Position numbers and translations under genes: made by a program. A model generated the notes under the pieces. The model was given only the letters and a program-made list of their open reading frames with translations. It was not told the DNA's origin and searched no databases. A stretch of 54,432 nucleotides of DNA from positions 1 through 54,432 of the forward strand of contig JALOTF010000010.1 of the NCBI GenBank assembly GCA_025458025.1, written 5' to 3'. Origin of the DNA: Beijerinckiaceae bacterium. Its GTDB lineage: Bacteria; Pseudomonadota; Alphaproteobacteria; Rhizobiales; Beijerinckiaceae. Positions within the stretch are counted from its first letter, which is position 1, and every line of letters starts with the position of its first letter. Of this stretch, positions 1 through 54,432 are shown piece after piece.

Positions 1-68
1 GCGAAGACCAGCTTGTTGCGGCGATTGCGCGGGTCACCGCCGAAGCCGGGCTTGATCCCGAACATTGA
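1..68 (+). CDS. 3' end of an unidentified gene
   Basis: An open frame enters from the left edge and stops with TGA at 66-68. The visible tail reads EDQLVAAIARVTAEAGLDPEH, with G/C-rich third positions like the neighbouring genes. It ends 60 bases before the VIT-family gene on the same strand, so the two could be co-transcribed. Twenty-one residues are too few to assign a family. Confidence 0.4.
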   Translation, partial: EDQLVAAIARVTAEAGLDPEH

Positions 69-128
69 GGACATACGCGGCGGCGGCTTCCATGCAGCCA
101 TCCACCCGGCACTGGACAGGAGCAGACC

Positions 129-824
129 ATGCATCCCCTTCACCGCGAAACGCACCTGATCGAGCGGATCGGCTGGCTGCGCGCGGCTGTCTTGGGGGCG
201 AATGACGGGATCATCTCGACAGCGAGCCTTCTCGTGGGCGTGGCTGCAGCCTCCACCATCCCGGGTGACGTGCTCGTGGCAGGCGTTGCGGGTCTAGTCG
301 CTGGGTCGATGTCGATGGCGGCGGGCGAATATGTTTCGGTGAGTTCGCAATCGGATACGGAACAAGCAGATCTCACCCGGGAACGGCGTGAATTGCAGGC
401 ACAACCCGCCGGCGAACTCGCGGAACTGACAGGTATATACGTGGCGCGCGGCGTATCGCCGGATCTCGCACGGCAGGTCGCCGAGCAGATGAGCGCAAAA
501 GATGCCTTCGCGTCTCATGCGCGGGATGAACTCGGCCTCTCGGCCCATGTCGTCGCGCGCCCGGTCCAAGCGGCACTCACCTCCGCGCTGACTTTCGCAG
601 CGGGGGCGGCCATTCCGCTGCTGATCGCGCTTTTGGCGCCGAAAAGCGGGCTCGCCATCATCATTTCGGGCGGATCGCTCGCCTGCCTTGCCCTGCTCGG
701 GGCCCTTGGAGCCCGGATCGGCGGAGCGCCCATCCTGAAACCCACTCTTCGTGTCACCTTCTGGGGCGCTTTCGCCATGGCCGCGACGGCCGCCATCGGC
801 GCGCTGGTGGGGCACGCGGTCTAG
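129..824 (+). CDS. VIT/CCC1-family membrane protein
   Basis: A 231-residue membrane protein of the VIT1/CCC1 family, whose members move Fe(II) or Mn(II) across membranes. The N-terminal part (about 20-75) has the family signature: AAVLGANDGIIS, then a hydrophobic stretch and SMAAGEYVSVSSQ. A charged helical section follows (about 78-135; ERRELQ, DELG) as in family members with a cytoplasmic metal-binding domain. Two or three hydrophobic helices close the protein (about 148-230). AGGAG lies 8 bases before the ATG, supporting this start. Metal specificity cannot be read from the sequence. Confidence 0.85.
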   Translation: MHPLHRETHLIERIGWLRAAVLGANDGIISTASLLVGVAAASTIPGDVLVAGVAGLVAGSMSMAAGEYVSVSSQSDTEQADLTRERRELQAQPAGELAELTGIYVARGVSPDLARQVAEQMSAKDAFASHARDELGLSAHVVARPVQAALTSALTFAAGAAIPLLIALLAPKSGLAIIISGGSLACLALLGALGARIGGAPILKPTLRVTFWGAFAMAATAAIGALVGHAV

Positions 825-1307
825 CCTGAGACGTTGGCCTCAAATTGGGCTGGCATGGATTGGGTAGACGTCAGTCTGCACGTCACAATTGCTGTGCATG
901 ATGATAACTGCCGACAATGGCTCGAGCTCTACTGAGCTGACATTCAAGCTCTGGACTCTCAACGGCAGCCATCCTGCTCAGCCGGACCGAAAGCGGCCAT
1001 TCCGCTTTCGTGAAGAGTTTCGGGCGCTGGCAAGCGTACGAAAGTCCCCGAGGAATGAACCCGCGGTCCGCAGCTGAGCGTTATGGGGATTTGACGAATT
1101 CGGTCTGGTGTGTGTCTCTTGGAGAGACGGTGGGATGGATCGTGTTGTGCCAGAACTGCTGGATTTTCAGCGCCAGACCCGCCGCATGGTCCGCATGGTC
1201 GGCGTTGGTACCGCCACATTCTGCTCGGTCGACCGAAGAGGCGACATGAGTCTCACGTGGCCAACAGCATGGCGCTTTGGCGTATCGTCCTATCACTCCA
1301 TGCCGGG
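825..1307. other. Intergenic stretch, probable IS91 flank
   Basis: About 480 bases without a convincing gene lie between the VIT gene and the end of the IS91 transposase frame. Short open frames occur on both strands but match no family I recognise. The part next to the transposase (roughly 1030-1307) probably belongs to the insertion element, because IS91 elements carry a non-coding terminal region beyond the transposase. I cannot place the element boundary exactly. Confidence 0.35.
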
Positions 1308-3140
1308 TCATGGGGTGGCCTCCCAGGTGGATGGTTCGGAGGCCGGTGGTCCGCGCGATTGGTAGGCACGGGCGATGATCTCGATGATGCTCATGCGGCC
1401 ACCGCAGCAGGGGCACGGCGGGCGGTGATCGGGCGGGTCGGGTTCGATAGCCTCGGCCTTGACGGTCGGGTCCGGCTTCGGCGCCACGGCGAGAAGCTCC
1501 CGGGCGCGGGCAAGGCTTTCCTTGCGCGCTGAACTCGCCAGCAGCCCGTAATGGCGGATGCGATGGAAGCCGCGTGGCAGGGTGTGCAGCAGGAAGCGGC
1601 GGATGAACTCGCCGGTGGCCAGCGTCATCACCTGCTGACGGGCAGCACCATCCCGGCGGTAATCCTTGTATCGGAAGGTGACGCCGTTCCCGTCATGGGC
1701 GATGAGGCGTCGGTTCGAGATCGCGACGCGATGGGTATAGCGGGCGAGATAGGCGAGCACTGCCTCGGGGCCGGCGAAGGGCGGCTTGGCATAGAAGACC
1801 CAGCGCTTCTTCCTGATCGGCGCGAGATGGCGCCGGAACAGGCGCGGGTCATTGAGGTTCGCCAGCGCGCCATAGAACCTGAGCTTGCCTGCGCGATGCT
1901 GGGCCAGAAGGCCATTGAGGAAGAGACGGCGGAACAGCATGCCGAGGACGCGCACCGGCAGGAGGAAGGCCGGGCGCGACGAGATCCAGCGTGTTCCATC
2001 CGGGCTGATGCCGCCACCCGGCACGATCATGTGCAGATGCGGGTGATGGGTCATGGCCGAGCCCCAGGTGTGGAGCACCGCCGTGATGCCGATCCTCGCG
2101 CCGAGATGCTTCGGGTCGGCGGCAATCGTCAGCATCGTCTCCGAGGCGGCGCGGAACAGGAGATCATAGACCGGCGCCTTGTTATGGAAGGCGATCTCGC
2201 CCAGCTCGGCGGGGAGGGTGAAGACGACATGGAAATAGCCGACGGGCGATAACTCGCCCTTGAACAGGCTCAGCTTGTCGAGCGGGCTCGTGACCGAACG
2301 GACCGTCCGTGTCGCAACCTTGGTGTAGAAGGTGGTGGTGTTCAGCTTGGCATGCCCGAGCAGGACCTGGATGATCCGGACATCGGTCCCATCCTCGAGA
2401 AGGTGGGTCGCGAAGCTGTGACGCAGGGTATGGGGTCCGACCCGCTTGGAGATATCCGCGGCACGGGCCGCTTCCACCACGACGCGGTAGAGCTGGCGGG
2501 TGCTGAGCGGCTTCATCGCATTCTGTCCCGGAAACAGCCAGCCTTCGCGATGCATGACGCCCTGCTGGCGTCCAGCCTTCCACCATTGGCGCAGCAGCAG
2601 GAGCAGGTCTTCGGACAACATGGCGTTCCGGTAACGGCCACCCTTGCCGCGCTCGACCCGCAGCAGCGTGCGCTCGCTATCGACGTCGGAAACCTTCAGC
2701 ATCGACACCTCGGCGACGCGCAAGCCGGCGCCATAGGCGACCGAGAGGGCGGCCTGGTGCTTGAGGCAGGTGGTGGCGTTGAGCAGGAGAGCGACTTCGT
2801 CCCGGCTGAGCACGACGGGTAGCTTGCGCGGATGTGCCAGTCGAACGAGCCTGCGTGCCAGATCGGGCCGATCAACCGTCTGTGTGAAGAAGAAGCGTAG
2901 CGCCGAAACGATGCTGTTCATGGTCGGCACGGGAACGCCATCATCCTGCTGCTCGATCTGGAAGCGTCGCAGATCGTCAGCCGTCGCCGTATCCGGGGAG
3001 CGCCCGAGGAAACTCGCCAGTCGGCCAATATCGCGGAGATAGTTGCGCTGCGTCTCATACGAGAAACGCCGCATGTTCATATCGTCGATCAGACGCTGGC
3101 GGAGCGGGCTGATCGGGGCGTCGAGGGGAGGATAGGACAT
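1308..3140 (-). CDS. Tyrosine recombinase fused in frame to IS91-family HUH transposase
   Basis: A 610-residue protein joining two proteins that are normally encoded side by side in IS91-family elements. Residues 1-290 are a tyrosine recombinase with its catalytic set intact: R141, K166, H237, R240, H263 and Y272. From about 297 the sequence (PVGYFHVVFTLP) is the middle of an IS91 transposase, with the HUH motif HLH at 368-370, the YxxxY pair Y464 and Y468, and a C-terminal cysteine motif CPCC at 576-579. The transposase's usual N-terminal zinc-finger section (CRNRHCPKC type) is absent. I infer an in-frame deletion with a junction near 2244-2259. ATG at 3140 is preferred because CAAGGAG lies just upstream. 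Whether the chimera works is unknown. Confidence 0.85.
   Translation of the reverse strand: MSYPPLDAPISPLRQRLIDDMNMRRFSYETQRNYLRDIGRLASFLGRSPDTATADDLRRFQIEQQDDGVPVPTMNSIVSALRFFFTQTVDRPDLARRLVRLAHPRKLPVVLSRDEVALLLNATTCLKHQAALSVAYGAGLRVAEVSMLKVSDVDSERTLLRVERGKGGRYRNAMLSEDLLLLLRQWWKAGRQQGVMHREGWLFPGQNAMKPLSTRQLYRVVVEAARAADISKRVGPHTLRHSFATHLLEDGTDVRIIQVLLGHAKLNTTTFYTKVATRTVRSVTSPLDKLSLFKGELSPVGYFHVVFTLPAELGEIAFHNKAPVYDLLFRAASETMLTIAADPKHLGARIGITAVLHTWGSAMTHHPHLHMIVPGGGISPDGTRWISSRPAFLLPVRVLGMLFRRLFLNGLLAQHRAGKLRFYGALANLNDPRLFRRHLAPIRKKRWVFYAKPPFAGPEAVLAYLARYTHRVAISNRRLIAHDGNGVTFRYKDYRRDGAARQQVMTLATGEFIRRFLLHTLPRGFHRIRHYGLLASSARKESLARARELLAVAPKPDPTVKAEAIEPDPPDHRPPCPCCGGRMSIIEIIARAYQSRGPPASEPSTWEATP
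2244..2259. repeat. Short inverted repeat at the recombinase-transposase junction
   Basis: The plus strand reads GGGCGA, TAAC, TCGCCC: two perfect 6-base arms around a 4-base loop. It lies where the recombinase C-terminus (PLDKLSLFKGE) meets the transposase interior (PVGYFHVV). It may mark or have promoted the deletion that made the fusion; this is inference. Confidence 0.5.
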
Positions 3141-3331
3141 GGTCAGGCTCCTTGGTTGAAGAAGCCTCGAATGCTCTACTTCTCCGAGAACCCGCTCCAC
3201 GCAAGCCATGCGCCCGAGTTCATCGGCGCCACCTCAGGCGCACGCTCCAATCCCGCGCAGCGGGTTCGTTCTTCGGACCCCCTTGGCGGCATCGATCTGC
3301 GCTTTGGCGCAACCTCCTTGCCCCCGGCGGA

Positions 3332-3451
3332 TGAACCGCCCCCGGTTTGTCGGAGGCTCCAACTTCCGAGCAGGATGGAGCCATCACGCGCAAGACGACG
3401 AACAAGTTTTCCCCCGAGGCGCGTGAGCGCGCTTTGAGATTGATCCCTTAG
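3332..3451 (+). pseudogene. IS3-family left end with OrfA N-terminal remnant
   Basis: TGAACCGCCCCCGGTTTGTC at 3332 resembles the terminal inverted repeat of alphaproteobacterial IS3-family elements. About 50 bases further, codons from 3383 read ITRKTTNKFSPEARERAL, the typical start of IS3 OrfA, and then run into a TAG at 3449-3451. The helix-turn-helix part of OrfA and all of OrfB are missing, so only the left tip remains. The first codon is ATC where an ATG would be expected, or the true start is upstream. Confidence 0.65.
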
Positions 3452-3630
3452 GGATTGCGCGTAGCGTGAGGTCATGAGGGCGATCACCCCTCGCGCTGGG
3501 CTGCTCAGGCCGAGTGGCGTCACCATTGCTCGGCCTGATAAATGCCCGGGGTAGCGACATTGAGACACTTTTTGGGTTCGTCTGACAGCGCCCCGGAACG
3601 CACCAGATGTTCGGCGTGGCAGAATTGGGC

Positions 3631-3659
3631 TTGACCCATAATAATAGGAGTCCTAATAA
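3631..3659 (+). promoter_or_regulatory. Sigma-70-type promoter of the MarR gene
   Basis: TTGACC at 3631-3636 and TAATAA at 3654-3659 are separated by exactly 17 bases. The ATG of the MarR gene begins 6 bases after the -10 box, so the transcript would start at or next to the start codon and be leaderless or nearly so. Confidence 0.6.
3642..3658. promoter_or_regulatory. Palindromic operator over the -10 box
   Basis: TAGGA-G-TCCTA (3645-3655) is a perfect inverted repeat centred on 3650, and two more pairs match on each side after one mismatch. It overlaps the -10 box of the MarR promoter. An A/T-rich palindrome of this size in this place is what MarR dimers usually bind, so autorepression is a reasonable inference. 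Confidence 0.5.
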
Positions 3660-3664
3660 AAGGC

Positions 3665-4342
3665 ATGAGCCCGGTCGATCTGTCCCATTCACCCCTGTCG
3701 CTCCGTCTGCGTGACGGGCTGGAGCGCATCGCAGCGGTGATCCGCGCTGATCAATGGTCGAGCGCGCATGCCCTCGGTCTCACGCCGACACAGGTGAACA
3801 TTCTCGCGCTGCTTGCTGGCCGGAACGATGCGGTGCGCGTGAAGGATATCGCCCACCATCTCGGCGTCTCCGCGCCGACCGCTACGGATTCGATTGCCGC
3901 TCTGGAGCGCAAGGGCCTCGTCGCCAAGGCGGGAATCGCCGGCGATGCGCGCGCGGTGGCGATCGTGATCCAGCCGGAGGGACGCGCGATGCTGCAGGCC
4001 GTAGGCCTCGCGGCCTCCGCTTCCGGTGCGGCACTCGCGGCCCTGCCGGAGGCCGATCAGACCAGATTGCTCGGCCTTCTCGTGACCCTTATCCGGCACC
4101 TGCAACAAGCCGGAGCGCTGCCCGCGCAGCGCCTCTGCGTCACCTGCCGGCATTTCCGCCCCAACGTTTATCCCGATGCGGAAAACCCGCATCACTGCGC
4201 CTTCGTGAACGCGGCGTTCGGCAACCGGGATCTCCGGCTCGATTGCGGCGAGCATGAAACGGCCGATCCCGCCCTCCAGGCTGCCACCTGGATGGCTTTT
4301 ACCACGGGAACGGCCTCCCTCCAGACCCCACCAGCCCCCTGA
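3665..4342 (+). CDS. MarR-family regulator with C-terminal four-cysteine domain
   Basis: A 225-residue regulator. Residues about 10-145 form a MarR winged helix: VKDIAHHLGVSAPTATDSIAALERKGLV is the recognition helix and the start of the wing region, followed by DARAVAI. An extension of about 75 residues carries four cysteines at 158, 161, 178 and 194 (CxxC-x16-C-x15-C) with nearby histidines. That pattern could hold zinc or an iron-sulfur cluster, which would make it a metal or redox sensor; this is inference. It is followed after 16 bases by the secreted-protein gene and then the redoxin, so it probably controls that row as well as itself. MarR membership is certain, the ligand is not. Confidence 0.85.
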   Translation: MSPVDLSHSPLSLRLRDGLERIAAVIRADQWSSAHALGLTPTQVNILALLAGRNDAVRVKDIAHHLGVSAPTATDSIAALERKGLVAKAGIAGDARAVAIVIQPEGRAMLQAVGLAASASGAALAALPEADQTRLLGLLVTLIRHLQQAGALPAQRLCVTCRHFRPNVYPDAENPHHCAFVNAAFGNRDLRLDCGEHETADPALQAATWMAFTTGTASLQTPPAP

Positions 4343-4358
4343 GAAGGAGACTTCCACC

Positions 4359-5078
4359 ATGACCATCTTCAGCGCGCGCAGCATGGGCTGCGCGGCAACG
4401 GCCTTGCTATGCCTCGCCGGAACCGCTCTCGCGCATGAGATCCGGGCCGAGAGCAAGGCGGCGATCAACGCCTCGTTCGACATCATCGAGACGCGCGTGA
4501 CGACCGACAAAGGCGTCGCGACCTTCCGCACACGCGTGCGCGCTGAGGCTGGCAAGGCCAGACCGAAGGCCACCGGAAAGTTCGAGGGCTCGGAGGTCTA
4601 CGCCTATGTCTGGCCGACCAGCCTGAATTCCGGCGATATCGGCTTCGAGACCGATCAGGGCATCGTTGCGCTGGCTGCGACCTTCCATCCCGATTTCGAC
4701 GATGGCGCGAAGGGCGCCAAGAACCGCGACCGCTGGCACGCCCATTGGGTAGTGCTGAACGAGGACAAGGCCTGCCCCGGTGGCCTCAAGGTGAAGGACA
4801 TTCCGGCCGGCACGAAGCCGAAGGTGCCAGAGACCTGGCCCGGCGCCCCCATCCTGATCGACAGCCCCGACTACGAGACCACGTTCGGCGCAGATGTCGT
4901 GGAAGTGCGTGTGCCCCTGAAGGACATCGGCGCGCTGGCCACCGCCCGCTTCGATGGCGTGACGGCGGGGCTGAAGGTGAATGCCAACCTGCACGCGCCT
5001 CTGCTTTGCGTGCAGAACATCCACAAGGTCGCTTCCGGCAACCTCAGCCTGCCCGGCCGCGTGGCCCCGAAGAACTGA
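4359..5078 (+). CDS. Secreted protein of unknown function in the stress block
   Basis: A 239-residue protein with an N-terminal signal peptide (hydrophobic about 10-22, likely cleavage after TALAH or just before). GAAGGAGA lies 9 bases before this ATG and fixes the start; a longer open frame exists upstream but overlaps the MarR gene. The mature part is rich in beta-prone segments and has two cysteines (CPGG and LLCVQN) and a HAHW motif. I do not recognise the family. Its position between a cysteine-rich MarR regulator and a thioredoxin-like protein suggests a periplasmic role in redox or metal stress. Confidence 0.7.
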   Translation: MTIFSARSMGCAATALLCLAGTALAHEIRAESKAAINASFDIIETRVTTDKGVATFRTRVRAEAGKARPKATGKFEGSEVYAYVWPTSLNSGDIGFETDQGIVALAATFHPDFDDGAKGAKNRDRWHAHWVVLNEDKACPGGLKVKDIPAGTKPKVPETWPGAPILIDSPDYETTFGADVVEVRVPLKDIGALATARFDGVTAGLKVNANLHAPLLCVQNIHKVASGNLSLPGRVAPKN

Positions 5079-5162
5079 CGGCACGACACAAGAAGCGGCC
5101 CGGCGACTGCCATCGCCGGACCGCCAGTTTCCCCCTACAGACAACAGAGAAGGGCCTCTCTT

Positions 5163-5282
5163 ATGACACGTGTGACCCTTGTTGATCCAGCCGCCGCGCC
5201 GGATGCCGTGAAGCCTCGTCTCACCGAGATTCACGGCGCATCCGTGGATTTCCCGGCTGTGACGCTGCGCCTTTCGGCCTGA
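5163..5282 (+). pseudogene. Truncated AhpD/carboxymuconolactone-decarboxylase-like gene
   Basis: A 39-codon frame starts MTRVTLVDPAAAPDAVKPRL, the typical opening of AhpD-like CMD proteins, then runs into unrelated residues (SVDFPAVTLRLSA) and stops. The catalytic CxxxC-H part is missing. The next 80 bases are open in another frame with a hydrophobic stretch (FGLIALASGLL), so this looks like a gene cut by a deletion or rearrangement. It lies between the secreted-protein gene and the redoxin, where an AhpD-type partner would fit. Assignment rests on about 20 residues. Confidence 0.5.
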
Positions 5283-5367
5283 TCGCGCTGGCCAGTGGCC
5301 TGCTCCGGCTGATGGCCCGGGCAGGCGTCTTCCGTCCGTTATTTCCCGTTCCCGGAAAGGCATATCG

Positions 5368-5916
5368 ATGGAAAATCCCGTTATGGCTCCGGAACTCGTG
5401 GTCTCGCGCTGGTTCAACACACCGACGCCGCTGACATTGGCCGGCCTTCGCGGACGTGTTGTGCTGCTTCACGCCTTCCAGATGCTCTGCCCCGGTTGCG
5501 TCTCTGCCGGCATCCCGCAGGCCGAGCGCGCGCACCGGATGTTCCGCGATGCGGATCTCACGGTGATCGGCCTCCACACGGTTTTCGAGCATCACGCGGC
5601 GATGACGCCGGTCTCGCTCGAAGCGTTCATCCACGAATATCGCCTCACTTTTCCCATCGGCGTGGACCAGCCCGGAACGAACACGCCATTGCCGGTGACG
5701 ATGCAGCGTTATGGGTTGCAGGGAACGCCTTCCACAGTGCTGATCGGCCGTGACGGGCAAATCCGGCATATCGGGTTCGGCCGTGAGGATGACATGGCGA
5801 TCGGCATGATGATCGGCTCGCTGCTGGCCGAGGCACCCATATCCCTGCCGGAGCCGACGAGCATGCCCGCCGGACCCTGTACGGACAGAGGCTGTTCTGC
5901 CGACGTCCAGTCCTGA
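5368..5916 (+). CDS. Thioredoxin-fold peroxiredoxin/redoxin
   Basis: A 182-residue protein of the AhpC/TSA-TlpA type. The fold begins around residue 20 and carries the redox motif CPGC at 41-44 in LHAFQMLCPGC. GTPSTVLIGRDGQIR, containing the cis-proline, and the following beta strands complete the fold. A tail has two more cysteines (PCTDRGC) near the C-terminus. No signal peptide is evident, so it is probably cytoplasmic. It would reduce peroxides or disulfides; the substrate is unknown. It is the last gene of the plus-strand row and converges with nnrU. Confidence 0.8.
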   Translation: MENPVMAPELVVSRWFNTPTPLTLAGLRGRVVLLHAFQMLCPGCVSAGIPQAERAHRMFRDADLTVIGLHTVFEHHAAMTPVSLEAFIHEYRLTFPIGVDQPGTNTPLPVTMQRYGLQGTPSTVLIGRDGQIRHIGFGREDDMAIGMMIGSLLAEAPISLPEPTSMPAGPCTDRGCSADVQS

Positions 5917-5962
5917 TGAACGCTAAACGCGGAGCATCAAGGGCTTCGCAGGCGTCGTTGGG

Positions 5963-5976
5963 CCGCCCTCAGGCGG
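5963..5976. terminator. Weak hairpin between convergent genes
   Basis: CCGCC-CTCA-GGCGG forms a short stem between the redoxin stop and the nnrU stop. There is no T-tract on either side, so termination activity is doubtful. Confidence 0.25.
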
Positions 5977-5979
5977 ACA

Positions 5980-6663
5980 CTAGATTGGCCATGGCGAAAC
6001 CCCGAACAGCGTCGCATGAGCCCAGATGAGGTTGGTCCAGAGCAGGATCGCCGCGACAATCCGGGGCACGGAGAACATCCTCCCAGGCCTTGAGCGACCG
6101 GCAATCCAGGCTTGGAACGGCATGTTGGCGGTGCCATGGGCAAGCCTGCTCCATTCCGCCTTGCCGAATTCCCGTTGCCGGCGGCGATCAATCAACGTCA
6201 TGCCCGCGATGGCGAACAGCCCAAGCGCTCCAAACAGCAGGATATGCGCGAGGTCACCGTTGGGGACGATATGCGCGAAGGCCCAGAGCATGAGCGCGAC
6301 CAGAAGCGGATGGCGTGCGAAACCGGCGATTCCGGGCTGAACCGGATCAAAGCGATCGTTGTGGCTTCCGCCAAAGGAGAGCGGGTTGGGTGCGGCGATG
6401 GTGACACCGATGATCACGCATACAAACGGCATAACCAGAAACGGGGCCCATCGCTGCCAGTCCGCCGGTGCCCAGATTTCAATGTAATCGGCCCTGGATG
6501 CTGCATCGATCCACCAGCCGAGGCTCGCGAGAGACATCAGGCTGTAAAGCATCCAGAAGGTCCGGCGGCCCAAATGACGCATCAGCCATGCACGCATATG
6601 CGGCCGAATGGGCCATGAATGCGAGACGGCGAACACCAGACCGGCGACGATGAACTCAACCAC
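5980..6663 (-). CDS. nnrU: NnrU family membrane protein
   Basis: A 227-residue multi-helix membrane protein. The opening (VEFIVAGLVFAVSHSWPIRP) and the middle (GIAGFARHPLLVALMLWAFAH) match the NnrU family, which also shares features with membrane methyltransferases of the NnrU/isoprenylcysteine type. NnrU genes accompany nitrite and NO reductase regulons in alphaproteobacteria, and the biochemical role is not settled. The start overlaps the end of the upstream 136-residue gene by 8 bases, so it is translated from the same transcript as the RIC gene. Confidence 0.85.
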   Translation of the reverse strand: MVEFIVAGLVFAVSHSWPIRPHMRAWLMRHLGRRTFWMLYSLMSLASLGWWIDAASRADYIEIWAPADWQRWAPFLVMPFVCVIIGVTIAAPNPLSFGGSHNDRFDPVQPGIAGFARHPLLVALMLWAFAHIVPNGDLAHILLFGALGLFAIAGMTLIDRRRQREFGKAEWSRLAHGTANMPFQAWIAGRSRPGRMFSVPRIVAAILLWTNLIWAHATLFGVSPWPI

Positions 6664-7066
6664 CAGAGATGCCCGAGGCGAAAGGCTCCACCGTTACCGG
6701 GCTGGCAGCCAGACGCTCCAGCTGGTGCGGAAGCGAGCGGAGCAGGGTTTCCGCCTCCGAAGCGGCGACAGCCGCATCCCGGAACAGATCCGCCATCTCG
6801 TCGAAAACAGAAAGATCGGGGTCCGCGAGAGGCAGATCGTCGAGGTCCTTGAGCAGGTCCAGAAGGCCCGAAATGCGAAGGGCGCGCTCGCGCGCACCCG
6901 ACAAGGCAAGTTTACGGCGGCGCATATCGGTAAATTGCGCATAGCGCGCCACCGCTGAATCGAGCCGCTTCCGGCAATCGCAGTCCAGCTCGATCCCGGC
7001 GAGGAGCCGGATCAGCCCCTCCAATCCGGGATCAAGGCTGGCTTTGCGGCCCGAGGAGGGGGGCAT
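6656..7066 (-). CDS. Hypothetical protein between ric and nnrU
   Basis: A 136-residue protein I do not recognise. It looks all-helical and charged, with a CDC motif near residue 29 and no membrane segment or signal peptide. Its ATG follows the RIC stop by three bases and its end overlaps nnrU by 8 bases. Tight coupling on both sides argues for a real gene with a role in NO or iron-sulfur stress. Confidence 0.7.
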   Translation of the reverse strand: MPPSSGRKASLDPGLEGLIRLLAGIELDCDCRKRLDSAVARYAQFTDMRRRKLALSGARERALRISGLLDLLKDLDDLPLADPDLSVFDEMADLFRDAAVAASEAETLLRSLPHQLERLAASPVTVEPFASGISGG

Positions 7067-7069
7067 CCT

Positions 7070-7735
7070 TCACCGGCTTTCGAAACGGGGAAACAGCACG
7101 TTGTTTTCGAGATGCATATGCTCCGTCAAGTCGGAGACCAGCTTGTCGACGCCCTGATAAAGCGCCTGCCAGGAGCGGCACGCACCGGCCGGCGGCTGAT
7201 ATCCATGGGTGATTTCCTGCAAGGCGCGGATGGTCAGTGCGTGGTCATCATGCTCATGCCGCATCACAGCGATCGGACCATCGACCATTCCAACCATGCC
7301 TTGCCGCATGGCCGGGAACAGGATCATTTCCTCCTTTTCCATGTGCTCGCCGAGGTCATCGAGAGCTGTCTCCAGAATGTCGGCCAGCCCGGCCGGAACA
7401 TCGGCGTGATCGCGATGCACGGCCTCGACGCGCTTTGCGAGCTTCACCAGTTCGGGCAACTCTGCCCGGTGCGTGTCATGATAGCGCCGGATGATGTGCT
7501 CGATGAGGGCGTTCGTCTCGGAAGGAGCCTCCGGCGGTGTCGCGGCAAGAGCCCGCAACTCGCCGAGAACGAGACTGGCATCCAGATTTTTCCGCTCAAG
7601 CGCCTCGCTGATCGGCACGTTGCCGCCGCAGCAGAAATCGATCTTGTGCTTTCTGAACACGGCGGTCGCACCCGCCAAGGCGGCGGCAATCTCTCCGACA
7701 TGCATGTCGGGATGGATGCTGAGGGTCTGTTCCAT
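7070..7735 (-). CDS. ric: RIC/ScdA iron-sulfur cluster repair di-iron protein
   Basis: A 221-residue member of the RIC (YtfE/ScdA) family, which repairs iron-sulfur clusters damaged by NO or oxidants. The N-terminal ScdA domain has the CC motif in KHKIDFCCGGN. The hemerythrin-like part carries histidines and glutamates for the di-iron site: HIIRRYHDTH, EHMEKEEMILFP, MRHEHDDH and EHMHLENNVLFPR. GGAG lies 6 bases before ATG 7735, which makes this a better start than the in-frame ATG 12 bases further upstream. It is the first gene of a three-gene minus-strand operon divergent from nsrR. Confidence 0.92.
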   Translation of the reverse strand: MEQTLSIHPDMHVGEIAAALAGATAVFRKHKIDFCCGGNVPISEALERKNLDASLVLGELRALAATPPEAPSETNALIEHIIRRYHDTHRAELPELVKLAKRVEAVHRDHADVPAGLADILETALDDLGEHMEKEEMILFPAMRQGMVGMVDGPIAVMRHEHDDHALTIRALQEITHGYQPPAGACRSWQALYQGVDKLVSDLTEHMHLENNVLFPRFESR

Positions 7736-7750
7736 GTCGATCTCCAATCC

Positions 7751-7799
7751 GGTATTTGTAATGCTTATTTACAGTGTAAAATTCGGTATTGTAAATGCC
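7751..7799. promoter_or_regulatory. Divergent ric-nsrR control region with two NsrR-like sites
   Basis: Two near-copies, GGTATTTGTAATGC (7751-7764) and GGTATTGTAAATGCC (7785-7799), flank a perfect palindrome TTTACA-G-TGTAAA (7768-7780). Read on the minus strand, the second copy is GGCATTTACAATACC, one base from the core GCATTTAAAATAC of the enterobacterial NsrR site as I remember it. The spacing of about 34 bases would put two NsrR dimers on the same face of the helix over both promoters. Repression of ric and autorepression of nsrR are inferred. Confidence 0.6.
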
Positions 7800-7817
7800 T
7801 CTTTTGGAGGATGATGC

Positions 7818-8222
7818 GTGCGACTGACCAGCTTCACGGATTTCGGACTGCGCGCCCTGATGAAACTCGCCGGGGGCGAGAACCGCCTTTACACGGTGGA
7901 TGAAATTGCAACTGAGTTTGCCCTTTCGCGCGATCATCTGACGAAAGTGGTGCGGGAGCTGGCCCGGCACGGCTTTCTGGTGACACAAAGAGGGGCTGCG
8001 GGCGGTTTTCGGCTCGCAAAACCGGCGGAAGAGATCCGACTGGGTGATGTTGTGGCAGCGCTTGAGGGGCGGCATGCGATCGTCGAGTGCTTCGAGGCCG
8101 ATGGCGGCACTTGCCGACTTCTTCTCCGCTGCCGCCTCAAGGCGCGTCTGGCCCGCGCGAAGCGTGCCTTTATCGATGATCTCAACCAGTCCACTTTGGC
8201 CGATTGCCGGTATCCAGAGTGA
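7818..8222 (+). CDS. nsrR: NsrR, Rrf2-family NO-sensing repressor
   Basis: A 134-residue Rrf2 regulator. The winged helix covers residues about 1-75 (ALSRDHLTKVVRELARHGFLV and RGAAGGFRLAKP). C91, C99 and C105, plus D8, sit exactly where NsrR proteins bind their [4Fe-4S] cluster. NO destroys the cluster and releases DNA. The start is GTG with GGAGG 8 bases upstream. It is divergent from ric and is the likely master regulator of the block. Confidence 0.9.
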   Translation: MRLTSFTDFGLRALMKLAGGENRLYTVDEIATEFALSRDHLTKVVRELARHGFLVTQRGAAGGFRLAKPAEEIRLGDVVAALEGRHAIVECFEADGGTCRLLLRCRLKARLARAKRAFIDDLNQSTLADCRYPE

Positions 8223-8266
8223 TCAGCACCTCGGAAACGAGGCATCGGATACCGCAGAAAATGACA

Positions 8267-8410
8267 TCACAGGTGTCTGCAAAAGCGGGGCAACGCCTGC
8301 GCTAGCTCCCGCATGATCGCCTGTTCCGCGTGGAAGAATAGAATACGGGCGCCGCACTTCTTGTGAAAATGCAGCGCCCGCAGGTTGGGCTGGTCCGGCT
8401 CAATCGCGCC
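8267..8410 (-). pseudogene. C-terminal remnant of a GNAT acetyltransferase
   Basis: A minus-strand frame stopping at 8267-8269 contains IEPDQPNLRALHFHKKCGAR, which fits the acetyl-CoA-binding end of GNAT N-acetyltransferases (N-L-R-A-x-x-F-x-K-x-G). The N-terminal half is missing, and the frame begins right after the stop of the large repetitive protein. No other gene fits this 200-base gap. Confidence 0.4.
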
Positions 8411-8422
8411 GGCTCGATGGCA

Positions 8423-10474
8423 TCAGGCAGCCTTGCTCTTGCCCTTCGGCTGATCGGAGGAAGCGACCACCGGCGTGCTGCCCGGCGCCCGATCCACACC
8501 ATTCAGGCGATCAAGCAGCTGGCCGACCTTCTGGCCCGGAAGCTGATCGGAGTAGGGGAAGTACTTCTTCGCCTCGCGGCGCTCCTGCACTTCTTTCTGC
8601 TGTTCACGGCGGCTATCGATATCAGAGAAGATATCGCGCGAGCGGCTGTTCACGCCCTGCATGGCGCCTGTCATCCATTCCGCGAACCGATCCTTGATGG
8701 CCTCCGGCTTCCAGTCGATCGCCGGCTTTTGCTGCCCGGATTCGGTGCTCGTCACCGGTTCCTCAGACTGCCCGGCCTTCACCGGCTCGCCCTTGCCATT
8801 GGTCTCGCTGGCAGGCGGAGTCGGGGTCGGTGCGGGGTTTGCCGCAGCGGGGGTCGCGGGAGCGGGGTCGGCCGGAGGTGCAACCGGCGGAGCCGGAGGC
8901 GGATTGACCGGAGCCGGGCCGGCCGTCACGCCGCCATTGTTCCCGGCGCCACCATTGCCGTTGCCACCGCCATTGCCGTTGACCGCGCCGTTGCCATTAC
9001 CACCGGCGCTGCCGTTCCCGCCACCATTCGAGGCCGGAGGCGCGACCGACGGAGCCGCAGGCGGATTGACCGGAGCCGGGCCGGCCGTCACGCCGCCATT
9101 GTTCCCGGCGCCACCATTGCCGTTACCGTTGCCGCCGCCATTGCCGTTGACCGCGCCGCTGCCATTGCCACCGGCATTGCCGTTCCCGCCACCATTCGAG
9201 GCCGGAGGTGCGACCGGAGGAGCCGGGGGCTGGCTTGTCGGACCCGCAGGCACCTGCACCGGATTGGGCACCAGACCCGTCCAGCGATCGCTGTTCGAGG
9301 CGAGTTCCTGATTGCGCAGGGAGAAGTCGTTCATCGCGTTCTGCAGGCGCAGATACTCGGCGCGATCGAGCTGGCCGTCTCCGGAAAGGGCGCGATCTTC
9401 CTGATTCTGCACGCGCTGCATCGTGACGAGCAGCTCCTGAGCCTCGACATCGGTCAACGACCGATTGTCGATACCACGCGCCACATTTTCAAGCTGCTGG
9501 GCCTGCCGCTGATCGACAACGGAGACATTCACGAAGCTATCGGCCAGCTGCACACCCTGACGGTTGCGCTGCAGATCATAGAGCGCGATCTCGACGTTGT
9601 TGAGAGCCGTCGACATCCGGGTGGCATCACGCCAATCCACGCGCTGATCGGCACGCAGTTCATTCTCGAGCGCCTGAGCGGTGTCGAATTCTGCGCGGAT
9701 GGTCTTGGCTTCGTCTTCCGTCAGCGTGCCCGCCTTGATGGCCGCCTCGAACTGCTTTTCGAGATTGGCCTGGCGCGCGTCGATCTGATCCGAATAGGAC
9801 GTGCCTGCCCGAGCAACACCGACATCATTGGCGCGCAGGCGATTGATGAGGTCAGCCTGCTTGCGCAACTCGTCGAGCACCATCTTCTGCTCGCCGGCGG
9901 TGAGCTTTCCGCCGCTTTCGCGGAAGGATTTTTCGAGCGTATTCAATTGTTCCTGCGACTCGAGCAGGCCCTTGGCCTCTTCCGCCGTCAGCGAACCATC
10001 CTTCACGCCGGCATTGATCCGGGCCATCAGGTTGGCCTGAACAATATCAAGATCCTTGCCATCGATGCCGGCAACGCTGTCGAGGTCGACGCCGCGGTCG
10101 TTCGTGGTCAGGCGATCAAGCTGCTTCTGCGAATTGTCGAGCCTGCGAGCCAAAATCCGGAGATCCCGTTCGGTCGGGCCGCCTTCCTTGGCCTGAATCT
10201 GCTGCGCGTAAGCCGCAATAGCGTCCTGACGCTTCAGCGTGGACGCGCCCTCGCGATAGGTCAGCGAGCGATCATAAAGACCGGCACCAATCTGCTGGCG
10301 CTGCATGAAGGCGCGCGCCTGAAGTTCGGAAAGCGACTGAACCGCCTTCTTCGTTTCTGTTGCGACGGGTTTGGCTGCCTGTTTCTGTTGCGCGGCGGGC
10401 TGGGCTTTGCGCGCTGCTGCCCCCGCCTGCGCAATTTCCAGCGCAGTCGAAGTTGTATTCACCTGACTAACCAT
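8423..10474 (-). CDS. Large repetitive protein of unknown function
   Basis: A protein of 683 residues from the ATG at 10474; an ATG 14 codons further upstream is also possible. I do not recognise a named family. Residues about 40-400 are helical modules of 45-50 residues with a recurring pattern: LTAEEAKGLL, KLTAGEQKMVL, TLTEDEAKTI, SLTDVEAQELL and GQLDRAEYL. They resemble degenerate EF-hand or helical-hairpin repeats. Residues about 415-590 are a Pro/Gly/Asn-rich linker with a tandem duplication. The C-terminus is charged (REQQKEVQERREAKKYF). No signal peptide or membrane segment is visible. The composition suggests a structural or exported protein, but nothing nearby supports secretion. Confidence 0.75.
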   Translation of the reverse strand: MVSQVNTTSTALEIAQAGAAARKAQPAAQQKQAAKPVATETKKAVQSLSELQARAFMQRQQIGAGLYDRSLTYREGASTLKRQDAIAAYAQQIQAKEGGPTERDLRILARRLDNSQKQLDRLTTNDRGVDLDSVAGIDGKDLDIVQANLMARINAGVKDGSLTAEEAKGLLESQEQLNTLEKSFRESGGKLTAGEQKMVLDELRKQADLINRLRANDVGVARAGTSYSDQIDARQANLEKQFEAAIKAGTLTEDEAKTIRAEFDTAQALENELRADQRVDWRDATRMSTALNNVEIALYDLQRNRQGVQLADSFVNVSVVDQRQAQQLENVARGIDNRSLTDVEAQELLVTMQRVQNQEDRALSGDGQLDRAEYLRLQNAMNDFSLRNQELASNSDRWTGLVPNPVQVPAGPTSQPPAPPVAPPASNGGGNGNAGGNGSGAVNGNGGGNGNGNGGAGNNGGVTAGPAPVNPPAAPSVAPPASNGGGNGSAGGNGNGAVNGNGGGNGNGGAGNNGGVTAGPAPVNPPPAPPVAPPADPAPATPAAANPAPTPTPPASETNGKGEPVKAGQSEEPVTSTESGQQKPAIDWKPEAIKDRFAEWMTGAMQGVNSRSRDIFSDIDSRREQQKEVQERREAKKYFPYSDQLPGQKVGQLLDRLNGVDRAPGSTPVVASSDQPKGKSKAA
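8871..9230. repeat. Tandem 162-bp duplication in the Gly/Asn/Pro linker
   Basis: GGATTGACCGGAGCCGGGCC occurs at 8901 and again at 9063, a period of 162 bases or 54 codons, with long near-identical stretches between. The second copy has a 6-base insertion (one extra Asn-Gly unit), and a partial third unit follows. The period is a multiple of three, so the frame is kept. Unequal recombination or slippage could change the copy number. Confidence 0.8.
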
Positions 10475-10809
10475 TCTTCGTTGTCCTTCCCTTGCATTCT
10501 GCAGGTGAGAGGACATTTGCCACCCTAGTTTGTATCAGCCCCCAAGGGAAAGGTTCAATTTTTATCGATCTGCCCGGACCGTATTCGAAAAAATATTGAT
10601 TTAACCGTCTTGTTCAGAATGCGATTAACAAGAAGTTTGAATCATTCCGTTGTGTGGTATGACTTTGATCGTGAGTGAAGCAGCTTTAGCGCGCTGTTTT
10701 AGTCTGGCGTTGCATCGCTCCTTGGTCTCCGCAGGCCGTTTTTTGACCTGATAGCGGGGCAGGGGAGGGTTAAAGCAAGACTACCCCGTTCTTCTGACAG
10801 CAACTTGGA
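10475..10809. other. Intergenic region, AT-richer than its surroundings
   Basis: A stretch of 335 bases between the repetitive-protein gene and the thioesterase, both on the minus strand. It is clearly richer in A/T (around 10560-10640) and probably contains the promoter of the repetitive-protein gene. I see no confident -35/-10 pair, terminator or open frame. Confidence 0.4.
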
Positions 10810-11184
10810 TCACCGCGGAAACAACGGTTTGAAAACCCCGTTCGCGCGAGCCAGCATCACGCCATCGCTGTCGCGCACCTCTCCCTCACAGAATGCCAGG
10901 TTGCGCCCTGCGCGCAGCACCCGACCCTCGGCGACAAGTTCGCCTTCTCCGGCGGCGAGAAACGCGACGTGAAGATCAACCGTGAGGAAGGAGATGGCCC
11001 CTTCGACGGCATCGCGGGCCGCACATCCCAGCGCAATGTCGAGCATGGTCATCAGCAAGCCACCATGGGCCTTGCCCCGCGTGTTGGAGACCGCCGGACT
11101 GGTGGAGGCCTCCAGCCGGATTGTTCCCGGCGAAGATTCGATGAAGCGAATACCGCAATGCTCCATGAACGGGATAGGTTGCAT
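10810..11184 (-). CDS. PaaI-type hotdog thioesterase
   Basis: A 124-residue single hotdog-fold protein of the PaaI/YdiI type, which hydrolyses acyl-CoA or aryl-CoA thioesters. The family core is VSNTRGKAHGGLLMTMLDIALG (about 31-52), where HGG lies at the start of the hot-dog helix, followed by TVDLHVAFL. It sits at the edge of a CoA-dependent catabolic island on the opposite strand and could release CoA from dead-end thioesters. Confidence 0.8.
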   Translation of the reverse strand: MQPIPFMEHCGIRFIESSPGTIRLEASTSPAVSNTRGKAHGGLLMTMLDIALGCAARDAVEGAISFLTVDLHVAFLAAGEGELVAEGRVLRAGRNLAFCEGEVRDSDGVMLARANGVFKPLFPR

Positions 11185-11427
11185 AGGGCCTCTCTTGTAG
11201 GTGTGCCGAGTGCTGCGTCATGCCCAGAATAGCATCGCTCGCGAGGGGATGCTCATGCTGGCGCCGTATAGCGACCGATACCGTCAAGCCATCTTCACAA
11301 GGCCCGATCCCGGTCTTTAGGCTGTCTATCAGCATGCGGAAGGCCGATGCGCCGGTTGGGCTGTAAAGCCGCCCGGGATGCCATCGGAGGACTTTCCTGC
11401 TCCGACTTCGCCAGAGGAGATCACGAC

Positions 11428-12810
11428 GTGAAATTGCCCATCCACTCACCAGATCTTGTCCCCGTGCTTCAGCCTTATCCCGTGGCAGTGAAGCATGATG
11501 GGCTGGTGTTCCTCTCCGGTGTGCGGCCGGGAACGACAAAGGCCCGGAAGTTCGGCTTCGACGACCTGCCTGCATCCTGCCAGACGCGCAAGCAGGGCTT
11601 TGGCCTTCCGGATCGGGTTGAAGGCGAGGTTTCCGCCGATTCCTGGAGCGTGCACACCGCGCTTGATGCCGTGTTGGCCGCTGCGGGCACCCGCGACAAC
11701 CAGATCCTGCGTCAGCATGTCTGGCAGCGCGACAAGCGGTTCTTCCCTTGTTACGAGCGCGTCCGCGCCGTTTTCCAGCCCAAGCCCTCGCCGAGCAGCG
11801 GGTTGGGTGTGGCCGAGGTGGTGGGCGGCGCCCGCGACTGGATAGGCATCGATGCGATCGCGGTGGTCCCGGGCGAGAACCCCGCGCGCCCCGAACGTCA
11901 GGTGACATCCGAGGTCTACGATCCGCGGCTACCATCGGCCTCGCATTATTCGCAATCCGTCACATCCGGCGATCTGCTCTTCACCGCCGGTCACATTCCG
12001 ATTAAGACGACCGAACCCGGCAAACCGCTGGTGCAGGGTTTTGACGATGTGCCGGAAGAGGGGCGCTTCCTCGCGACCGGTCGCAGCCATCCCGACAGCC
12101 GCGATGGTCCGATCGCAGCCCAGACATGGTTCGTCTATGCCGAATTGCGCAAGCTTCTTGCGACATCCGGCATGACGATGGACGATGTTGTTCTTTCGAC
12201 CGTCTATCTCGCGGATCCGCGCGATTTTCCGGTCTTCCATCGCATGCATCAGCATTTCTTCCCGAACCAGACGGCGGCCTTGGCTGTCACCGGCTTCGAT
12301 GAGGTCGGCCATCGGGGCTGCCGGATCGAGATCGAGCTGACCGCCGCGAAGGATGCCGCCTCGCGTCGCGAGCTGGTCAGCTGGGGTTCGGGCACGCCCC
12401 CGTTCGCCGCGCCCGCAGCGGTGCGGATCGGGTCGCTGATCTTCTATTCGGGCATGGTGGGGCTCAATCCCGAGGGATCGCTTGTCACCGGCGCTGCCGA
12501 TGTTCCGCCCGAGGGGCGTGCATTGGTGGCGCGCCTGGAAGAGATCGAGAGCCGTCCCGGCTTCGCTGCCCAGACCTGGGCCAGTTTCGCCCGGCTCTCG
12601 GAAGCGGCCAAACGCGCCGGCTCTGACCTGAAAGACCTACTGAAGATGACGGTCTATCTGCGTTCCGCCAGCGATCTGCCGGTCTTCGAGGCTGTGCGGC
12701 GCCATTTCATCGCCGATGCGGATCTTCCCGCCTTTGAATGCGTGGCCATTCTGGGGCCGGGACCGGTGCGGGAAGCGGAAATCCAGATCGAAGCGATCGG
12801 GGCGGCGTGA
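11428..12810 (+). CDS. Triple-domain RidA/YjgF-like protein
   Basis: A 460-residue protein made of three RidA/YjgF-type domains in a row (about 5-150, 160-310 and 325-460). Each has the fold's pattern: an early strand such as GLVFLSGV, LLFTAGH or LIFYSGM, a helix following AQTW, then TVYL with a late strand. Usual RidA proteins are single domains of about 130 residues that form trimers, so this looks like a covalent trimer. RidA proteins deaminate reactive enamines, and related members act in ring-cleavage pathways. GTG 11428 follows AGAGGAG by 8 bases and is preferred over an upstream ATG without a ribosome site. It starts a plus-strand row with the VOC and BKACE genes. Confidence 0.85.
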   Translation: MKLPIHSPDLVPVLQPYPVAVKHDGLVFLSGVRPGTTKARKFGFDDLPASCQTRKQGFGLPDRVEGEVSADSWSVHTALDAVLAAAGTRDNQILRQHVWQRDKRFFPCYERVRAVFQPKPSPSSGLGVAEVVGGARDWIGIDAIAVVPGENPARPERQVTSEVYDPRLPSASHYSQSVTSGDLLFTAGHIPIKTTEPGKPLVQGFDDVPEEGRFLATGRSHPDSRDGPIAAQTWFVYAELRKLLATSGMTMDDVVLSTVYLADPRDFPVFHRMHQHFFPNQTAALAVTGFDEVGHRGCRIEIELTAAKDAASRRELVSWGSGTPPFAAPAAVRIGSLIFYSGMVGLNPEGSLVTGAADVPPEGRALVARLEEIESRPGFAAQTWASFARLSEAAKRAGSDLKDLLKMTVYLRSASDLPVFEAVRRHFIADADLPAFECVAILGPGPVREAEIQIEAIGAA

Positions 12811-12814
12811 GGCA

Positions 12815-13294
12815 ATGATCACGCCTCCGGTGCCCGCTTCAGCTCCATCCGGTCCCTTGCAGGGATACCGGATCGACCACCTCGGTGTGGCCGTCGCCGA
12901 TCTTGATCGGGCGGCCCGCTTCTACCGCGATGTCCTCGGCTGCCCGGTGGGCGAGCCGGTTGTCCCTCCCGGACAGGGCATCGCGGTGGTGTTCGTCACC
13001 TTTGCCAACACGCGGGTGGAGCTGATTGCTCCGACTTCGGCAGTCTCTCCCCTGCCGGATCTGCTGGAGAACCAGACTATCAACCATTTCCTGGAGCGCT
13101 CGCCACTGGGGGGGCTGCACCATGTCTGCTACGAGGTCGATGATCTTGAAGCGGTCATGATGCGCCTCGCGCAGGCCGGCGCGCGCATTCTCGGGAAGGG
13201 AAAGCCCATCATCGGGGCGAGCGGCAAGCCCATTGTCTTCCTCGACCCGCGGACGGCTGAAGGTACCTTGATCGAACTGAAGCAGGGCGCCTGA
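12815..13294 (+). CDS. VOC-superfamily protein, methylmalonyl-CoA-epimerase-like
   Basis: A 159-residue protein with paired beta-alpha-beta modules of the vicinal oxygen chelate fold. The first module is YRIDHLGVAVADLDRAARFYRDVLG and the second starts GGLHHVCYEVDDLEAVMM. The final LIELKQG supplies the usual glutamate ligand. The pattern is closest to methylmalonyl-CoA epimerases and lactoylglutathione lyases. It begins 4 bases after the RidA-like gene's stop. In this setting it may epimerise a CoA-bound intermediate. Confidence 0.85.
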   Translation: MITPPVPASAPSGPLQGYRIDHLGVAVADLDRAARFYRDVLGCPVGEPVVPPGQGIAVVFVTFANTRVELIAPTSAVSPLPDLLENQTINHFLERSPLGGLHHVCYEVDDLEAVMMRLAQAGARILGKGKPIIGASGKPIVFLDPRTAEGTLIELKQGA

Positions 13295-13350
13295 GCATCG
13301 TCGCGTCGTCAAGTCTCCCGCCAGCCGGGAATTCGAGAAGCAAATACGCC

Positions 13351-14181
13351 ATGAAACCCGTTATCATCGCTGTTGCCATCACAGGTTCGCTGCCGCGCAA
13401 GGCAGATAATCCTGCTGTTCCGATCCTGCCCGAAGAGCAGATTCGCTCCACGGCGGAAGCCTTCGAGGCTGGCGCGTCGCTGGTTCATATCCATGTGCGC
13501 AACGATGATGAAACGCCGTCCTCATCGCCCGAACGGTTCGGGATCGTACAGGCGGGTATCCAGCGCCTGTGTCCCGGCATGATCGTGCAATTCTCGACCG
13601 GAGGGCGGGGACGCGATCCCTCGCAACGCGGCTCCTCGCTGTATCTTCGGCCGGATATGGCCTCGCTCTCGACGGGATCGGTCAATTTTCCGTCGATTGT
13701 CTACGAGAACCAACCCCCGCTGGTCGAACAGCTCGCCACCCAGATGAAGGAGCATGAGGTTCTGCCCGAGATCGAGATTTTCGATCTGTCGCATCTGCAC
13801 GGCGCCCGCCGTTTGGCCGACAAGGGTCTGCTGGGCGAGCATCCGCATATCCAGTTCGTGATGGGCGTGAAGAATGCGCTGCCGGCGGAAGAACGCCTGC
13901 TCGATCTGATGCTGGGCGAGATGCGCACCCTTTTCCCTCATGCGACATGGAGTGCCTGCGGCATTGGGGCCAATCAGTCCACCGTGATGCGGTGGGCGTT
14001 GGTGCGTGGCGCGGACGGTATTCGGACCGGACTCGAGGACAATATCCGCCTCTCGAAACAGCGTCTGGCTGCATCCAATGCCGAACTGGTCGCCCAGGCG
14101 GTCGCGGAGATCCGACTGGCCGGCCGCGTTCCGGCGACACCGGCAGAGGCCCGCAAAACCCTTGGTCTGCGCAGCGCCTGA
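13351..14181 (+). CDS. BKACE family beta-keto acid cleavage enzyme (DUF849)
   Basis: A 276-residue BKACE protein. The family exchanges a beta-keto acid with acetyl-CoA to give acetoacetate and a new acyl-CoA; the founder, Kce, uses 3-keto-5-aminohexanoate. The zinc-binding HxH lies at H46 and H48 (LVHIHVRN), and E229 in RTGLEDN is the likely third ligand. The barrel pattern SLSTGSVNFP and FDLSHLHGAR is typical. It lies 56 bases after the VOC gene. The natural substrate is not predictable, but it implies a beta-keto acid intermediate in this pathway. Confidence 0.9.
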   Translation: MKPVIIAVAITGSLPRKADNPAVPILPEEQIRSTAEAFEAGASLVHIHVRNDDETPSSSPERFGIVQAGIQRLCPGMIVQFSTGGRGRDPSQRGSSLYLRPDMASLSTGSVNFPSIVYENQPPLVEQLATQMKEHEVLPEIEIFDLSHLHGARRLADKGLLGEHPHIQFVMGVKNALPAEERLLDLMLGEMRTLFPHATWSACGIGANQSTVMRWALVRGADGIRTGLEDNIRLSKQRLAASNAELVAQAVAEIRLAGRVPATPAEARKTLGLRSA

Positions 14182-14553
14182 CCCATCCCCCGCTCGAAGA
14201 ACGGATCAACGGTCCGGGCCAAAGCACTGGACCAGGATCGTGGGCCAACACGGCTGGCCAGCGTTGCTGGCCTCTCCCGGCTTGATGATGCAGGACAGGC
14301 TATCCGAACCGCCCAATCGTTGAGGGCATGGGCCTGAATATTCAGGCCCATCGATGGTCCGGATCGCGCGGAATGCAAAACTCCCCTGCATGCTGATCAT
14401 TGGCGCTATGATTCCGCTCTGTTGAGAGTTCACGATGAAATCAGAAAATCTTTCGCAAAATCAAAATGTTAAAACTGTTTCTCGACATTCTCGGTGTTCT
14501 GTCGTCTCATGGGTGGGGCTCGCGCGGAAAAAAAGACTAACGGAGGTGCGACG
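14182..14553. other. Intergenic region before the LysR gene
   Basis: A 372-base stretch without a gene. It holds a short hairpin GGCCAGC-GTT-GCTGGCC (14256-14272), a perfect 24-base palindrome (14328-14351) and an A/T-rich section (about 14435-14475) that may contain the LysR promoter. Confidence 0.5.
14328..14351. promoter_or_regulatory. Perfect 24-bp palindrome upstream of the LysR gene
   Basis: ATGGGCCTGAAT is followed directly by its exact reverse complement, with no loop. No T-tract follows, which argues against a simple terminator. It lies about 200 bases before the LysR start codon, so it may be an operator or end the BKACE transcript by another mechanism. Confidence 0.55.
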
Positions 14554-15468
14554 GTGGAGCTTCGGCAAATTCGCTATTTTATCCAGGTCGTGAAGCTCAA
14601 GAGCGTTACAAAGGCAGCCCGTGCTCTCAACATGGCGCAGCCGGCGCTGAGCCGTCACATCCACGCCCTGGAATACCAATTGCGGACGCCGCTCTTCGTT
14701 CGGACAGCGCGGGGCGTGGTGCCCACCGAAGCCGGGGCAAAACTGGCGACGCTGGGAGAATCCCTGCTCGGCCTCGTGGATCAGATCCGCGAGCAGGTCG
14801 AGAATTCCCCGGAGCAGATCGCGGGGCATGTCGTGATCGGCATGCCGCAATCGGTCTCCGGCATTCTGGCGCCCGCGATCATCGATTATTGCCAGCAGAA
14901 CTACCCTGAAATCTCGCTGCGGATCACCGAGGGGTTGAGCATCTTTCTGGAGGAATGGCTCAGCCAGGGGAAGATCGATCTGGCCGTGCTGACCCGCCCG
15001 ACCGAGGTTTCAGCCATCGAATACACTCCTCTGGTGCGCGAGCAGATGGTGCTGGTCGGCCATCCGAAACGGATGCCGATCGGCATGACGGAAATCCCGT
15101 TTCAGGATCTCGCATCCTTTCCGTTCGTGATCGCGGACGGATTTCGCAAGCTGATCGACCCTTGGGCGACCCGTCTCGACATGAAGCTCAATTATGTCAT
15201 CGAGGTCGACAGCATTGTTCTGATCAAGGAACTGGTCACGCGCGGACTGGCATTCTCGATCACGCCCTATGGTTTTGTGCACAAGGATGTCATGAACGGC
15301 ACCTTGGGTGCCTTACCGATTGTGGATCCGCCGATCACGCGTGATCTCGTCCTGGCCTTCAACACGCGGCGGACGATGTCGGCCGCCGTCAAGATCGTGC
15401 GCCAGATCACGACAGAGCAGGTGGTTGGGCTGCAGCTCACATCGAGCCGGAAGGTTTATGCCCCCTGA
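14554..15468 (+). CDS. LysR-family regulator of the catabolic island
   Basis: A 304-residue LTTR. The winged helix lies at about 1-60 (VTKAARALNMAQPALSRHIHALEYQL). The effector domain has the usual pattern GHVVIGMPQSVSGILAPAI and LVTRGLAFSITPYGF. GTG 14554 follows GGAGG by 8 bases; a longer upstream frame has no ribosome site. It sits in the same orientation between the BKACE gene and the ligase gene, so it probably responds to a pathway acid or CoA ester. The inducer is unknown. Confidence 0.88.
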   Translation: MELRQIRYFIQVVKLKSVTKAARALNMAQPALSRHIHALEYQLRTPLFVRTARGVVPTEAGAKLATLGESLLGLVDQIREQVENSPEQIAGHVVIGMPQSVSGILAPAIIDYCQQNYPEISLRITEGLSIFLEEWLSQGKIDLAVLTRPTEVSAIEYTPLVREQMVLVGHPKRMPIGMTEIPFQDLASFPFVIADGFRKLIDPWATRLDMKLNYVIEVDSIVLIKELVTRGLAFSITPYGFVHKDVMNGTLGALPIVDPPITRDLVLAFNTRRTMSAAVKIVRQITTEQVVGLQLTSSRKVYAP

Positions 15469-15600
15469 GCGGTGCATGCCCGGTCATGATGTTCTTGATA
15501 TGATGCCCATGCCAAAGCAGTTTTTCCGCCTGCCCTGAACCGGCTGCTAGTCTCTCCGAACAAGAACTTCTTCCAGCAAGGAAGAGTCGGAGACGCGCCC

Positions 15601-17589
15601 GTGACCTATGTGTGGCAACCCACTTCGGAACTGATCGAGAGGACAACCCTGTCGGCTTTTCTGCGGCGCCATGGCATCGCCGATCAGGATGCGCTCTGCC
15701 GCGAAGCGGATGCACGGCCGGCCTGGTTCTGGGACGCGCTGCTCCGTTTCTTCGAGATCCGTTTCGACCAGCCCTATTCCAACGTTCTTGATGTATCGCG
15801 TGGAATTGAATGGCCGGTCTGGTGCGAGGGTGGCACCACGAACATCGTTACCAACTGCCTTCTGCGTCATCGCGGATCGCCGATCTGGGATCGGGATGCG
15901 ATTATTTGGGAAGGCGAGGGCGGCGCGGTCATTCGCTGGAGTTTTGCGCGGCTTGATGCCGAAACGGCCCGCCTTGCGACAATTCTGCGCCAGCGGGGCA
16001 TTCAACAGGGGGATGTCGTCGGCCTCTATTTGCCCATGCTCCCGGAGGCTGTTGCTACCTTCCTCGCCATTGTCGAAATCGGCGCAATCGCGATGCCGAT
16101 GTTCTCCGGCTTTGGTCCCCAGCCGCTGTTCGACCGGCTGTCGGATTCAGGCGCGAAGGCGATTGTTACGTGTCCGGGGACCGTGCGTCGCGGCAAGCCG
16201 GTTCCGATGCTGGATACCGTGCGGTCGGCGATCGCCGAGCTGCCCATGCTGCATACGGTCGTGGTTCTGGATCGTGCCGGTGACGCACAACCGGGGGCGG
16301 GACGCGAGATCGTTCTTTCGACCGCGGATGAACCGCCGCAGCGCGAGCGCGAGCCGGACATGCTGCCCGCCGAAACGCCAGCCATGCTCATGTATACCTC
16401 GGGCACCACGGGCAAGCCGAAGGGCACCGTTCATACCCATTGCGGAATTCTCGCCAAGAATGCCCTCGATATGGGCCTCTGCATCGATCTCCAGGCCTCC
16501 GACCGGCTGTTATGGATGAGCGATATGGGCTGGATTGTTGGCCCCAAAGTGTCGGTGGGCTGCACATTGCTCGGAGCCACGCTGGTTCTGGCAGAAGGTA
16601 CGCCGGACTGGCCGGAATCCAACCGCATCTGGCGGCTTTGCTCGCGTCATGGTGTGTCGGTGGTCGGCATCGTTCCAACCGCCGTGCGCCAGATGATGCG
16701 GACCACGACCGATCCGCTGGAAGGCACCGATCTTTCGCGCCTGCGCACTGTGATCTCCAGCGGTGAGCCATGGACCCCCGAGGCCTGGACCTGGTTCTTC
16801 GAGACAATCTGCAAGAAGCGCATCCCTATTCTGAACTATGCCGGCGGCACGGAATGTGGTGGCGCCATTCTCATCGGCACCCATCACAAGCCCCTCAAAC
16901 CCTGCGCCTTCGGCGGTCCGGTTCCCGGCAACGGAGCCGATGTGGTCGATGCCTCCGGCGTTTCGCTGCCGGCGGGGCAGGTGGGTGAACTGGTGATGCG
17001 TCGCGCGACCATCGGCGCGACGCGCGGCCTCTGGAACGATCCCCAACGCTACATCGAAGGCTATTGGCAGGTGATCCCCGGAATGTGGATACAGGGTGAT
17101 CTCGCCTCGCGGGACGAGGAGGGCCTTTGGTATCTCCATGGCCGCTCGGATGACACGATCAAGCTGGCCGGAAAGCGGGTCGGCCCTGCCGAGATCGAGG
17201 CTGCCCTGATCGCCAGCGGGCTCGTGGCGGATACCGCCGTGGTCGGCATTCCCGACGATCTGACCGGCTCGGCCCTGCTCTGTGCCTGCATCGCCGCCGG
17301 CCCTGTCGAAGACGGGCTCGCCAAGCGGATATCGGATGTGCTCGCGCAGACTTTCGGCGCGCCGTTCCGCCCCAAACGCGTTCTTTTTGTCTCGGATCTC
17401 CCCAGAACCCGCAACCAGAAGATCATGCGGCGGGTCGTACGCGCCCTGGCGACTCATAAGCCGACCGGAGACCTGACATCCCTGGCCAATCCCGACGTCG
17501 TCGAGGAGCTCCGTCAGGCCTTCGCTCACCTCGAAACCGGTTCAGCCGGTTCTTCGCCTGTTTCCCATCCATCTGCGACACATAAATGA
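15601..17589 (+). CDS. Acetoacetyl-CoA-synthetase-like acyl-CoA ligase
   Basis: A 662-residue ANL-superfamily ligase that would activate a carboxylic acid to its CoA thioester through an acyl-AMP. The AMP-binding loop is YTSGTTGKPKG (265-275), and the catalytic lysine is K607 in NQKIMRR. The N-terminal domain (WFWDALLRFFEIRFDQPYS) resembles acetyl- or acetoacetyl-CoA synthetases. The start is GTG with GGAG about 9 bases upstream. The next gene follows after 9 bases. It is the likely entry enzyme of the pathway; the acid is unknown. Confidence 0.88.
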   Translation: MTYVWQPTSELIERTTLSAFLRRHGIADQDALCREADARPAWFWDALLRFFEIRFDQPYSNVLDVSRGIEWPVWCEGGTTNIVTNCLLRHRGSPIWDRDAIIWEGEGGAVIRWSFARLDAETARLATILRQRGIQQGDVVGLYLPMLPEAVATFLAIVEIGAIAMPMFSGFGPQPLFDRLSDSGAKAIVTCPGTVRRGKPVPMLDTVRSAIAELPMLHTVVVLDRAGDAQPGAGREIVLSTADEPPQREREPDMLPAETPAMLMYTSGTTGKPKGTVHTHCGILAKNALDMGLCIDLQASDRLLWMSDMGWIVGPKVSVGCTLLGATLVLAEGTPDWPESNRIWRLCSRHGVSVVGIVPTAVRQMMRTTTDPLEGTDLSRLRTVISSGEPWTPEAWTWFFETICKKRIPILNYAGGTECGGAILIGTHHKPLKPCAFGGPVPGNGADVVDASGVSLPAGQVGELVMRRATIGATRGLWNDPQRYIEGYWQVIPGMWIQGDLASRDEEGLWYLHGRSDDTIKLAGKRVGPAEIEAALIASGLVADTAVVGIPDDLTGSALLCACIAAGPVEDGLAKRISDVLAQTFGAPFRPKRVLFVSDLPRTRNQKIMRRVVRALATHKPTGDLTSLANPDVVEELRQAFAHLETGSAGSSPVSHPSATHK

Positions 17590-17598
17590 GGCTATGAC

Positions 17599-18780
17599 AT
17601 GCGTAGACAAGCTCCTCGCGCGGGTCAGAACTGGATCTTCGACAATTTCATCAAGCTGACGGATGATGAGGATATCCTCCATCCCGGCATGATGGGGGTT
17701 CGGCTCGAACGCGGCTTCAAATATGCCGATATGGAGCGCGTCTTTCATCGCGTGAAAGGTCGCCGCTCGTTCCCGCGGGAATGGGCGCGGCAGGCGGCAC
17801 GGCAGGAGGCCTATGCCGACGAGGCCAAGGCCCGTGGGCATCAGGTCACGGCGAGCCAGCAATTCCACCGCGCCGCACTTTATTGGGGTCGAGCGCAGCA
17901 TCTGATCCCGGTTGACGGTCATCCGAAGAAGATCGAGGCGCATCGGCGCATGCAGCGATGCTATGCCGAGATGATCGCGCTGATGGATGGCTCGATCAGC
18001 GAGCATGTCATTCCGTTCGAGAACGGCAAGAATGTCTATTGCATCGTGCATCGTGCGCCGGGACCTGGTCCGAAGCCGACCGTGCTCTACACGCCGGGCA
18101 TGGATGCCACGAAGGAAGATTTTCCCAATCCCTTCAACAACGAGTTCACCCGCCGCGGCATGAACATCGTGGCGATGGACGGCCCCGGCCAGGCCGAGTG
18201 CAACATTAATCAGGTCTGGCTCGATATCGGCAATTATGCGCGCGCCGGCAGCAAGGTCCTCGATTTCATCGTGGGTCTGCCGGAGGTCGATGCCAGCAAG
18301 ATCGGTGTTTTCGGAACCAGCATGGGCACGCGCTACGGCGTGGAGGTTGGTGCTGCTGATCCGCGCGTGAAGGCGGTTGTGGGGCAGATGCCCTGCGTTG
18401 GCCCCAGCGATGTCATCTTCCAGCAGGCCCAGCCGAACTTCAAACGCATCCACATGTACATGGCCAACATCAAGGATGAGGCCGAGTTCGACGCCTACAT
18501 CGACCGCATGGATGAGAATTTTGTCCGTGCCACGCAGAGCCTTCGCTGCCCCTATCTGCTGGTCGGCGGTGACATGGACGAACTCTGCCCCCCCGAAGAC
18601 ATCGAAGCCTTCATGAACCAGCTGAACTGCCCGAAGGAGCTTTGGCTCTACGAGGATGTGTTCCATCCCGGCGGCGAAATCGCGGCAGATGCCTATCCGG
18701 CCATCGCCGACTGGATGTGGGACGTGCTGCATAACGGGCGCCCCGCCGGCCATGATCGCCGCCTCAACCTCATTCCCTGA
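17599..18780 (+). CDS. Alpha/beta hydrolase, FrsA/C-C hydrolase-like
   Basis: A 393-residue alpha/beta hydrolase with a long N-terminal helical region (about 1-140), as in the FrsA and 2,6-dihydroxypseudooxynicotine hydrolase group. The catalytic set is S241 in GTSMG, D325 or D327 in GGDMDE, and H356 in VFHPGGE. Some members of this group cleave carbon-carbon bonds next to a ketone, others are esterases. Between a CoA ligase and a BadI-like hydratase, a C-C bond cleavage or lactone-opening role fits. It is 9 bases after the ligase. Confidence 0.85.
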   Translation: MRRQAPRAGQNWIFDNFIKLTDDEDILHPGMMGVRLERGFKYADMERVFHRVKGRRSFPREWARQAARQEAYADEAKARGHQVTASQQFHRAALYWGRAQHLIPVDGHPKKIEAHRRMQRCYAEMIALMDGSISEHVIPFENGKNVYCIVHRAPGPGPKPTVLYTPGMDATKEDFPNPFNNEFTRRGMNIVAMDGPGQAECNINQVWLDIGNYARAGSKVLDFIVGLPEVDASKIGVFGTSMGTRYGVEVGAADPRVKAVVGQMPCVGPSDVIFQQAQPNFKRIHMYMANIKDEAEFDAYIDRMDENFVRATQSLRCPYLLVGGDMDELCPPEDIEAFMNQLNCPKELWLYEDVFHPGGEIAADAYPAIADWMWDVLHNGRPAGHDRRLNLIP

Positions 18781-18800
18781 CATCAGAACCGGAGTAACAC

Positions 18801-19733
18801 GTGATGACAGCCGCCATGCCGACTGAACCGTACAAGGACATCATCTTCGAGGTGATCGACCAGGTCGCCTGGATCACCATCGACCGGCCGCATGTGCTCA
18901 ATGCCTGCCGCGAATTGACGCTGGACGAGATCACGCGCGCCGTCATCTCGACGCGCAACGACGCCTCCATCGCCTGCATCGTCATCACCGGCTCCGGTGA
19001 TCACGCTTTCTGCTCGGGCGGCGACTTCTCCTCGATGATGCGGCTCAACTGGGTGGTCGCCACCCATTGGAATGACCGCATGCTGAATTGCGCCATGGCG
19101 ATCCGCGGCGTTTCCGTGCCGGTCATCGCCATGGTCAATGGCTGGTGTATGGGCGGTGGCCATGAACTGGCGCTGTGGTGCGATATCGTGGTCGCTTCCG
19201 ACAACGCGATCTTTGGCCAGTCCGGCGCCAAGGTCGGCGCTTGCCCCACCGTGGGTGCGACGCAGTACATCCCACGCATCATCGGCGAGCGCCTCGCCCG
19301 CGAGATGATTTTCTGCGCGCGGCGCTTTACCGCCCATGAGGCGGTGTCGATCGGTCTTGCGAACCATTGCGTGCCGCAGGCTGGCCTCCGCGCCAAGACC
19401 CTGGAACTCTGCGAATCCATCAAGGGCCATAGCGGCCAGACGATCCGCATGACCAAATGCTCGCTCAACAGCGAGTCGGATGAACTCTACGCCTCGTGGC
19501 GGGCCGGCATGGAATTGCTGGCGCATGTCTGGGGCTCGGAGGAGTCGCTTGAGGGCATGAATGCCTTCGTCGAGAAGCGGAAGCCCGATTTCAATCAGTT
19601 CCGCATGCGCAACAAGAAGATGGTCGAGACCTACCTGGAAGGCATCGACTGGTCCGACGAGACGGAAATCAAGGAAGCTTTTCGCAAGAAGCAGGCTGCC
19701 GGTGCCGGAAAGCCGGTCAAAGGGCACTCATGA
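18801..19733 (+). CDS. Enoyl-CoA hydratase/isomerase family, BadI/MenB-like
   Basis: A crotonase-fold protein of 309-310 residues; the start is GTG 18801 or ATG 18804, both downstream of GGAG. It has the oxyanion-hole motifs (CSGGDFSSM and GGGHELALWCD). The segments GQSGAKVGACPTVGATQYIP and SLEGMNAFVEKRKPDF are closer to BadI (2-ketocyclohexanecarboxyl-CoA hydrolase) and MenB than to ordinary hydratases. BadI opens a ring by reverse Claisen cleavage of a beta-keto thioester. A ring-opening role is therefore plausible but inferred. Its stop overlaps the next gene by 4 bases (ATGA). Confidence 0.88.
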   Translation: MMTAAMPTEPYKDIIFEVIDQVAWITIDRPHVLNACRELTLDEITRAVISTRNDASIACIVITGSGDHAFCSGGDFSSMMRLNWVVATHWNDRMLNCAMAIRGVSVPVIAMVNGWCMGGGHELALWCDIVVASDNAIFGQSGAKVGACPTVGATQYIPRIIGERLAREMIFCARRFTAHEAVSIGLANHCVPQAGLRAKTLELCESIKGHSGQTIRMTKCSLNSESDELYASWRAGMELLAHVWGSEESLEGMNAFVEKRKPDFNQFRMRNKKMVETYLEGIDWSDETEIKEAFRKKQAAGAGKPVKGHS

Positions 19734-20839
19734 AAATCACGCGCATTGAATCGCTGCCGCTTGCGCTGCCCCTGCGCAAGCCCATGCTGATGGCGGGCAA
19801 CCGTTTCGAGACCCTCGAAACGGTGCTTGTCCGGCTTGAGACGGAAGGCCGGCATGCCGGCTGGGGCGAGGCTTCGGTTGCCCCGTTCCTGACGGGCGAA
19901 ACCATGGCCAGCATCGTGGCAGCGGTTCACCATATCAGCCATGCGCTGCGAGGTGCCCGGATCAGCGAACTCGGCGTCGTGTCGGATCTCATCGCGGGCT
20001 GCATTGTTGGGAATCCCGCAGCCAAGGCCGCGGTCGAGGTTGCCGCGCATGATGCGGCAGCCCGTGCGATCGATGTGCCGCTTCATGCCCTGCTGGGCGG
20101 AGCGCGCGTGAAGGAACTTCCTTGCCTGCATCTCATCGGCAATGGCGATCCCGATCGCGATATCCGTGAGGCGGAAGCCAAGGTCGGGGAAGGTTTTACC
20201 GCGATCAAATACAAGGTTGCGAATGGCGATCTCGCCACGGAGGCCGATACGCTGGTGCGCCTGCGTGAGGCGCTCGGCCCCTCCATCATGCTCTGCGCGG
20301 ATGCGAATGGCGGCTGGTCGCGTCGTGATGCCACCGCCTTCGTGCGCCTGGCGGATGCCTCGATGGCGGATTTTCTCGAGCAGCCCGTGGCCAGCGAGGA
20401 TCACGATGGTATGGCGCTCGTGGCGCGAAGCGGTCGTATCCCTGTGGGCGCGGACGAATCCGTGCACGCGATCGGCGATATCCGCAGGCTGATCGAGAGC
20501 GGCGCTGCCGCGGGTGGTTCGTTCAAGATCATGAAACTGGGTGGCATTCGGCCTTGCCTCGAAGCCTGCCAGCTTTCCGCCGCGCTGGGTGGAGAGGTCA
20601 ATCTCTCCGGTAAGGTCGGCGAAACAAGCATTGCCAATGCCGCGACGCTGGCCTTGGCGGCTGCATGGGGAAAGCCTTCCTGGGGGCTGAGCCTCACGAA
20701 TGGATATCTCGCGACCGACCCGGTCCAGGACCCGCTCCAGCTCCAAGCAGGGCGAGCACAAATTCGGGACGGTGCGGGATTGGGCATCAGAGTTGACGAA
20801 ACACGGATCGAGCGCATGGCCATTCGGCCAGCCGCCTGA
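19730..20839 (+). CDS. Enolase-superfamily enzyme, MLE/mandelate-racemase-like
   Basis: A 369-residue enolase-superfamily protein. It has the KxK motif K160 and K162 (AIKYKV), metal ligands D191 (CADANGG), E217 (EQPV) and D242 (GADES), and lysines K266 and K269 on the opposite face (FKIMKLGG). That layout is the muconate-lactonizing-enzyme subgroup, which includes lactonizing enzymes, epimerases and N-acylamino-acid racemases. It is translationally coupled to the hydratase. It may cycloisomerise or epimerise the substrate. Confidence 0.88.
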   Translation: MKITRIESLPLALPLRKPMLMAGNRFETLETVLVRLETEGRHAGWGEASVAPFLTGETMASIVAAVHHISHALRGARISELGVVSDLIAGCIVGNPAAKAAVEVAAHDAAARAIDVPLHALLGGARVKELPCLHLIGNGDPDRDIREAEAKVGEGFTAIKYKVANGDLATEADTLVRLREALGPSIMLCADANGGWSRRDATAFVRLADASMADFLEQPVASEDHDGMALVARSGRIPVGADESVHAIGDIRRLIESGAAAGGSFKIMKLGGIRPCLEACQLSAALGGEVNLSGKVGETSIANAATLALAAAWGKPSWGLSLTNGYLATDPVQDPLQLQAGRAQIRDGAGLGIRVDETRIERMAIRPAA

Positions 20840-20896
20840 CGATCGTGGAAAACTAACAAGAGGCGCAGCCAGCGCTTTGATTGCATGGAGAAAAGC

Positions 20897-22063
20897 ATGA
20901 CTAAAAGATCTGCATCTGGACTCTCCCGTCGCGGCATTCTGGCTGCCCCTCTGGTTCTGGGCATGCCCTCCGTGATCGGGCGCGCATTCGCGCAGACCGA
21001 ACCGCTTCGCTTCGGCGTGGCTGACCCTCTGACCGGGCCTTCCGCCATCTTCGGCCTCGATCAGATGCAGGCCGTGCGCTGGGCGGTGGAAGACATCAAT
21101 TCGGCCGGCGGCGTGCATGGCCGCAAGCTGGAAGCCATCATCGTCGATCATCAGGCCAAGCCCGATGTCGGCATCGCCGTCGTCACCCGCCTGCTTCAGG
21201 TGGACAAGGTGCCGACCTTCATCACGGCCTTCAGCAACGTGGTGAAAGCGGTGGCGCCCATCGCCAACCGTGAAAAGGCCCTCATGCTCAGCGTGGGTGC
21301 GAATTCGCCGGACATCAAGAATCTTGGCGATTACGTCTATACCACCTTCCCGCTGGCCGATGTGGACATGCGTGCGCTGGGAAGCTGGCTCTACAAGTCG
21401 CAGAACAAGCGCCGCGCGGCGGTGCTTTATGTGAACCACGAAACCGGAACAGAGGGCGCTAAGGTTTTCTCGGCGGCCTTCAAGGAAGCCGGCGGCGAGG
21501 TTGTTCTCAATGAATCCTATGAGGAGCAGCGCTCGGACTTCACCGGTCTTGTCCTCAAGGTGCGTGCCGCCAACCCGGATATCGTTCACATCCACAGCGT
21601 GATCAGCGACTTCACCGCGATTGTCGCGCAGATGCGCCAACTCGGGCTGAACACCCAGGTCACCAGCTTCCAGACCGCCTTCAATCCGAAGATGATCCAG
21701 GAGCTTGGCAAGGCCTCGGAAGGCATTATCGTGACCGCGATGGCGCCTTCGGCGGAAGACAATGCCAATGTGCCGAAATACCTTGAACGCTGGCAGGCGG
21801 CCTACAAGCGCGAACCCATCGGACTGCCTTACACGCAGTACTTCCACGATGCGCCTTACATCCTGGCCGCGCTCTTCAAGCATGTGCTCGACCAGAAACA
21901 GGCCGTCACCGGCGAAAACCTGCGCAAGGCCCTGCTCGCGATCAAGACTTTCGACCTTCCGTTGACGAACCGGATCACCTTCAACGACGACCATACCGTC
22001 AACGCGCCAACCTATTTCTGGCAGGTGAAGGACGGCAAGTTCCAGGTTGTCGGCAAGCTTTGA
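20897..22063 (+). CDS. livK: Branched-chain-type ABC transporter substrate-binding protein
   Basis: A 388-residue periplasmic binding protein of the LivK type (family 5/6). The N-terminus has a twin-arginine-like signal (SRRGILAAPLVLG, cleavage after RAFAQ). The mature part begins EPLRFGVADPLTGPSAIFG. GGAG lies 6 bases before ATG 20897, which is preferred over an ATG 12 bases further upstream that lies inside that ribosome site. It starts the five-gene importer set after the enolase-superfamily gene, so it probably binds the island's substrate, which may be an aromatic or other acid rather than an amino acid. Confidence 0.9.
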   Translation: MTKRSASGLSRRGILAAPLVLGMPSVIGRAFAQTEPLRFGVADPLTGPSAIFGLDQMQAVRWAVEDINSAGGVHGRKLEAIIVDHQAKPDVGIAVVTRLLQVDKVPTFITAFSNVVKAVAPIANREKALMLSVGANSPDIKNLGDYVYTTFPLADVDMRALGSWLYKSQNKRRAAVLYVNHETGTEGAKVFSAAFKEAGGEVVLNESYEEQRSDFTGLVLKVRAANPDIVHIHSVISDFTAIVAQMRQLGLNTQVTSFQTAFNPKMIQELGKASEGIIVTAMAPSAEDNANVPKYLERWQAAYKREPIGLPYTQYFHDAPYILAALFKHVLDQKQAVTGENLRKALLAIKTFDLPLTNRITFNDDHTVNAPTYFWQVKDGKFQVVGKL

Positions 22064-22082
22064 TTAAGAAAGGCGAAGAGCA

Positions 22083-23033
22083 ATGGATCTAACGCTCGAT
22101 CTGGCCGCGCAACTCACCTGGACTGGCCTTGCGAGTTCGTCCTCCTATTGCCTCTTCGCCTTGGCCTTCGCGCTGGTGTTGAAGGTCAACCGCATCTGGA
22201 ATTTCGCCCAGGCCGGTCTGATGGTGGTCGCCTATTTTGCGATGTTCATCGCCTTCCGCTGGCTTGGGCTCTCGCCTCTGCCGGGTGCGATCCTCGGGGC
22301 AATAACCACAATTCTGGCGGCTATGGCGCTGGAATACTGGGGATTCCGCATCTTGCGACAGCGGAATTCCTCCGTCCTGACCTTCTTCATCTTCACCATC
22401 GCAATGTCGCAGTTCCTGATCTACATGGCGGAACTGATCTTTGGCACCGATCCGAAGACCTTGTTCCCGTCGATCATCGCGCCGGTCCGCTTTGTTGGCC
22501 CCGTGGTTGTCAGTGACTGGGATCTGATCGCGCTCTCTCTGACCGTGACACTTGTGGGGGCGCTGTGGCTGTTCCTGCGCAAGACGCGCGAGGGCAAGGC
22601 GTTGATCGCCGTTTCGGACGAGCCTGATCTCGCCGAAATGTACGGCATGAACAAGGATCGTGCGTATCTGGTCTCGATGGCCCTGGCGGCGATCCTGATG
22701 TCGGCCGGCATGTATCTGATCGGTACCAAGGCCGCGATCTTCCCGTCGACCCCGCTCAGTCAGTTCATGATCTTCGCGGTGATTGCCACCATCATCGGCG
22801 GCATTGGCAACATCTTTGCTGCCGGGATTGCCGGGATCTTCCTCGCCTTGTTGCAGTCCTACAGCATCCTGGTGATCGCCTCGAAATGGCAGATCCTGCT
22901 GCTGTACATCCTGATTTTCGTTGTGATCATCCTGTTCCCGCAAGGGGTGAAACTCAAACTCGGCAAGCGCGGACCGGCCCGCAAAGCCGGACAGCTGCCC
23001 CCGGCGGATGACGTTGCAGAGAAAGCATCATGA
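22083..23033 (+). CDS. livH: Liv-type ABC transporter permease (LivH)
   Basis: A 316-residue inner-membrane permease with about eight hydrophobic helices. The family pattern is FALAFALVLKVNRIWNFAQAG and, near the end, FAVIATIIGGIGNIFAAG. It pairs with the LivM-type permease, whose ATG overlaps this stop by 4 bases. Confidence 0.9.
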   Translation: MDLTLDLAAQLTWTGLASSSSYCLFALAFALVLKVNRIWNFAQAGLMVVAYFAMFIAFRWLGLSPLPGAILGAITTILAAMALEYWGFRILRQRNSSVLTFFIFTIAMSQFLIYMAELIFGTDPKTLFPSIIAPVRFVGPVVVSDWDLIALSLTVTLVGALWLFLRKTREGKALIAVSDEPDLAEMYGMNKDRAYLVSMALAAILMSAGMYLIGTKAAIFPSTPLSQFMIFAVIATIIGGIGNIFAAGIAGIFLALLQSYSILVIASKWQILLLYILIFVVIILFPQGVKLKLGKRGPARKAGQLPPADDVAEKAS

Positions 23034-23947
23034 TCGAGTTCCTCCTCACTCTGGCCATTCTGGCCGGAATCAATGTGCTGCTTGCCTGCGGCTTCAACCT
23101 GATCCTCGGCTATGGCGGTCTCGTCAGCGTGGCGCAGCCGGTCTTCTATGCGATCGGGGCCTATTCGTCGGCTCTGCTCTCGATGAAGCTCGGGCTTCCC
23201 GTGCCGCTCGCCATGGTTCTGGGAGCGCTGATAGCAGCGATCGCCTCGTTCGGATTGTCGCTGCCCTCGCTCCGGGTTTCAGGCGATTATCTCGTGATCG
23301 CGAGCATGGGCTTCCAGCTTGGCATCATCCACATCATCAACAATGTGGAATTCACGGGTGCGGCCAGCGGCCTCTCCGGCATTGTCTCGGCGATTGAATC
23401 GCCGTGGCGGTCGCAGATCTACGCGGGAACGATCATTGCCATCTGCGCGGTGACGATCCTCGCCATTCGCTGGCTGGTGACCGGCCCCTATGGCCGCGCC
23501 ATCACGGCCATGCGGAATGACGAGGAGGTTTTCGCCTCCCTCGGTCGCGATGCGGTGCATATCAAGGTGACGCTGTTTGCGGTCGGCTCGGGCATCGCGG
23601 GCCTCGCCGGAGGGCTTTACGCCCATTACTTCTTGTTCCTGACCCCCGACCAATACGGCATCTTCTCCTCGGCCACCTTGTTGACGATGGTGGTTGTCGG
23701 CGGTGCGGCCACGGTGCGCGGCCCGGTTCTCGGGGCGATCTTCCTCACCGTTCTGCCGGAGGCGATCCGGTTTCTCAATCTGCCGATCGCGGTCATGGCT
23801 CCGTTGCAGGGGGTGATCTTCACGGGACTGGTGATCCTGTTCCTGTTCGTCAAACCCGAGGGCCTTTTCGGCAGCAAATCCGGCGGCGGGCTCGATGCCT
23901 GGCAGAGCCGGGCCATGTCCTCCTCGATGCGCAAGGGAGCCAAGTGA
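23030..23947 (+). CDS. livM: Liv-type ABC transporter permease (LivM)
   Basis: A 305-residue permease. The family motif GFNLILGYGGLVSVAQPVFYAIGAYSSAL appears at about 21-50, and VVGGAATVRGPVLGAIFL comes late. Its stop overlaps the GTG start of the next gene, so the four importer genes after livK are translated as a coupled unit. Confidence 0.9.
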   Translation: MIEFLLTLAILAGINVLLACGFNLILGYGGLVSVAQPVFYAIGAYSSALLSMKLGLPVPLAMVLGALIAAIASFGLSLPSLRVSGDYLVIASMGFQLGIIHIINNVEFTGAASGLSGIVSAIESPWRSQIYAGTIIAICAVTILAIRWLVTGPYGRAITAMRNDEEVFASLGRDAVHIKVTLFAVGSGIAGLAGGLYAHYFLFLTPDQYGIFSSATLLTMVVVGGAATVRGPVLGAIFLTVLPEAIRFLNLPIAVMAPLQGVIFTGLVILFLFVKPEGLFGSKSGGGLDAWQSRAMSSSMRKGAK

Positions 23948-24702
23948 TGCTGAGCGCGCGCGGGCTGACCAAACATTTCGGCGGCGTTGTCGTGGCCGAT
24001 TCTCTGGATATCGATCTCAATCCGGGCGAAATCGTCGCGCTGATCGGACCGAACGGGGCCGGCAAGACAACGTTGTTCAACATGCTCACGGGCTTTGTCC
24101 GTCCGGATGCGGGCAGCATCGTTTTCGACGGGCAACGGGTGGAGAAACTCCCCTCGCATCAACGGGCCCGTCTGGGGCTTGCACGCACCTGGCAACGCCC
24201 CCGGCTTTTCGAAAGCCTGTCGCTTGTCGATAACCTGATGATCGCGGATCGTGATTATCCGGGCGAGCGCCTGATCGAAATGGTGTTCCGGCCTCAACAT
24301 GTACTGGATTGCGAGGAGAAGGGGCGCGAACGGGCCGAGCGGCTTCTGGATCGGATCGGGCTTGGCGCGCGTGCCGAAGGCCGTTCGACGCGGCTCTCCT
24401 ACGGGCAGCAGAAGCTCGTGGGCCTGGCCCGCGCCCTGATGAATGACGGCCGCTGCATCCTGCTTGACGAGCCGATGGCGGGTGTCGAGGGGCGGACGGT
24501 GGAGACCATGAAAACGGTTGTGCGGGACGAGGCTGCTGCCGGAAAGGCCGTGTGCATCGTGGAGCACAATATCGGCTTCATCCGCGACATCTGCGACCGG
24601 GCGATCTTCATGTTCAATGGCAGGATCGTCGCGGAAGGTTCCGTGCATGACCTGCTGGCGGACAAACGCCTCACTGCCTTGTATTTCGGATCACATTCAT
24701 GA
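23944..24702 (+). CDS. livG: Liv-type ABC transporter ATPase (LivG)
   Basis: A 252-residue ATPase. Walker A is GPNGAGKTTLFNML, the signature is LSYGQQKLVGLARAL and Walker B is CILLDEP. The stretch between Walker A and the signature is typical of LivG. The start is GTG 23944, or the ATG one codon on at 23947, both overlapping the livM stop. Confidence 0.9.
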   Translation: MMLSARGLTKHFGGVVVADSLDIDLNPGEIVALIGPNGAGKTTLFNMLTGFVRPDAGSIVFDGQRVEKLPSHQRARLGLARTWQRPRLFESLSLVDNLMIADRDYPGERLIEMVFRPQHVLDCEEKGRERAERLLDRIGLGARAEGRSTRLSYGQQKLVGLARALMNDGRCILLDEPMAGVEGRTVETMKTVVRDEAAAGKAVCIVEHNIGFIRDICDRAIFMFNGRIVAEGSVHDLLADKRLTALYFGSHS

Positions 24703-25397
24703 GCGAAGCTCCCATTATGTCGGTGACCGGTCTCTCGGTCAGCTATGGCCCGCTCGTGGCCGTTCGCGATGTCACGACATCTTTTGCCCGCGGCGGGATG
24801 ACCGGAATTTTCGGTCATAACGGGTCTGGAAAATCGACCTTCCTCAAAAGCCTGATCGGGGCCGGCGGCCGGATCGATGGGCAGGTGACGTTCGAGGGGC
24901 GGCCTGTTGCGCCCGGTCGCACGCATGAGAACGTCATGATGGGCATCGCCATCGTGCCCCAGTCGAAGAACGTGTTCCCCAGCCTAACGGTGCGCGAATG
25001 CCTCGAAGCCGCGGGCCTGCGCTCCGGCAAGGAGGGCTTCGAGCGGGTTTACACCCTGCTGCCGATCCTTGCGGAACGCGGGGCCCAGCGGGCAGGCTCC
25101 ATGAGCGGAGGCGAGCAGCAATTGCTGGCAGTCGGCATGGCCCTGATGACACAACCCAAGGCGATCCTGCTTGATGAGCCCACGGCTGGCCTTTCGCCGG
25201 TCGCGGCGGATCGCGTCCTGGCAACCCTGTCTGACGTCAATCGCGGCTTCGGCACAACGATCATCCTCGTCGAGCAGAATGTGATGTCAGCGCTGAAGAT
25301 GGTCGATCGCGCCGTGGTGTTCCGGTCGGGTTCGATTGTCTTCGATGATTCCGCCAGAACCTTGCGCAATCAGGCCGATCTCTGGGCCACCTTCTGA
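24699..25397 (+). CDS. livF: Liv-type ABC transporter ATPase (LivF)
   Basis: A 232-residue ATPase. Walker A is GHNGSGKSTFLKSL, the signature is MSGGEQQLLAVGMAL and Walker B is AILLDEPTAG. It overlaps livG by 4 bases and closes the importer operon. Two hairpins follow within 180 bases. Confidence 0.9.
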   Translation: MSEAPIMSVTGLSVSYGPLVAVRDVTTSFARGGMTGIFGHNGSGKSTFLKSLIGAGGRIDGQVTFEGRPVAPGRTHENVMMGIAIVPQSKNVFPSLTVRECLEAAGLRSGKEGFERVYTLLPILAERGAQRAGSMSGGEQQLLAVGMALMTQPKAILLDEPTAGLSPVAADRVLATLSDVNRGFGTTIILVEQNVMSALKMVDRAVVFRSGSIVFDDSARTLRNQADLWATF

Positions 25398-25781
25398 AGA
25401 TGCCGACTTTCCCGCCCAAAAGAACGGGCGGCGATGTGCAGAGGCAAACAGGAAATCGCCATCGGGTATGCCGACGGCCCCAAGTGTCGTCAGGATTGCG
25501 TCCCAGACATCAGGCCGGTGTCTGATGTTATTCAGTTGAAGGGCATGGCATGGACTCTCGTCGTCCATGCCATTCACCGTTGATAGGGGCGAACTTGCCC
25601 CGCCAAAGGCCGTGAAAGCTAAACGGCGGCTGATCCAATCCAGCGCGATGCAGCTCCCGATCGGCAAGGCCTCCACAACGGCCAATCTGCGTCCCCGGTA
25701 ATAAAAATACAACTTATGAGTGTATATTCCCGTGATCCTGATGGCCGTCTCCGGTCGTTGGTGTCAGACGGGGGAACCGAG
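25398..25781. other. Intergenic region with two hairpins, livF to FIST gene
   Basis: About 380 bases with no supported gene. It has two hairpins (25507-25573) and an A/T-rich section at about 25701-25732 that may be the promoter of the FIST gene. A minus-strand open frame crosses it but matches nothing I know. Confidence 0.5.
25507..25573. repeat. Two consecutive inverted repeats after the liv operon
   Basis: The first is ACATCAG-N8-CTGATGT (25507-25528). The second has 11-base perfect arms, ATGGCATGGAC (25545-25555) and its reverse complement (25563-25573), around a 7-base loop. They lie 110 and 148 bases after livF. Neither is followed by a T-tract, so they may stabilise the liv mRNA end or bind a regulator rather than terminate on their own. 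Confidence 0.6.
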
Positions 25782-26924
25782 ATGCAATCCAGAGAGCTAT
25801 CGTGGCATACGAGCAAGGGCTGGACGGGCACGGGCCCGGAAATTCCCGGTGCCCAACTGGTGCTGACCTTCGGCAGTCGTGCCTGGATAACCGAAACCGG
25901 CGCCCTGGCGGCGCTCCGCGCGCTGTATCCGCAGGCGCATCTGGTGGGATGTTCCACCGGCGGGCAGATTGTTGGCGATGACGTGAGTGACGAAGCCGGC
26001 TCTGCCCTCGCGCTCGCCTTCGGACAGACGCATATCGCGACAGCGCGCATGGCGGTCGGCGGGAAGGAGGGCTCCTTCCATGCCGGGCAAAAACTCGCGG
26101 AGGCGCTGATCCGGCCTGACCTCAAGTGCATTTTCGTTCTATGCGATGGTTTGCTGACCAATGGCAGCCAGCTTGTTGCCGGATTGCGCTCGATTGCGGG
26201 CGATCATGTCGTCATCAGCGGCGGGCTTGCCGGTGATGGCGCCGCCTTCGAACGGACGCTCGTGCATCTCGATGGCGTGAATGACGACGGCGGAATCGTG
26301 GCGGTCGGCCTATCCGGCGAGGCGCTCCGCATCGGCCATGGCTGTGCGGGCGGGTGGAGCGAGTTCGGGCCCCGGCGCGTCATCACCCGGTCGGTCGGAA
26401 ACGTGCTGCACCGGATTGACGGCGAGCCCATTCTCGATCTCTACCGGTCCTATCTGGGCGAGGAGGCCGAGGGTTTGCCCGGCACGGGCCTGCTTTACCC
26501 GTTGCAGATTTCAGACCCGCAGAAGCCTGAACGAACCTTGGTCCGCACCGTACTTGCCATCGATGAGGAGAACGGTGCCATGACCTTCGCCGGGGATATA
26601 CCCGAGGGCTGGAACGTACAGTTGATGCGCGGCCATTTCGACCGGCTGGTGAATGCTGCCGCCGATGCGGCGACGCATGCCGTTGCGAAACTCGATGCCG
26701 ATCAATCCTCGATGGCAGCCATCCTTATCAGTTGCGTCGGCCGGCGCATTCTCATGGGGGAGGGGATTGTGGGCGAGGTCGAGGCCGCCCGGAAAGCGCT
26801 GGGACCACAGACCCCGATTGCCGGTTTCTATTCTTACGGCGAAATCTCGCCGCATGCCGTGTCCGGTTGTAGCGAGCTGCACAACCAGACCATGACCGTC
26901 ACCACGTTTTCCGAAGCGGTTTGA
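25782..26924 (+). CDS. FIST-domain sensor protein (NosP-like)
   Basis: A 380-residue protein with FIST N (about 20-210) and FIST C (about 225-360) domains: HLVGCSTGGQIVGD, VISGGLAGDGAAFERT and PIAGFYSYGEISPH. FIST proteins bind small ligands; the NosP subgroup binds haem and NO and controls a histidine kinase or cyclic-di-GMP enzymes. GGGGGA lies 6 bases before ATG 25782, which is preferred; an ATG at 25716 has no ribosome site and lies in a promoter-like stretch. The GGDEF-EAL gene follows 5 bases after the stop, the pairing seen for NosP systems. Whether it binds haem is not shown. Confidence 0.85.
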   Translation: MQSRELSWHTSKGWTGTGPEIPGAQLVLTFGSRAWITETGALAALRALYPQAHLVGCSTGGQIVGDDVSDEAGSALALAFGQTHIATARMAVGGKEGSFHAGQKLAEALIRPDLKCIFVLCDGLLTNGSQLVAGLRSIAGDHVVISGGLAGDGAAFERTLVHLDGVNDDGGIVAVGLSGEALRIGHGCAGGWSEFGPRRVITRSVGNVLHRIDGEPILDLYRSYLGEEAEGLPGTGLLYPLQISDPQKPERTLVRTVLAIDEENGAMTFAGDIPEGWNVQLMRGHFDRLVNAAADAATHAVAKLDADQSSMAAILISCVGRRILMGEGIVGEVEAARKALGPQTPIAGFYSYGEISPHAVSGCSELHNQTMTVTTFSEAV

Positions 26925-26929
26925 CTGCC

Positions 26930-28789
26930 ATGCACAAGGTTCTCCGCAGCCAGATCGTCCGCTGCACGGCCGAAGACGGTTCGGTGAATCTCCCCGGGCT
27001 GCTCGAGCTGGTTGATCGTGCCTACACGCAATTCGATGTCGAGCGCGCGCGGTCGGAGCGCGCGACCCGGCTGATGATCGCGGAAATCGAGACTGCTGAC
27101 CGACAGCGCGAAGCGGTGCTTGAAACGCTGAAGCAGGAGCATCTGAAGCTCGATGCCGCGCTGGAACACATGGCCCATGGCCTCGCCATGTTCGATGCGC
27201 GCAGCCGGCTTATCGTGGCAAACAGCAGCTATCAGCGCTGCGTGAAGCATGTGGCCGGGTCAGAAGACCGGAATTTCGAGGCCGATCTGGCGATGCTGCG
27301 CTCCGAGATCCGCCAGGTCGATCAGCCCCTCGACAACATCCCCGCCCTGATGGCCGAAGGACTTGCGACCGAGCGCACGGTCGAACTGCGGGATGGGCGG
27401 ATCATTCTCATCAACTTCCAGCCCTTACAGCAGGGCGGATGGGTGCAGGTGCTGCGCGATGTCACCCGCCAGCAGCGTTCCGACGAGAAGATCCGTTATC
27501 TCGCCGAGCATGATTCCCTGACGGGCCTTGCGAACCGTGTGGTCTTCAATGCCGCCATCGAGGCCGCACTGGAGCGCCTCCCGCAGGATCGCACGCCCAT
27601 CGTACTCTGCATCGATCTTGACCACTTCAAGAGCGTCAACGACACATTGGGCCACCCTGTGGGCGATCGGTTGCTGCGCGAGGTGGCGGATCGCCTGCGC
27701 GCGGTGACCGGACCCGGTTCCCTCGTGGCGCGGCTTGGCGGCGACGAGTTTGCGATCCTGCTCGCATCGGCGGATGATGCTTCCGCGGGTGAGACCCTTG
27801 CGGCTGCGATCATCCGGACCATCGAGAAGCCGTTCACGATCGATAACCACCATATCGTCATCGGTTCCAGCATCGGTATCGCGGTCGCGCCCGATGACGG
27901 TCAGAATGCCGAATTGCTGATGCGGAATGCCGATATTGCGCTCTACCGCGCGAAATCGGATGGGCGCGGTGTCTTCCAGCGCTTCCAGGCCGGCATGGAC
28001 GAGGCAATTCTCGCGCGCCGCCAGCTTGAACTCGATTTGCGCCGCGCGATTGCAGTGGGCGAATTCGAACTCTTCTACCAGCCGCTGATGAACCTGAAGA
28101 CGCAGACCATCGAAAGCTGCGAGGCACTGATCCGCTGGAATCACCCCACGCGCGGGCTTACTGCCCCGAACGATTTCATCCCCTTTGCGGAGGAGGTGGG
28201 GCTTATCGTCGATATCGGCGAATGGACGATGATAGAAGCCTGCCGCGAAGCCACCACCTGGCCATCGCATATCAGCGTGGCCATCAATGTCTCGCCCAAC
28301 CAGTTCATGGCCAAGGGGCTGGTGGCGGCGGTGAAGCATGCACTGAAAAAATCGGGTCTCGATGCCCGTCGCCTCGAAATCGAGGTGACCGAGTCCGTTT
28401 TGATCACGGATACGGAAGCCGCATTGGCCACTTTGCACGAATTGCACGCGCTCGGCGTGCGCATCGCCATGGATGATTTCGGCACGGGCTATTCGTCGCT
28501 GAGCTATCTGCGGCGCTTCCCCTTCGACAAGCTCAAGATCGACCGCTCCTTCATCAGCGATATCGCGCATGACCACGAGGCAGGGGCCATCGTGCGCGCG
28601 ATCATCCAGCTGGCGAATACGCTGGGCATCGCCACCACAGCCGAAGGCGTGGAGGATGCCGACCAGAAGGACATGCTCGACGCGCTGAACTGCCGCGAGG
28701 CGCAGGGCTTCCTGATCGGCCGCCCGATGCCGCGCGAGCGACTGGGCAATCTGCTCGCCGCGCCGGTGACGAAAGCCGCTGTGGCCTGA
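26930..28789 (+). CDS. PAS-like/GGDEF/EAL cyclic-di-GMP enzyme
   Basis: A 619-residue cytoplasmic protein. It has an N-terminal coiled-coil region (about 40-75), a PAS-like section (about 76-180: LEHMAHGLAMFDARSRLIVANSSY), a GGDEF domain with intact GGDEF at 270-274, and an EAL domain with EAL at 398-400, DDFGTGYSSL and EGVE. Both catalytic motifs look intact, so it could make and degrade cyclic-di-GMP. There is no membrane segment. It is coupled to the FIST gene, which probably senses the signal. Confidence 0.92.
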   Translation: MHKVLRSQIVRCTAEDGSVNLPGLLELVDRAYTQFDVERARSERATRLMIAEIETADRQREAVLETLKQEHLKLDAALEHMAHGLAMFDARSRLIVANSSYQRCVKHVAGSEDRNFEADLAMLRSEIRQVDQPLDNIPALMAEGLATERTVELRDGRIILINFQPLQQGGWVQVLRDVTRQQRSDEKIRYLAEHDSLTGLANRVVFNAAIEAALERLPQDRTPIVLCIDLDHFKSVNDTLGHPVGDRLLREVADRLRAVTGPGSLVARLGGDEFAILLASADDASAGETLAAAIIRTIEKPFTIDNHHIVIGSSIGIAVAPDDGQNAELLMRNADIALYRAKSDGRGVFQRFQAGMDEAILARRQLELDLRRAIAVGEFELFYQPLMNLKTQTIESCEALIRWNHPTRGLTAPNDFIPFAEEVGLIVDIGEWTMIEACREATTWPSHISVAINVSPNQFMAKGLVAAVKHALKKSGLDARRLEIEVTESVLITDTEAALATLHELHALGVRIAMDDFGTGYSSLSYLRRFPFDKLKIDRSFISDIAHDHEAGAIVRAIIQLANTLGIATTAEGVEDADQKDMLDALNCREAQGFLIGRPMPRERLGNLLAAPVTKAAVA

Positions 28790-28825
28790 GACAAGCCAAA
28801 TTGCGCGCCCCGAACAGGAGGCGCA

Positions 28826-28844
28826 GGGCGGGCATGCCCCGCCC
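28826..28844. terminator. Shared hairpin between convergent operons
   Basis: GGGCGGG-CATGC-CCCGCCC lies between the GGDEF-EAL stop and the glnQ-like stop at 28847. The stem is strong and perfectly paired and could end both transcripts, but the T-tracts are weak. Confidence 0.45.
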
Positions 28845-28846
28845 GC

Positions 28847-29584
28847 TTAATGCGCGAGGATCTTCGAGAGAAACACCTGCGCGCGCTCGCTGCGCGGCGT
28901 GCCGAAGAATTCCTCCTTCGGGCGGTCCTCGATGATCTCGCCCTTGTCCATGAAGATCACTCGATGCGCGACCTTGCGGGCGAAGCCCATCTCGTGGGTC
29001 ACGACCATCATGGTCATGCCCTCGCGGGCGAGTTCCACCATCACGTCGAGCACTTCGGTGATCATCTCGGGGTCGAGGGCCGAGGTGGGCTCGTCGAAGA
29101 GCATGGCGATGGGGTCCATCGCAAGCGCGCGGGCAATCGCCACGCGCTGCTGCTGGCCGCCAGAGAGCTGGCCGGGGAACTTGTGCGAATGATCCTTCAG
29201 ACCCACGCGCTCCAGCAGGGCCATGGCCTTCGTCATGGCTTCATCGCGGCTGCGGCCAAGCACCTTCTCCTGCGCGAGGCAGAGGTTCTCGGTGATCTTG
29301 AGATGCGGAAACAGCTCGAAATGCTGGAACACCATGCCGATGCGTGCGCGCAGCTTCGGAAGGTTGGTCGAGGGGTCTTGCAAGTTGATGCCATCGACAT
29401 GGATCGCACCGGATTGAAAGGGCTCCAGCGCGTTCACGCATTTGATGAGGGTGGATTTGCCCGAGCCCGAGGGCCCGCAAACCACGACCACCTCGCCCTT
29501 CTCGACGGCGGTGGTGCAATCCTTGAGCACCTGGAATTGGGGGCCGTACCATTTGCTGACGGCCTGGATATCGATCATCGGCAT
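28847..29584 (-). CDS. gltL: Polar amino acid ABC transporter ATPase (GlnQ/GltL type)
   Basis: A 245-residue ATPase. Walker A is [12 protein letters not shown], the signature is [15 protein letters not shown], Walker B is [13 protein letters not shown], and the stretch from [15 protein letters not shown] to the C-terminus is typical of the polar amino acid group. It is the last gene of a four-gene importer operon on the minus strand. Confidence 0.9.
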
Positions 29585-29593
29585 GGATGAACC

Positions 29594-30286
29594 TCAACGG
29601 ATGATGGCGGTTTTCGCCTGAAGCGCGCGCACAAGGCGCGAGGCGGCAAACGAGATGAGGAAGTAGACAAGGGCCGCGAAGAGATACATCTCGATGAGAC
29701 GCCCATCGCGCTGGGCGACCTTCGAGGCCGCGCCGAGGAAATCGGTGATCGAAAGCACGTAGACCAGCGACGTATCCTGAAAGAGCACGATGGTCTGCGT
29801 GAGGATCACCGGCAGCATGTTTCGCAGGGCCTGCGGCAGCACGATATAGCCAGTAACCTGCCGGTAGGTGAGGCCCAAAGCGTAACCCGCCGAGACCTGC
29901 CCTTTCGGAATGGACTGGATGCCCGCGCGCATGATCTCCGAGAAATAGGCCGCCTCGAACAGCGTGAAGGTGATGAGCGCGGAGGAGAAGGCGCCCACGA
30001 CCAGCGGCCGCTCCGAGCCGGTGATCATCTGTCCGAGATAGGGCACGAGGAAGTAGAACCAGAAGATCACCAGCACGAGCGGCAGGGATCGCATCAGGTT
30101 CACATAGCCGGTGGCAATCGCGCCGAGCACCCTCATGTTCGAGAGGCGCATCAGCGCAAGCAGCGTGCCCAGAACGAGGCCGCCGAGCGCCGAAAGGGCG
30201 GTGAGCATCAGCGTAAAGCTCATCCCGTCCCAGAATAGATAGGGAAGGGAGCGCCAGATGACGTCGAAATCAAATCCGCTGAACAT
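29594..30286 (-). CDS. gltK: Polar amino acid ABC transporter permease (GltK type)
   Basis: A 230-residue permease with about five helices. The family motif is SYALGLTYRQVTGYIVLPQALRNMLP-like (here AGYALGLTYRQVTGYIVLPQ). The start lies 3 bases after the stop of the upstream permease. Confidence 0.88.
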   Translation of the reverse strand: MFSGFDFDVIWRSLPYLFWDGMSFTLMLTALSALGGLVLGTLLALMRLSNMRVLGAIATGYVNLMRSLPLVLVIFWFYFLVPYLGQMITGSERPLVVGAFSSALITFTLFEAAYFSEIMRAGIQSIPKGQVSAGYALGLTYRQVTGYIVLPQALRNMLPVILTQTIVLFQDTSLVYVLSITDFLGAASKVAQRDGRLIEMYLFAALVYFLISFAASRLVRALQAKTAIIR

Positions 30287-30289
30287 GGC

Positions 30290-31021
30290 TCATTTCCCCG
30301 CGATATAGCCGGGCACGGCGATGGATTTCTCCAGCCGGCGCATGCCGAACACCACCACCGCGTTGAGCAGGAGGTAGAGGATCGTCGCAGCCGTGAAGGC
30401 CTCGAAAACCTGGAACGAGAATTCCTGCATGGCGCGGGCGCGGGCCGTGAGTTCCATCAGCCCGATGGTCAGCGCGACGGAGGTATTCTTCACGGTGTTT
30501 AGTGCTTCCGAGGTCAGCGGCGGCATGATGATGCGGAACGCCATCGGCAGCAGCACGTAGCGATAGGTCTGGACGGTCGTGAGCCCGAGGGCCGTGCCGG
30601 CCATGGCCTGCCCGCGCGGCAGGGATTTGATGCCCGCCCGCAATTGCTCGGCGATGCGTGCCGACATGTAGAGTCCCACGCCGATGGCACCGGTCCAGAA
30701 CGGCGCATTCGGCAGTTGTTTCAGCCACATGCCCGCGGTTTTCGGCAGCAGTTCCGGCAGCACGAAATACCAGAGGAAAAGCTGCACCAGCAGCGGGATG
30801 TTGCGGAAGAATTCCACATAGGCCGAGGCGATGATGCTCACAGTGCGGCCCGGCAGGGTGCGCATCACGCCGACAATCGAGCCGAAGAACAGCGCAACCA
30901 CCCAGGCGAGCAGCGCTGTGGCGATGGTCCAGCGCAGGCCCATCAGCAGCATGTCGAGATAGGTGCCGGTGGCTTCCGGCGACATCTCCCAGAAGATGCC
31001 CCAGTTCCAGTTGTAGGTCAT
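30290..31021 (-). CDS. gltJ: Polar amino acid ABC transporter permease (GltJ type)
   Basis: A 243-residue permease with the motif AGTALGLTTVQTYRYVLLPMAF. ATG 31021 follows GGGGGGAA by about 8 bases and is preferred over an upstream TTG. It lies between the binding-protein gene and the GltK-type permease. Confidence 0.88.
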   Translation of the reverse strand: MTYNWNWGIFWEMSPEATGTYLDMLLMGLRWTIATALLAWVVALFFGSIVGVMRTLPGRTVSIIASAYVEFFRNIPLLVQLFLWYFVLPELLPKTAGMWLKQLPNAPFWTGAIGVGLYMSARIAEQLRAGIKSLPRGQAMAGTALGLTTVQTYRYVLLPMAFRIIMPPLTSEALNTVKNTSVALTIGLMELTARARAMQEFSFQVFEAFTAATILYLLLNAVVVFGMRRLEKSIAVPGYIAGK

Positions 31022-31105
31022 GGTTTCTGTTCCCCCCAAACGGTGCGCGCAGCGGGGAGTCTGCGCGCACCTTCTCGCGGCGATCCTGAAGGATTTCCGG
31101 CGCGA

Positions 31106-32005
31106 TCAGTAGGCCGCCGGGTCGGGCGAGTCGGTCGGGTTGGAGAAGATCTTCTTTATCTTCTCGTTCATCGGCACGTTGAGGTTCAGGCCTTTCGGCG
31201 GAATGGGGCTCTGGAACCACTTCGCATAGGTCTGAGCGCCCTCTGCGCTGCGATAAAAGGCGGATGTTGCCTTGTCCGCCAGCGCCTTGAAGGGTGCGTC
31301 ATCCTTGCGCAGCATGATGCCGTAGGGCTCGGGCAGCGAGAATGCCTCGTCCGAAAGCTGGTAGAGCGAGGGATCACGCGCGGAAGCCACGAGGCTCGCG
31401 AGCAGGATATCGTCCATCACGAAAGCGGCGGCGCGATCAAGCTCGACCAGCAGGAAGGCTTCTGCATGGTCTTTCGCGGGCAGAACGGTCATGCCGAGAT
31501 TGCGCGCGGCATTGGCCTCCACCACCTGCTTGATGTTTGTGGTGCCGGCGGTGGAGACCACCGTCTTGCCCTTGAGGTCATCGATCTTCTTGAGGTTATT
31601 CGCCTTTTTGGAAACGAAGGCCGAGGCCGTGAGGAAGTGCGTGTTCGTATAGGCCACCTGCTTCTGCCGCTCGACATTGTTGGTGGTGGAGCCGCATTCG
31701 AGATCCACCGTGCCATTGGCGATGAGCGGAATGCGTGTGGCCGAAGTGACCGGCACAAGCTTCACCTCGAGCTTGTCCATCTTCAGCTCGGTCTTCACCG
31801 CGTCGACAATCTTCATGCAGATGTCCATCGCGTAGCCGATGACCTTGGCCTTGTCGTCGATATACGAGAACGGCACCGAGCTTTCGCGGTGCCCCAGTGT
31901 GATGGTGCCGGTTTCCTTGATTTTCTTCAGCGTGCCCGTGAGCGTCTGCGCCGAGGCCAAGCCCGGCGTGACAAGAAGGGCCGTGGCGAGTGCCAGTTTT
32001 TTCAT
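31106..32005 (-). CDS. gltI: Glutamate/aspartate-type ABC binding protein
   Basis: A 299-residue family 3 binding protein with a signal peptide (KKLALATALLVTPGLASAQ). The mature part has GTLKKIKETGTITLGHRESSVPFSY and GTVDLECGSTTNNVERQ, typical of the GltI/DEBP subgroup for glutamate and aspartate. It heads the operon. A LysR gene and two Asp/Glu-racemase-family genes upstream fit dicarboxylic amino acid metabolism. Confidence 0.9.
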   Translation of the reverse strand: MKKLALATALLVTPGLASAQTLTGTLKKIKETGTITLGHRESSVPFSYIDDKAKVIGYAMDICMKIVDAVKTELKMDKLEVKLVPVTSATRIPLIANGTVDLECGSTTNNVERQKQVAYTNTHFLTASAFVSKKANNLKKIDDLKGKTVVSTAGTTNIKQVVEANAARNLGMTVLPAKDHAEAFLLVELDRAAAFVMDDILLASLVASARDPSLYQLSDEAFSLPEPYGIMLRKDDAPFKALADKATSAFYRSAEGAQTYAKWFQSPIPPKGLNLNVPMNEKIKKIFSNPTDSPDPAAY

Positions 32006-32262
32006 CGGTAGTCTCCCTGTTTTGAAAGTCGTGGCCCGGAGGCCGGGCCGGCAAGTCTTCCTCGTGTTCCGAGGTGCGGGGCGGTTGATCCGCCCTCGCG
32101 CGGCTTGGAAGCTGGGTCAGAGCAGGCCGAAACGTACGCTGACCATCAAACGATAAGTCGGCTTGAAAGGGGTGCGCCAATGCGAACTGTGCATGGGGAG
32201 CGGAACCATCCATCCGGCCAAACACTTGGCAAATGTGGTCTTCGGAAACGGCGCGTCAGCGA

Positions 32263-33246
32263 TCATGCGCCACCTCCACGTTGCAGGTCGTCGCAGGTCG
32301 AGCCGGCAAGTTGCAGACCCCCACGATCGGCCTGAAGGGCCATGCGCTGGGCACGGCGCTGCAGTGTCGCCATCAGCTTCACCACAGCGGTGCGGGAATG
32401 GGCGAGATCTCGATAGGCATAGACCGTAATGGGCAGCGCCCAGCGCTCATCGCCCGCGAGGCGCAGCTTGCCTTCGTTCACGGCCTTCTCCGCCGTGGCC
32501 TCGGGCAGCCATGCAACGCCATGGCCCTGAATGGCGAGGCCGAGCAGCACATCCGCAAGGTCGCTCTCGAATGCAGGATGTGCATAGAGGTGCTCGGGCG
32601 CGGATTGTCGGATGAGATCGACCATCCGACCGAGGAAGGCGCCGTTCGAATAGCTGAGCAGCGGAACCGGGTTCCGCGAGGCACCCGGCAAGCGCCAGAT
32701 CGGTTGCCCGCGCCGCGCGGCAGAATAGGGCCTCAGCCATTCCGTGCCGAGCGAGACGCGATCATAGCGCTCGGGATCGAGGAAGATCGGCTGCTGTGCG
32801 TGGTGGAAGCAGATCAGCACATCCGCCCGGCCCGCCACAAAAACTGTCACGGCATCATGCACATTGGTGGCGATCAGCCGGCAGACTGGCCGGTTCGCAT
32901 CCTCCTGCCATTCCTTCCACCAGACCGGGAAGCGCGAGATCGCCAGCGCGTGGGGCAGGGCGAAGGTGATCTGCTCGCTGCCGCTTGTCGGCTCGCCCTG
33001 CAACTCGGCGCGGCTGTCGATGACCCGCTTGATCATCTCGGCGGCATGCGCCCGGAAGATCTTCCCCGACGGCGTGAGCGTCGTGGGGTAGCGCGAGCGG
33101 TCGATGAGTTCCACGCCGAGCCAAGCTTCCAGCGCCTGGATGCGTCGGCTGAGGGCCGGTTGCGAGGAATGTCGCGCATCCGCCGCAACCGTGAAGCTCC
33201 CGGCCTCGGCGAGGCTCAGAAAATCCTGGAGCCATCGGATATCCAT
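32263..33246 (-). CDS. LysR-family regulator beside the glt operon
   Basis: A 327-residue LTTR with the N-terminal winged helix DIRWLQDFLSLAEAGSFTVAA and SQPALSRRIQALEAWLGV. ATG 33246 follows AGGAGGACGGATC, a near-perfect ribosome site, and overrules a longer frame. Its start overlaps the end of the racemase gene by 31 bases, so it is translated on that transcript and lies directly upstream of gltI. It may control gltI-gltL and the racemase. Confidence 0.88.
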   Translation of the reverse strand: MDIRWLQDFLSLAEAGSFTVAADARHSSQPALSRRIQALEAWLGVELIDRSRYPTTLTPSGKIFRAHAAEMIKRVIDSRAELQGEPTSGSEQITFALPHALAISRFPVWWKEWQEDANRPVCRLIATNVHDAVTVFVAGRADVLICFHHAQQPIFLDPERYDRVSLGTEWLRPYSAARRGQPIWRLPGASRNPVPLLSYSNGAFLGRMVDLIRQSAPEHLYAHPAFESDLADVLLGLAIQGHGVAWLPEATAEKAVNEGKLRLAGDERWALPITVYAYRDLAHSRTAVVKLMATLQRRAQRMALQADRGGLQLAGSTCDDLQRGGGA

Positions 33247-33974
33247 GATCCGTCCTCCTTGTCCGGGGTGGCGGGGGCATGGGGCGGGGCACCAGTCGAC
33301 CAGGCGATGCAATGCTCCGCGAGAGCCCGCGTGGCATCGAGGCAACGCGCCTCGAACGGCATGCCGGCTGCGGCGATGGGCAGTTCCGTGCAGGCCAGCA
33401 GGAGATGCGTCGCGCCCTCCGCGAGCAAGGCCGTGGCGGCATCCTCCATCATCGTGCGGGCGAGGCCGAGATCCGCCGCCTTCACCGCCGCGATCGCGCG
33501 GTTGATGAGCCCCTGAATCCCCTTCGGAGGCGCGAAGACCGCGCGATTCTCGCCGTAGAGGTAGCGCTGGTAGAAGCCCGCTCGCACCGTGCCCTCGGTT
33601 GCGAGCAGCGCGATGCGCCCCTCGATGGGCCCCATGCGGCGTCGCACGGCATCAGCCATGTGGATGAGTTCGACATCCGTGGAGGCCGCGAGCCGGTCGA
33701 ACCAGACATGCGCCGTGTTGCAGGGGATGACAATGAGTGCGGCGCCCGCGCGCTCCAGCATCCGCAGGCCGGAGAGGATGCCGGGGAAGGGTTCATCCGT
33801 GCCGGTGAGCACGGCGGTTGCGCGGTCTGGGATCTGCGGCACGGAAACCACGACCATCGGGATGTGATCCTGATCGCGATCCGCCGGGGTCAACTGGATG
33901 ATCTTGTGCATGAAATCCACGGTGGCCAATGGCCCCATGCCTCCCAGCACCCCGATCATGCGCCGAACCGTCAT
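33216..33974 (-). CDS. Aspartate/glutamate racemase family protein
   Basis: A 252-residue PLP-independent racemase. Two catalytic cysteines are present: C85 in PCNTAH and C195 in ACTELP. The N-terminal GVLGGMGPLATVDFM is the hallmark of the aspartate racemase group. It would interconvert L- and D-aspartate or glutamate. It shares a transcript with the LysR gene, and the glutamate/aspartate importer follows, so uptake of D-amino acids is plausible. Confidence 0.88.
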   Translation of the reverse strand: MTVRRMIGVLGGMGPLATVDFMHKIIQLTPADRDQDHIPMVVVSVPQIPDRATAVLTGTDEPFPGILSGLRMLERAGAALIVIPCNTAHVWFDRLAASTDVELIHMADAVRRRMGPIEGRIALLATEGTVRAGFYQRYLYGENRAVFAPPKGIQGLINRAIAAVKAADLGLARTMMEDAATALLAEGATHLLLACTELPIAAAGMPFEARCLDATRALAEHCIAWSTGAPPHAPATPDKEDGSWISDGSRIF

Positions 33975-34145
33975 GGTTGTTCCCGCCCGTTCCTGAAACC
34001 TGCGGCAACGATAATTCGGCTCGACCGCCAAGGTTATGCGAAGACTGCATGATGCGAGGGTTGCATGATCTCGCGCTGGCGCTCCGGGCTTTCAGAGGCT
34101 GTCCGGGATGATCCGGCGGCAAACCTCCCTTGCATCCGCTTTCGG

Positions 34146-34176
34146 TTGACGGCGGCGCAAACCGGGCCGCTAGAAT
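34146..34176 (+). promoter_or_regulatory. Possible promoter of the second racemase-family gene
   Basis: TTGACG (34146-34151) and TAGAAT (34171-34176) are separated by 19 bases, slightly long for sigma-70. The ATG follows 9 bases after the -10 box, so the transcript would have little or no leader. Confidence 0.4.
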
Positions 34177-34185
34177 GCGGGCACC

Positions 34186-34815
34186 ATGCGCATCGCCCTG
34201 ATTCACGCCCTCCGCCATTCCCCGCCGCCCATCGAGGCCGCTTTTCGCGAACTCTGGCCCGCGCCGACCTTGATGAACCTGCTGGATGACAGCCTCTCGG
34301 CGGATCTCGCGCGTGACGGACAGCTCACCCCCGCGATGACCGCGCGATTTCTGGCTTTGGCCGATTACGCCGTGAAGACCGGCGCGAAGGGCATCCTCTT
34401 CACCTGCTCGGCCTTCGGGCCGTGCATTGATGCGGTGAAGGCCGCGCACCCGGATATCCCGGTCCTCAAGCCGAATGAGGCGATGATCGGGGAAGCCGCA
34501 GCTTTGGGCGGGCCCATCGGCCTGCTCGCCACTTTCGCGCCGACCCTTCAATCCATGCCGCCGGAATTCCCGGCGGATATCAACCTGAAGCCCCTGTTCA
34601 TCGCCGGGGCGATGGCGGCGCTCGATGCAGGGAAACCGGAGGAACATGACCGGCTGGTTCGCGCGGCAGTCCAAGGGTTTGAGGGCTGCAAGGCCATCGC
34701 GCTGGCGCAATTCAGCCTCGCGCGGGCGCAGGCGGTTGTGCATGAGGTCACCGGTCTTCCCGTGCTCACCACGCCTCATAGCGCGGTGCGAAAGCTCAAA
34801 TCCCTGCTGGCTTGA
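34186..34815 (+). CDS. Asp/Glu/hydantoin-racemase superfamily protein lacking one cysteine
   Basis: A 209-residue protein with the two-domain racemase layout. The first catalytic cysteine is present (ILFTCSAFGPC), but the second position reads ALAQFSLA instead of a C-T or C-S motif. Single-cysteine members are known in this superfamily, where they act as decarboxylases or isomerases, so simple racemase activity is unlikely. It is divergent from the two-cysteine racemase and followed by the Bug-type binding protein. Confidence 0.75.
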   Translation: MRIALIHALRHSPPPIEAAFRELWPAPTLMNLLDDSLSADLARDGQLTPAMTARFLALADYAVKTGAKGILFTCSAFGPCIDAVKAAHPDIPVLKPNEAMIGEAAALGGPIGLLATFAPTLQSMPPEFPADINLKPLFIAGAMAALDAGKPEEHDRLVRAAVQGFEGCKAIALAQFSLARAQAVVHEVTGLPVLTTPHSAVRKLKSLLA

Positions 34816-34899
34816 TGCCAAGGCCTTGAAGCTGCGGCCCTCCGCCCGATTTATGGCAGACAACAGCCCAAAACGGCGATGAGCAGCAGGGGAAGAAAC

Positions 34900-35883
34900 A
34901 TGCATTTCACGCGTCGCAGCATCACGGCCGGTCTCGCCCTCACGCCTTTGCTCGCTGCCGGTGGCGCGAAAGCGCAAGGGGCCGGCAACGTCATCACGCT
35001 GGTTGTGCCGTTCCCGGCGGGTGGTTCGGTGGATGCCGTGACCCGGCTCGTGCAGCCCGGCCTCGCCGAGCGGCAGAAGGCGACGATGGTCGTCGAGAAC
35101 AAGGGCGGCGCCTCGGGCAGCATCGGTGCGGCGCAGGTCGCAAAATCGCCGCCGGATGGCAAGACTTGGCTCTTCGTGTTCGACAGCCACGCGGTGAACC
35201 CTTCGCTGCAGAAACTTACCTTCGATTCCGAGAAGGATCTTGCGCCGGTTATGCTGATCGGCACGGCGCCGAATGTTCTGGCCACGCATCCCTCGCGGCC
35301 CTTCCGCACGCTCGCGGATGTGGTGAAGGCGGCGAAGGAGAACCCCGGCAAGGTGACCTATGCCACGATTGGCGCGGGCAGCCTCGGGCACCTCACCATG
35401 GTGCGGCTGGGCAAGCAGCTGGGCATCGAGTTGACCCATGTGCCGTATCGCGGTGGTGGCCCGGCCCTGAACGATGCGATCTCCGGCCATGTCGATCTCA
35501 TCATCGGCTCGGCGGCTTTGATCAACCCGCAGCTCGAAGGCAAGAAACTGGTGCCGGTCGTTCAATTCGGCCCCAAGCGTGCGACCTCGCCGCAACTCGC
35601 CGCCGTGCCGACCTCGGCGGAAAGCGGTGCACCGGGCATCGAATCCCTCGCCTGGTGGGGCGTTTTCGCGCCGGCCGGCACGCCGGCGGATATCATCGCG
35701 AAATTCGAGGCGGATCTGCGCGCGACCCTGAAAGATGAGCGCGTTGCCAACACGCTGGCGAGTTCGCAGCAAATCGAGGTTCTCGCCGGAGGGCCGGAGG
35801 TGCTGCGCGCCTTCTTCGCCAAGGAAATGAAGGTCTGGGGCGATATCGTGCGTGAAAACAAGATCGAGATCTCCTCACAATGA
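34900..35883 (+). CDS. Bug/TctC-type binding protein without its permease
   Basis: A 327-residue periplasmic protein of the tripartite tricarboxylate transporter (TctC/Bug) family with a signal peptide (RRSITAGLALTPLLAAGGAKAQ). The family pattern is VPFPAGGSVDAVTR and IGAGSLGHLTMVRLGKQLGI. ATG 34900 follows GGGGAAG by a few bases and is preferred over an ATG 21 bases upstream. No TctA or TctB gene is nearby, so it is an orphan binding protein. Its stop overlaps the next start by 4 bases. Confidence 0.88.
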   Translation: MHFTRRSITAGLALTPLLAAGGAKAQGAGNVITLVVPFPAGGSVDAVTRLVQPGLAERQKATMVVENKGGASGSIGAAQVAKSPPDGKTWLFVFDSHAVNPSLQKLTFDSEKDLAPVMLIGTAPNVLATHPSRPFRTLADVVKAAKENPGKVTYATIGAGSLGHLTMVRLGKQLGIELTHVPYRGGGPALNDAISGHVDLIIGSAALINPQLEGKKLVPVVQFGPKRATSPQLAAVPTSAESGAPGIESLAWWGVFAPAGTPADIIAKFEADLRATLKDERVANTLASSQQIEVLAGGPEVLRAFFAKEMKVWGDIVRENKIEISSQ

Positions 35884-36854
35884 CCAGCCTGCCGCGGATT
35901 GCTATCCTCGACGATAGCCAGCATGTCGCCCGTTCATCCGCCGACTGGTCGGTGCTGGACGGGCGCGCGCATCTCGCCATTCTCAGCGCGCCGTTCGAGA
36001 GTGAGGATGCGGCGGCAGCGGCATTGCAGGATTTCGAGATCCTCGTGCCGATGCGCGAGCGCACCCCGCTTCCGGGATCGCTTCTGGAGCGCCTGCCGCG
36101 CCTGAAGATGATCGCGCTCACCGGCGTGCGCTCGCCCTCGCTTGATCTCGTCGCCTGCGACCGGCTGGACATCACCGTGTGCAACACGGCGGGCGATCAG
36201 GTGACACCGGCGACGGCAGAACTCGCCTTCGCGCTGATCCTCGCGGCCGCGCGGGATCTCGCGCACGCTGATCGCCGCATCCGCGAGGGCGGCTGGCACG
36301 AACATGTGCGGATCGGCATTCCGCTGGCGGGGAAGACGCTGGGCGTCGTAGGGCTCGGCCGTCTCGGCAAGATCGTCGCGCGCTATGGCAAGGCGTTCGG
36401 CATGGATGTCATCGCCTGGAGCCAGAATCTCACCGCCGAAGCGGCGGAGGAGGGCGGGGCGCGGCTTGTTTCCAAGGCTGAGCTGTTCTCAACGGCGGAT
36501 GTCGTGAGCCTGCATCTCGTGCTCTCCGCCCGCACGCGGGGCGTGGTGGGCGCGGCGGAGATCAACGCGCTGAAACCGGGCGCCATCCTCGTCAACACCG
36601 CGCGCGGCCCGCTCATCGAGCGCGAGCCCTTCCTCGCCCGGCTGCGGAAGGGCGATCTCTTCGCCGGTCTCGATGTGCATGATCAGGAGCCGATGCCGAA
36701 GGATGATCCCTTCCGTAGCCTGCCGAATGTCGTGCTCGCGCCGCATCTCGGCTATTCCACGGATGCGGTGTTCCGGCAGTTCTACGGGCAATCCCTCGAG
36801 AACATCCTGGCCTTTCTCGATGGCAAGCCGATCCGCCTGCTGAAGGCGGGGTAG
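35880..36854 (+). CDS. D-2-hydroxyacid dehydrogenase
   Basis: A 324-residue NAD(P)-dependent dehydrogenase. The Rossmann motif is GVVGLGRLGKIVARYGKAFG, the catalytic Arg is in NTARGPL, the Glu in DVHDQEP and the His in APHLGY. It would reduce or oxidise a 2-keto or D-2-hydroxy acid. It is coupled to the Bug protein, which may import that acid. It converges with soxG, with only 3 bases between the stops. Confidence 0.9.
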   Translation: MTSLPRIAILDDSQHVARSSADWSVLDGRAHLAILSAPFESEDAAAAALQDFEILVPMRERTPLPGSLLERLPRLKMIALTGVRSPSLDLVACDRLDITVCNTAGDQVTPATAELAFALILAAARDLAHADRRIREGGWHEHVRIGIPLAGKTLGVVGLGRLGKIVARYGKAFGMDVIAWSQNLTAEAAEEGGARLVSKAELFSTADVVSLHLVLSARTRGVVGAAEINALKPGAILVNTARGPLIEREPFLARLRKGDLFAGLDVHDQEPMPKDDPFRSLPNVVLAPHLGYSTDAVFRQFYGQSLENILAFLDGKPIRLLKAG

Positions 36855-36857
36855 GCT

Positions 36858-37475
36858 TCAGCCTCCGGTCGTGATCGCGCGCACCCCGAACTCTGCCGCT
36901 GAGGCTTCCAGCCAAGAGCCGAAGCTGCCGGTCATGCTGCGCGGCACGAGGATCTCGAAGGCCGGCAAACCCGCGCGATCATCTAGCCGCCAGATCTGCA
37001 CGCGGATATGCGCAACCGGGGTGATCATCGTCGCGCCGGGCCCGAAAACCCTGGGGTGAAGATCCACCATCACGCCCTTGGCCAGCACATCGCGTGCGCG
37101 CTCGCCCGAGAGCCGCAGTACCGCACGACCGTCGCTCTGGTCGGTGACGGGGACAATCGCGGCGAGTTCCCGCAGGAGACCGGGGTCGAAATCGCGATAA
37201 GACCGCAGCAGGAATTTTCCGGGGCCCGCCCAGAGCAGATCATGCTGCGGCCCGCGGCTCACGGTGCCATTCGCCGGCAGAGTGAGGCTCAAGCGCTCCT
37301 TCAGCCAGCGCGTCAGGGCGGGTTCAACCGCCGCCGGCAACGAGATGAGCGCAAGGCCGATGACATCGAGCGGTTCGATGGTCAGTGGTGCGTGACCGGA
37401 GAGGCCGTTGCGGATGCTTTCCAGCGTGCCGGCCCAAGCGGATCGGGGCGTCCAGGCGTTCACAATGTCAGCCAC
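36858..37475 (-). CDS. soxG: Sarcosine oxidase gamma subunit
   Basis: A 205-residue subunit related to the T-protein fold. It has no catalytic site of its own and stabilises the heterotetramer. The start is GTG 37475 with GGGAG 9 bases upstream; a longer frame overlaps soxA too far. It overlaps the soxA stop by 8 bases and is the last gene of the 14-gene run. Confidence 0.85.
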   Translation of the reverse strand: MADIVNAWTPRSAWAGTLESIRNGLSGHAPLTIEPLDVIGLALISLPAAVEPALTRWLKERLSLTLPANGTVSRGPQHDLLWAGPGKFLLRSYRDFDPGLLRELAAIVPVTDQSDGRAVLRLSGERARDVLAKGVMVDLHPRVFGPGATMITPVAHIRVQIWRLDDRAGLPAFEILVPRSMTGSFGSWLEASAAEFGVRAITTGG

Positions 37476-40452
37476 GCAAGCGCACTCCCTCGGGATCGAT
37501 GAAGACCGGTGAGCAGATTTCCACCTCGAAATCGCCCCCGCGCACGGGATCATGCGCGCGGACGCGCTCGCCGATGCGGCTCGTGCCGCCTCGGATCAGC
37601 CCGAGGCCGATCCAGTGGCCGAGATGCGGCGAGAAGGCCACTGAGGTCATGAAGCCCAGATCGTTTTCCATGGTGGCGGTGCTGCTGAGATCGAGGAAAT
37701 GCGCGCCGGCCCGCAGGCGATCCGCCTTGTTCACCGGCTTGAAGCCCGCGAGCATCGGGCGGTTCGGTTCGGTCAGGGCCGGGCGGGTCGCCATCAGCCG
37801 GCCGATATAATCCTTGCGCGGCGACATCAGCCCGCCAAGGCCGAGATCCCGCGCGGTGGTCTGGCCGTTGAGTTCATTGCCGGCAACATGGCCCTTCTCG
37901 ATGCGCAGCACGCCCAGCGCCTCGATACCATAGGGCGTGATGCCGAAATCGCGGCCTTCTTCCATCAGCGCGGCCATCATCGCATCGCCATACCGCGCAG
38001 GCACGGCCAGTTCATAGGCGAGTTCGCCCGAGAACGAGAGGCGGAATAGCCGCGCCGGAATGCCGCCAGCCACGGTGATCTCCCGCACCGCGAGATAGGG
38101 AAAGGCCGCGTTCGAGATGTCATGCGGGGCATCGACCAATCGAGCCAGCGTCTCGCGCGAGCGGGGCCCGGCCACCGCCGCCTGCGCCCATTGATCGGAC
38201 ACCGAGGCCATGTGGAGATCGAGTTCCGGCCAGAGCACCTGATGGCAGAATTCCAGATGCTGCATCACGCGCTCGGCATTGGCGGTGGTGGTGGTCATCA
38301 GGAAGTGGTTCTCGCCCAGCCGCGAGGTTGTGCCATCATCAAAGACGAAGCCATCCTCGCGCAGCATCAGGCCGTAACGGGCCTTGCCCACCGGCAGGTT
38401 CGCCCAGCCATTCGTGTAGACCCGTTCGAGGAAGGTCGCGGCATCCCGGCCCTGAATGTCGATCTTGCCGAGCGTGGAGACATCGCAGAGGCCCACCCCC
38501 TTGCGCACGGCGAGCACCTCGCGGTTGACGCTTGTGAGCCAGTCATTCTCGCCGGGTTGGGGGTAGTATTGCGCGCGCAGCCACGCGCCGCTCTCGATGA
38601 AGACCGCGCCCGCCTGCCGCGACCATTCATGCGTGGGCGAAAGGCGGGTCGAGCGGAAATCCCTGCCGCGGTGATGCCCCGCCAGCGCCCCGATCGCCAC
38701 CGGCGTATAGGGCGGGCGGAAGCGCGTGGTGCCGGTCGCGGCGATGGATTGGCCGGTCTGCTCGGCCATCAGCGCGAGGCCCGAAAGGTTCGAGGTCTTG
38801 CCCTGATCGGTCGCCATGCCGAGGGTCGTGTAGCGCTTGAGATGCTCGACCGAGCGGAATCCCTCGCGGGCCGCGATCTCCACATCCTTGTCGGTCACGT
38901 CGTTCTGGAAATCGACGAAGGCCTTGCCGCGCCCGCCCTTCACCCGCCAGACCGGCAGAAGGCCCGTCGCTTCAGCCTCGATCGCGGGCATCCGCGCGGC
39001 AGGGGCGGGGGTGAAGCCCAGATCTGCCACAGCCTCGCGACTGAGTCGGTCGCCATCCACCAGCGCCTCCGCCAGCGTCCAGCGCCCGGCGGCATTTCCA
39101 GCCACCGCCATGCCCGGCGGCACATCGCCCGGCACGAAGGCCTGCGCGGCCTCGTTCCAGACCGGCTTTCCATTCTGGTGGGAGGTGAGATGCAAGGCCG
39201 GGTTCCAGCCATTCGAGACGGCCAGAAGATCACAGGGGAGTACCGTTTCCGCGCCCGAAGCCTCGCGCACGGTGATGTGGTCGAGTTGTTGCCAGCCGCG
39301 CGCGGCTGTCACGGCACCGCCGGCGAGATAACGCGCGCCCAGCTTCCGCGCCAGATCCGCGCGTGCGGGGTTTGCGTCTGGTCGGCTGTCGATGATCGCG
39401 ACGATCTCCGCCCCCGCTGCCGAGAGATCCGCTGCGGTCGACCATGCCTCGTCGCCTGCGGTGAACAGCACCGCCTTGCGACCGGGCAACACGCCGAAGC
39501 GGTTCACATAACTGCGCACGGCGCTCGCGAGCATCACGCCCGGCTTGTCATTCCCGGCGAAGACGATGGGCCGTTCGATCGCGCCCGCCGCCAGCACCGA
39601 TCGCTTGGCATAGATCCGCCAGCCGCGCTGTCGGGGCTGGTGCGGGGGTGGCACGGGGAGGTGATCCGAAACGCGCTCCACGGCACCGAAAACACCGTGA
39701 TCATAAAGGCCGAACACAGTTGTGCGCGGCATGAGGCGCACAGTGTCGAGGCTCGCGAGTTCCGCAATTGTCTCCGCGAGCCATTCGGTTGCGGGGCGAC
39801 CATCGATCTCGCGCCTTTCGGCCAGCAATTGCCCGCCGAGACGGAAATCCTGCTCACAGAGGATGACGCGCGCCCCGCTGCGCCCTGCGGCGAGGGCGGC
39901 TGCAAGGCCTGCCGGGCCCGAGCCGATGACGAGCAGATCGCAGAAGGCAAAGGCCTTTTCATAATGATCAGGGTCTTCTGCATTCGCAGCCCGGCCCAGC
40001 CCCGCCGCGCGACGGATCAGCGGCTCGTAGAGCTTCTCCCAGAAGGCGGAGGGCCACATGAAGGTCTTGTAGTAGAATCCGGCCACCAGCCCCGGCGCGA
40101 ACAACCCGTTGACCGACATCAGATCGAAGGTGAGCGACGGCCAGCGGTTCTGGCTTGTGGCCTCAAGGCCCTCGAACAGTTCCGCCACGGTCGCGCGTGT
40201 GTTGGGCTCGCGCCGCGCGCCGCTGCGCAGTTCCACCAGTGCGTTCGGCTCTTCCGGCCCCGCCGAGAGGATGCCGCGCGGCCGGTGATACTTGAACGAG
40301 CGGCCCACAAGGCGCACGCCCTCGGCCAGCAGGGCGGAGGCGAGCGTATCGCCCTCGAAGCCGCGATAATCGCGCCCATCGAAGCGGAAACGAACCGGTT
40401 TCGAACGGTCGATGAAGCCGCCGGAGGCCGTGCGGAAGGGGTGGTGCGTCAT
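37468..40452 (-). CDS. soxA: Sarcosine oxidase alpha subunit
   Basis: A 994-residue subunit of the heterotetrameric enzyme, which demethylates sarcosine to glycine and passes the methyl group to tetrahydrofolate. A ferredoxin-like N-terminal part (about 15-100) is followed by the dinucleotide-binding domain with GSGPAG at 177-182 and a C-terminal aminomethyltransferase (GCV_T) domain (about 600-990). The length matches the family. It overlaps soxD by 4 bases. Confidence 0.93.
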   Translation of the reverse strand: MTHHPFRTASGGFIDRSKPVRFRFDGRDYRGFEGDTLASALLAEGVRLVGRSFKYHRPRGILSAGPEEPNALVELRSGARREPNTRATVAELFEGLEATSQNRWPSLTFDLMSVNGLFAPGLVAGFYYKTFMWPSAFWEKLYEPLIRRAAGLGRAANAEDPDHYEKAFAFCDLLVIGSGPAGLAAALAAGRSGARVILCEQDFRLGGQLLAERREIDGRPATEWLAETIAELASLDTVRLMPRTTVFGLYDHGVFGAVERVSDHLPVPPPHQPRQRGWRIYAKRSVLAAGAIERPIVFAGNDKPGVMLASAVRSYVNRFGVLPGRKAVLFTAGDEAWSTAADLSAAGAEIVAIIDSRPDANPARADLARKLGARYLAGGAVTAARGWQQLDHITVREASGAETVLPCDLLAVSNGWNPALHLTSHQNGKPVWNEAAQAFVPGDVPPGMAVAGNAAGRWTLAEALVDGDRLSREAVADLGFTPAPAARMPAIEAEATGLLPVWRVKGGRGKAFVDFQNDVTDKDVEIAAREGFRSVEHLKRYTTLGMATDQGKTSNLSGLALMAEQTGQSIAATGTTRFRPPYTPVAIGALAGHHRGRDFRSTRLSPTHEWSRQAGAVFIESGAWLRAQYYPQPGENDWLTSVNREVLAVRKGVGLCDVSTLGKIDIQGRDAATFLERVYTNGWANLPVGKARYGLMLREDGFVFDDGTTSRLGENHFLMTTTTANAERVMQHLEFCHQVLWPELDLHMASVSDQWAQAAVAGPRSRETLARLVDAPHDISNAAFPYLAVREITVAGGIPARLFRLSFSGELAYELAVPARYGDAMMAALMEEGRDFGITPYGIEALGVLRIEKGHVAGNELNGQTTARDLGLGGLMSPRKDYIGRLMATRPALTEPNRPMLAGFKPVNKADRLRAGAHFLDLSSTATMENDLGFMTSVAFSPHLGHWIGLGLIRGGTSRIGERVRAHDPVRGGDFEVEICSPVFIDPEGVRLRG

Positions 40453-40724
40453 GCTCCGGCCTCCGTGCCCTTCGGGCGCGCAGGCTCCACCGCCTCGATC
40501 CGGTGATTGCGCGTGTCACGCGTCACCACGAGCCAGCGGCCGCAACCGCCGCGATGATACCAGAGTTCGCGCAAGCGCCCGGCGGGGTTCTCGCGCAGAT
40601 AGACATAATCGGTCATGGCCGCGAGGCTGGCCTCCAGGCCGTCGGGCCGCTGGAGGTCGGCCGCGCCGAGATAGGCGAATTCCTGGGAATCGCGCGCGCC
40701 GCAATGGGGGCAGGAGATCAGCAT
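40449..40724 (-). CDS. soxD: Sarcosine oxidase delta subunit
   Basis: A 91-residue zinc-binding subunit. C5 and C8 (CPHCG) with H57 and C61 (YHRGGC) are the ligands. The length and the order B-D-A-G are standard for the sox operon. Confidence 0.92.
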   Translation of the reverse strand: MLISCPHCGARDSQEFAYLGAADLQRPDGLEASLAAMTDYVYLRENPAGRLRELWYHRGGCGRWLVVTRDTRNHRIEAVEPARPKGTEAGA

Positions 40725-40748
40725 GGCTTTATCCTTGGCTCCGTCGCC

Positions 40749-41999
40749 TCAATGCAGATTCGGCTGGGCGCCGGCGCCCTTCTCATCGATGAGATGGCCG
40801 GTGGCGAAACGGTCGAGCCGGTAGGCCGCCGCGACCGGATGCGGCGCTCCCGTGGCGATGAGATGCGCGAGGCACAGGCCGGATGCGGGCGTGGCCTTGA
40901 AGCCGCCATAGCACCAGCCAGCATTGAGGTAGAGCCCTTCCACCGGGGTCGTGTCGATGATCGGCGAGCCATCCATCGACATATCCATCACGCCGCCCCA
41001 GTGCCTGAGCATGCGGATGCGCCCGAGGCCGGGCCAGAGGCCCATTCCGGCCTCCATCACATCCTCGATGACCGGCAGGTTGCCGCGCTGGGCGTAGGAA
41101 TTGTAGCCGTCGATATCGCCACCGAAGACGAGGCCGCCCTTGTCGGACTGGCTGATATAGAAATGGCCTGCGCCGAAGGTCACCACGCCGTCGATCAGCG
41201 GTTTCAGCCCCTCCGAGACGAACGCCTGCAACACATGGCTCTCGATGGGCAGGCGCAGGCCCGCCATCGCCGCGACTTGCGAGGAACTCCCGGCGACAAC
41301 CATCGCCACCTTGGCCGCACGGATGGGCCCGCGCGTGGTTTCGACGCCCGTTACGCGCCCATTTTCGACCGTGATGCCCGTGACTTCGCAATGCTGGATC
41401 AGATCTACGCCGCGCTGGTCTGCCGCGCGGGCATAGCCCCAGGCGACGGCATCGTGACGGGCCGTGCCGCCGCGCCGCTGCAGAAGCCCGCCCTGAATGG
41501 GAAAGCGGGCATTGTCATAATCGAAATAGGGGTGCATCTGCCGCACGCCCTCGCGATCGAGCAGTTCGGAATCCACGCCTGCGAGGCGCATGGCATTGCC
41601 GCGCCGGGCATAGGCATCGCGCTGGGCATCGGAATGGTAGAGGTTCAGCACGCCGCGCTGGCTGACCATCGCATTGTAGTTCAGATCCTTCTCGAGCCCC
41701 TCCCACAATTGCATGGAAAGCTCGTAGAACGGCGTATTGCCCGGCAGCAGGTAGTTCGAGCGGATGATCGTGGTGTTCCGCCCGATATTGCCGGAGCCGA
41801 GATAGCCCTTCTCCAGCACCGCGACATCTGTGATGCCATAGCGGCTCGCGAGATAATGCGCGGTGGCGAGGCCATGCCCGCCGCCGCCGATGATCAGCAC
41901 GGAGTATTCCCGCTTCGGCTCCGGGTTGCGCCAGGCCGGTTGCCAGCCCTGATGCCCGCGCAAGGCCTGGGACACGAGGGAGAAGACGGAATAACGCAT
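40749..41999 (-). CDS. soxB: Sarcosine oxidase beta subunit
   Basis: A 416-residue flavoprotein. The FAD motif is VLIIGGGGHGLATAHYLA (34-51). H182 in TARHDAVAWGYA matches the histidine that carries covalent FMN. It contains the sarcosine-oxidising site. It is 9 bases after the LDH2-type gene. Confidence 0.93.
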   Translation of the reverse strand: MRYSVFSLVSQALRGHQGWQPAWRNPEPKREYSVLIIGGGGHGLATAHYLASRYGITDVAVLEKGYLGSGNIGRNTTIIRSNYLLPGNTPFYELSMQLWEGLEKDLNYNAMVSQRGVLNLYHSDAQRDAYARRGNAMRLAGVDSELLDREGVRQMHPYFDYDNARFPIQGGLLQRRGGTARHDAVAWGYARAADQRGVDLIQHCEVTGITVENGRVTGVETTRGPIRAAKVAMVVAGSSSQVAAMAGLRLPIESHVLQAFVSEGLKPLIDGVVTFGAGHFYISQSDKGGLVFGGDIDGYNSYAQRGNLPVIEDVMEAGMGLWPGLGRIRMLRHWGGVMDMSMDGSPIIDTTPVEGLYLNAGWCYGGFKATPASGLCLAHLIATGAPHPVAAAYRLDRFATGHLIDEKGAGAQPNLH

Positions 42000-42008
42000 G
42001 GCCGATCC

Positions 42009-43037
42009 TTAAACCGCATAGGCGCGGATACGCTCGTGCAACGCCGCGGGAATGGCAATGCCTTCTCTCGCAGTGCGGGCTCTTGCCGCAAGACGACGAT
42101 CACCCGGCAGGCGCACGCCGGGCTGGCTTGCCATGCCGTCGAGCAGTCGCGCAAGACGCGCAGGCGTGTCGGCATTCCCGGCGGTTGCGCCCACATTGAT
42201 CCCGATGAAGAACTGCCCGGTGCGCGGCGGGCCGCCCGTATTATCCGCGAACGACGAGGCCTCCATCGAGAGTGAGGCTCCCGTGGCCCATGCCGCCAGA
42301 AGCTCCACGATCAGCGCGAGGCCCACGCCCTTGTAGCCGCCCGAGGGCACCATGGTTCCCCCATCAAGCGCGGCTGCGGGATCGGTGGTCGGCTGACCCT
42401 CGCGGTCGAGTGCCCAGCCCAGCGGAATGGCCTCGCCGCGCGCCTTGTGCACCACGATCTCGCTTTTCGCGACGACGCTCGAGGATTGATCAAGCACGAG
42501 GGGTGGCCCCTCCGCGCGCGGCACGGCCAGCGCGATCGGGTTGGTGCCGAAAACCGGCAACCGGCCGCCGACCGGCGCGATGGAAGCCGGCGCATTCACG
42601 AAACCGAGCGCCAGCAATCCAGCCCCGGCGATGCGCTCGACATGATAGCCGACCACGCCGCAATTATAAGAATTCGTCACCGCCATCGCCGCAATGCCCT
42701 GCTTCCGGGCCTTGGAGACGAGTGCGGGCAGACCGAGATCGATGGCGGGATGCGCAAAACCGTCGCGCGCATCCACCCGCACAATGCCCGGCGCGCCATC
42801 CTCCAGAACGGCAATCGCTTTGCCGTTAATCTTGCCGACCCGCGCGTGCTCGCAATAGGTGGGGAGGCGCGCGAGCCCGTGGCTGTGGATGCCATCCGCC
42901 TCTGCTGCCACCACCGATTGCGTGACCGAGAGCGCCTGCGGCAGGCCGAGGCCGGAACCGCTCAGCGCGTTGAGGGTCAGGGCTTCGACCTCGGCGAGGC
43001 TGAGGCGAACCGAATTGCCTGTCGCTGGATTACTCAT
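42009..43037 (-). CDS. LDH2-type malate/lactate/ureidoglycolate dehydrogenase
   Basis: A 342-residue member of the family that includes malate, L-sulfolactate and ureidoglycolate dehydrogenases and delta-1-piperideine-2-carboxylate reductases; the fold is not Rossmann-type. The signature is DGIHSHGLARLPTYCEHARVGKING with the catalytic His. It overlaps hyuB by 4 bases. Ureidoglycolate dehydrogenase is interesting here because it belongs to ureide metabolism, but the sequence does not decide. Confidence 0.85.
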   Translation of the reverse strand: MSNPATGNSVRLSLAEVEALTLNALSGSGLGLPQALSVTQSVVAAEADGIHSHGLARLPTYCEHARVGKINGKAIAVLEDGAPGIVRVDARDGFAHPAIDLGLPALVSKARKQGIAAMAVTNSYNCGVVGYHVERIAGAGLLALGFVNAPASIAPVGGRLPVFGTNPIALAVPRAEGPPLVLDQSSSVVAKSEIVVHKARGEAIPLGWALDREGQPTTDPAAALDGGTMVPSGGYKGVGLALIVELLAAWATGASLSMEASSFADNTGGPPRTGQFFIGINVGATAGNADTPARLARLLDGMASQPGVRLPGDRRLAARARTAREGIAIPAALHERIRAYAV

Positions 43038-44722
43038 TCCGCAGCCTCCCCGATGGCGCCCTGGCCGTAATCGCGTGCGGCGGCTTCCGGCGTGATGAAC
43101 CCTTCCGCGAGATCCTTCGCGATCTCCTCCCGCGAACGGGTGCGGGGGTCGCCCCAGCCACCGCCGCCGGAGGTCTCGATGGTGATGACATCACCCGGTC
43201 CGACCTGAATGCCGGAGACCTTCGAGCGAAGCGGATCTTTCGTGCCATCTTTGCGCGTGATGGTCGTGCGGCTGAGCGACCCCGGCTTGCCGCCGGCAAT
43301 GCCATAGGGCGGGTAGCGGAAACGCTCGAAATTGGTGCTGAGCGTGCCCTGTGCCGCGTTGAGCCGGAATTCGCGCACGAGGCCGAGGCCGCCGCGCTTC
43401 TTCCCTGCGCCGCCTGAATCCGGGATGAGACCGTAGCGCAGGAAGGTGATGGGATATTTCGATTCGACCATCTCGATGGGCGCGTTGGTGTTGTTGTGCA
43501 GCCCGCAGGAGAGGGCGCTCGCGCCGTCATCTCCGGCATGCCCGCCCCAGCCGCCCACCTCGATATCGAAATAGACCCGGCGACGGCCCTGCGGCTCCAC
43601 GGTCGCCAGCGCATAGACATAGGAAATCGCGTAGTAGGCAGCGGGAATCCGGTCGGGGATGAGTTGCGCCAGCGCGCCGAACACGGCAGTCGCGATCCGG
43701 TGATTGACCACCATCCGGCCCGTGACGGGCGCAGGGAATTCGGCATTCACGACGCTGCCCTTCGGCAGATCGACCGAAATCGGGCGATAACAGCCGCTAT
43801 TGGCGGGAATATCCTTCCCGAGAGCCGCGAGCAGGGCGTAATAGATGGCCGAGCAGGTCATGGCGCGCGTGTTGTTCACCGGCCCCGGCACCTGCGGGCT
43901 CGATCCTGCAAAATCCAGCCGGATCTGGTCGCCGGACTTGATGACCCGCACCGAGAGGCGGATCGGTTCGTCGCTCTGGCCGTCATCATCGACGAGTTCG
44001 GTGAATGCGCCTTCGCCATCCGGCAGTTGGGCAATCGCCGCGCGCATCATGGCTTCCGAGCCATCGAGCAGGGCGGCCATGGCCTTGGACAGATCATCCG
44101 GACCATATTTCGTGGCGATGCGCTCCAGCGCTCGCGTGCCCACCCCGAGGGCGGCGATCTGGGCATGCAGGTCGCCGCGCGTCTCGTCGGGCTGCCGCAC
44201 ATTAGCGAGCACAAGCTGGAGGATCGCCTCGTTCAGCTTGCCTTTCTCCGCGAGCTTCAGCGGCGGGATGCGGATGCCCTCCTGAAAGATTTCGCGCGCC
44301 GCCGCGTAATAGCTGCCCGGCGCACCCCCGCCGACATCCACATGGTGGCAGAGCGTGCCGACAATGCCCACGCAACGACCCTCATGGAAAACGGGGCGGA
44401 AGGTCTGGATATCCGGCAGGTGCTGCCCGCCCGAATAGGGGTCGTTGGTCACGACGATATCGCCGTCATGCCATTGGTCGAGCGGAATGAACTCGGTAAT
44501 CAGCCGCTCGAGGCAGGCCGACATCGAGTTGAGATGTACGGGAATGCGCGCGGATTGCGCGATCTGGTTGCCCTTCGCATCGAAAACGGCGGTCGAGAAA
44601 TCGAGGATCTCCCGCACCACGGTCGAGCGGCTGGTGCGCCAGATGGTGATCGACATTTCTTCCGCAGCGGCCACGAGCGCATTGCGGATGATCTCGACCC
44701 GGACAGGATTGATGGTGCTCAT
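43034..44722 (-). CDS. hyuB: Hydantoinase/oxoprolinase subunit B
   Basis: A 562-residue HyuB-type protein with the family motif VTNDPYSGGQHLPDI and a glycine-rich C-terminus (GGGGWGDPRTR). Together with HyuA it forms an ATP-dependent amidohydrolase that opens cyclic ureides such as N-methylhydantoin or 5-oxoproline. It lies 11 bases after hyuA. Confidence 0.9.
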   Translation of the reverse strand: MSTINPVRVEIIRNALVAAAEEMSITIWRTSRSTVVREILDFSTAVFDAKGNQIAQSARIPVHLNSMSACLERLITEFIPLDQWHDGDIVVTNDPYSGGQHLPDIQTFRPVFHEGRCVGIVGTLCHHVDVGGGAPGSYYAAAREIFQEGIRIPPLKLAEKGKLNEAILQLVLANVRQPDETRGDLHAQIAALGVGTRALERIATKYGPDDLSKAMAALLDGSEAMMRAAIAQLPDGEGAFTELVDDDGQSDEPIRLSVRVIKSGDQIRLDFAGSSPQVPGPVNNTRAMTCSAIYYALLAALGKDIPANSGCYRPISVDLPKGSVVNAEFPAPVTGRMVVNHRIATAVFGALAQLIPDRIPAAYYAISYVYALATVEPQGRRRVYFDIEVGGWGGHAGDDGASALSCGLHNNTNAPIEMVESKYPITFLRYGLIPDSGGAGKKRGGLGLVREFRLNAAQGTLSTNFERFRYPPYGIAGGKPGSLSRTTITRKDGTKDPLRSKVSGIQVGPGDVITIETSGGGGWGDPRTRSREEIAKDLAEGFITPEAAARDYGQGAIGEAAE

Positions 44723-44733
44723 GGGAAAGGCCT

Positions 44734-46779
44734 TCAGTTGGCAGGGATGCGGCGGGCGAGAAGCGCGCCGGAGGCATCAAGCGAGGCCACCCAGCCCTCG
44801 GGAATGTAGGAAGAGGTGTAGACCTCCTCGATGATCGCCGGGCCCTGCACCGTGCCGGAACCGAGGGCTTCGCGCTGCCAGATGGCGGTTTCGACATAAC
44901 CCTTGCGGCCCCATACCGGGCGGCTTCCGGCCTTGGCCTCGCGGTTTTCGGCCTTGCCCTGTCCCTTCTCGGGTTTCGCCAGCCGGCCGACCGAGGCGAG
45001 GCGGAGGGTCACCACCTCGATGGGCGTGCCCGGCTCGTCATAGGAGAAGCGCTGGCGATGCAGCGCGTGGAAGCGCTCGGCTGCGAGTTTAAGGCCTTCA
45101 GCCGAGAAATCCGCCGCATCAAGCGTGACGTTGAGGTCGAAAGCCTGCCCGAGATAGCGCAGATCGAGGCTCCAGACGAAATCCCGCGAAGTTTCCGGCA
45201 CGCCATCCTCGCCGAGCAGGCGCTCGCCTTCCCGCGCCAGTCGCGCGGCGGTGGCGGAGAGGCGAGGGCCCGCTTGCGCCAGAAGACCGATCTCGGTGGT
45301 GGAAAGATCATGCACGATATCCGACCACAGGATGCCCCAGGCCGACAGCGTGGAGGCATGCGGCGGGAAGATGACTCGGCCGATGCCGAGATCCTCCGCG
45401 ACTTCGCAGGCATGCACGCCACCGGCACCGCCGAAGCTCAGCAGCGCGAAATCCTCCGGGTCGAGGCCCTTCTCGAACAGGGACAGGCGGATCGCCATGG
45501 CGAGGCTCGAATTCGTGACGGCGATCACGCCCGCGGCGGTTTCGTCGCGCGGGAGGCCGAGGGCCGTGGCGATGGGCTCGGCCGCGCTCTGGGCCAAAGC
45601 CGGATCGAGCGGCATCGCACCGCCCATGAAGCTTTCCGCCCCGAGCCGCCCGAGGATGAGGTTGGCGTCGGTCACGGTCAGGTCGCGACCACCATGGCTG
45701 TAGCAGGCGGGGCCCGGCCGCGCCCCGGCCGAATGCGGGCCGATCCGCAGGCGGCCGCTTTCATCCACCCAGGCGATGGAGCCGCCACCGGCACCGATGG
45801 TGCGCATCTCCACCATGGGAAGGCGCACGGGCAAGCCATCCACATCTCCCTCGCTGACCATGGCGATCGAGCCATTGCTCACGACCGACACATCGAAGGA
45901 GGTGCCGCCCATATCCACGGCCACGAGATTGGGCTCGCCGAGCGCCGCCGAGAGCCGCCGCGCGGCCGCCGCGCCACCGCTGGGGCCGGAGAGCAGCAAA
46001 CGGGCGGGTTCACGCCCCGCCTTGGCGAGGCCCGAAACGCCGCCATTCGACTGCACGAGATAAACCTGCGTGTCCGGCGCTTCCGTCGCGACTTTCTCGC
46101 AGAGGCGGTCGGTATAGCCCGAGACAACGGGCATCAGCATCGCGTTGAGCACGGTGGTGGAGAGTCGCTCGTATTCGCGCATCTCCGGGCTGATATCGGA
46201 TGAGAGCGAGATTGCGACGCCCGGCAGTTCCTCCGCGAGGATCGCGCCGACGCGCCGCTCATGCGCGGGGTTCGCATAGGCATGGAGCAGGCACACCGCC
46301 ACGGCGCGCACGCCCGCAGCCTTCAGGCGAGTGGCGACTGCGCGCACCGCCGGTTCAGCCAGCGGAACCTGCACCTGCCCATCTGCGCCCACCCGCTCGG
46401 GTACGCCGAAACACAGGCTGCGCGGCACCAGCGGCGGGGGCGGGGAGAGCGTGATCGCATAGACATCGCGCCGCCCATGCCGCCCGATCTGCAGGAGATC
46501 CTCAAAGCCGGCGGTGGTGACAATCGCGCCCTTCGGCAGCTTGCGCTCAAGCACAGCGTTGGTGGCGATCGTGGTGCCGTGTAGGATGTGCTCGACATCG
46601 CCCACATCGAAGCCGAAACGCTCGGCCGCCGCGCGAATGCCGCCGATCAACCCAATCGAAGGGTCTTCCGGCGTCGAGGGGGTCTTGAACTGGTGGATGC
46701 GGCCTGAACCGGCATCGAGCACCTCGATATCCGTGAAGGTGCCGCCGATATCAACGGCAATGCGAATGGATGCGTCCAT
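44734..46779 (-). CDS. hyuA: Hydantoinase/oxoprolinase subunit A
   Basis: A 681-residue HyuA-type protein of the actin/hexokinase ATPase fold. The phosphate-binding signature is IAVDIGGTFTDIEV near residue 7, GTTIATNAV comes next and VDMGGTSFDVSVV later. The substrate cannot be told from HyuA alone: hydantoinase, 5-oxoprolinase and acetone carboxylase relatives look alike. The sox genes downstream favour N-methylhydantoin or a related ureide. Confidence 0.9.
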   Translation of the reverse strand: MDASIRIAVDIGGTFTDIEVLDAGSGRIHQFKTPSTPEDPSIGLIGGIRAAAERFGFDVGDVEHILHGTTIATNAVLERKLPKGAIVTTAGFEDLLQIGRHGRRDVYAITLSPPPPLVPRSLCFGVPERVGADGQVQVPLAEPAVRAVATRLKAAGVRAVAVCLLHAYANPAHERRVGAILAEELPGVAISLSSDISPEMREYERLSTTVLNAMLMPVVSGYTDRLCEKVATEAPDTQVYLVQSNGGVSGLAKAGREPARLLLSGPSGGAAAARRLSAALGEPNLVAVDMGGTSFDVSVVSNGSIAMVSEGDVDGLPVRLPMVEMRTIGAGGGSIAWVDESGRLRIGPHSAGARPGPACYSHGGRDLTVTDANLILGRLGAESFMGGAMPLDPALAQSAAEPIATALGLPRDETAAGVIAVTNSSLAMAIRLSLFEKGLDPEDFALLSFGGAGGVHACEVAEDLGIGRVIFPPHASTLSAWGILWSDIVHDLSTTEIGLLAQAGPRLSATAARLAREGERLLGEDGVPETSRDFVWSLDLRYLGQAFDLNVTLDAADFSAEGLKLAAERFHALHRQRFSYDEPGTPIEVVTLRLASVGRLAKPEKGQGKAENREAKAGSRPVWGRKGYVETAIWQREALGSGTVQGPAIIEEVYTSSYIPEGWVASLDASGALLARRIPAN

Positions 46780-46812
46780 TGGGAAAAACCTCGGGATTGC
46801 AAAGGGCTGGCG

Positions 46813-47043
46813 TCAGATCATGCCTTCAGTCGCCAGTTGGTCGCGCAAGGTCGCGAAGTCCTGGCGCGCCCTGGCATAAACGGTCATGCCCAGCGCGCGG
46901 CAGAAGGGGATCACCCGGTCCATCGCATCAAGGCCGAACGTGCCGTGCTCGATATCCAGCATCACGCGGCAAAACCCGGGATCATCCGCGATCTCGATAT
47001 GCGGGAGGGGCGGCTGGGTCATCCAGAAGGCAAGGTTGTGCAT
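46813..47043 (-). pseudogene. Truncated HpcH/HpaI aldolase N-terminus
   Basis: A 76-residue frame starting MHNLAFWMTQPPLPHIEIAD and carrying VMLDIEHGTFGLDAMDRVIP, the N-terminal strands and metal-site region of HpcH/HpaI aldolases, which are normally about 250 residues. It stops after LRDQLATEGMI, and nothing similar continues in other frames before hyuA. GAGGA lies upstream of ATG 47043, so it could still be translated as a small protein. Confidence 0.6.
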
Positions 47044-47115
47044 GGCCAAGTTCCTCTGTTGTCCCGCGCGGTCAGGCACGGGAGCGACGGCAGGGCGGGC
47101 GGAGTGAGCGCGCCG

Positions 47116-47910
47116 CTATTTCACGAAAGTCTTCGCAAGGCCGAGCGAGCGATCCACGATGATGACCACAGCGAGGGTGAAGACGACGAGGAGAACCGAT
47201 GCCGCCGCGACCAGCGGATCGGCCCGGCTCTCCACATGGTGATAGAGTTCGACGGGTAGCGTCGTGACCTTCGGCCCGTTCATGAAGAGCGACAGCACCA
47301 CTTCATCGAAGGAGACGAGGAAGGAGAGTGCCGCCGCGGCCACGATTCCCGGCATCAGCATGGGCAATGTGATGCGGAAAAAGACCGAAAGCGGTGAGGC
47401 ACCCAGCGTCGCTGCGGCTTCCTCCACCGCGATGGGCAGGGTGGACAGCGCGGTGGCGATCACGCGCAAGGCATAGGGCAGTGTGACCACGAGATGCGCG
47501 AGGAAAATGCCTTGCGGCGTCGCGAGATAGCCCGCGCGTGCCATCACGATCAGCAAGGCGAGGCCCAGCACAATGGTCGGCAGCAGCAGCGGCGCGGTGA
47601 GCAGGCTCATGATCGCATCCGCCCCGAATGGCGCCTTGCGGATGAGCGCATAGGAAGCGGGTACCGCGATCAGGATGTTCACGACCGTCACGAGAGACGC
47701 GAGCTTCACGCTGAAGAGGAAAGCATCGAGCAGCTTCGCATTCGCGCCGATGGCGATGTACCAGCGCAGGCTGTAGCCCGAAGGCGGGAACGACATGAAC
47801 ACGTCGTTCGAAAACGAAAGTGGCACGACAATCAGCACCGGTGCCAGCAGGAACAGGAAGCCGAAGGCCGCGAGAACTTTCAGAACAGGGGAGACCGGTT
47901 TCTCTTCCAT
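47116..47910 (-). CDS. potC: Spermidine/putrescine-type ABC transporter permease (PotC-like)
   Basis: A 264-residue permease with six helices and the EAA motif EEAAATLGASPLSVFFRITLP. It is the second permease of the importer in this operon, 5 bases after the first. Confidence 0.85.
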   Translation of the reverse strand: MEEKPVSPVLKVLAAFGFLFLLAPVLIVVPLSFSNDVFMSFPPSGYSLRWYIAIGANAKLLDAFLFSVKLASLVTVVNILIAVPASYALIRKAPFGADAIMSLLTAPLLLPTIVLGLALLIVMARAGYLATPQGIFLAHLVVTLPYALRVIATALSTLPIAVEEAAATLGASPLSVFFRITLPMLMPGIVAAAALSFLVSFDEVVLSLFMNGPKVTTLPVELYHHVESRADPLVAAASVLLVVFTLAVVIIVDRSLGLAKTFVK

Positions 47911-47914
47911 GCCA

Positions 47915-48796
47915 TCACCCCAGGGATTTCAGCACGCGGCTATAGATCGTCAGGGCAACGCCGAAGACCACGAGCACGATGATCGAGAGCGTGGCGGCCA
48001 AAGGCCAGTCGAGTGTCACGATCGCCTGGTCATAAACCTCGGTGGCGAGCAGGAAGACGCGGCCACCACCCAGCAGCTTCGGCGTGATGAAGGAGGAAAC
48101 CGCCAGCACGAAGGTCAGCAGCGATCCCAGCGCGATGCCCGGCAGCGAGAGCGGCAGCACCACGCGCCAGAACACCCGGAACGGGGAGGCACCGAGCGTC
48201 GCGGCGGCTTCCTCTACGCGGGAATCGAGCTTTCCGAAGCCCGCGAGCAGCGCGAGGATCATGTAGGGCATAAGGATTTCGGTGAGGCCGATCACCACGC
48301 CCGTGAGGTTGAACATGAGGCGCAGCGGGCCATCAAAACCCAGAGCCATCAGCCCGTTATTGATGAGCCCGCGATCGGAGAGGATCGCAATCCAGCCATA
48401 GGTGCGCACCACCGCCGAGAGCAGCAGCGGCGAGATGACCATGACCAGCAGGATGCTGCGCCACATGCCCGAGGAGCGGTGCAGGTAAAGCGCCACGGGA
48501 TAGGAAACCAGCAGCGTGAGCAGGGTAATCGTGAGGCTGGTGCGCACGCTGTTCCACAGCAATTCCCAGTAGAAGGGGTCTGTGACCACGAGTTGCCATT
48601 TCGCGAAGGACCAGTTGCCCGTCATCGCGCCGGTCGAGCGAACCTCCATGAAGGAGATCATCGCGAGATTAACCACCGGCAGTATAAACCCGATGAGGTT
48701 CACCGCCGTGATTGGCAGCAGAAGCATCACGATGAGCGCGCGCCCGTCGAGTTTCGGCGCTTCCGGCAGGGCTGCATGAGTGGCGCTTGCCGTCAT
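47915..48796 (-). CDS. potB: Spermidine/putrescine-type ABC transporter permease (PotB-like)
   Basis: A 293-residue permease with the EAA motif EEAAATLGASPFRVFWRVVLP. Its start overlaps the ATPase gene's end by 4 bases. Confidence 0.85.
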   Translation of the reverse strand: MTASATHAALPEAPKLDGRALIVMLLLPITAVNLIGFILPVVNLAMISFMEVRSTGAMTGNWSFAKWQLVVTDPFYWELLWNSVRTSLTITLLTLLVSYPVALYLHRSSGMWRSILLVMVISPLLLSAVVRTYGWIAILSDRGLINNGLMALGFDGPLRLMFNLTGVVIGLTEILMPYMILALLAGFGKLDSRVEEAAATLGASPFRVFWRVVLPLSLPGIALGSLLTFVLAVSSFITPKLLGGGRVFLLATEVYDQAIVTLDWPLAATLSIIVLVVFGVALTIYSRVLKSLG

Positions 48797-49914
48797 GGCT
48801 TCGCCTCGAACACGAGCGTATCCTGCGCGGACCAGCTGAGCGTGACGGTGGTGCCAGGGGCCAGCGCGCGGCCCGAGCCGAGGGTCGCCTCTTCCACCTG
48901 AAAGGTGAGGTCGCCGGCCAATACATCATATTGCAGCAGGTTGCCGGCATAGGTCATGCGGCGCACGATGCCGGAAAGCGTGTTCTGTCCGCCCGATGCA
49001 GCGGCGCTCCCGGTCGAAATCGTTATGCGATGCGGCCGGATCATCACATCCGCCGGGCCATTGGCCTCGGTAGCGGAATGCACGAGCGTGTCACCCAGTT
49101 TCACGCTGCGGCCAAGCGCCGTTCCGCTGAAGCGATTGGTGCGGCCCACGAAACTTGCCACGAACGGAGTACGCGGGCGCTCGTAAAGGTCTTCCGGCGT
49201 GCCGGTCTGCTCAATGCGCCCGTGGTTCATCACCACCACGCGATCGGACATCGTGAGCGCCTCATCCTGATCATGCGTCACGAAAATTGCGGTGGTGCCG
49301 AGCCGGCGCTGGATGTCGCGAATCTCGGTGCGCATCTCGTCGCGCAGCTTCGCGTCGAGGTTCGAAAGCGGTTCATCGAGCAGCAGGATGGACGGGCGGA
49401 TCACCAGCGCCCGCGCCAAAGCCACGCGCTGCTGCTGGCCGCCGGAGAGTTCGGACGGGCGGCGGTTCTCGCGGCCCTCGAGTCGTACGAGGGCAATCGC
49501 TTCCGTGACCCGGTTGCTGATTTCGCTGCGCGAGAGACCACGCATTTCAAGCCCGAAGGCGATGTTGCCGGCCACGCTCATATGCGGAAACAGCGCGTAG
49601 CTCTGGAAAACGAGGCCCATATCGCGGCGGAAGGGCGGGATGGCGGTGAGGTCGCGCCCGGCGACCACGATCCGCCCGCCCGAGGCCTGCACGAGCCCTG
49701 CGATCATCCGCAGGGTCGTGGTCTTGCCGCAACCGGAAGGGCCGAGGAGCGAGACGAACTCGCCCTGGTTCACATCGAGATCCACCGCATCGACCGCAAC
49801 GAACTCGCTGTAGCGCTTGCTCAGGCCCTGGAGGGAGAGAAAGCCATGGCCGGGCTTGGCTTCGTTGCCGAGGGGCGCGGCGATGTTCGTTGCGGTCGAC
49901 GCGTGGTGGATCAT
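48793..49914 (-). CDS. potA: Spermidine/putrescine-type ABC transporter ATPase (PotA-like)
   Basis: A 373-residue ATPase. Walker A is GPSGCGKTTTLRM, the signature [15 protein letters not shown] and Walker B ILLLDEPLSNLD, with a C-terminal TOBE-like domain (about 290-370). ATG 49914 is chosen because the longer frame has no family sequence before it; the ribosome site is weak. Confidence 0.88.
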   Translation of the reverse strand: MIHHASTATNIAAPLGNEAKPGHGFLSLQGLSKRYSEFVAVDAVDLDVNQGEFVSLLGPSGCGKTTTLRMIAGLVQASGGRIVVAGRDLTAIPPFRRDMGLVFQSYALFPHMSVAGNIAFGLEMRGLSRSEISNRVTEAIALVRLEGRENRRPSELSGGQQQRVALARALVIRPSILLLDEPLSNLDAKLRDEMRTEIRDIQRRLGTTAIFVTHDQDEALTMSDRVVVMNHGRIEQTGTPEDLYERPRTPFVASFVGRTNRFSGTALGRSVKLGDTLVHSATEANGPADVMIRPHRITISTGSAAASGGQNTLSGIVRRMTYAGNLLQYDVLAGDLTFQVEEATLGSGRALAPGTTVTLSWSAQDTLVFEAKP

Positions 49915-49939
49915 CGGATCAGCTCTGTTGCGAGTGTGA

Positions 49940-50983
49940 TCAGCGCGACAGCGGCAGCACGCGGCGACGCCACTGGTCCGAGAGCTGGTCACGCACGCGG
50001 GCCACAGCAATCCAGTCCACCGGGACCACGCGGTCAAGGAAGTTCACAGCCGTGCGGTTGATCGCCTTCGGGTCGATCTGCGCTTTGGAATTGGTGGGCG
50101 CGTAGAACATCGATTCCGTGAAGCTCTTCTGGGCTTCAGGCGACAGCGCATAGGCCACGAACTTGCGTGCGGCCTCCGCCTGCTTCGAACCCTCGACGAG
50201 GCTGATGACGTTCACCTGAAAGGCCGTGCCCTCGGAGGGGATCACTGCGCGGAGCTTGCCGCCGGATGTTTCCGAATTCACCTGAGCGCGTGCATTCCAG
50301 CCCACCCCGATGGTCGCCTGCCCGGCGATGATCGGCGCATAGACCTCCGGCTTCGGCTCCCAGGTCTGCACATTCGGCGCAATCGGCGCCATGGCCTCGA
50401 TGCCCTTTTCGAAGCGGCCTTCCACGCCCGGTCCGCCGTTCTTCTTGTCGAGGATCATCAGCAGCGACAGACCCTGAATATCCGGCACGCCGGGAATGAC
50501 CACCTTGCCGCGCGCGGCAGGCTCGGCCATCGCGAGCAGGGAAGTCGGCGGCGTGGGGTAGGCATCGCTGTTGTAGATCAGCACGAGATTGTCGAAGGTC
50601 ACCGCAACGCCCGCTACGCCGGGGAAGCGCGCATTGGGATAGAGATCCTTCAGGACCGGCATCGAATTCTCATCGAGCGCCTTGAAAAGCCCTTCATCAG
50701 TGCCCGCCTTGGCGACGGACACATCCATGATGACCACATCGGTCTGCGGCGCCGCCTTCTGGGCGCGCAACTGGCCGATCATCGCCGCCGAACTCGGCTG
50801 GGGAACGTAATTCACCTTGATGCCGGGATTGGCCTTCTGGAACGGCTCGATCACGGCCTTGATGTAACGGTCCTGAAACAGGCCCGTATACGCCATGACA
50901 TTGATTTCCTGCGCGCGGGCCATCCCGGACGAGAGCCCGATAGCGAGGGCCGTGGCGGCAAGGGCAAGGCTTCTGTTCTGCAT
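49940..50983 (-). CDS. potD: PotD/Fe-type ABC binding protein
   Basis: A 347-residue periplasmic binding protein with a signal peptide (NRSLALAATALAIGLSSGMARAQ). The mature part begins EINVMAYTGLFQDRYIKAV and has VGWNARAQVNSE, as in the PotD and iron(III)-type group. AAGGAC precedes ATG 50983. Polyamine specificity is not established; in this operon it probably imports the ureide or an N-methyl amino compound. Confidence 0.85.
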   Translation of the reverse strand: MQNRSLALAATALAIGLSSGMARAQEINVMAYTGLFQDRYIKAVIEPFQKANPGIKVNYVPQPSSAAMIGQLRAQKAAPQTDVVIMDVSVAKAGTDEGLFKALDENSMPVLKDLYPNARFPGVAGVAVTFDNLVLIYNSDAYPTPPTSLLAMAEPAARGKVVIPGVPDIQGLSLLMILDKKNGGPGVEGRFEKGIEAMAPIAPNVQTWEPKPEVYAPIIAGQATIGVGWNARAQVNSETSGGKLRAVIPSEGTAFQVNVISLVEGSKQAEAARKFVAYALSPEAQKSFTESMFYAPTNSKAQIDPKAINRTAVNFLDRVVPVDWIAVARVRDQLSDQWRRRVLPLSR

Positions 50984-51032
50984 GTCGGCGTCCTTTCCAG
51001 AGTTGAGAGGCGATGAGGCGGCTGGGATTGGA

Positions 51033-51698
51033 TCAGGGGGCGCGTTTCGCGTCCACCATGGCACGGGCGCCGGAAATATCCGGCAATTTCTCGCCATTGC
51101 GCAGGCGGTTCAGCAGAACGATCTCGGCTTCCTGCATGGCAATCGCGCGATCTGCGACCGCTTTCGCTGCACCGGGATCGAGCACGATCACGCCGCTTTC
51201 ATCACAGAGGATCGCATCGCCAGGATGCACCACCTGCCCGCCAACCGTGACCGGCACGTTCACCGCACCTTCGAGGCCCAGCAGCTTGGTGGTGATGGAG
51301 GAGGGGCCCCGGCACCACATGGGCAGGTCCACCTTCGCGATTTCCGAGAGGTCTGTCGCCGGCCCGTCGATCACGCCGGCCTTCACGCCGGCGATCTTCA
51401 TCGCATGGGTGATCACGCCGCCCCAGCAGGCATGGCGATCATCCCCGCAGCGATCGACCAGCACGATATCGCCCGGCCGCACCTCGGCGGTGAGCCAGTG
51501 GAGCAGCGTGGAATCCGCATGCGGAATGCGGATCGTCACCGCCGTGCCCGCCACGCGCTTGTTCGGCAGAACCGCGCTGATCCGGCGATCAATGAAGGAG
51601 GAATGCAGCACATGACCGACGGTCGCGGTCTCGACCCGCTCCAGCAGGGTCACGAGATCGGCAGGAATCTGGGCGGGCATCGGGCGGATGGTGAACAT
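51033..51698 (-). CDS. RraA/HMG-aldolase family protein
   Basis: A 221-residue member of the RraA/4-hydroxy-4-methyl-2-oxoglutarate aldolase family. The metal-site region is GDIVLVDRCGDDRHACWGG, followed by GVIDGPATD. Members cleave 4-hydroxy-2-oxo acids or decarboxylate oxaloacetate; some are RNase E inhibitors. It fits a downstream aldolase or decarboxylase role in this operon, but the substrate is unknown. Confidence 0.85.
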   Translation of the reverse strand: MFTIRPMPAQIPADLVTLLERVETATVGHVLHSSFIDRRISAVLPNKRVAGTAVTIRIPHADSTLLHWLTAEVRPGDIVLVDRCGDDRHACWGGVITHAMKIAGVKAGVIDGPATDLSEIAKVDLPMWCRGPSSITTKLLGLEGAVNVPVTVGGQVVHPGDAILCDESGVIVLDPGAAKAVADRAIAMQEAEIVLLNRLRNGEKLPDISGARAMVDAKRAP

Positions 51699-51716
51699 GG
51701 CTTCTGGACTTTCCGG

Positions 51717-52526
51717 TCAGAGCGGCAGAACGTGGTGATTGGCGACGGGCAGCTTTGTGCGGATCTCGTCGAGCTGCCGCATATCGATATGCGCCGCCGC
51801 ATGGCCGACGCGGTCCGGCACCTGCGCCACCACCATGCCCCAGGGATCGATGACCATCGAATGGCCGTAGCAAACCTTCTGGCCGTTCTCGCCATGCCCG
51901 AAGATCTGAGCCGAAGCGGCCACGAAGCATTGGGTTTCGATGGCGCGAGCCCGCAGCAGCACTTCCCAATGGTCCTTGCCGGTCATCAGGGTGAAGGCCG
52001 CCGGCAGCACGATCACCTGCGCCCCAGCATCGCGCAGCGCGCGGAACAGTTCGGGGAAGCGCAGATCGTAGCAGATGGAACAGCCGACCGTCGCATCGCC
52101 GACCTTATAGGTCACGACCGCATCGCCCCGGCTGACATTGTCGGATTCGCGATAGACGAGACCGCCCGGCACATCGACATCGAAGAGATGCAGCTTGCGG
52201 TAATGCGCGATCTGCCGCCCCTCGGGGTTGAACACCGCTGTCGCATTGAAATAATTGTTGCCGGACCTTTCCATCATGCTGCCGGCATGAAGCGTCACGC
52301 GATGGCGCGCGGCCAGCGATGACATCATCTTCCAGGCTTCGCCCTCGCCGAACAGTTCAGAGGCAGCACGGGAATCGTCCCTGTTCTCGCCGAGATGGGC
52401 AAAATACTCAGGAAGAACAATCAAATCAGGAGATGATTGGGCAGCAGATTGAATTAGACTTTCAGCAATTCGTAGATTTTCGGACTTGTTCGCCCGCGAA
52501 TTCATCTGAACGACGCTGATTTGCAT
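51717..52526 (-). CDS. Carbon-nitrogen hydrolase (nitrilase superfamily)
   Basis: A 269-residue nitrilase-superfamily amidase with the catalytic triad E40 (LPEYF), K111 (YRKLHLFD) and C152 (ICYDLRFPE). The sequence is close to the Nit2/omega-amidase group, which also resembles N-carbamoyl-amino-acid hydrolases. GGGGGA lies 7 bases before ATG 52526. As first gene of the operon that also has HyuAB and Sox, a carbamoylsarcosine- or carbamoyl-amino-acid hydrolase role is a fair hypothesis. Confidence 0.85.
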   Translation of the reverse strand: MQISVVQMNSRANKSENLRIAESLIQSAAQSSPDLIVLPEYFAHLGENRDDSRAASELFGEGEAWKMMSSLAARHRVTLHAGSMMERSGNNYFNATAVFNPEGRQIAHYRKLHLFDVDVPGGLVYRESDNVSRGDAVVTYKVGDATVGCSICYDLRFPELFRALRDAGAQVIVLPAAFTLMTGKDHWEVLLRARAIETQCFVAASAQIFGHGENGQKVCYGHSMVIDPWGMVVAQVPDRVGHAAAHIDMRQLDEIRTKLPVANHHVLPL

Positions 52527-52565
52527 GGCCAAATCCCCCTTTTGAGCGGGGAAAGTAAGTGCCGA

Positions 52566-52581
52566 TGCTGGCATCTCAGCA
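52566..52581. promoter_or_regulatory. Candidate LysR site upstream of the 14-gene run
   Basis: TGCTG-GCATCT-CAGCA is an inverted repeat in the only sizeable intergenic gap (52527-52648) upstream of the minus-strand operon. An A/T-rich stretch beside it (about 52589-52620) may hold the promoter. The LysR gene ends just before this region. Confidence 0.4.
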
Positions 52582-52648
52582 AGCACGAAATTTTTATGCT
52601 TTGTTATAAATTTTTCTTATCATCCCCTCCGGGCATGAGGTTGGGCTG

Positions 52649-53566
52649 TCAAAGCGCCGACCAGAGCTGGGTGGCAAGGCCTTGTTCCCGCGCGATTTCC
52701 GCGGCCATGGCCGCAACAGCCGCGGGCAGGGGATTGTCAGGCCGCTCGGCATAGATCGCATGGATCGGCATCGGCCCGACATTGATCCGCACGCTGACCT
52801 CGACCAGCTCGCGCCGCGCCACCTGCTGATGCACCACCGCCTTTGGCACCATGGCGATTCCAGCGCCGCTGACGGCGAGGCTGATGATGGTCGCGAGCGA
52901 ATTCGTGTTGAAAATCCGCACGCTGTCGAGGTCGATTCCCGCATGGGTCAGCATGCGCATCGTGGCGTGGTAGGGCTGCGAGCCCTTCGAATAGCCGATC
53001 AGCGGATAGGCCAGCACGTCGGTGAGTTCGCAAGGGCGATCCGGCATTTCGAGCCTCGGTGCTGCGAACCAGCCGTAATCGAGCCGCATGATCTCGACAT
53101 TGATCAGTTCGGGGCCGAGCACGGGGCCGACGATCAGCGCGAGATCCAGATGCCGCTCCTGAAGCTGCCGCGCCACGGCGAGGCTCGTATCTACCGCCAG
53201 ATCGAGGCTGACGGCGGGATAGCGTGCTTTCAGGCGCTCCAGCAGATGCGGAAGCCATGTATAGACCACGGTATCGATGGTGCCGATGGTGATGGTTCCG
53301 CGCAGGCCATGGCCGTCGCCGATCTGCTCGCGCAGTTCATGCGTCATCCGCACGATGGTCTCGGCGCGCGCCAGCAATTTCTCGCCTTCCGGGCTGAGGC
53401 GCACCGATCGCGGATCGCGATCGAACAGCCGCGCCCCGAGATCGCGCTCCAGCGTGGCGATGCGGCTCGAAATCGCAGCCTGTGTTGTGTGCAGGCGTTC
53501 GGCAGCTGCCGAGAAGCTGCGCAGGCGCGCGACCCACAGGAAGGTTTCGAGAAAGCGGATATTCAT
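52649..53566 (-). CDS. LysR-family regulator of the ureide/sarcosine run
   Basis: A 305-residue LTTR. The winged helix is NIRFLETFLWVARLRSFSAAAERLHTTQAAIS-like at about 2-33, followed by RIATLERDLGARLF. The effector domain has ITIGTIDTVVYTWLP and AVSGAGIAMVPKAVV. It is transcribed in the same direction as the 14-gene run, with a 122-base gap. It is the likely pathway activator; the inducer is unknown. Confidence 0.88.
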   Translation of the reverse strand: MNIRFLETFLWVARLRSFSAAAERLHTTQAAISSRIATLERDLGARLFDRDPRSVRLSPEGEKLLARAETIVRMTHELREQIGDGHGLRGTITIGTIDTVVYTWLPHLLERLKARYPAVSLDLAVDTSLAVARQLQERHLDLALIVGPVLGPELINVEIMRLDYGWFAAPRLEMPDRPCELTDVLAYPLIGYSKGSQPYHATMRMLTHAGIDLDSVRIFNTNSLATIISLAVSGAGIAMVPKAVVHQQVARRELVEVSVRINVGPMPIHAIYAERPDNPLPAAVAAMAAEIAREQGLATQLWSAL

Positions 53567-53676
53567 GGCGCATGCCCCAATGCCGGCGCGGCGCGCGCGC
53601 TCGCGGAGCCGCTTCTGCCTGCCGAGAGTTCACCATCTCGGGTCGGGTGGCAAATCATCCCGGAGATCGTATCGGC

Positions 53677-54432
53677 TCAGGCGAAGCGCGCTAGCACCGG
53701 CTGGTGGTCGGAGGCGCGGGTCTCGACATCATAGTGGATCGTTTCGAGCCCCGGCAGGATATCCTGCGTCACAAACACATAATCGCAGCAATGGGGCAGG
53801 GCATAGCTTGGCTGCTGCACGCAAGCGGACATCGGATGCGGTGCCGCTCCTTTCAGATGGGTCCAGCCATCGACGAAAGCCGGTGCACCGGTGGCGAACG
53901 GCGCCTCGATGGCATGCTTCATCGGGTCATCCGGCAGCATGTTGAAATCGCCGCAGAGAATGGCCGCAGCCGGCTGGGCCGTGCGGCGATAGGTGTGCGG
54001 GCCATCCTCGCGCGGCGTGGCGGCGCGGGCCGCTGCCTGTTCGTGGATCGAGCGGATCGCCTCGACCTGCGGTTGGCGCAGATCCGGGTGCGAATATTCG
54101 AGATGGGTGGTCATCACCCGCAACGGACCGAAAGGCCCCTCGATGATCACCTCCAGCAGGCCGCGCGGCATGTTGCGGTTCTCCCGCGCGCCCCAGGGCA
54201 GGGTGTGGCGCAAAACCTGGATGACCGGCAGTTGCCAAAGCGCTTGGGCCGGCCTTCCGCGTCGCGCGTTTCGAGCGCCACGCCCTCGATGGCCTGAAAG
54301 CCCGGCAGCAGCTCTGCGAAACGGCGGAATTGGTTGCCCTCGGGTGCCTCGTTCAGTTCGGGGAAGTTATCCGCCACCTCCTGAAGGCAGAGCACGTCGA
54401 AATCCGCCATGGCGCGGGCATGCGCCACGATG
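53677..54432 (-). pseudogene. Endonuclease/exonuclease/phosphatase gene with a frameshift
   Basis: Two overlapping frames make one EEP-family protein. The upstream part (from the right edge) reads ADFDVLCLQEVADNFPELNE and ends its match at EGRPKRFGN. The downstream part resumes in another frame at LPVIQVLRHTLPWGA and goes on to CGDFNMLPDDP and TRASDHQPVLARF. Relatives have a short segment of the type ILSR between FGN and LPV, so about five codons plus one base appear deleted near 54225-54232. The gene enters from the right edge and is therefore also partial. A sequencing error is possible. Confidence 0.75.

Follow-up and report, generated by a model that had tools for sequence, protein, structure and literature searches.

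β-Ketoadipate is a well-known intermediate of aromatic breakdown. In the pca-kce system of Methylobacterium, a BKACE (DUF849) enzyme has been proposed to convert β-ketoadipate and acetyl-CoA into succinyl-CoA and acetoacetate, replacing PcaIJ and PcaF, according to the portions of the reports drawn on here (PMC12379598, PMC8963497). The available text on deoxyribonate oxidation in Pseudomonas simiae likewise proposes that a BKACE cleaves a β-keto acid into a CoA ester and acetoacetate (PMC6365646). Relevant observations on other families, each taken from part of its source, are that Asp163 of MenB is essential (PMC3637252), that EchA20, a crotonase clustering with MenB, opens a ring (PMC5380842), and that proteins with three RidA domains in one chain (3x-RidA) are known, such as EF_0115, imine hydrolysis not being expected of Rid proteins without the catalytic arginine (PMC4433059). 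No described pathway with the gene set considered below was found in the literature searched, papers on BKACE, steroids and aromatic catabolism being among those found, in agreement with the preliminary description of this locus; the part of a superfamily paper that was consulted (PMC1431709) gave no lead.

The locus occupies positions 10810-25397 of the window, by which is meant the whole stretch of 54,432 nucleotides that was analysed. It comprises 14 genes, and all those named in the preliminary description lie where it had placed them, as judged from model scans of ten proteins and from the translations of LivH, LivM, LivG and LivF, whose families were read by eye. Related clusters are found in a Hyphomicrobiales MAG (L012) and on a betaproteobacterial MAG contig (L013). 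The features are as follows.

10810-11184, minus strand: thioesterase of the hotdog fold (4HBT/PaaI type), transcribed divergently from the other genes (PF03061, 2.4e-14; TIGR00369 above cut-off)
11218-11298, no strand: conserved non-coding block within the divergent promoter region of PaaI and Rid3 (local alignment with L012)
11428-12810, plus strand: 3x-Rid protein (Rid3), 460 aa, three RidA-like domains in one chain (PF01042; alignment with E. coli RidA/YjgH)
12812-13294, plus strand: VOC protein of the methylmalonyl-CoA epimerase type (TIGR03081, 122.9 bits, cut-off 114.95)
13351-14181, plus strand: BKACE of the 3-oxoadipate type (PF05853; NF053568, 440 bits, cut-off 350)
14554-15468, plus strand: LysR-type regulator (PF00126, PF03466; 74% identity to L012, 64% to L013)
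15508-15528, plus strand: conserved element CATGCCRANNCNGTKTTTCCG between LysR and the ligase, in all three clusters
15601-17589, plus strand: AMP-forming acid-CoA ligase, acetyl/acetoacetyl-CoA-synthetase-like (PF00501, PF13193, PF16177)
17599-18780, plus strand: alpha/beta hydrolase, C-C hydrolase (DHPON hydrolase/Ayg1p) type (fold search, conserved residues)
18801-19733, plus strand: crotonase of a clade beside MenB/BadI with a different active site (model scores, alignments)
19730-20839, plus strand: enolase-superfamily (MR/MLE; MLE subgroup) enzyme (PF13378, PF02746)
20885-22063, plus strand: LivK-type solute-binding protein (PF13458; 87% identity to L012, 85% to L013)
22083-23033, plus strand: LivH-type permease (by eye from the translation; orthologues in L012 and L013)
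23030-23947, plus strand: LivM-type permease (by eye; orthologues in both)
23944-24702, plus strand: LivG-type ATPase (by eye; orthologues in both)
24699-25397, plus strand: LivF-type ATPase (by eye; orthologues in both, the L013 copy cut by the contig end)

The gene set is a real conserved unit, more than chance would give, and recurs in L012 and L013. Thirteen of the 14 genes are found in L012 with order and strand kept, including a thioesterase orthologue in the same place (59% identity), and the BKACE gene there sits at the other end of the cluster, directly after LivF. L013 carries ten of the genes, from LysR to LivF, in the same order and orientation, on a contig that begins 443 bases before LysR and ends inside LivF. 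In the window, the nine genes from the ligase to LivF are spaced at −4 to 45 nt, which is an operon layout. This spacing, the conserved gene order and the presence of CATGCCRANNCNGTKTTTCCG before the ligase in all three clusters uphold the proposal that the genes form a single unit that brings its own importer and LysR regulator.

The cluster is rare. The 3x-Rid protein was found at 1e-40 in its own genome only, among 385 genomes of the class and 398 of the phylum, and a search of plasmid and phage collections for a relative of the cluster gave only matches below 60% identity. The hydrolase was not found at 1e-60 in the two same-genus genomes listed, which agrees with horizontal gain. A simple test of insertion by means of the two flanking genes in two same-genus genomes was set aside, these genes lying on different contigs in one and one of them being missing in the other. 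Searches for repeats and tRNA in the window, and the gene contexts of H21, H36, H37 and the E. coli ato region, provided no lead.

The element CATGCCRANNCNGTKTTTCCG has one match in the window against 0.00 expected, was equalled in the three pairwise comparisons of clusters by 0, 0 and 1 of 100 shuffles, and is a possible regulator or promoter site. The score of the block at 11218-11298 in its alignment with the L012 region was reached by none of 100 shuffles; the palindrome ATGC-N8-GCAT inside it was not accepted by itself as a LysR site, with one occurrence against 2.86 expected by chance. No motif common to the Rid3 and ligase promoters of the window emerged, since 90 of 100 shuffles scored as high, and this fits an alternative in which two separate functions adjoin one another, PaaI, Rid3, VOC and BKACE serving one process and the LysR-to-LivF operon forming a complete pathway by itself. 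The two parts are set apart by the LysR gene and a gap of 372 nt, and Rid3, VOC and BKACE have no match on the L013 contig; given its start 443 bases before LysR, that part may be optional or located elsewhere. In L012, however, PaaI, Rid3 and VOC immediately precede LysR, and the 3-oxoadipate-type BKACE, directly after LivF, flanks the operon at its opposite end. Two independent functions are considered unlikely.

The BKACE assignment is borne out by PF05853 and NF053568, the latter also passed by the L012 protein (486 bits against 350), and by relatives in pca-type operons. One relative on the window side, in the same family and 69% identical, adjoins a PcaB-like gene that scores below cut-offs, followed by PcaDC over its cut-off, all on one strand; one on the L012 side follows PcaH (over its cut-off) and a reading frame that by its position would take the place of PcaG. 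Of five window-side relatives examined for context, with neighbours scanned by model in L080 only, one belongs to a pca-type operon and one has a Rieske oxygenase nearby; a CoA-transferase and an MFS gene lie close to two more, and the surroundings of the fifth suggest no recognisable pathway. Residues H46, H48, S82, R225, E229 and D230 are identical in the aligned window and L012 enzymes; from the roles known for Kce, we take the two histidines to be the metal-binding pair and the Ser, Arg, Glu and Asp to be catalytic. The substrate is, on these sequence grounds, probably β-ketoadipate, and NF053568 may not tell it from its analogues. A single BKACE gene was found in the window genome. Both enzymes pass NF053568, yet they are only 53% identical, and in the rest of the window's order each has nearer relatives (up to 72% for the window enzyme and 77% for that of L012), so that the same BKACE type has probably been recruited twice, from different lineages and at opposite cluster ends. 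The preliminary description would have been contradicted by genes each belonging to a different known pathway in relatives; BKACE relatives do belong to a known one (pca), which counts in part against it. The remaining genes, however, are kept together in L012 and L013.

MenB and BadI are the best-scoring curated families for the crotonase, although its scores lie far under their cut-offs (220.7 against 342.7 bits for TIGR01929, MenB; 199.2 against 467.6 for TIGR03210, BadI). The aspartate of the VGSxD motif (Asp163 in ecMenB), whose role we take to be common to MenB and BadI, is replaced by Pro149; proline occupies this position in all six clade members aligned, and aspartate in one MenB and two annotated BadI proteins. 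Trp244 takes the position of ecMenB Tyr258, and Glu122 stands where MenB and BadI carry Val. One of the two hydratase glutamates is retained, and the other, together with the MenB/BadI aspartate, is lost. The clade is also present in one other alphaproteobacterial family. These residues bear on another reading, along the lines of the preliminary description: that the cluster is a classical alicyclic pathway in which a BadI-type enzyme hydrolyses the ring of a 2-ketocycloalkane-carboxyl-CoA. Such a pathway would suit the nearness to the MenB and BadI models, the 39-40% identity to the two annotated BadI proteins and the ring opening by EchA20 (PMC5380842, in part), but the TIGR03210 score and the three replaced positions argue against it, and the cluster holds no acyl-CoA dehydrogenase or SDR genes, whereas one annotated BadI adjoins aliA, aliB and an SDR gene. 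The BadI-like label holds only at the level of the family and fails at the catalytic residues, and the classical pathway is improbable.

For the alpha/beta hydrolase, the C-C hydrolase label was strengthened by its nearest solved folds: Foldseek ranks 1-14 are chains of DHPON hydrolase, Ayg1p/Wdyg1p and AntI, ranks 1-4 being 2jbw (TMq 0.74-0.76). A putative triad of Ser241, Asp327 and His356 is kept in 19 of 19 homologues, and the score against the PcaD model is 21.7 (cut-off 255.85). The fold match supports C-C hydrolysis as the predicted reaction. The ligase falls below the cut-off of every curated model among the best 25 of 101, and the MLE-type enzyme below those of muconate cycloisomerase (TIGR02534, 168.6 against 334.95 bits) and menC (101.6 against 130.55). 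K160, K162, D191, E217, D242, K266 and K269 of the MLE-type enzyme are identical in all seven aligned sequences and comprise the KxK motif and the presumed acidic metal ligands of the subgroup. The VOC protein is probably a paralogue, since a better TIGR03081 match (161.7 bits) is encoded elsewhere in the genome.

The same superfamilies meet in the Men route, where a hotdog thioesterase acts after MenB and, in E. coli, menE, menC, menB and menH lie side by side. A Men-like biosynthesis of a naphthoate or related product, with the hydrolase (MenH fold), MLE enzyme (MenC), ligase (MenE), crotonase (MenB) and thioesterase in the corresponding roles, is nevertheless very unlikely: the menC and menB scores are below cut-off, Asp163 is missing, no MenH or MenE model appears among the matches listed (for the ligase, the best 25 of 101), the nearest fold of the hydrolase is a C-C hydrolase and not MenH, and the importer and BKACE point to breakdown.

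In the 3x-Rid protein (79% identity to the L012 orthologue), Pfam matches two stretches, and all three domains show up in the alignment to E. coli RidA and in the order of strands and helices of a low-confidence model; the predicted structure (mean pLDDT 55.5, from two sequences) was discarded as evidence of assembly. None of the three domains, in the window or in L012, has the imine-hydrolase arginine (Arg105), which E. coli RidA keeps in the same alignment. The LivK protein, aligned by eye at low identity, has S117, N140, V239 and Q263 at S79, T102, Y202 and E226 of the leucine-binding protein, keeping one of the four; we take these to be amino acid contacts, Glu226 holding the amino group. 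A pathway that handles a nitrogenous compound, either an imine or an enamine, with the triple RidA as deaminase would draw on family membership and on the known 3x-RidA proteins, but the arginine is missing, so that imine hydrolysis is not expected of this protein, judging from the available part of the Rid study (PMC4433059), and Gln263 replaces the residue taken to bind the amino group. The probability of this alternative is very small; the imine-type RidA label holds only at the level of the family, and RidA imine chemistry is not supported.

On balance, the locus has an even chance of being a horizontally moved, probably inducible cluster in which an imported organic acid is led through CoA-dependent hydrolysis to β-ketoadipate or an analogue and then to BKACE cleavage. 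LivKHMGF would import the acid and the ligase would form its CoA thioester; the MLE-type and VOC-type enzymes, going by their families, may move protons or a double bond beside the carboxylate or thioester; and the crotonase and the C-C hydrolase, from fold and residues, would carry out hydrolytic cuts or hydrations by which the skeleton is shortened or opened. The hotdog thioesterase might release the free acid, β-ketoadipate or a close analogue, which BKACE is predicted, from model, lineage and operon context, to convert with acetyl-CoA into succinyl-CoA and acetoacetate. A pcaI/scoA-family CoA-transferase encoded elsewhere in the genome could activate acetoacetate, and might also serve the usual route by acting on oxoadipate. 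No oxidoreductase was found in the cluster, so its part of the pathway would be redox-neutral and the substrate would lie near the oxidation level of β-ketoadipate plus whatever is cut off; this applies to the cluster only, since dehydrogenases could lie elsewhere.

A more specific reading is offered tentatively, as possible rather than probable: an undescribed redox-neutral, CoA-dependent hydrolytic route to the β-ketoadipate node from a natural acid that is non-aromatic and probably either cyclic or a 1,3-dicarbonyl, with a new reaction in the crotonase clade and a non-deaminase activity in the 3x-Rid protein. If true, the node would gain an entry for which the cluster need encode no oxygenase, and pathway contexts would be provided for three groups that are little understood: the crotonase clade, FrsA-like hydrolases beside acid transporters and 3x-Rid proteins lacking the arginine. 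With a BKACE that was probably recruited twice, the endpoint is open to a direct test.

Among known systems, pca-kce of Methylobacterium resembles the locus in its BKACE: the window enzyme and the L012 enzyme each have one relative located in a pca-type operon. Neither a ring-cleavage dioxygenase nor PcaB, PcaC or PcaD is among the ten proteins scanned at 10810-25397, and the window cluster instead combines BKACE with the CoA ligase, crotonase, C-C hydrolase, VOC protein, 3x-Rid protein and Liv importer. The deoxyribonate pathway, as far as the excerpted source describes it (PMC6365646), is also a catabolic operon with a BKACE, but it has dehydrogenase, lactonase and MFS genes, lacks the crotonase and C-C hydrolase, and acts on a sugar acid. 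MenB and BadI are the closest curated relatives of the crotonase and differ from it in the active-site positions given above. The 2,6-dihydroxypseudooxynicotine hydrolase (2jbw) and the polyketide-shortening Ayg1p, Wdyg1p and AntI have the nearest solved folds to the window hydrolase, whose Ser-Asp-His residues are kept in its 19 homologues, but are only 16-22% identical to it and occur in other gene contexts. Finally, 3x-RidA proteins such as EF_0115 (PMC4433059) share the three domains per chain, presumably as a covalent trimer, whereas the window protein lacks the catalytic arginine in all three and lies in a catabolic cluster.

The enzyme set named in the preliminary description is present at 10810-25397, where ten genes were assigned by family models and LivHMGF was read by eye from the translations:

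10810-11184, minus strand: hotdog thioesterase (PaaI)
11428-12810: RidA-family protein of 460 aa (triple RidA)
12812-13294: VOC protein
13351-14181: beta-keto acid cleavage enzyme (BKACE)
14554-15468: LysR regulator
15601-17589: acetate/acetoacetate-CoA-ligase-like enzyme
17599-18780: FrsA-like alpha/beta hydrolase
18801-19733: crotonase
19730-20839: enolase-superfamily enzyme (MLE)
20885-22063: LivK
22083-25397: LivHMGF, by eye

The nine consecutive genes from the ligase to LivF are separated by intergenic gaps of -4 to 45 nt. The start codon of LysR was chosen by homology and that of the triple RidA by homology and a preceding AGGAG, both differing from the first start of the initial gene reading. 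In an alignment of low identity, LivK retains one of the four leucine-site residues. Three further features surround the cluster. Downstream of LivF (25716-28789), the genes for a FIST sensor and a PAS-GGDEF-EAL protein overlap. At 5980-8222, genes of NnrU type and Rrf2 type lie close to each other, a pair that suggests a nitrogen-oxide response near the cluster. The third feature, a minus-strand gene (8423-10516), encodes a protein of 697 aa that has stretches rich in Asn, Gly and Pro and that no Pfam family matches at 1e-5. This last protein has relatives in both same-genus genomes searched (47-53% identity), and its gene is overlapped by a 721-aa open frame on the opposite strand.

The survey of other genomes that had been proposed as a check found that the cluster recurs, all evidence coming from metagenome-assembled genomes (MAGs). 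Scanning genome contigs with a two-sequence hydrolase alignment and two short peptide patterns, an approach by which relatives can be missed, yielded 18 hydrolase loci, two of which carry the cluster. In a Hyphomicrobiales MAG (contig L012), PaaI, triple RidA, VOC, LysR, ligase, hydrolase, crotonase, MLE and LivKHMGF keep the gene order and strands of the window at 59-87% identity, with the BKACE located after LivF rather than before LysR. In a beta proteobacterium MAG (L013), LysR to LivF is retained at 64-87% identity on a contig that starts 443 bases before LysR, stops inside LivF and holds no match to the triple RidA, VOC or BKACE; the lack of the upstream half on this contig counts against a single pathway. 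The hydrolase stands without the cluster at the remaining 16 loci, of which some are short contigs; near two of these loci (L017 and L028) lies an MLE with 37% identity, and three (L019, L024 and L025) show nothing but weak matches (25-37%) to LysR, LivG or crotonase. The individual proteins are also rare: among 297 genomes of the order, 10 have a hydrolase match at E 1e-60, the window's own included, and a single one of the others exceeds 60% identity; the triple RidA, searched at 1e-40, was matched in the window's own genome alone among 385 class and 398 phylum genomes; and the crotonase, at 1e-75, was matched in five of 385 class genomes, namely its own and four from one other family (71-73%).

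Intergenic regions were compared as 28 pairs, each against 100 shuffles. Between LysR and the ligase, all three clusters hold the 21-bp element CATGCCRANNCNGTKTTTCCG (15508..15528 in the window), and alignments of this region were matched by 0/100 shuffles for window-L012 and for window-L013 and by 1/100 for L012-L013; a non-matching pair, window PaaI/triple RidA against L012 VOC/LysR, also gave 1/100, as is occasionally expected. The pattern, built from these sites, occurs once in the window against 0.00 expected. An 81-bp block in the PaaI/triple RidA gap (11218..11298) is kept in L012 (0/100 shuffles). The two window promoter regions yielded no common motif (90/100 shuffles score as high). 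The comparison therefore shows conservation of the promoters between clusters rather than joint control by LysR.

The nearest PDB sequence relative of the hydrolase is 2,6-dihydroxypseudooxynicotine hydrolase (2jbw, 2.2e-20), which we take to cut a C-C bond. A structure model from 19 sequences (mean pLDDT 80.1, pTM 0.85) retrieved 2jbw, Ayg1p, Wdyg1p and AntI chains at Foldseek ranks 1-14, all named as that hydrolase or as polyketide-shortening enzymes, followed by an acylaminoacyl peptidase and FrsA. Ser241, Asp327 and His356, present in 19/19 sequences, form a putative triad by position. According to PMC12139152, hydrolases of the Ayg1p type cleave off acetyl or acetoacetyl groups.

Relatives of the hydrolase occur in other settings. 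On Cupriavidus pinatubonensis plasmid p2 (L043, 4134-11513), a distant relative (31.5%) lies divergent beside five Liv-type ABC transporter genes with a LysR gene near, a grouping reminiscent of the hydrolase, importer and regulator in the window. In three Rhodospirillaceae or Rhodospirillales MAGs (L015, L017 and L028), relatives of 63-67% have as neighbours an NMT1-like receptor of TAXI type and a gene for a TRAP permease of DctM type; the family therefore occurs next to two unrelated kinds of acid transporter. Two loci (L024, 8613-11164; L025, 4858-7389) hold two tandem family copies with a weak crotonase match divergent.

The crotonase had been described as BadI-like, a label that its residues do not bear out. 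When columns were checked against E. coli MenB, two annotated BadI proteins and E. coli PaaF and PaaG, all six aligned members of the window clade had Glu at PaaF Glu109 and Gly at PaaF Glu129, and Pro, Trp and Ile at E. coli MenB Asp163, Tyr258 and Trp184, respectively. Asp163 is essential in MenB, as stated in PMC3637252. The pattern of the clade thus departs both from the MenB/BadI signature and from that of the two-Glu hydratases. Crotonases with a single Glu, for example hydratase-lyases, offer an analogy for the clade. Four genomes of another alphaproteobacterial family (L035-L038; G591, G668, G397 and G502) carry the same crotonase clade (70-72%) together with one or two MLE enzymes (38-41%), with 3HCDH, Ldh_2 and SMP-30 genes (L037) or an alpha/beta hydrolase (L036) by Pfam and CaiB-type CoA-transferase and Gfo/Idh genes by eye, constituting a second undescribed cluster with MLE and crotonase in common.

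The MLE keeps the catalytic KxK and acidic residues in 7/7 aligned sequences, its scores being below the cut-offs of the models listed. The VOC protein exceeds the epimerase cut-off, and a second, better-scoring copy lies elsewhere in the genome. The Arg of E. coli RidA is missing from all six triple-RidA domains of the window and L012; PMC4433059 holds that Rid4-7 proteins without this Arg do not hydrolyse imines, and it already describes the 3x-RidA architecture.

Against the NCBIfam model for 3-oxoadipate:acetyl-CoA acetyltransferase (NF053568, cut-off 350), the window and L012 BKACEs score 440 and 486, a specificity that may be too narrow. The two are 53% identical, below every other gene pair of the two clusters. 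At 1e-60, the window BKACE matched 41 of 150 genomes of the order, its own included, the best six non-self matches being 69-72% identical; the L012 BKACE matched 42 of 150 (best 77%), with the window BKACE second from last at 54%. Because each has closer relatives elsewhere, neither is the nearest relative of the other by sequence, and the same kind of BKACE was probably recruited twice. Five neighbourhoods of window-side relatives and two of L012-side relatives were examined. In one from the window's own family (L080), the BKACE shares its strand with an adjoining PcaB-like gene (below cut-offs) and the PcaDC gene that comes next (469 bits against a cut-off of 390); on the L012 side, one BKACE (L081) lies after PcaH (376.5 against a cut-off of 296.4) and after a reading frame at the PcaG position, and another (L082) lies beside an intradiol-dioxygenase-like gene (below cut-offs). 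By eye, the others lie near a Rieske oxygenase gene (L079) or CoA-transferase and MFS genes (L076 and L077), and nothing was recognisable around L078. Most of these contexts are not pca, which counts against beta-ketoadipate as the endpoint. The window's own genome yielded a single BKACE, and a pcaI/scoA-family CoA-transferase lies elsewhere in it.

Beside the observed gene presence, order, conservation and active-site residues, a pathway can be proposed in which the importer would take up an acid for activation with CoA, the MLE and VOC protein would carry out proton shifts, the crotonase and C-C hydrolase would make hydrolytic cuts, the thioesterase would release the acid, and the BKACE would cleave beta-ketoadipate or an analogue. 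Translations and family models revealed no oxidoreductase gene within the cluster, so the substrate should already have an oxidation level close to that of beta-ketoadipate, provided that no dehydrogenase is contributed from elsewhere. Candidates are an acid with a 1,3-dicarbonyl group, either cyclic or open, a lactone acid, or a compound with a non-aromatic ring; to name cyclohexenone natural products or tropane-derived diketones would be guesswork. The literature searched, which mostly excludes subscription journals and offers no proof, contained no pathway with this gene set. In Methylobacterium, such a BKACE has been proposed to act instead of PcaIJ/PcaF, as set out in PMC12379598 and PMC8963497. 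The upstream part of the pathway is not previously known, and its terminal logic is that of a known system.
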